Of a stretch of DNA of 24,537 bases, positions 1 to 24,537 are shown piece by piece (position 1 is the first letter of the stretch; each line of letters opens with the position of its first letter). The position numbers and the translations under genes were made by a program. The DNA is taken from IMG/VR virus record IMGVR_UViG_3300032892_000323, positions 1-24,537 of that record. One strand, given 5' to 3'. This DNA is from a virus. The notes beneath the pieces were generated by a model. That model was not told where the DNA came from, ran no database searches, and saw nothing but the letters and a program-made list of their open reading frames with translations.

Positions 1-37
1 TCCTCTGATTAAATGAAGTGGAGTACCCCCGCGTTGC

Positions 38-471
<434 letters not shown>

Positions 472-621
472 ATGAAGGAACGCGATGCCGATCGCGCCGA
501 GGCCGTGCGCCAAATCGCCGCAGTGCTAGCGGCGGCGTACTTGCGCCTGCGCTTCCCCGAAGCGCCCCAGCCTCAAGTTGACTGTGCCGAGAATTCCCGC
601 CCTCATGTGACTGCTGGTTAA
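472..621 (+). CDS. 49-residue small protein heading the recombination cassette
   Basis: This short frame starts with ATG at 472 behind a good ribosome-binding site (AAGGAGA, about 459-465) and ends at TAA 619-621, only four bases before the DUF2924 gene. The product starts MKERDADRAEAVRQIAA, has a charged N-terminal half, then an alanine/leucine-rich amphipathic helix (AAVLAAAYLRLRF) and a proline-rich tail. No domain is recognisable. From memory, very short proteins of this style sit just ahead of DUF2924 genes in similar recombinase cassettes, which supports it as real; that resemblance was not tested. Function unknown; it could be a small accessory or regulatory protein of the recombinase operon. 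Confidence 0.55.
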   Translation: MKERDADRAEAVRQIAAVLAAAYLRLRFPEAPQPQVDCAENSRPHVTAG

Positions 622-625
622 CACT

Positions 626-1159
626 ATGAGAACAGAGACCAACAGATCCACTGCCCTGCGCGAACAGATTGAGGCTTTGCGCCACATGACCGTCGGGCAG
701 CTCAAAGAAAAGTACCGTGAGGCGTTCGGCGAAACGAGCCGGTCAAATCACAAACAGTTCCTCTTCCGGCGCGTCGCCTGGCGATTGCAGGCGAACGCCC
801 ATGGCGGCCTCTCGGAACGCGCGCGTCGACGCGCCCTGGAGATCGCCAACGACGCCGACCTCAGGATTCGCGCGCCCAAGAACTTCTTGAAGGAGGACTT
901 GGACGAGACACGCGCAATCGAAGCGCACGTCGCGCCGACCCAGGACCCACGACTCCCGATGGCCGGGTCCGAACTGGTGCGGCGATACCGGGGGAAGGAC
1001 ATCGTCGTGCGCGTCCGCGAGGACGGATTCGAGTACGACGGCCACATCCACCGTTCCTTGAGTTCCGCCGTGCGACAGGCCACCGGCACACCCTGGAACG
1101 GGTTTGCGTTTTTCGGGCTGGGCGGAAAGCCAGGGAGGAAGCATGGCAGCCGCGACTAA
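626..1159 (+). CDS. DUF2924 domain protein of the recombination cassette
   Basis: A 177-residue basic protein that fits the DUF2924 family. It has an N-terminal helical part with MTVGQLKEKYREAFGE and the family-style LFRRVAWRLQANAHGGLSE (about residues 47-65). A C-terminal beta-rich part contains GSELVRRYRGKDIVVRVRED, then GFEYDGHIHRSLSSAVRQAT and TPWNGFAFFGL. This last part resembles the small DNA-contact domain of the family. The molecular role of DUF2924 is not established, but the gene is regularly paired with large serine recombinases. Here its 3' end overlaps the recombinase start at 1143 by 17 bases, which suggests co-translation. There is no strong ribosome-binding site at 626, so it may depend on translation of the small gene just upstream. 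Confidence 0.85.
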   Translation: MRTETNRSTALREQIEALRHMTVGQLKEKYREAFGETSRSNHKQFLFRRVAWRLQANAHGGLSERARRRALEIANDADLRIRAPKNFLKEDLDETRAIEAHVAPTQDPRLPMAGSELVRRYRGKDIVVRVREDGFEYDGHIHRSLSSAVRQATGTPWNGFAFFGLGGKPGRKHGSRD

Positions 1160-2681
1160 CCTCACTCCCTTGCCGAAGCCCATCCGATGTGCGATCTACA
1201 CGCGCAAGTCAACGGACGAGGGCCTGAACCAAGACTTCAATTCCCTCGACGCGCAGCGCGAGGCGGCCGAGGCATACATCCTTAGCCAAAAGCACGACGG
1301 CTGGACGTTGGTGCCCACGCAGTACAGCGACGGCGGGTACACCGGCGCGAATATCGAACGGCCCGGCGTGCGTCAGCTACTCGCCGACATCGAAGCCGGC
1401 AAGATCGACTGCGTGGTCGTCTACAAGGTTGATCGTCTGAGCCGGTCCCTGATCGACTTCGCCCGGATGATGGGTTTGTTCGAGAAGCACGGCGTGTGCT
1501 TCGTCTCCGTCACGCAGCAGTTCAATACGAACACGCCCCTCGGACGCCTGACCCTGAACATCCTCCTCTCCTTCGCGCAGTTCGAACGCGAGATCATCTC
1601 CGACCGCACGCGCGACAAGCAGGTCGCCGCGCGCAAGAAAGGTAAGTGGACCGGCGGCCACATCCTATTGGGCTACGACCTCGACCAGCAGAGCAAGAAG
1701 CTGGTGATCAACCCCGAGGAGGCTAGCCGCATCCGGGAGATGTTCAACCTCTACCTGGAAGGCACGTCGGTAATAGAGATCGTTCAACTATTCGACAGGC
1801 GTGGCTGGCGAAACAAGCAGTGGACCACCCAGGACGGCAAGCTGTACGGCGGCAGCCCACTGCGCCGGTGCCACATCTACAATCTGCTGGGCAACATCCT
1901 CTACACCGGACAGGTGAAGGTCGGGGACGAAGTCTACCCCGGCGAGCACGAGGCCATCATCGACCAGCGGACCTTCGAACTCGCACGGGTCAAGCTTCAG
2001 GAAAATACGTGGAAGGCCGGGAATCCGCATCGTGTGAAGTTCGATGCCTTGCTGCGCGGACTGATCTACTGCTCGTGCTGCGGGTCGGGCATGTATTCGA
2101 CGTACTCGGCCAACAAGCAGCGTCGCTACCGCTACTACGTCTGCTACCGGTCGCAGCAGAAGGTTGACGGCTACTGCAACTCCCGGTCGGTGTCCGCTCC
2201 GTCCGTTGAGGAGGCCGTCGTCGAAAGCATCCGGCGCGTTGGCGTTCATCCCGACGTGCTTGCCGAGACGGCGCACACGGCCCGCCAGCGCCTCGGGGAA
2301 ATTCTCAGCGGCCTCCGCGACGAACTGAATACGGTGAACGGTCGCGTAAAGAACCTGAAGTCCCAGGTTGCTCGACTCCGAAACCCGGAACTGGCGCGGC
2401 TGGCCGAGATCCGGGAGCAGATCGCAATGGGCGAAGCCCGCGCGGAGGAACTCCGCAAGGAGATTCTGCGACGCGAGAAGCAACGGATCGACGAGAAGGA
2501 TTTGCGCCGGACGATGGACTCGTTCGAGGAAGTGTGGAAGGCGATGAACCTGGAAGAGCAGCGCACGCTTCTGAGGCAGCTTGTCGAGAAGGTCGGCTAC
2601 GACGGCCGCACCGGCAAGGTGACCGTGAGCTTCAAGTCTGCTGGCGTCAAGGAACTGGTTCAGAAGGAGGCGGTCCGATGA
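1143..2681 (+). CDS. Large serine recombinase (resolvase/invertase-type integrase)
   Basis: A 512-residue site-specific recombinase that should cut and rejoin DNA through a phosphoserine link. The resolvase catalytic domain spans about residues 13-160. It has YTRKST with predicted nucleophile Ser23, the FNSLDAQRE segment, and the arginine motif VDRLSRSLIDF. A recombinase domain follows (about 175-300), then a zinc-beta-ribbon with CSCCGSG and the later YYVCYR and YCNSR cysteines. A long charged coiled-coil follows (about 375-460), as in integrases that control direction through this part. The open frame extends upstream to 1104, but ATG 1143 is preferred because AGGGAGGA lies just before it. 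The gene overlaps the next by ATGA at 2678. It is probably the integrase of the element; transposon-type use is an alternative. Confidence 0.95.
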   Translation: MAAATNLTPLPKPIRCAIYTRKSTDEGLNQDFNSLDAQREAAEAYILSQKHDGWTLVPTQYSDGGYTGANIERPGVRQLLADIEAGKIDCVVVYKVDRLSRSLIDFARMMGLFEKHGVCFVSVTQQFNTNTPLGRLTLNILLSFAQFEREIISDRTRDKQVAARKKGKWTGGHILLGYDLDQQSKKLVINPEEASRIREMFNLYLEGTSVIEIVQLFDRRGWRNKQWTTQDGKLYGGSPLRRCHIYNLLGNILYTGQVKVGDEVYPGEHEAIIDQRTFELARVKLQENTWKAGNPHRVKFDALLRGLIYCSCCGSGMYSTYSANKQRRYRYYVCYRSQQKVDGYCNSRSVSAPSVEEAVVESIRRVGVHPDVLAETAHTARQRLGEILSGLRDELNTVNGRVKNLKSQVARLRNPELARLAEIREQIAMGEARAEELRKEILRREKQRIDEKDLRRTMDSFEEVWKAMNLEEQRTLLRQLVEKVGYDGRTGKVTVSFKSAGVKELVQKEAVR

Positions 2682-3055
2682 AGAACACCAGCGATACCCT
2701 TCAGATCGAAATCACCGTTGCCCAACCAAATGGCCGCAGCAGGTCTTGCCGGACCAAGGCACCCAACGCGCCGGAGCCGCCGCGCATCCCACGAATCGCT
2801 CGGCTCATGGCTCTTGCCATTAAGTTCCAGGACATCGTCGACCGCGGCGAAGTCCGCGACTATGCCGACCTCGCTCGTCTCGGGTACGTTTCGCGTGCAA
2901 GGATTACCCAGATCATGAACATGCTGAACCTCGCGCCAGACATTCAGGAGCGTCTGCTAACGTCCCCAATTGCATTGAACGAATCAAGAATCAGAGCAGT
3001 GGTTCGGCACGTCCTTTGGGAGCAGCAACGTTCGGCTTTTTCTCCGCTGCATTAG
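2678..3055 (+). CDS. ParB/KorB-like helix-turn-helix protein linked to the recombinase
   Basis: A 125-residue protein starting at ATG 2678, which overlaps the recombinase stop as ATGA and has AAGGAGG upstream. The central part, about residues 43-95, reads as a KorB/ParB-type DNA-binding helix-turn-helix: ARLMALAIKFQDIVDRGEVR, then DYADLARLGYVSRARITQIM and NLAPDIQERLL. The N-terminal 40 residues are polar and basic and probably disordered. Similar short HTH proteins commonly follow large serine recombinases in the same arrangement. It may be a repressor of the cassette or a recombination directionality helper; neither role can be read from the sequence. The C-terminus ends ERLLTSPIALNESRIRAVVR plus about 15 residues. 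Confidence 0.8.
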   Translation: MKNTSDTLQIEITVAQPNGRSRSCRTKAPNAPEPPRIPRIARLMALAIKFQDIVDRGEVRDYADLARLGYVSRARITQIMNMLNLAPDIQERLLTSPIALNESRIRAVVRHVLWEQQRSAFSPLH

Positions 3056-3078
3056 ATGCAGAGGAACCCGTACAGGTG

Positions 3079-3100
3079 CGCGCGCCCTTTGGGATGCGCG
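3079..3100 (+). terminator. GC-rich hairpin after the recombination cassette
   Basis: Bases 3079-3087 pair with 3091-3100 around a TTT loop, with one bulged A and one G-T pair, giving a nine-pair GC-rich stem. It lies 24 bases after the HTH gene and before the deaminase. No T-run follows, so a simple Rho-independent terminator is unlikely. It may act as an attenuator or a 3' mRNA stabiliser, or as part of an untranslated regulatory RNA for the deaminase. Confidence 0.35.
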
Positions 3101-3117
3101 ACAATACACTCTATTGT
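3101..3117. promoter_or_regulatory. Palindrome just upstream of the deaminase gene
   Basis: ACAATA at 3101-3106 is the reverse complement of TATTGT at 3112-3117 with a five-base spacer, 25 bases ahead of the deaminase ATG at 3143. Its AT-rich arms stand out from the GC-rich surroundings. It is placed to be an operator for the deaminase or part of its promoter. No consensus is recognised. Confidence 0.35.
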
Positions 3118-3142
3118 GGTTTTGCCAAACTGAGAATTGAAG

Positions 3143-4765
3143 ATGTCGGCGGTACATAACCCCCTACCGATAATCCAACCTGGTCCGCATCAGGACTCGC
3201 GTGGCCTTGTACTGAGCCATGCCGCCAACGAACACGTATTCGGGGTTGTTGGGCACGTCGGCTCCGGCACTTCGGAGATCGCAAAGGCCCTGCGCGATAT
3301 CCTGAACGATCCCACACTGCCAGGCGGCGCATTCGATTGCGAGATCCTTAAGGCGCGCGACGCCATTTTGGGCTGGGCGGGCCGGAATGGAAAGGCCGTG
3401 CCAGCGGGCGGTGATCGGTCCTTAACGGCAACTGAGCAACTCCAAGATCTCGGCGACGAGATGCGCTCCCAGCAAACCAGTGCTGGTGAATTGGACTGTC
3501 CAGCGGTTGCAAGATCTCTGATCCTAACGATCCGCACAACTCGCGCAACCAAGTTGGGCGTACCCTCGAACGACGCCGTGCCCGTGGTGCCAGACGGAAG
3601 GCGTCGTGCGTACATCCTCGATTCGCTGAGACATCCGGCAGAGGTCGAGCTGCTGCGCCACGTTTACCAAGAGGCATTTGTTCTCATTGGCGTGGTCTGC
3701 GAGGAGAAGAAGAGACTTGATCGGATAGTGCACAAGTACGCGGATGCCGGTCATGAGCGGGCCAAGGCTTTCATGAAGAGGGACGCCGAGGCCAAGGAGA
3801 AGCACGGCCAGCACGTCGCCGACACGTTTCACTTGTCGGATTTTTTTGTCGATAATACGGTTGATCGTCTCCAACCAAACGGTGACGCCAATCCGGCCTG
3901 GGACATCAATGAAAGGCTCGCCAGACTGGTCAACATCTTGACGCATTCCGACGTGGTTCGACCCGACATGGCTGAGACGGCCATGCACCATGCCCACGGC
4001 GCGATGATGCAGAGCGCGTGTATGTCACGGCAGGTTGGAGCCGCTTTGGTCGACCGGGCGGGCAATATCATCTCAACGGGAACGAATGAAGTCCCCAAAG
4101 CCGGGGGCGGCGTCTACGGCGAGACCTTCGGGCGATCCGAGATCGATGATCGATGCGCCCTCAGGCGGACGGCGGACAAACGCTATTGCAGCAATACTCG
4201 CGAGCAGAATCGAATCATCGAAGATCTGATTTCCGAGATTCCTGAACTCGCCGCACTCGACGCCGACCGGAAGCGGGCTCTGGCCGTTGACCTACGGCGC
4301 ACACGGATCGGGGGCCTGCTTGAGTTCAGTAGGGCGGTGCACGCCGAGATGGATGCACTGCTTTCTGCAGCTCGTGAGGGATTCTCCCTCGTCGGGACAC
4401 GTCTCTTCGTGACGACTTTCCCGTGCCATTACTGTGCGCGACATCTTGTGACAGCGGGTGTGGATGAAGTTCAATACATCGAACCATATCCGAAGAGCCA
4501 AGCTCTCGATTTACACGAAGACGCGATTCAGGTCGAAGGGTCTGGCTGGAAGCAGCCCAGCGAAGGCGGCACGAAGGTTCTCTTCCGTCCCTTTTCTGGC
4601 GTCGCCCCAAGGATGTACAAACGGTCCTTTATGAAGGATCGTGATCTCAAGAATAAGGACACAGGGCTTCGCGAGTTTGGAGATCCGACATGGGGAAGCC
4701 CGTGGCACCTGCGCCGCGTTAGCTATGTGGAATTGGAAGCAGACTTAGCGAGGACAGCGCCATGA
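3143..4765 (+). CDS. avcD: AvcD-type anti-phage deoxycytidylate deaminase
   Basis: A 540-residue two-domain protein. The N-terminal part (about 30-270) is a P-loop kinase-like domain with GVVGHVGSGTSEIAKAL. The loop GHVGSGTS (37-44) lacks the usual Walker A lysine. The C-terminal half is a zinc-dependent CMP/dCMP deaminase domain: the His-Ala-Glu motif has His400 and Glu402 (RAVHAEMDALL), and PCHYC carries Cys428 and Cys431. SRQVGAALVDRAGNIISTGT and VQYIEPYPKSQALDLHEDA are further family features. Family members (AvcD, also called anti-phage dCTP deaminase) convert dCTP/dCMP to dUTP/dUMP during phage infection, draining the nucleotide pool. TTG at 3137 is in frame, but ATG 3143 is the likelier start. 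In Vibrio the toxin is held in check by an RNA, AvcI; only 87 bases separate this gene from the previous one. Confidence 0.9.
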   Translation: MSAVHNPLPIIQPGPHQDSRGLVLSHAANEHVFGVVGHVGSGTSEIAKALRDILNDPTLPGGAFDCEILKARDAILGWAGRNGKAVPAGGDRSLTATEQLQDLGDEMRSQQTSAGELDCPAVARSLILTIRTTRATKLGVPSNDAVPVVPDGRRRAYILDSLRHPAEVELLRHVYQEAFVLIGVVCEEKKRLDRIVHKYADAGHERAKAFMKRDAEAKEKHGQHVADTFHLSDFFVDNTVDRLQPNGDANPAWDINERLARLVNILTHSDVVRPDMAETAMHHAHGAMMQSACMSRQVGAALVDRAGNIISTGTNEVPKAGGGVYGETFGRSEIDDRCALRRTADKRYCSNTREQNRIIEDLISEIPELAALDADRKRALAVDLRRTRIGGLLEFSRAVHAEMDALLSAAREGFSLVGTRLFVTTFPCHYCARHLVTAGVDEVQYIEPYPKSQALDLHEDAIQVEGSGWKQPSEGGTKVLFRPFSGVAPRMYKRSFMKDRDLKNKDTGLREFGDPTWGSPWHLRRVSYVELEADLARTAP

Positions 4766-5283
4766 ATCAGCAAGAGCAACGTCCGCGCCTTCGCCTTGTG
4801 CGAAAGCCAACACGGATTCAAGTTAATCAGGACGATTTCGTCGAACCGGGGCCACAGGCACTGTTGTTCCCCCTGCCGAAGAAAGATCTTCTCCTGTTCC
4901 TTCTCTTCCCTGGAGTGACAGAGGAAGAATTTACGGCCGCACTCGACTATGCAAGGCCGGTGATCATCCTCGAACTACGGAGGGCCCCCCGATTTGACAT
5001 TGGAAGCCTGAACCGCCAAGTTGCGTTTGAGTGGTTCGAGCGCAGTCACTCAAAGTACTACGATCTGGCGCCTCAGAGTTCCGCACCGGACGATGACACT
5101 CATTGGGACCCGTTAGCGTTGGTCGAACTATTTCTCAAGCGAGTAGGGTCGAAGGTTGAAGGTCCGATCATGCTGCTGATTAACGATCGCCAGCCCGAAG
5201 ACCTGGCCCCGCAGATTGCCCAGAGATTTGCCACTGCATCAAAGTCAGCGTGGAATACTTTCGAGATCCCCCAGTACGCTTGA
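4762..5283 (+). CDS. Unrecognised 173-residue protein coupled to the deaminase
   Basis: The start ATG at 4762 overlaps the deaminase stop as ATGA, so the two are probably translated together. The product begins with a basic, arginine-rich tail (PRLRLVRKPTRIQVNQDDF, about 9-27). It then has a hydrophobic, likely beta-strand core (KDLLLFLLFPGVTEEEF), VIILELRRAPRFDIGSLNRQ (about 68-87) and AFEWFERSHSKYYDLAP. An acidic linker and a final strand-helix with KVEGPIMLLINDRQPEDLAP (about 132-151) follow. No signal peptide or membrane segment is convincing. The strand followed by Arg-Phe-Asp and a Leu-Asn-Arg faintly recalls DUF488-like alpha/beta proteins, but this is weak. The context suggests a modulator, sensor or antitoxin for the deaminase; that is inference only. 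Confidence 0.8.
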   Translation: MNQQEQRPRLRLVRKPTRIQVNQDDFVEPGPQALLFPLPKKDLLLFLLFPGVTEEEFTAALDYARPVIILELRRAPRFDIGSLNRQVAFEWFERSHSKYYDLAPQSSAPDDDTHWDPLALVELFLKRVGSKVEGPIMLLINDRQPEDLAPQIAQRFATASKSAWNTFEIPQYA

Positions 5284-5333
5284 GCGGGCACTGGACTTTG
5301 TCATTTGCCTCAAAGCTGCTCCCGTGAATGCGA

Positions 5334-5349
5334 AGCCCCGGTCCGGGCT
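5334..5349. terminator. Possible weak hairpin between convergent genes
   Basis: AGCCC at 5334-5338 pairs with GGGCT at 5345-5349 around a six-base loop. It touches the stop codon of the minus-strand Res gene, which converges with the deaminase partner gene. The stem is short and has no clear T-run on either strand. It is listed because nothing else in this 64-base gap could end transcription from both sides. Confidence 0.2.
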
Positions 5350-8300
5350 ACTTGACCAGTTCCATCAACTTGGAATAGCTATCGACCACATCGTACTTCA
5401 CCTGGTCCGACGTAATCTTGGCGAAGAAGCGCCGGGCGCACTCGATCTTGCTTTCCTCGATCCTTCGCAAATCCATCGATGACAGGCTGCCTTTGGTTTC
5501 CGCAATGAAGTAGATGTGCTTGACGGAGCCCTGCTTGAACGCGATCGCCCAGTCCGGGTTGTAGTTGCCGACGGGCGTGGGGATCAGGAAGGCGCGAGGC
5601 AGTTTCGCATACACCTCCACCTCCGTGCCGGTGTCCAACTCGCGGACGAACTTCCGCTCCGTCTCCGCGTCCGTGAAGACGTAGTCGTATATGTGGCGGT
5701 TGGCTTTGACGGCCTTGCTGAAATTCTCCCTTGGCTTCTCCCTGGTGAAAATGTCAACATCGTGTGCGTCGTCAACGGGGTTGTACGCGAGGTGCTCGAC
5801 AATCACGGTCGCCTTCTGCTCGTTGATCAGTTGCGCGGCCTTTCGAATGAAGTCTTCGGGGTTCGCGCGGTACTGGCTGAAGACCGCCGGACTGATCCTC
5901 TGAAGGATGGCTCCAATCGTGGCGCGCGTTAGTTTCGTCTCCTCGGTCAACTTGCCAATGAGATCGTACCGAACCGCGGAATGAACCGAGGTCTTCAAGT
6001 GGGCGGTCTCGGTTGCCTGGATACGGAAAGCATCACCTTTCTTCACGGCTTCATAGCTGGCGTCATCGGTTTGCTCGCCGCGTTGGATGGTGTACTGCAA
6101 CGGCGTGACCTTCAGTTCCTTGTCCAATACCGCGATGCTCTTCGTCACCAATTCCTCGGTTTCGAAGTGAACCGTGTAGGCGGCCTTACGGTTAATCCGG
6201 CCCCAAAGCTCCTGGAACTCCTTCTTATGGAAGTTGGCATTCAGCGGGTTCGCTTTCATCATGCGCTCGTCCTCGATCGCCGGAAGCTGCGCGTCGCTGA
6301 ACACCGTGTCGATCAACTGAAAGACCTGCGGGGCGAACGGAGCCAGATCCGCCGGCAGTGGCGCGAGCGTTCCCTCGCGTTTGGCGTCGTGATACGCGGA
6401 GGCGATCCGGTCGCCGTCATCGGTGTAGTCGTTCTTGAGCAAGTACTTGTAAATGGCTTTCGCCATCGGAGCAGTGATCTTCACCTCGCCGGTATCCGTT
6501 TTGAGGACCTTGCCGGTGAAGTACGCCTCATCTGCTTTGAGCGGCCGCGCGGAGAGCGTGGCGCTGATATCGCGTTGCAGGCCAGTCACGAAGTCCTTGT
6601 AGCTTTCGCTGGCAATGACCGTCAACACGTTGACCTGATGTACCGTCGCTGGATCGTCCATGCGATCACCCTGCTGATTCACGGCCAGGCGCAATCCGCG
6701 TCCGACTTCCTGCCGGCGGGAGACCGTGCTGTCGCTGTGCTTGAGCGTACCGATAACGAAGACGTTCGGGTTGTCCCACCCTTCGCGCAGAGCCGAGTGC
6801 GAAAAGATGAAGCGGACCGGCTCCTCGAACGACAAGAGCCGTTCTTTGTCCTTCAAAATGAGGTCGTAGGCGTCAACATCGTCGGCTTCGGTCGAACGCG
6901 CGCCGGTGCTTGGATTGACCAAACGTTTGCTCTTCTTGTCGATTGAGAAATAGCCGTTATGCGTCTCGGTTGTCGGGATGCCCTTCAGGTACCGGTTGTA
7001 TGGCGAATCCTCAAGCGTGAGCACTTCGCTCAATTGGAGGTTGTACTCTTCCTCGAAGATCCGGGCATATTCGCCCGGGTTCTCGACTCCTCCGTCGTAG
7101 GAGCGGTATTTGGCGACTTCATCGATGAAGAAAAGCGTGAGGACCTTCAGCCCCTGCGCAAACAGTGCCTGCTCCTTTTCGAAGTGCGCCTTGATGGCCT
7201 CGCGGATCTGAATGCGCCGTAACGCGCCCTCCGTCACATCGCCAGTTGCCTCTCCGGCCTGGAGGATTACGCCGTTGGTGAAGTTCAGCGTGTTGTCGAT
7301 GGCGTTGATGTCCGAGACAACGAATCCTTTGTATTGGTCGAGGCCGTCCGACAAATCATACAGATTGTCTTTCTTGCCGACTCTCCGCAAAACCCGTTTG
7401 ATCCCTGCGGCGTGGCGGATTTCGATTTCGAGCCGCGCCTCAGGTGCTTTGGTCGTCGAGACTTGGATCGATTCGAGGTACAAGTAGGCGTTCGTCCCGG
7501 CCAGGCCCTTCACAGAAATCCCACGAACCGCAATCTTCTTCACGAGCTTCTGGTTGTAGGCGTCCAGCGCGTCCAGGCGATAGACCTTATTGTGCTCCTG
7601 CTTGTGCGTCGCGGAATACCGCAGGATCATCAGCGGATTGAACTCCTTCAGAGACTCGATCGTCTTGGCGCCCTCCATCCTCTGAGGCTCGTCCAGAATC
7701 AGGATCGGCCGATTTCGCGAGATCACGTCGATCGGGCGGCGGGACTGGAAGTCATCCAGCTCCTCGTAAATCCTGCGGGCATCCTGGCCGCGCGCATTGA
7801 ACGCCTGGACGTTGATCACCATGACGTTGATTCCGGCGTCTGACGAGAAGCTTTCCAGGTTGTGAAGCTGCTTCGAGTTGTAAATGAAAAAGCGAGCACG
7901 CCTGCCGTATTGCTCCAGGAAGTGCTCAGCCGTGATTTCGAGCGATTTGAACACGCCCTCCCGAATGGCGATGCTGGGGACGACGACGATGAACTTGCTC
8001 CAACCATAACGCTGGTTAAGCTCGAACATCGTCTTGATGTAGCAGTACGTTTTGCCGGTGCCGGTCTCCATCTCAACATCGAGGTTGATGTCGCAGACCG
8101 GTGTTCGTTTGAGCGCCTCCGAGAGCGTAAGGTTCCGGCTTTGCTGGACCGTCTGAATATTCTTCAGCACTTGGCTCAATGGGATCGCCAGATCGGTGTT
8201 CTTGAAACCCGTGAACTCAAGGTTCGCGAGGAATGGAGAGTTGGGATCGATTTCGCGACCGGGATCGATCCGATAGACCACGCCGCCATTCAAAGACTGG

Positions 8301-8371
8301 CCCTGGAAGCTATCGACGACAGCGGCAACGGCATCATCTTGGAAGCCCTGCTGTTTGAACTTCAGCTTCAT
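5348..8371 (-). CDS. res: Type III restriction endonuclease subunit Res
   Basis: A 1007-residue DEAD/DEAH-box superfamily 2 helicase with a C-terminal nuclease. Walker A is [11 protein letters not shown] (P-loop 102-108), the Walker B form is [12 protein letters not shown] (DEPQ 227-230), motif III is RYSATH (SAT 253-255), and the later [20 protein letters not shown] and [13 protein letters not shown] correspond to motifs V and VI. Near the end, NPDWAIAF (Asp940) and FIAETKGS (Glu958, Lys960) form the PD-(D/E)xK nuclease site typical of type III Res proteins. With Mod it cleaves DNA at unmethylated asymmetric sites after ATP hydrolysis. Full length for the family and all key residues are intact, so it looks active. 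The start lies two bases after the Mod stop. It is the last gene of the minus-strand operon. Confidence 0.95.
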
Positions 8372-8373
8372 GG

Positions 8374-10224
8374 CTAGATCGACCGGAGCTCTGTGGATGG
8401 CGACAGGAGCTTGAAAATCTGCTCCACATTGATCTTTACGCTGTCGCTTCCATAGCTACTGTCGCGGAAGACGGCACGGAGCGGTTTCCGCTTGGCGATT
8501 TCTTTTACGAAGTCGTCACTGATGCCGGAGTCAAAGCAAGCGGCCAGGGCATTTCCGTCGACAAAGAAGACGGTCTTTTCGTGGATGGTCTCCTGTGCGA
8601 TCGGCAGAGCGAGGTCAACACCCCAGTCCACCAGCACCTGAAACAACAGGTCCTCCGGCGTACGGTCACTCTTGATGTTGTCTACTTGTGCAAGCAGATC
8701 ACGCTGCTTAGACTCGTCTGGCGAGTAGTAAACGTCCTTCATATTGGAACTGTCAATCTTTAGGACTCGGTAGCCGACATCTAGACCTGGTGCCGTTAGG
8801 GCGGTCTCCGTCCGCAGCTTGCTGCCAGCGCGACGTATCCTCTCTTTGGTGAGTTCCGCGATTGTGGAGTACTCGCTTTCAGGTGTTGGCTCAGGGAGCT
8901 GAATGATTATGAAACGGCGGGTGCCTTTGTCTTCGGCATTCAGTCGCATAACAGCGTGCGCAGTTGTGCCGGAACCTGCGAAGAAGTCCAAAACGATACC
9001 GCTAGAATCAGGTGTGGCTTGGGACACCAATTCGTGCAGCAACGACAGCGGCTTGGCGAACGGAAAGACCTTGTCACCAAATAGTTCCTGTATGGTCCGT
9101 GTCCCTTCCGTGGTGTACCCAACCTCCGATAGCCAAGAGGAAACCCCAGTGAATCGGTTCTTGGCGTCACGCAGGAACTTTTTCAGGCGAGGGCGGCCGT
9201 CTGGCTTCTTAGGCCAGAGGATTCGTTCCTCGGCGATAAGCTGTGCCATGCTGTCCGGCGCGTAGCCCCACCCTCTCGATGGCGAAGGCGGGTATGAGGC
9301 GCCCGTCTTCGGGTCGATGAGATCATAGTGCAGGTTCGGGCGCTCCTTCCGATTCGCGACACCTGTTAGATTGTCGCTGAACCACGGGCCGCGGGGATCG
9401 TTGTCGGGGTTGGAATACTTTTCTTCATCAATAGGAACCCCCTTAAGCGCGGCTCCCGGCTTTCGATAACACACGACATATTCGTGATCGAGCGACGCCC
9501 GATCGTCATTTCGGCTGTCAGCGACTTGGCGGCGCTGCCAGACAAACGTCGTCATGAAAGATGTCGCTCCGAAGACCTCGTCGCACAATCGACGGAGATT
9601 GGCAATCTCGTTATCATCTATCGAGACGAGAACCAGCCCATCCTCCGCCAGTAGGTTCCATGCGAGCTTGAGGCGGGGGTACAACATGCTGAGCCAGTCA
9701 GAATGGAATCTGCCGTTGCTGTCGGTGTTGAGCTGCAATCGGTTGCCACGCTCGTCGACTTGAATCGAGCGACGGAGGTACTCGTCCGAATCCGCAGCGA
9801 AGTCGTCGTCGTACAGAAAATCGTTGCCCGTGTTGTACGGCGGATCGATGTATATAACCTTCACTTGGTTCAAGTATGTTTCTTGAAGCAGTTTCAACGC
9901 ATCTAGGTTGTCGCCCTCGATGAACAGATTCCGTGTGGTGTCGAAATCAATGCTCTCGCCGCGACAAGGCCGTAGGGTCTTCGCGACTGGAGCATTGGCA
10001 GCCAGCATCGCGTCGCGCTTCCCCGGCCAGTCGAGGTGATACCGTTCCCGCAGGCCGTCCACGACATGATCAGAAAGTTCTTGGCGCAGTTGATCAAAGT
10101 CCACCGAGAGAACTACCTTGCCGTGGTCATCGCGCGCTTCGGTAACGCAGTTCGGAAACAGAGCGGCGAGCTGCTGGATATTCCCTGAAACACGGTCGGG
10201 CGTGTGGAGCTTGAGCTTTTCCAT
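8374..10224 (-). CDS. mod: Type III DNA methyltransferase subunit Mod (adenine-specific)
   Basis: A beta-class N6-adenine DNA methyltransferase of about 616 residues. The catalytic motif [11 protein letters not shown] (DPPY 127-130) comes before the S-adenosylmethionine-binding motif [12 protein letters not shown] (413-420), the order expected for Mod proteins. [20 protein letters not shown] is the typical lead-in to motif IV. The target recognition region lies between, about 230-390, and sets the unknown recognition sequence. Mod methylates one strand of the site to protect it and gives specificity to Res. The frame opens at ATG 10233, but that codon directly abuts the AGGA ribosome-binding site. 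The ATG at 10224, which begins [10 protein letters not shown] as in relatives, is better spaced; 10227 is also possible. It is 30 bases downstream of the DUF4391 gene. Confidence 0.95.
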
Positions 10225-10254
10225 CATTAGCATTCCTGGATTGCGATTTCCTCA

Positions 10255-10926
10255 CTATTGTTGCTGAAGTCGCGCCACATCCGAGCGGCAAGCTCGAAGT
10301 GCCGAGTTCAGCTCGACCTTCCGATTGAATTGGATCTCCTTCTGGATGCGTGCCTCGAGCTTCCGGCATTCATGCTCCTTGGCGCGGATCAGGCTCGCGC
10401 GGTCGGCCATGGATTGCAGCGATTCTCCCGGCCTCGGACTCAGAGCCATAGGGCAGGCGAGCATGTGACGGTGAAGCATTTGCTCATAGAGTCCAGCGAG
10501 GTCCAGGGCAACCGGCAGCGGCGGGCGCGGTACGTTCGTGGACTGCCATGGAGTTTCAAAGTACGCTTCCACCACATTCTTTCGGCGGCTGGCTTCGCTC
10601 GGGCGTTTGTAGGCAGCGGCAAACCTTACCCTGCCATCGAAGACCAGTTCAAAGAACAGGAACGACGGAATCGCTTTGTCGAGTGTCCGCAGGACATCCT
10701 CCGCAACGTCGGCGGACTTCAGCGTGACCTCGAACACCTGGATTTCCTGCACGGGCGATTTCGATGGGAGGTTGACCGTTTCGGGCGCGAGCTTGTACTT
10801 CCAGACGATTTCACTCACCTGGGACACAAAACGATTTCGAATGGCCCGGCTCGGTTTGGCGTGGCCGTAAACTTTGGTCTTCGGGACGGGCCGATTCACT
10901 TCAGCCTGCTTGGGGTAGTCAAACAT
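10255..10926 (-). CDS. DUF4391 protein linked to the type III-like operon
   Basis: A 223-residue protein that matches DUF4391. It starts MFDYPKQAEVNRPVPKTKVY, then has FVSQVSEIVWKYKLAPETVN, EIQVFEVTLKSADVAEDVL, a hydrophobic strand IPSFLFFELVFDGRVRFAAA and YKRPSEASRRKNVVEAYF. The C-terminal 50 residues are a charged coiled-coil (ECRKLEARIQKEIQFNRKVE). The frame stays open to 10977, but ATG 10926 is the family-like start and overlaps the helicase stop by eight bases. The biochemical role is unknown. Such proteins recur between an SNF2-type helicase and Mod/Res genes, so a structural or coupling role in the complex is plausible but inferred. Confidence 0.85.
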   Translation of the reverse strand: MFDYPKQAEVNRPVPKTKVYGHAKPSRAIRNRFVSQVSEIVWKYKLAPETVNLPSKSPVQEIQVFEVTLKSADVAEDVLRTLDKAIPSFLFFELVFDGRVRFAAAYKRPSEASRRKNVVEAYFETPWQSTNVPRPPLPVALDLAGLYEQMLHRHMLACPMALSPRPGESLQSMADRASLIRAKEHECRKLEARIQKEIQFNRKVELNSALRACRSDVARLQQQ

Positions 10927-13900
10927 GCCGTTCAAGCGCCTCGTCTGCTTGGGGTTGTCCCCTCGTGCTCTGACCAACCACGTCGGCTTGTAGTGGCTCT
11001 TGGACCACCAGAAAGGCGATCAACTCGAAATCGTCGAGGCCGGCAACAGGATTCACCAGCGCCGTGGTCCGTGGTCCAGTGAAGAGCGTATCGAGGTCCT
11101 TCTGGTCTTTGAAGTCCGCAATCGAACGAATGGCGCGCGAGAGGAGGTCTGAATACGGCTGCATGTCGCGGCCATCCTGGGTCTTCAGATTGAATGGTTG
11201 GTACGCCTCGGGCATTGGATCGCCGCAGCCTTTGCAGGCGGATCGAACCATGTCCAGCAAACGCTTAACCTCGTTGTGGGTGACCACAACGTCGCCGTCG
11301 TCTCCGACATACACCAGGTAATACGGGTGAAGGCGATTGAGTTGATTCAAATTGATGCCCGGGTGCCGGTTCCGCAACGCGAAAATCGCACCAGGCACGA
11401 GGCCGCGTTCGCGATCCGGCGGAACGACCGCGTGCATGCCGGTCGGCACGCCGTCGAGGTCACCGTTTGCCTTAACGTAGTTGAGCAGATCCATGCGGAA
11501 ATCGTTGAGGCCCAGATCGGTGATTGAGACGCCGGTTTTCAGATCCTCCAGTTCGATTACTTCTTCCTGGAGGCGCCGGAGTTGCTCCTTTCGGTAGGAG
11601 ATGTCGTTGGCACGGCCGTCGAGCGGATTGTCGTCGCCGGTCGCCGTTACGTCGGCGATCACCATGCGGCTCTCCACGCGCTCTTTCAGATTGATGTATT
11701 CGTCCAGGCTGATATCCGGCCAGTAGTTGACGAGCTGGATGCATGCGTTCCGGGAGCCGATGCGGTCGATTCGTCCAAAGCGCTGGATGATTCTTACTGG
11801 GTTCCAGTGGATGTCGTAGTTGATCAGGTAGTCGCAGTCCTGAAGGTTCTGGCCTTCGGAAATACAATCCGTGGCGATGAGGAGGTCGATCTCATTTCTC
11901 TCCTCAGGAAACAGTGTGGCCTTCTCTTTGGACAGCGGGGAAAAGAGCGTCAGGATGGATTGGAAGTCGTACCCCCGCCCAATGGTCGACTTGGGCGTCT
12001 CGGTGCCGGTCACGCGTGCGGTGTGGATTCGCTGTTGCTTTAGAAGCGGGGCGGCCAGTTGATCGTACAGATAGTTGGCCGTGTCCGCGAAGGCCGTGAA
12101 GACGATTTGTTTGCGATTACCGGCGTTGATCGGGGACCGGAGCTTGGCGAGGATTTGACCTTTCAGATGCTGTAGCTTCGCGTCGTCGGCCGGCGTTATC
12201 TTGCGCATTTCGGTCAGGAGAGCCTGGATGATCGTAAGGTCCGCGCGCAGGTCATGATCCCACGCCGGGAGGTCCATGTCGGCAAGGTTGATCCGAACCT
12301 TTCCGCCGATTTCCTCGCTCGGGCCCTCGTCGAGAAGATCCGAGAACCCTTCTTCGTCATCCGGCTCCGCGTTCTCAAAAGCCGGTGAGTAATCCGTGAA
12401 ATCGGCGTCGCGCCCGGTGTTCCTGAAATCCTCGATCTTGACAAGCGTCGCCAGGTGGAGAGCTTCAAGCCGCTGGAGCGTCAGGCGGAACGCCTGGACC
12501 GAACTCTCCAACCGCTTGAGGAGGTTCACCGTCATGAGTGTTTGAAGGCTTCGTTCCCGGTCCTCTTGCTTGAGCGTTCCGCCACCGCCGCGGACGTCCG
12601 TGTCGTACAGCGCCTCGTACTTGGCCCGTCTGCTTGGAAGAATGTAGCCGATTGGTGCGTATACGCCAAGCTTCATCAAAGAGAGCTGGTTAAAGATTTC
12701 GTTGAAACCGATCACGTCGGTCCGATTGGTGAGCGGGCAATGGAACGAGAGGGGTTTCAGCCGCTCTGGGAACGGGCCGATGTCCTGCGTGTTGTAGAAC
12801 GTCTGGATGTGCCGGCGGGATCGCGCGATGGTAACCGAATCCAGGAGTTCAAAAAAGTCGAAATCGAGGGCTTCCAGGATCGCCGCCGGAGTCCGGGCCT
12901 CTGGAGGCAGTTTTGACCACGCGTTAAACGCCGTCTGAGCACGCCGGAAGATCTCCTCGATATTCTTCTCCGTTCGCAACTGACCCTTGAGGTGCTCGGG
13001 ATCGCCTTCATGGGCCAACGCAAGTTGGTTCTTCAGATCGTTGAACCGGTTATTGACGGGGGTCGCAGAGAGCATCAGGACCTTTGTCTTGACACCCTCC
13101 TTGATCACTCGATTCATCAGCCGCTGATAACGCGTCTCGCGATCCTTGAATGCATCGTTGTTGCGGAAGTTGTGCGACTCGTCAATGACGACGAGATCAT
13201 AGTTGCCCCAGTTGACCCGGTTCAAGGGCATGCCCAGGGAATACCCGCTGGTCCGAAGGAGGTCCGTGTGGCAAAGGACGTCGTAGCTGAAGCGATCCTT
13301 GGCGAACGGATTCGTCTTCAGGTTCCCCTTGTAGTTGCTCCAGTTATCCGACAACTTCTTCGGGCACAGCACCAGCACGGACCGGTTCCGCAGCTCGTAG
13401 TACTTCATCACCGCCAGCGCCGTGAAGGTCTTGCCGAGGCCGACGCTATCCGCAAGAATGCAGCCGTTATACGTCTCCAGCTTGTTGATGATCCCGGTCG
13501 CCGCGTCGCGCTGAAAGTTGAACAGCTTTTGCCAGACGAGGCTGTCCTGATAGCCGGTCAAGTCGTTTGGTAAGACGTCTTCGGTGATGTCCTCCAGGAA
13601 CTCGTTGAAGATGTTGTAGAGCATCAGGAAGTAGATCCGCTGCGGCGAGTTTTCCTGATACACCGAGGCGATGTGCTCACAGATGACGGCCGTGACATCC
13701 CTGAGCTTCTCCGGATCGTTCCAGATTTGGTCGAACAGGCTGATGTAGGTTGCGGTCACCGATGGCTCATCCATCCTGTTGACCATGTTCGAGACAGCAT
13801 TGCCTTGTTGGTAGCCAAGATCGACGGCGGTGAAGCCGTGCAGGGGCATGTAGACGGCGTCTGATCCATTCCCCTCCAGGCACGCGAACTGCTGCATGGG

Positions 13901-14275
13901 TGCTTTGCCGTGATTGGAACGGAAGGCTGTCTTGCGCCGCATCCATTCGGCGCACTCCCTGGCGATCGCCCGCTGCGTGAGTTTGTTCTTCAGCCGAAGC
14001 TCAAATTCGCTGCCATAAAAGCCACGCTCACGCTCCAGCTTCGGGATGTGGAACTCCCGATGTTCCTTTCGGACTTTGTCCGTCACCTCACCGGGAACGA
14101 AGGTAGGCGACGTGAAGATGAATTGCAGGCAATCGATGGCTTCGAACTCGGCCTTGAGGGCCTCATAGGCGTAGATCGAAAAGCAAGAAGCCGCGATTCG
14201 AAGTTTCGCGCCTGAGCCGATGGAGCGCTTGAGATCGTCGCCCAGCAAACGGTTGATGTTGTCGATAATCTCCAT
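10919..14275 (-). CDS. SNF2-family helicase with N-terminal PLD-like domain
   Basis: An 1118-residue protein. Residues 1-170 resemble a phospholipase D-like nuclease domain, with LRIAASCFSIYAYEALKAEF and a single His-Gly-Lys at 122-124 as the possible half-site. The SNF2/superfamily 2 motor follows, with ILADSVGLGKTFTALAV (Walker A 276-283), LVVIDESHNFRN (DESH 365-368) and MLSATPVNNR (403-409). A helicase C domain has IVFTAFADTANYL, ATDCISEGQNLQ (801-812) and QRFGRIDRIGS (831-841). Such proteins move along double-stranded DNA and can remodel or clear bound proteins. ATG 14275 (MEIIDNINRLLG) is preferred over the earlier in-frame start at 14317. Its 3' end overlaps the DUF4391 gene. With DUF4391, Mod and Res it forms a four-gene unit that resembles the helicase-methylase-ATPase type of predicted defence system. 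Confidence 0.9.
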   Translation of the reverse strand: MEIIDNINRLLGDDLKRSIGSGAKLRIAASCFSIYAYEALKAEFEAIDCLQFIFTSPTFVPGEVTDKVRKEHREFHIPKLERERGFYGSEFELRLKNKLTQRAIARECAEWMRRKTAFRSNHGKAPMQQFACLEGNGSDAVYMPLHGFTAVDLGYQQGNAVSNMVNRMDEPSVTATYISLFDQIWNDPEKLRDVTAVICEHIASVYQENSPQRIYFLMLYNIFNEFLEDITEDVLPNDLTGYQDSLVWQKLFNFQRDAATGIINKLETYNGCILADSVGLGKTFTALAVMKYYELRNRSVLVLCPKKLSDNWSNYKGNLKTNPFAKDRFSYDVLCHTDLLRTSGYSLGMPLNRVNWGNYDLVVIDESHNFRNNDAFKDRETRYQRLMNRVIKEGVKTKVLMLSATPVNNRFNDLKNQLALAHEGDPEHLKGQLRTEKNIEEIFRRAQTAFNAWSKLPPEARTPAAILEALDFDFFELLDSVTIARSRRHIQTFYNTQDIGPFPERLKPLSFHCPLTNRTDVIGFNEIFNQLSLMKLGVYAPIGYILPSRRAKYEALYDTDVRGGGGTLKQEDRERSLQTLMTVNLLKRLESSVQAFRLTLQRLEALHLATLVKIEDFRNTGRDADFTDYSPAFENAEPDDEEGFSDLLDEGPSEEIGGKVRINLADMDLPAWDHDLRADLTIIQALLTEMRKITPADDAKLQHLKGQILAKLRSPINAGNRKQIVFTAFADTANYLYDQLAAPLLKQQRIHTARVTGTETPKSTIGRGYDFQSILTLFSPLSKEKATLFPEERNEIDLLIATDCISEGQNLQDCDYLINYDIHWNPVRIIQRFGRIDRIGSRNACIQLVNYWPDISLDEYINLKERVESRMVIADVTATGDDNPLDGRANDISYRKEQLRRLQEEVIELEDLKTGVSITDLGLNDFRMDLLNYVKANGDLDGVPTGMHAVVPPDRERGLVPGAIFALRNRHPGINLNQLNRLHPYYLVYVGDDGDVVVTHNEVKRLLDMVRSACKGCGDPMPEAYQPFNLKTQDGRDMQPYSDLLSRAIRSIADFKDQKDLDTLFTGPRTTALVNPVAGLDDFELIAFLVVQEPLQADVVGQSTRGQPQADEALERHV

Positions 14276-14460
14276 GCGTTGTCGATTCGGGCAATGCTGC
14301 GCAACGGATCTGCACAAAGCGCTAGCAAGATTGACCAGTCTTTAGAGATACCAAATGGCACATTCGCCGGGGGAATCGCTGCCGGGAACGCCGAACCCGG
14401 TCACGAAAACTGCTGGGTACTGAAGTCCGACGCTGTGGAGTTCGAGTGACGCTGCGGCCC

Positions 14461-14943
14461 CTAAAAGGGCACGTCGTCGTCCTCTGTGGTGGGCGGCGCT
14501 TTCGCCTCGTCCGGGGGTAGCGACCCGAAGTTTTCAGGCAACTCGTCTTCTGGCATCTCACTGTGGTTGAGTTCCACCAGTCCGAATGTGTTCGGTGCCG
14601 GTCGCGTGAAAATCTGTCCGCGCTTCGCGTAGCTACTCAACGATCCGCTTAACGAAACGCGGCTGTTCTTGTCGGTCGGGCGGCCAATCGCCTTCAATAT
14701 TTCGTTCACGTGGAGTGGCTTGTTGACCTTCAGAATCGCTTCGCGTGCTTTGGCCACCGCGCTTCCAGGACGTAGGACCTGCTCCGCCGTCAGCTTTTGA
14801 GCCATCGGCTCCTTGGGGAGGAGGCGCAACGAGTCCTCCAGCGCCTGGAGATACGCCTTCGCCTGGGCCAACTGAAGTTCCAGAGACCTGATCTCCTCCT
14901 GTTTCCTCTCGATGCGCTTTTGAAGTTCTTGTCGGATTCGCAT
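14461..14943 (-). CDS. Coiled-coil protein with HARE-HTH-like winged helix
   Basis: A 160-residue protein. Residues 4-45 are a heptad-like coiled coil (QELQKRIERKQEEIRSLELQ, then LAQAKAYLQALEDSLRLL). Residues 63-124 look like a HARE-HTH type winged helix: AKAREAILKVNKPLHVNEIL, KAIGRPTDKNSRVSLSGSLS, and the wing GQIFTRPAPNTFGLVEL. The tail is acidic and ends DDDVPF, a form also seen in proteins that dock through acidic tips. HARE-HTH domains occur in restriction enzymes and chromatin proteins and are thought to recognise DNA. The gene lies 185 bases upstream of the SNF2 gene on the same strand and is divergent from dinD. It may be the regulator or a DNA-sensing part of the restriction operon. 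The role is inferred from context. Confidence 0.75.
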   Translation of the reverse strand: MRIRQELQKRIERKQEEIRSLELQLAQAKAYLQALEDSLRLLPKEPMAQKLTAEQVLRPGSAVAKAREAILKVNKPLHVNEILKAIGRPTDKNSRVSLSGSLSSYAKRGQIFTRPAPNTFGLVELNHSEMPEDELPENFGSLPPDEAKAPPTTEDDDVPF

Positions 14944-15022
14944 GTGCAGGGCCAGAATCGAGTATAGGGGCTATGGGGCTAACCAGTCAAGTGACAGGAT
15001 AAAACGACAAAGACGGAAAACC

Positions 15023-15042
15023 TGATGTTGCGAACCGCATCA
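15023..15042. promoter_or_regulatory. Inverted repeat in the divergent dinD/HTH promoter region
   Basis: TGATG at 15023-15027 and CATCA at 15038-15042 are reverse complements, and a tighter pair TGCG/CGCA lies within, around AAC. The site is central in the 131-base gap between two divergent genes and just upstream of the dinD ribosome-binding site, so it could be an operator acting on one or both. It does not match the E. coli or Bacillus LexA box. Confidence 0.3.
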
Positions 15043-15074
15043 TGCTCTGTTAACCTACCGGTTGGAGGTCGATT

Positions 15075-15938
15075 GTGGATCGCCTGAGTGAACTTCTTAT
15101 CAATAAGTTGGAGAAAAACAAGCGCGTCTCTGGACGCGGCGCGGAGTACTGGATGGCTAGGGACCTCCAGCCCCTCCTAGGCTACAGCCGATGGGAGGGG
15201 TTCTTGAACGTGATAGAAAAGGCTCGAATGGCGTGCACGAGTTCCGGAGTGGATGCATCGGATCAGTTTCGTCAAACGACGAAAGGGATCACGGCTGGGA
15301 AGGGTGCGCAGGTCGTCCGACAGGATTTCTATCTTTCCCGGTACGCTTGCTACCTCGTTGCCATGAACGGTGACACCAGCAAGCCCGAGGTCGGCTTGGC
15401 GCAGACGTACTTCGCCGTACAAACACGCCGCCAGGAGATTCGCGACCAGGAGGACGTTACCACGAGGGTCGAACTCCGCGAACGGGTGAAGGAGGCGAAT
15501 CGCGCGCTTGGAAGCGCAGCGAAGAACGCCGGTGTGCAGAAGTATGCGCTCTTCCATGATGCGGGCTACAAGGGCCTGTACGGCATGGGTCTTTCGGACC
15601 TCAAGGCCCACAAGCGAATCGACCCCAACGATGATCTGCTGGATCGCGCAGGCCGCGTCGAGCTTGCGGCCAACGAGTTCAGGATCACCCAGACTGAGGA
15701 TAAGTTGCGGCGCGATCGCGTGAAGGGCGAGGTACCCGCAATTCAAACACACCTCGACGTCGGCGAAGCAGTTCGTCGCACGATCCGGCAACTCGGCGGC
15801 ACGATGCCCGAGGACTTGCCGGCCGAAGCATCGATCAAGCGATTGACCTCAAAGCGGCACCGCGCATCCAAGCCGGAGCCTCAACAACAGTTGCTAATGC
15901 CATCCCCCGAGGCAGGAGCCGAACACACGGAGCGATAG
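15075..15938 (+). CDS. dinD: DNA damage-inducible protein D (DinD family)
   Basis: A 287-residue DinD-family protein. The N-terminal Bro-N-like domain shows GRGAEYWMARDLQPLLGYSR (21-40), GFLNVIEKARMACTSSG and LSRYACYLVAMNGD (88-100), and ends TYFAVQTRRQEIRDQ. A helical C-terminal part follows, with HDAGYKGLYGMGL and KAHKRIDPNDDLLDRAG. E. coli DinD is LexA-regulated and inhibits RecA-mediated strand exchange. Family members are frequent in mobile elements and restriction loci. The start is GTG 15075, seven bases after GGAGG. The last 30 residues are polar and family-variable. Whether it is SOS-regulated here is unknown. It is divergent from the coiled-coil/winged-helix gene and is followed 40 bases later by the SAP-domain gene. 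Confidence 0.92.
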   Translation: MDRLSELLINKLEKNKRVSGRGAEYWMARDLQPLLGYSRWEGFLNVIEKARMACTSSGVDASDQFRQTTKGITAGKGAQVVRQDFYLSRYACYLVAMNGDTSKPEVGLAQTYFAVQTRRQEIRDQEDVTTRVELRERVKEANRALGSAAKNAGVQKYALFHDAGYKGLYGMGLSDLKAHKRIDPNDDLLDRAGRVELAANEFRITQTEDKLRRDRVKGEVPAIQTHLDVGEAVRRTIRQLGGTMPEDLPAEASIKRLTSKRHRASKPEPQQQLLMPSPEAGAEHTER

Positions 15939-15977
15939 CGACCGTGCAGATCCACCACAACGAAAGAGGAGGGGTTC

Positions 15978-17033
15978 ATGGCCTCAGTCAAACTGCTCGG
16001 GCCGCCTGACTATAGCGCCGAGGAGCGGCAGGCGCTGATCGATTTCGTGCTGGCCCTAAGGAAGTCGCATATTCGGGATTTCCTGTCACAGGTCGAGTTG
16101 CCGCTGTCCGGCACAAAGGAGGACCTTCGCGAAAGACTTCAGGAAGCCCTCGATGGAGGTGACCTCACCTACGAGCGGCTCGTGGATTTGCTCGACTCCG
16201 TCGCCCCGTGGGGAAAGCAGCACGTTTTCCTGTACCACGGGCCGCAAGGCGACATGCAGGCATGGAAAGACCCGGAACATATCCAACGTCTCCTGAAGCA
16301 ACACCGCCTGGGAAAACTCTTCAATGCCAAACTCCCGCTGATCCTCCCGGAGAAGCTGACGCTTTCCTCGATTACGCACGGGGACGGAAGACTGCGGGTA
16401 ACAGCCGTCGAGAAGCGGGAATACAGGGAGCGGACGCCTCAACACGACGAAGAGAAGGTGACGAAGGACGGCGAACGAGTCATCCTGAAGGCATACATGC
16501 ATCACGTGGCTCGCACGATTGCGGCCTTCGAGTGGGACTTGAATGCGAACGTTGCGACGCTCCAGATCACCCAGCTTCAGGAAGATGGAGACTACGAGAA
16601 CCTCGCCGGGGACTTTTCGCGGCTGGTGACGTCCTGGCTCGATGTCAAGCAGTTCGGTGCCGTCGATCTACGGCCGACCATCGCCAAGCTTCACGCGATG
16701 GGACAGAACGGTCAGGGCGAGGCTCGCCCGCATGGAGTCAACTATCTGACGCCTCAAGGTAGGCAAGTTTCGGCTCGCAGTCCGAGTCCACGGCATTCAG
16801 TTCTGGGTGAAGCTGTGCTCGACGAAGCGATGGAAACCATTCGAAAAAACACCGTGGGTAACTTGGGCAACTTCTACTGGCTCCCCAGCGTCAAAGCGGG
16901 GCCGGTCGCCAACCCACTGGACGTCGACATTCACCTGATCATTGTGGGCGCGAAGTCGCGTGTTAATTTTCCCACCCCGAACAGCGAAGAGGTCGTGAGG
17001 TATGTTCTTCACAGAGTGCGAGCGCTTAGCTGA
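15978..17033 (+). CDS. SAP-domain protein of unknown function
   Basis: A 351-residue protein starting at ATG 15978 behind GAGGAGGGG. The first 60 residues form a SAP-like helix-extended loop-helix (FVLALRKSHIRDFLSQVELP then LSGTKEDLRERLQEALDGG). SAP domains usually bind AT-rich or damaged DNA. The rest is not recognised. It has a region about 80-240 of mixed alpha/beta character (PWGKQHVFLYHGPQGDMQAW, then LPLILPEKLTLSSITHGDGR and RTIAAFEWDLNANVATLQIT). The last 60 residues include GNFYWLPSVKAG and PLDVDIHLIIVGAKSRVNFP. No catalytic signature is seen. The gene overlaps the winged-helix/zinc-ribbon gene by 32 bases, so the two likely act together. It may be a DNA-binding sensor or effector of an undescribed defence pair; this is inference. 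Confidence 0.75.
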   Translation: MASVKLLGPPDYSAEERQALIDFVLALRKSHIRDFLSQVELPLSGTKEDLRERLQEALDGGDLTYERLVDLLDSVAPWGKQHVFLYHGPQGDMQAWKDPEHIQRLLKQHRLGKLFNAKLPLILPEKLTLSSITHGDGRLRVTAVEKREYRERTPQHDEEKVTKDGERVILKAYMHHVARTIAAFEWDLNANVATLQITQLQEDGDYENLAGDFSRLVTSWLDVKQFGAVDLRPTIAKLHAMGQNGQGEARPHGVNYLTPQGRQVSARSPSPRHSVLGEAVLDEAMETIRKNTVGNLGNFYWLPSVKAGPVANPLDVDIHLIIVGAKSRVNFPTPNSEEVVRYVLHRVRALS

Positions 17034-17673
17034 GCAGCATCCCAACCTCGCAGGTGTCTTCGAAAAGCTCGATTCCCAATTGAAAGCGATGGGAACGGCG
17101 GAGGTCCTTCGCTCGGAGGACCTGGCGAGCTTTCTGCGCATCGAGCCGAACCAGATGCGGTCGGCCCTTGATCTTGTCGCACGCGCCGGAGTTCTCCGTC
17201 GCATGGAAATGATCGAGTGTTCGTACTGTCAAATGGCAGCGCTTCATTCTGATTACCAGGAGGCACTGGACGACGACGGCGAATACCGGTGTACAAGCTG
17301 CGACCGCGAGCTGACGGCCAGAACGATCCGGTTCATCACGACCTACGAAAACGGCGAAAAGTGGAGGACATTCGCGAAGTCCACGGACGGCTCTGGCGAT
17401 CCTAGCCGCGGCGACCTTGCTCCTGGCGGTACTCCTGCAAACACCGTGCCCGACGAACAAGCATTTTATTCTCACGGGCGGCTCGCTGCAATTTTCAACG
17501 TAGGCGAGGAGGCGCTCCGAAAAAGGCTCGATCGCTACCGAAAACGGAACATGAACGGCTGGAAGCCAAACGAGGATCGCCGCACCAGAGAGCCGAAATA
17601 CCTTTACCAACTCCAGGCAGTCAGGACCATCGTCGAGGAACTTCGATCGTCCGGTCAGCGTCCGGCGAAATAA
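17002..17673 (+). CDS. Winged-helix and zinc-ribbon protein coupled to the SAP gene
   Basis: A 223-residue protein starting at ATG 17002 inside the end of the SAP gene, with a GAGG-type ribosome-binding site (AGAGGT) eight bases ahead. Residues 33-70 look like a winged helix (EVLRSEDLASFLRIEPNQMR, DLVARAGVLRRMEM). They are followed by a zinc ribbon with Cys73-x2-Cys76 and Cys97-x2-Cys100. After a glycine/proline-rich linker, a second helix-turn-helix-like part appears (FYSHGRLAAIFNVGEEALRK, RLDRYRKRNMNGWKPNEDRR). The pattern suggests nucleic-acid binding, like small transcription-factor or DNA-sensing proteins. No enzymatic motif is seen. It ends 130 bases before the replication operon on the same strand. 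Its function is not recognised; the 32-base overlap implies it is made with the SAP protein. Confidence 0.78.
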   Translation: MFFTECERLAEQHPNLAGVFEKLDSQLKAMGTAEVLRSEDLASFLRIEPNQMRSALDLVARAGVLRRMEMIECSYCQMAALHSDYQEALDDDGEYRCTSCDRELTARTIRFITTYENGEKWRTFAKSTDGSGDPSRGDLAPGGTPANTVPDEQAFYSHGRLAAIFNVGEEALRKRLDRYRKRNMNGWKPNEDRRTREPKYLYQLQAVRTIVEELRSSGQRPAK

Positions 17674-17803
17674 TTCTTCGGCCTGCAAACCCCGCATCGA
17701 GTGGGGCGATTCAGCGCGTCCGCCGTCCGGTGACCGTCCGCTGACAACACAACTTTCGAATCCCCGACTATTCTGCAATCAAATTCTCCAGCGAGGAGGT
17801 TTG

Positions 17804-18154
17804 ATGAAGCAGATAGCCAGCACGCGAGACTTACAGCCTCATGAACGCGCGTTTGTGGACTCAATGCGGCGGCTTCAGTTCGGCCGCGTCGAGTCTCTGC
17901 GTATAACGCGAGGCGCGCTGGTGCTCGATCCATGGCCCACGATGGTGCAGAGCGTCAAGTTTGCCACGGGGGAATCGACCGACCAGCAACCCGTGGCCGA
18001 CGAATTCGAACTGAAGCGGCAAGTCATCGAGCTATTCGAGTACGTGCGTGCCGTCGAAGCCGGGGAGATCCACTGTCTCGAGGTGCGGCATGGACTTCCA
18101 TTTTGCATGGAGATTCAGCATCGGCCCGCCGAGGATGGAGGCAACCGTGGTTGA
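17804..18154 (+). CDS. Small hypothetical protein heading the replication operon
   Basis: A 116-residue protein beginning MKQIASTRDLQPHERAFVDS at ATG 17804, just behind the strong ribosome-binding site GAGGAGGT (17793-17800). A TTG at 17801 is in frame but abuts that site and is less likely. It has RLQFGRVESLRITRGALVLD (about 27-46), an acidic middle part and a C-terminal helix-strand with ELKRQVIELFEYVRAVEAGE and IHCLEVRHGLPFCMEI. No known domain is recognised. The 3' end overlaps the sigma-like gene by eight bases, so it is the first gene of an overlapping operon. It could bind nucleic acid or the sigma factor, but no evidence fixes this. Confidence 0.72.
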   Translation: MKQIASTRDLQPHERAFVDSMRRLQFGRVESLRITRGALVLDPWPTMVQSVKFATGESTDQQPVADEFELKRQVIELFEYVRAVEAGEIHCLEVRHGLPFCMEIQHRPAEDGGNRG

Positions 18155-18707
18155 CGGCATCTTCGAGCAGTCCTCTTCCGCCACCCACCGGCTCGCCGCC
18201 GTGCGTGCAGCCGCCACGACAGTTTCATATCAGTTGCCCTCGGACGTCCGCCAGGATCTGGAACAAGAAGCTTTGCTTGAACTCTGGCGAAAGCGCCCCG
18301 CGTATGATCCGCGGCGTGGGAGTTGGCGCACATTCTGCGAACGGGTGGTTGCCAACAAGATGACTTCCATCGTGCGTCGAATGCGCTCGGAACGATCCGG
18401 CCAATTCCGGGAAGATCCGCTCGACAAAGTGGTCGGCATAGCAGCGCCAGACCGCAGCTTGGATTTGCGTTCGGATGTTTCGCGTGTATTGACCGGCGTA
18501 TCGAGATTCGACCGGCGCGTAGCCCTCTGCTTGATCTGCTTCACTGCCATCGAAACCAGCCACAACCTTGGAGTCTCCCGCGCGACCGTCTACCGGGCAA
18601 TCGAGCGGTTACGGACCGCGTTTGTAGACGCGGGACTCGCAAATGACCGTCAACGGGCTAGCGCTCTCCTCCCCGGCCACGCCGACCAGATCGAGGCGAA
18701 AGCATGA
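18147..18707 (+). CDS. Sigma-70-family RNA polymerase sigma factor
   Basis: About 186 residues. Region 2 is clear: SDVRQDLEQEALLELWRKRP, then AYDPRRGSWRTFCERVVANK (core-binding and -10 recognition). A linker follows, then a region 4-like helix-turn-helix, DRRVALCLICFTAIETSHNL followed by GVSRATVYRAIERLRTAFVD. The region 1 and 3 parts are absent, as in small ECF-type factors. The start is GTG 18147, five bases after GGAGG; ATG 18135 is an alternative. The gene overlaps the primase gene as ATGA at 18704. The factor likely directs RNA polymerase to the element's own promoters, perhaps timing late or replication genes. The odd placement in front of a primase suggests it belongs to the element and not the host. 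Alternatively it may be a sigma-like DNA-binding protein. Confidence 0.82.
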   Translation: MVDGIFEQSSSATHRLAAVRAAATTVSYQLPSDVRQDLEQEALLELWRKRPAYDPRRGSWRTFCERVVANKMTSIVRRMRSERSGQFREDPLDKVVGIAAPDRSLDLRSDVSRVLTGVSRFDRRVALCLICFTAIETSHNLGVSRATVYRAIERLRTAFVDAGLANDRQRASALLPGHADQIEAKA

Positions 18708-19492
18708 CTCCGACTATGCCGGCAACGATCACCAGTTTCGTTGTGCCGGACGGTCTCATCGAGCACGACCAGTGGGTGCTGTGGCGCTACGAAGCTCGCC
18801 AGGGAAAACGCACCAAGGTCCCGTATCAGATAACCGGAAAGCCTGCCGACAGCACCGACCCTACGACATGGACCACGTTTGAGGAGGCATCGGGCGCCTG
18901 GAGCCAAAATCGTCAGCGCTACGCCGGTCTCGGTTTTGTCTTCTCCAACGAAGATGGTCTCGCCGGTATCGACCTGGATGACTCGCTCGATGAGCAAGGC
19001 GACGTCAAGGTTTGGGCGCGCGGAATCGTCGAGCGGTTCAGCGACACCTACATCGAGATCTCCCCTAGCGGTCAGGGTCTCAAAATCTGGGCGCGCGGGT
19101 CGTTGCCCGCCAACCTGCCGGGGGTGAAGGTAGGAGACGGCGCTGTTGAATTGTACGACCACGCGCGGTACTTCACGGTCACCGGGCGCGCCTATCGCGG
19201 TGCACCGCTTGCGGTCGAGAACCATGCGGATGACCTGCTCATGTTGTACGACCGGCTTACCGCAGGTCGAAAGGCGTGGCCCCTCCAACCACTCCCCGGC
19301 GGGCAGATTCCGCATGGCCGCCAGCACAACACGCTCGTAAGCATCTGCGGAACTCTTCGTACAAGAGGTGTCTGCGAGGAGGCGATCGAGGCTTGTCTCC
19401 AGATCGTCAATCAGAAGCAGTGTGAGAAGCCGGGGCCGCCCGATCATATTTCGCGGATTGTCCGCAGCTCGCGCCGGTGGGGGACGAAATGA
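18704..19492 (+). CDS. Primase-polymerase-like replication protein
   Basis: A 262-residue protein starting at ATG 18704, overlapping the sigma gene by four bases. The N-terminal domain resembles the archaeo-eukaryotic primase superfamily, in the style of phage NrS-1 polymerase. The lead-in is HDQWVLWRYEARQGKRTKVP, the acidic active-site motif is LAGIDLDDSLDEQGD (Asp90, Asp92), and the nucleotide-binding part is IEISPSGQGLKIWARG (118-131). The pattern VELYDHARYFTVTGRAYRG follows (about 148-166). The C-terminal helical part (HNTLVSICGTLRTRGVCEEA, PDHISRIVRSS) looks like a primase C-terminal helical domain. It should make primers or replicate DNA for the element. A full-length helicase is not fused to it, so the following YfjI protein or a host helicase may be needed. 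Confidence 0.88.
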   Translation: MTPTMPATITSFVVPDGLIEHDQWVLWRYEARQGKRTKVPYQITGKPADSTDPTTWTTFEEASGAWSQNRQRYAGLGFVFSNEDGLAGIDLDDSLDEQGDVKVWARGIVERFSDTYIEISPSGQGLKIWARGSLPANLPGVKVGDGAVELYDHARYFTVTGRAYRGAPLAVENHADDLLMLYDRLTAGRKAWPLQPLPGGQIPHGRQHNTLVSICGTLRTRGVCEEAIEACLQIVNQKQCEKPGPPDHISRIVRSSRRWGTK

Positions 19493-21039
19493 AACCGAAT
19501 ACGCCCCCGGATTGGCTGCCCGCCGTTGATCCACTCGAAGGAGAGTGGCCAGATCCCCAGCCGCTCGAGTGCGAGTTGCCGCCCGTCGAACCAATCACGG
19601 AAAACCTGCTTCCGAGTTCTTTTCGTCCCTTGGTTAGCGACGTGGCTGAGAGAATGCAGACGCCTGCGGATTACCCAGCAGTCGCAGTCATACTCGGTCT
19701 TGCGGGGGTGGTCAATCGGCGGGCCGTCATCCAACCGAAGGCCAACGACACCAGTTGGATCGTCGTGCCGAATTTGTGGGGCGGGATAATCGCGCCTCCC
19801 GGATTCATGAAGTCTCCGGTGATCACGGCCACGACCCGCCCGCTTGTCCAAATTCAGACTGACTGGCGACGGGAGTCCGAGGAAGCGGCAAAGGAGTTTG
19901 CCCAGGCGAAAGAGGAGTATGACCTTCGGCGATCGGCGTGGAAGGATCAGTTCAAGTCCAGCGCGAAGAGCGGCAAGCCAGCGCCCGAGCGACCGAACGA
20001 TCCCCCGGAAGAGCCGACGTCGCGACGTCTGATCGTGAATGACGCCACGTTCGAAGCGCTGCATCAGACCATGAGCGAGAACCCTGCGGGTATCTTCGTG
20101 ATTCGCGACGAGCTGACTGGATGGTGGAGCACGTTGGATCGGGCCGGGCGCGAAGGGGAGCGGGCGTTCTGCCTTCAGGCGTGGAACGGCGATACCGGCC
20201 ACACCATCGACCGGATCGGCCGCGGAACGATCCATGTGGAAGCGTGCTGCATGTCCATGTTGGGCGGCATCCAGCCAGGCCGGCTCCGCTCCTATTTGGT
20301 TGATGCACTCGAAGACGGGCCGAGCAACGACGGGCTGATCCAACGCTTCCAATTGCTCGTGTGGCCCGATACGCCCGCCGCTTGGCAGTACGTGGACCGG
20401 AAGCCGGATGCGGCGTGTGAGGAGATTGCATCGCAAGTATTCCGCAGGTTGGCGCAGCTCGATTGCAACAACCCCTTGCGGTTTCGGTTCGGCACCGAGG
20501 CGCAACAGCTTTTTGTCGAGTGGCTGGCAGACCTCGAATCGAAGCTGCGGGGCGGCGAACTCCATGCCGCTCTGGTCTCGCACCTGTCGAAGTACCGTAA
20601 ACTCATGCCCGCGCTGGCGCTCCTGTTTGAACTGGCGGATCGCGCCGCAGGGGGTTTTGAAGGTTTTGTAGGTGCCAACCAGGGCGAACCGCCAAACTTT
20701 TGGGTGTCCCTTGAGCACACCCGCCAAGCTGCGGCCTGGTGCGATTACCTGGAATCTCACGCGCGGCGCGTCTACTCCTGCGTAACAACGTCTCGGATGC
20801 GGGCGGCGCGAGAGTTGGCCGACAAGATCAAACGGCGGAAGGTCGGGGCCAATGGATCATTCACGTGCCGCGACGTCTATTTAAAAGGATGGAGTGGCCT
20901 GGCCGATCCCGAGGCAGTCAAGCTGTCGCTGGATGTGCTGCTAGACGCCGGCTGGGTCCGAGAACTGGGCGGCGAACCCGGACCGACCGGCGGGCGTCCG
21001 TCGGCCCGCTATGCAATCAATCCAAAGGTCTGGCGATGA
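19489..21039 (+). CDS. YfjI/DUF3987 replication-associated protein
   Basis: A 516-residue DUF3987 (YfjI-like) protein. ATG 19489 overlaps the primase stop as ATGA. The early part (40-120) has LLPSSFRPLVSDVAERMQTP and a P-loop-like NLWGGIIAPPGFMKSPVI (KS at 108-109). The first glycine of the classical Walker A is replaced by alanine. A charged helical insert follows (about 125-175), then RRLIVNDATFEALHQTMSEN, IFVIRDELTGWWSTLDRAG and CCMSMLGGIQPGRLRSYL. This order fits a AAA-like core. DUF3987 proteins usually follow primases in mobile elements and are thought to be helicases for replication. The C-terminal third includes a GGFEGFVGANQGEPP stretch encoded by tandem GGTTTTGWA units, and ends in a winged-helix-like part (FTCRDVYLKGWSGLADPEAV). 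Confidence 0.88.
   Translation: MKPNTPPDWLPAVDPLEGEWPDPQPLECELPPVEPITENLLPSSFRPLVSDVAERMQTPADYPAVAVILGLAGVVNRRAVIQPKANDTSWIVVPNLWGGIIAPPGFMKSPVITATTRPLVQIQTDWRRESEEAAKEFAQAKEEYDLRRSAWKDQFKSSAKSGKPAPERPNDPPEEPTSRRLIVNDATFEALHQTMSENPAGIFVIRDELTGWWSTLDRAGREGERAFCLQAWNGDTGHTIDRIGRGTIHVEACCMSMLGGIQPGRLRSYLVDALEDGPSNDGLIQRFQLLVWPDTPAAWQYVDRKPDAACEEIASQVFRRLAQLDCNNPLRFRFGTEAQQLFVEWLADLESKLRGGELHAALVSHLSKYRKLMPALALLFELADRAAGGFEGFVGANQGEPPNFWVSLEHTRQAAAWCDYLESHARRVYSCVTTSRMRAARELADKIKRRKVGANGSFTCRDVYLKGWSGLADPEAVKLSLDVLLDAGWVRELGGEPGPTGGRPSARYAINPKVWR
20653..20672. repeat. Tandem GGTTTTGWA units within the YfjI gene
   Basis: GGTTTTGAA is followed directly by GGTTTTGTA and GG, giving two 9-base units in phase with the Gly-Phe-Glu-Gly-Phe-Val-Gly codons. 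The same word recurs in both orientations in the next gene at 21105-21145. The stretch is AT-richer than its neighbours. Confidence 0.6.
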
Positions 21040-21428
21040 ACATGAGCCGGTGGTTGAACTGGAAACCCAAGGAGCCAATCTTGCGCGACTCGACTGGAGG
21101 CGACCCTACAAAACCTACAGAACCAGGTATTGATGGTTTTGAAGGCACGGCTTTTCAAGAAACGTCCGAGATGCGTCCACTTGAGGAAACGCTCCGGGGC
21201 TTGGCGGTCGAGCTCTATCTATCCGATGGGGACTGCCTCTTCATCGTCGCGGATGAAGAAGACGCGGCAAAGTTGGGGGAACCGAGGGGCACGATCTACA
21301 CAGCAGCGGAGGTGCGAAGGGTAATCAAGATTGCCGATCCGTCCGTGGTCAAAGAGGTACACCGCTGGAAGCGGCAGTTCAATGCAACAGTGCGCGACTG
21401 TGAGCGGCCCAGCGGTGGACGAAGATGA
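21036..21428 (+). CDS. Small mobile-element protein with TKPTEP/GFEG motif
   Basis: A 130-residue protein starting at ATG 21036 (MNMSRWLNWKPKEPILRDST), overlapping the YfjI stop as ATGA. The N-terminal part is low in complexity and contains DPTKPTEPGIDGFEGTAF. The C-terminal half is compact and looks folded: PLEETLRGLAVELYLSDGD, CLFIVADEEDAAKLGEPRGT, IYTAAEVRRVIKIADPSVVK, EVHRWKRQFNATV. No function is recognised. The arrangement Trp-Lys-Pro-Lys near the start and Thr-Lys-Pro-Thr recalls short proteins found next to YfjI genes in other mobile elements, which is a memory-based impression. The 3' end of the replication operon lies here. It could be a partner of the YfjI protein or a regulator. 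Confidence 0.75.
   Translation: MNMSRWLNWKPKEPILRDSTGGDPTKPTEPGIDGFEGTAFQETSEMRPLEETLRGLAVELYLSDGDCLFIVADEEDAAKLGEPRGTIYTAAEVRRVIKIADPSVVKEVHRWKRQFNATVRDCERPSGGRR
21105..21145. repeat. Imperfect inverted repeat matching the YfjI GGTTTTGWA units
   Basis: CCTACAAAACC at 21105-21115 pairs with GGTTTTGAAGG at 21135-21145 with one mismatch, around a 19-base loop. The left arm is the reverse complement of GGTTTTGTAGG at 20662-20672, and the right arm equals GGTTTTGAAGG at 20653-20663. The repeat lies inside coding sequence, where it encodes Pro-Thr-Lys-Pro-Thr and Asp-Gly-Phe-Glu-Gly. Confidence 0.6.
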
Positions 21429-21595
21429 TGCATCAGAATTTGGTAGGCAAACGCGAACGTTGATGTTAAGATGATGGGCAGAGGCCGGTTCGACAGGCCA
21501 GCGCAAAGCGCACCCTCCGAAGGAACCCTCCACAAGACAATTAGTGCCGAGCGATGGGACGCTCGTAAATCCCTTCCCTCCTTGCTGTACCCGAC

Positions 21596-21931
21596 GTGTC
21601 TCGAAACGACATCCCGATCTACGCCGCCGACGGAACACCGTTGGGCTATCGCACTCCCGAAGCTGCGCGGCGATTGCTCGCCAACGGATACGTGAAACCG
21701 TCGTACGGGCGAAAGAAGCAGCTCAGGGCGCTATGGCTTCTTAAGCAGGACGGCAGTAGTCCGGTTGAACCACAGTTCCGGGCCGGGACGAGGTACAGCT
21801 TTCCTGAACGTCTCGACAGCGGAAAGCGTTGCTGGAAGCTTCGCCGAGTCGATGGACGAGACGACGACGGCACGCCCGTGGATACGCGTGGCGTTTTCCT
21901 CCAGGTGCTCAGAGACTGCTTGACGTTGTGA
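21596..21931 (+). CDS. Hypothetical 111-residue protein
   Basis: A 111-residue basic protein read from GTG 21596 (MSRNDIPIYAADGTPLGYRT). It contains PEAARRLLANGYVKPSYGRK (about 21-40), a basic patch KKQLRALWLLKQDG, a strand-rich RAGTRYSFPERLDSGKRCWK and GVFLQVLRDCL near the end. The pattern Thr-Pro-Glu-Ala-Ala-Arg-Arg-Leu-Leu is like that of small proteins near recombinase or phage modules, but no family is named with certainty. There is no good ribosome-binding site just upstream, so the start is uncertain. It is a small separate gene between the replication operon and the methyltransferase genes. Confidence 0.55.
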   Translation: MSRNDIPIYAADGTPLGYRTPEAARRLLANGYVKPSYGRKKQLRALWLLKQDGSSPVEPQFRAGTRYSFPERLDSGKRCWKLRRVDGRDDDGTPVDTRGVFLQVLRDCLTL

Positions 21932-22099
21932 AGAGCCGAGGGCAAATTGGCGGGCGGTACATTGCTCGCGCTCGTGGTGCTTTCGTTCGAAAAGGACGGC
22001 AGCAGCCCGTTAGAGGCATAGGTACTTCCCGGCGCGGAGCGGCGGCGCGTTGAAGAGTAGCGCAAGTTCGCTAGCGTCTGCCGAAAAAAGAGGTGGTCG

Positions 22100-23749
22100 G
22101 TGGTCACCCCCGGCGCGCCCCGTGGGCGGCCGCCCGCCAGCCTGGTAGGACAAGCCAAGACGCCGCGACCGGGCGCAACGTGGGCCAACTGTGCGCGAAC
22201 GGGCGGCCAACGACGGCCAGGGCAAAGTAGTTCATCCGTGACTCCAGTGCTCCAAGAACCGGTTCCCATTACGCCCGCGCTGGCCCGGCGCATCGAGATC
22301 TGGCCCGTGGACCGCCTCGTGCCGTACGCCCGAAACGCCCGAACCCATTCGGACGCCCAGGTCGCCCAGATCGCGGCGTCGATAGTGGAGTTCGGCTTCA
22401 ATGCGCCGATCTTGGTGGACAGCGACGCGGGAATCGTCGCCGGTCATGGGCGTTTGCTCGCCGCGCGTAAGTTGCGCCTTGTCGAAGTTCCCGTCGTCGT
22501 GTTGGACCACCTCAGCGAAACGCAAAGACGGGCGTACATCATCGCCGACAACAAGCTTTCCGAGAACGCGGGTTGGGACGAGGAGATATTGGCGGCGGAA
22601 CTCGCTGACCTCGAGCACGAGGGCCTCGACCTCCGGTTGGTGGGCTTTTCGGATGCGGAGTTGGAGGCGCTGCTGGCAAACGAAAACGAGAGCGCCGAGC
22701 CGAATGAGGAAGAGCCGCTCACCGAGCCGCCTAGTCAGCCAATCACTCAGCCCGGCGACGTGTGGCTGATCGGAAATCACCGGCTCATCTGCGGCGACTG
22801 CCGTGAAGTCGCCGTGATCGAGAAGTTGCTGGATGGGAAGCGCGCCAACATCGTGATCACTTCCCCGCCGTACGCCACGCAGCGCGAGTACGACCCAGCG
22901 AGCGGCTTCAAGCCGGTGCCTCCTGACGAGTACTGCGATTGGTTCCGTGAAGTCGCGGCGAATATCCAGACGATTCTGACGCCCGATGGATCGTACTTCC
23001 TCAACATCAAGGAACACGCCGAAGACGGCGAGCGCAGCCTGTACGTTAAGGATCTGGTCCTGGCGCACAAGCGGCAGTGGGGCTGGCGCTTCGTCGATGA
23101 GTTCTGCTGGCGCAAGACCGATAACGGAGTGCCGGGCGGCTGGGGTAATCGCTTCAAGAACGCCTGGGAGCCGGTCTTTCACTTTGCGCGGCAGCCCGAG
23201 ATCAAGTTCCGGCCCGATGCCGTCAGCCACAAGTCGGAAGACTGCTTCGATTACTCACCGAATAACCCGAGGTCGACTTCCGGCAGCGGGTTGCTGGGGA
23301 CTGGACCGCGCGGCGCGGCAGCCGACGGCGGGAAGAATCAGGACGCCTGGAAGCGGAGCCGCAGCAGCCTGTCTGATACCAATGGCCGGTACGCGGGCCT
23401 AGCGCGTCCGAGCAACGTCATCGAAGCACGCACGGAGTCGAGCCAAGGATCACACTCGGCCCCGTTCCCTCGCGGGCTGGTTGAGTTTTTCGTCAAAGCG
23501 TTTACCGACGTCGAGGACTCCGTGTTCGATCCATTCCTCGGAAGCGGAACCACCATGGCGGCAGCTCATGTACTGGGACGCGCCGGGTACGGCTGCGAAA
23601 TCTCACCAGCGTATTGCGACGTGATTCTACAGAGGATGAAGGCGCTGATGGATCAAGAGCCGATCTTGGAGGCGACTAGAAAACCGTTCAGCGAGGTCGC
23701 AGGCAGGCGCGCACAGCTTCAGGACCTCCCGAGGCGGAAGGCATCATGA
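22100..23749 (+). CDS. ParB-domain/DNA methyltransferase fusion, copy 1
   Basis: A 549-residue protein. Residues 60-195 form a ParB/Srx-like N-terminal domain: IEIWPVDRLVPYARNARTHS, QIAASIVEFGFNAPILVDSD, IVAGHGRLLAARKL (GHGR 115-118). After an acidic linker, a beta-class DNA methyltransferase follows, with IGNHRLICGDCREVAVIEKL, catalytic TSPPY (254-258) and SAM motif DPFLGSGTT (477-485). TSPPY is compatible with N4-cytosine or N6-adenine methylation. Such fusions are common in phages and plasmids and probably modify the element's DNA against host restriction. The start GTG 22100 has an AGAGGTGG just upstream and gives a basic tail with APRGRPP, like an AT-hook. GTG 22238 would give a shorter form. 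It overlaps copy 2 as ATGA. Confidence 0.88.
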   Translation: MVTPGAPRGRPPASLVGQAKTPRPGATWANCARTGGQRRPGQSSSSVTPVLQEPVPITPALARRIEIWPVDRLVPYARNARTHSDAQVAQIAASIVEFGFNAPILVDSDAGIVAGHGRLLAARKLRLVEVPVVVLDHLSETQRRAYIIADNKLSENAGWDEEILAAELADLEHEGLDLRLVGFSDAELEALLANENESAEPNEEEPLTEPPSQPITQPGDVWLIGNHRLICGDCREVAVIEKLLDGKRANIVITSPPYATQREYDPASGFKPVPPDEYCDWFREVAANIQTILTPDGSYFLNIKEHAEDGERSLYVKDLVLAHKRQWGWRFVDEFCWRKTDNGVPGGWGNRFKNAWEPVFHFARQPEIKFRPDAVSHKSEDCFDYSPNNPRSTSGSGLLGTGPRGAAADGGKNQDAWKRSRSSLSDTNGRYAGLARPSNVIEARTESSQGSHSAPFPRGLVEFFVKAFTDVEDSVFDPFLGSGTTMAAAHVLGRAGYGCEISPAYCDVILQRMKALMDQEPILEATRKPFSEVAGRRAQLQDLPRRKAS

Positions 23750-24537
23750 CTGGTCTCGCCAACTTGGTTGTCCAGATCTGGACAATCGACCGGTTGCTTC
23801 CGTACGCCCGCAACGCCCGTACGCACTCTGAAGAGCAGGTCGCACAGGTCGCCGCCAGCATCGTAGAGTTCGGTTGGACGAATCCGATCCTGGTCGGTGC
23901 GGACGGAGTAATCATCGCCGGCCACGCGCGCCTGGCGGCCGCGAGGAAGCTGAAGATGACCGAGGTTCCGGTTATCGTCCTTGACCATCTGACTCCCACA
24001 CAGCGCCGGGCGCTGGTGCTCGCGGACAACCGGTTGGCGCTGAACGCCGGGTGGGATGAGGAAATGCTGCGCGTGGAGTTGGAGTCGCTCGAGGAGGACG
24101 GCTTCGACCTCGACTTGGTCGGTTTCACGGACGAGGAGGTTGAGGAACTCCTGCGCGATCCAGAGGAGTCCAATGTTGGACTGACCGAAGACGATGCGAT
24201 TCCCGAAGAAGAGGAGCACGCAGTTACCCTGCGTGGAGACATTTGGTTGATGGGCGAGCACCGACTGCTATGCGGCGATGCCACCAGCACGGATGCGATC
24301 CAAGCCATTCTCTCTGGTGGCTTGGCTGACATGGTGTTTACGGACCCGCCGTACAACGTCGATTACGAGGGCAAGACCGCGAAGAAGCTCAAGATCGGCA
24401 ACGACACGCTCGGCGGCAAGTTCTATGAGTTCCTGCGCGATGCGTGCGCGAACGTGCTGACGGTAACGAAGGGCGCCATCTACATCTGCATGTCGTCGTC
24501 GGAGTTGCACACGCTCCACCAGGCATTCACCGATGCC
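23746..24537 (+). CDS. ParB-domain/DNA methyltransferase fusion, copy 2 (cut by window end)
   Basis: The first 264 residues of a second fusion protein; the frame is open at the window end, so the gene is partial. The ParB-like domain is similar to that of copy 1: IWTIDRLLPYARNARTHSEE, VAASIVEFGWTNPILVGADG, IIAGHARLAAARKL. Here the loop is GHAR, where copy 1 has GHGR. An acidic linker with DEEVEELLRDPEESNVGL follows. The methyltransferase part begins GEHRLLCGDATSTDAIQAIL, with catalytic TDPPY (199-203), the usual form of N6-adenine methyltransferases. ATG 23746 overlaps copy 1. The pair probably arose by duplication and then diverged in methylation chemistry. The SAM motif expected near the end lies outside the window. 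Confidence 0.9.
   Translation, partial: MTGLANLVVQIWTIDRLLPYARNARTHSEEQVAQVAASIVEFGWTNPILVGADGVIIAGHARLAAARKLKMTEVPVIVLDHLTPTQRRALVLADNRLALNAGWDEEMLRVELESLEEDGFDLDLVGFTDEEVEELLRDPEESNVGLTEDDAIPEEEEHAVTLRGDIWLMGEHRLLCGDATSTDAIQAILSGGLADMVFTDPPYNVDYEGKTAKKLKIGNDTLGGKFYEFLRDACANVLTVTKGAIYICMSSSELHTLHQAFTDA

Follow-up and report, generated by a model that had tools for sequence, protein, structure and literature searches.

Organisation of the two genes and their methyltransferase halves

The window, that is the whole 24,537-base virus record analysed, carries two ParB-methyltransferase genes at its 3′ end, both on the plus strand. Gene 1 (22238–23749, from its probable start) encodes a ParB N-domain followed by a beta-class methyltransferase whose catalytic motif, TSPPY, is m4C-like; gene 2 (23746–24537), of which the window holds the 5′ part only, encodes the same combination with TDPPY, which is m6A-like. 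The first-pass annotation had reported that the genes overlap by ATGA and differ in their catalytic motifs and ParB loops, and all of this is present in the sequence: ATGA at 23746–23749 (+) joins the start of gene 2 to the stop of gene 1, the ParB loop reads GHGR at 22442–22453 and GHAR at 23920–23931, and motif IV reads TSPPY at 22859–22873 and TDPPY at 24340–24354.

The listed frame of gene 1 covers 22100–23749 (549 codons) and is open from a GTG at 22100. Since ParB homology begins about 55 to 60 codons into this frame, and since the ATG of the relative at locus L002 aligns with GTG 22238 (by eye, with codon and frame checked), the latter is probably the true start. Gene 2 is truncated by the contig end and its second half was therefore read from relatives, which reach as much as 93% identity in the portion that the window holds; the full-length relative used was L002:5898-7151. 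With the whole stretch compared against four relatives for each gene, dN/dS was 0.10–0.16 for gene 1 and 0.07–0.15 for gene 2, values that are rough because dS was at least 1 in six of the eight comparisons. Both genes are under purifying selection.

The methyltransferase domain of gene 1 extends from 22754 to 23650 (+) and includes, besides motif IV, a presumed target-recognition region at 23114–23449 (+; limits set by eye) and the SAM motif DPFLGSGT at 23528–23551 (+). The beta-class order, with the (S/D)PPY motif IV preceding motif I (F.G.G), is complete in gene 1, and gene 2 was assigned to this type through its full-length relatives. Pfam N6_N4_Mtase matches gene 1 at 3.6e-36; the catalytic halves of the two genes, that of gene 2 being cut, align only locally (36% identity, 58 bits). 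AlphaFold models, built with 44-row alignments of window and locus proteins, had a mean pLDDT of 79.0 for gene 1 and 77.9 for the gene 2 relative L002:5898-7151, and in both an N-domain leads through a linker predicted with low confidence to the methyltransferase, leaving no room for a further domain between them.

When the models were compared with the PDB by Foldseek, gene 1 matched M.PvuII, a cytosine-N4 enzyme, first (3.2e-15) and the adenine enzyme M.BceJIV second (3.6e-15), and the gene 2 relative matched CcrM, an adenine-N6 enzyme, first and M1.HpyAVI next, the ninth-ranked match being a cytosine-N4 enzyme; these ranks are only hints because the methyltransferase fold is common to both base types. 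Neither M.PvuII nor CcrM is known to have a ParB domain. The top sequence matches in the PDB were 2zie (an unassigned TSPPY enzyme), M.PvuII and a further cytosine-N4 enzyme for the gene 1 half, and 8urk (M.BceJIV, 52.1 bits), 2zie (52.0 bits), 9c3u, CcrM and 5hek (M1.HpyAVI) for the gene 2 relative. TSPPY marks m4C and DPPY m6A enzymes, a rule that predicts the base well, not absolutely. On the basis of motif and nearest structures, gene 1 is predicted most likely to make N4-methylcytosine, and gene 2, judged through its full-length relative, most likely N6-methyladenine.

The presumed target-recognition regions, with limits set by eye, were about as conserved as the catalytic core, both among 42 rows of the gene 1 class, S1 (75% versus 73–78%), and among 38 rows of the gene 2 class, D1 (79% versus 75–81%). 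The comparison points to a fixed target specificity, probably a separate one for each enzyme, and not to a specificity arms race. The available text of PMC6536676 links the group of an AmM-1 gene to GANTC, and we claim no target site from AmM-1 here.

The ParB-like domains

The ParB-like nucleotide-binding domain of gene 1 lies at 22292–22678 (+; model residues 10–138) and contains the GHGR of the P motif, and that of gene 2 lies at 23770–24159 (+), assigned in part from the model of the full-length relative. PHROG 498, which is labelled DNA methyltransferase and spans both halves, matches gene 1 at E 1.9e-106 and gene 2 at E 6.7e-94, and several PHROG ParB families also match both genes. Pfam ParB_N scores of 20.7 and 24.2 were below the gathering cut-off of 26.3; the assignment is nevertheless settled by the PHROG ParB families together with a profile of 19 ParB halves that finds Noc/ParB structures in the PDB (best E 1.8e-7). 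As the first-pass annotation had noted, the two ParB halves are clearly similar, being 57% identical in the 19-row alignment and 62% by local blast.

Both loops satisfy GxxR, and G60 and R63 are invariant in all 19 rows. An invariant D-N pair (residues 95–96) lies near the position of Box III, where the profile alignment to Noc ends; in canonical ParB the Box III P motif is E-N. The fusions have in common with the canonical ParB/Noc CTPases the N-domain homology and the GxxR motif, and perhaps the asparagine near Box III. They differ in the loop, which is GERR there and GHGR or GHAR here, and in the helix-turn-helix and C-terminal dimerisation domain, neither of which was seen: in the models the methyltransferase follows the N-domain after a short linker, and TIGR00180 scored 24.1 and 25.4 bits against a cut-off of 58.45.

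These results bear on an earlier suggestion that the ParB-like domain could load the enzymes on DNA or couple methylation to a nucleotide switch. As to loading, the nucleotide-binding N-domain was the only ParB part seen, and the models leave no space for a helix-turn-helix or a C-terminal domain like those of canonical ParB. A nucleotide switch is possible in these fusions by analogy, because a bacterial ParB-SAM-methyltransferase fusion is reported, in the available text of a 2025 survey of the ParB-CTPase fold (PMC12704722), among the NTP binders and bound ATP. According to the same text, 11 of 28 purified ParB-fold proteins bound an NTP and 17 showed no NTP binding, and the GxxR arginine was needed for binding. 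The papers found on such fusions say nothing of how the ParB part serves the methyltransferase.

The difference between the GHGR and GHAR loops had been taken as meaningful, a view that the wider comparison did not uphold. Genes were assigned to the S or D type by the higher-scoring of two methyltransferase blast queries, a rule set beforehand, and among the 224 full-length genes tabulated both loops occurred in both types: GHGR in 86 and GHAR in 11 of 103 S-type genes, and GHAR in 91 and GHGR in 26 of 121 D-type genes. DPPY fusions from named phages have GHGR in 11 of 14 cases, AcaML1 gp25 included; the loop of the Wolbachia WO fusion is GHLR, and the Phlop and Christensenellales proteins have no GxxRxxA. 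A functional difference between the loops was rejected, the loop not being tied to the base. Because both loops occur across types and both satisfy GxxR, the contrast reflects lineage.

Conservation of the mixed pair and its surroundings

Scans of viral contigs with each gene, which like the GTDB scan favour close relatives by design, gave 159 loci on 151 contigs; the eight loci that came second on their contig, recognised by eye, were set aside. All 96 viral contigs with two ParB-methyltransferase frames, the window included, carried one S-type and one D-type gene, in the order S-D in 92 and D-S in 4. In the scan with gene 1, a D-type gene lay downstream of 36 of 42 complete S genes (the first in each locus, and followed by 2.5 kb or more of sequence) and upstream in four (L053, L055, L069 and L079), and two (L031 and L068) had no D-type partner; in the scan with gene 2, an S-type gene lay upstream in all 48 loci with room. 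When the alignment of gene 1 was searched against GTDB genome contigs, 75 loci emerged, and a D partner was present in 42 of the 45 with room (L192, L223 and L254 had none). The mixed m4C-like/m6A-like pair is conserved in phages and prophages.

The titles of 72 of the 75 GTDB loci name Acidobacteriota (by eye; one genome may give several loci), 42 of these being Bryobacterales, Bryobacteraceae, Solibacter(aceae) or Sulfopaludibacter, and the remaining three loci are from Steroidobacteraceae (L235), an entry named only "bacterium" (L254) and Rhizobiales (L259, a short match). Since the genome-borne relatives are nearly all found there, the host of the window is probably a member of the Acidobacteriota. 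In the wider phage records ParB-DPPY fusions are far commoner than the S type: 280 of 50,697 records match the gene 2 relative over at least 80% of its length, and gene 1 was matched in five, AcaML1 included.

Spacing within the pair varies. Counting pairs up to 1.8 kb apart, the second ParB homology began within 25 bases of the end of the first gene in 47 of 133 and 0.66–1.63 kb later in 63, often with another gene between; a recurrent gene family occupies this gap in 59 loci. Downstream of gene 1, a relative of the terminase large subunit was found in 18 of the 22 GTDB loci with 7.9 kb of downstream sequence, and in the other four no match was obtained within that distance with the one terminase used as query. 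In L147 and L089 the terminase follows the pair; in L025 the two genes flank it. The available part of PMC6536676 describes 36 ParB-methyltransferase fusions from prophages of Paracoccus, each of them lying upstream of terminase genes; for the term "ParB-Tls locus", and for the idea that modification during packaging is directed by ParB-like proteins, it refers to Iyer et al. 2013. The window itself ends before any terminase, and it is by its relatives that the pair is placed in this ParB-terminase ("ParB-Tls") locus.

Fusions of this kind have been described before. The excerpts of PMC12704722 report that ParB-methyltransferase fusions are frequent in phages, the N6N4 methyltransferase fusions being commoner there and enriched in prophage regions, and the genes studied here share with the phage ParB-N6/N4 fusions (PHROG 498; PMC12704722 and PMC6536676, as far as their available text goes) an N-terminal ParB fold, a C-terminal PF01555 domain and the enrichment in prophages. 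The 13 named-phage fusions besides AcaML1 are all DPPY and ten have GHGR, whereas here two catalytic types form a conserved pair. Acidithiobacillus phage AcaML1 has the same tandem, gp24–gp25, with a four-base overlap, TSPPY then TDPPY, and a terminase seven genes after the pair; it differs in having GHGR in both ParB loops and a TSPPY half of class S2, whose median identity to S1 is 38%. In the AcaML1 record gp24 and gp25 are each annotated only as "DNA modification methylase". The met1 and met2 genes of Wolbachia phage WO, found in different prophages according to the accessible text of PMC3089641, also combine ParB and methyltransferase; the copy looked at has CDPPY and lies upstream of a terminase, and no S-type partner was found in the 6.2 kb looked at. 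ParB-methyltransferase fusions and their place by the terminase are thus already published, and the conserved mixed pair is the new element: no description of mixed-type pairing was found in the literature searched, which covered few subscription papers.

Origin of the pair and its proposed role

According to the first-pass annotation, the two genes arose by duplication followed by a change in target or base. The part of this proposal that stands is the homology of the ParB halves and the fact that the catalytic halves best match enzymes for different bases (with overlapping match lists). The catalytic halves themselves fit it poorly. Among gene pairs whose ParB halves are 52–68% identical (S1-S1, D1-D1 and S1-D1 pairs being sampled at random, one in four), median methyltransferase identity was 72% within S1, 62% within D1 and 61% within S2, against 32% for S1-D1, 38% for S1-S2 and 39% for D1-D2; the S1-S2 and D1-D2 contrasts are descriptive because the classes were drawn after the catalytic tree was seen. 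At the same ParB identity, the medians for DPPY fusions from named phages were 43% when compared with D1 and 40% with one another; rapid divergence or replacement of the catalytic half is therefore seen outside the pair as well. In a maximum-likelihood tree of catalytic halves, which has several long branches and leaves out D_L024 (no motif matched), S1 falls into one group (99/95) with free-standing TSPPY enzymes from two jumbo phages and one Cellulophaga phage, and this group joins the AcaML1-like S2 (97/91).

A ParB tree with outgroups, and with S_L068 left out, did not resolve its backbone, so that it speaks neither for nor against a separate acquisition of the two ParB halves; its Phlop and Christensenellales branches, of length 10, are probably not comparable. 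A larger tree of 116 of 125 rows (nine were dropped because the domain boundary was unmatched) required five S-D changes and had few well supported forks. AU tests, from which six long rows were left out, rejected neither a single clade of S fusions (p 0.40), nor a single clade of all fusions (p 0.27), nor S1 plus D (p 0.22). Concerted evolution of the ParB halves as a rule was not seen, the median identity being 60% both within and between contigs (38 pairs); the highest within-contig values were 80% in L079, 70% in L101 and 69% in AcaML1 and L026. Some S-type genes have a D-like ParB half, with modest support (L023, L026, L035, L098 and L101), and in four loci an S-type enzyme with no ParB half adjoins a D-type gene (L036, L038, L039 and L041; the D gene of L041 is cut, and the S frame of L039 is longer, its upstream part not ParB-like by blast). 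Motif IV of the L036 D gene reads TDLPY. Judged from these sequences, the family looks like a shared ParB domain type with exchangeable catalytic halves; whole-gene duplication fits poorly, and the AU tests do not reject simpler histories.

Fusion, tandem order, mixed pairing, retained motifs, conserved presumed target-recognition regions and, in relatives, a nearby terminase are observed features of these genes. That dozens of related phages retain the mixed pair points to a system of two enzymes for marking the phage's DNA near packaging. We infer the enzymatic activity, the base and site modified, the NTP binding, the timing and the purpose as follows. Gene 1 would add N4-methylcytosine and gene 2 N6-methyladenine, with a separate fixed target sequence for each enzyme. 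Marking of phage DNA by both probably takes place ahead of packaging or while it is under way, and may either protect the DNA from restriction or imitate a mark of the host. The ParB domain is likely to bind an NTP and to set the time or place at which the enzyme engages DNA. To this reading, in which the ParB-terminase locus carries a conserved module of two DNA-modifying enzymes (m4C plus m6A) that mark around packaging under ParB control, we assign a probability of roughly 0.6.

The competing account closest to the original proposal is plain tandem duplication with catalytic divergence, which would leave two independent orphan methyltransferases and the ParB domain as a passive leftover. 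The ParB halves, 57% identical and homologous throughout, the AU test that leaves all fusions as one clade, and the named-phage DPPY enzymes, whose catalytic halves also diverge faster than their ParB halves, are in keeping with it, but it is made unlikely by the 32% identity of S1 and D1 catalytic halves against 61–72% within classes, by the grouping of gene 1's half with free-standing TSPPY enzymes and by the unfused S-type enzymes beside D genes; an invariant GxxR in the 19-row alignment would also be odd for a leftover. The pair might instead copy a chromosomal methylation mark of the host for lysogeny or replication timing and not for protection, as do phage GANTC enzymes that mimic CcrM. 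Such mimicry is known in alphaproteobacterial phages from the available text of PMC5537653, and both the conserved presumed target-recognition regions of the 42 S1 and 38 D1 rows and the near restriction to one host phylum would suit it. The GANTC enzymes in that text adjoin replication genes, however, and here a terminase is nearby, an argument that is weak because replication-type genes of the window lie directly upstream of the pair; we regard this purpose as unlikely.

A closer partnership would have the two ParB domains pair into a heterodimer that sets the m4C and m6A sites over one asymmetric DNA site, one strand each, in the manner of M1/M2 enzymes. Strict mixed pairing in 96 of 96 contigs and the near-adjacent genes of 47 pairs would be expected of such a complex, and non-canonical type I complexes with m6A (M1) and m4C (M2) subunits exist, as the accessible part of PMC9613975 states. 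It is nonetheless improbable, given that the ParB halves of partners resemble each other no more closely than do those of unpaired genes, that 63 of 133 pairs are 0.66–1.63 kb apart, often with a gene between, and that many ParB-DPPY fusions elsewhere have no such partner gene (the gene 2 relative is matched in 280 phage records, gene 1 in 5). More speculative still is an extension in which the ParB domains of both proteins form an NTP-gated hetero-clamp that joins the m4C and m6A sites on phage DNA and passes the modified DNA to the terminase, a shared frame for replaceable catalytic cassettes. Least probable of all, and very unlikely, is that the pair forms part of a phage-carried restriction-modification system: a separate type III restriction-modification gene pair does lie in the window and an HNH endonuclease gene sits between the two genes in one relative (L115), but the Mod gene of that type III system is distinct from the pair and lies at a distance of 12 kb, and no endonuclease was recognised in the two window frames scanned upstream of gene 1 or among the in-between genes of L002 and L147.

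The marking of phage DNA by two enzymes near packaging thus remains our preferred reading. With their two catalytic types joined to ParB domains that closely resemble each other, and conserved as a natural pair, these genes make the role of the ParB domain directly testable; and if the base predictions hold, some phages would keep two different base modifications together, near their packaging genes.

Probable integration and replication genes and possible defence cargo of the virus contig

A likely integration module occupies 626-2681 (+ strand) near the left end of the window; it comprises a DUF2924 gene and one coding for a large serine recombinase. At the other side, 5' of the ParB-methyltransferase pair, a sigma-70/ECF-like gene, a primase-like gene and a DUF3987 helicase-like gene (18048-21039, + strand) probably constitute a replication block. 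Between these lies an anti-phage dCTP deaminase (3137-4765, + strand), identified by NCBIfam NF041025 with a score of 418.6 bits against a cut-off of 400. This phage contig also encodes, on the - strand, a type III restriction-modification pair (5348-10233), made up of Res (5348-8371) and Mod (8374-10233). The deaminase and the type III system are possibly phage-borne defence cargo. A SNF2-type helicase (10919-14317), for which the top PADLOC match was 'HKD+Snf2', adjoins the Res/Mod pair.

Gene order around the methyltransferases in related loci

The two fusion genes overlap in the window, and no gene lies between them. A recurrent + strand gene separates them in 59 loci, namely the viral relative L002 and, at the matching place, 58 others. 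The L002 member (L002:5043-5564, 173 codons) matched no PHROG or Pfam family. In four loci (L036, L038, L039 and L041) the order is reversed, with an unfused S-type (TSPPY, m4C-like) methyltransferase immediately 3' of the D-type (DPPY/TDPPY, m6A-like) gene; motif IV of the L036 D-type gene reads TDLPY.

S-type copies within single bacterial assemblies

Among GTDB genome contigs, the S-type gene occurs in several copies within single assemblies. Three copies (L202, L218 and L226) are all located on one 200-kb contig, and those at L198, L200, L203, L204, L206 and L237 fall within one MAG. Unless bins were mixed, the Acidobacteriota concerned may carry several such prophages simultaneously.
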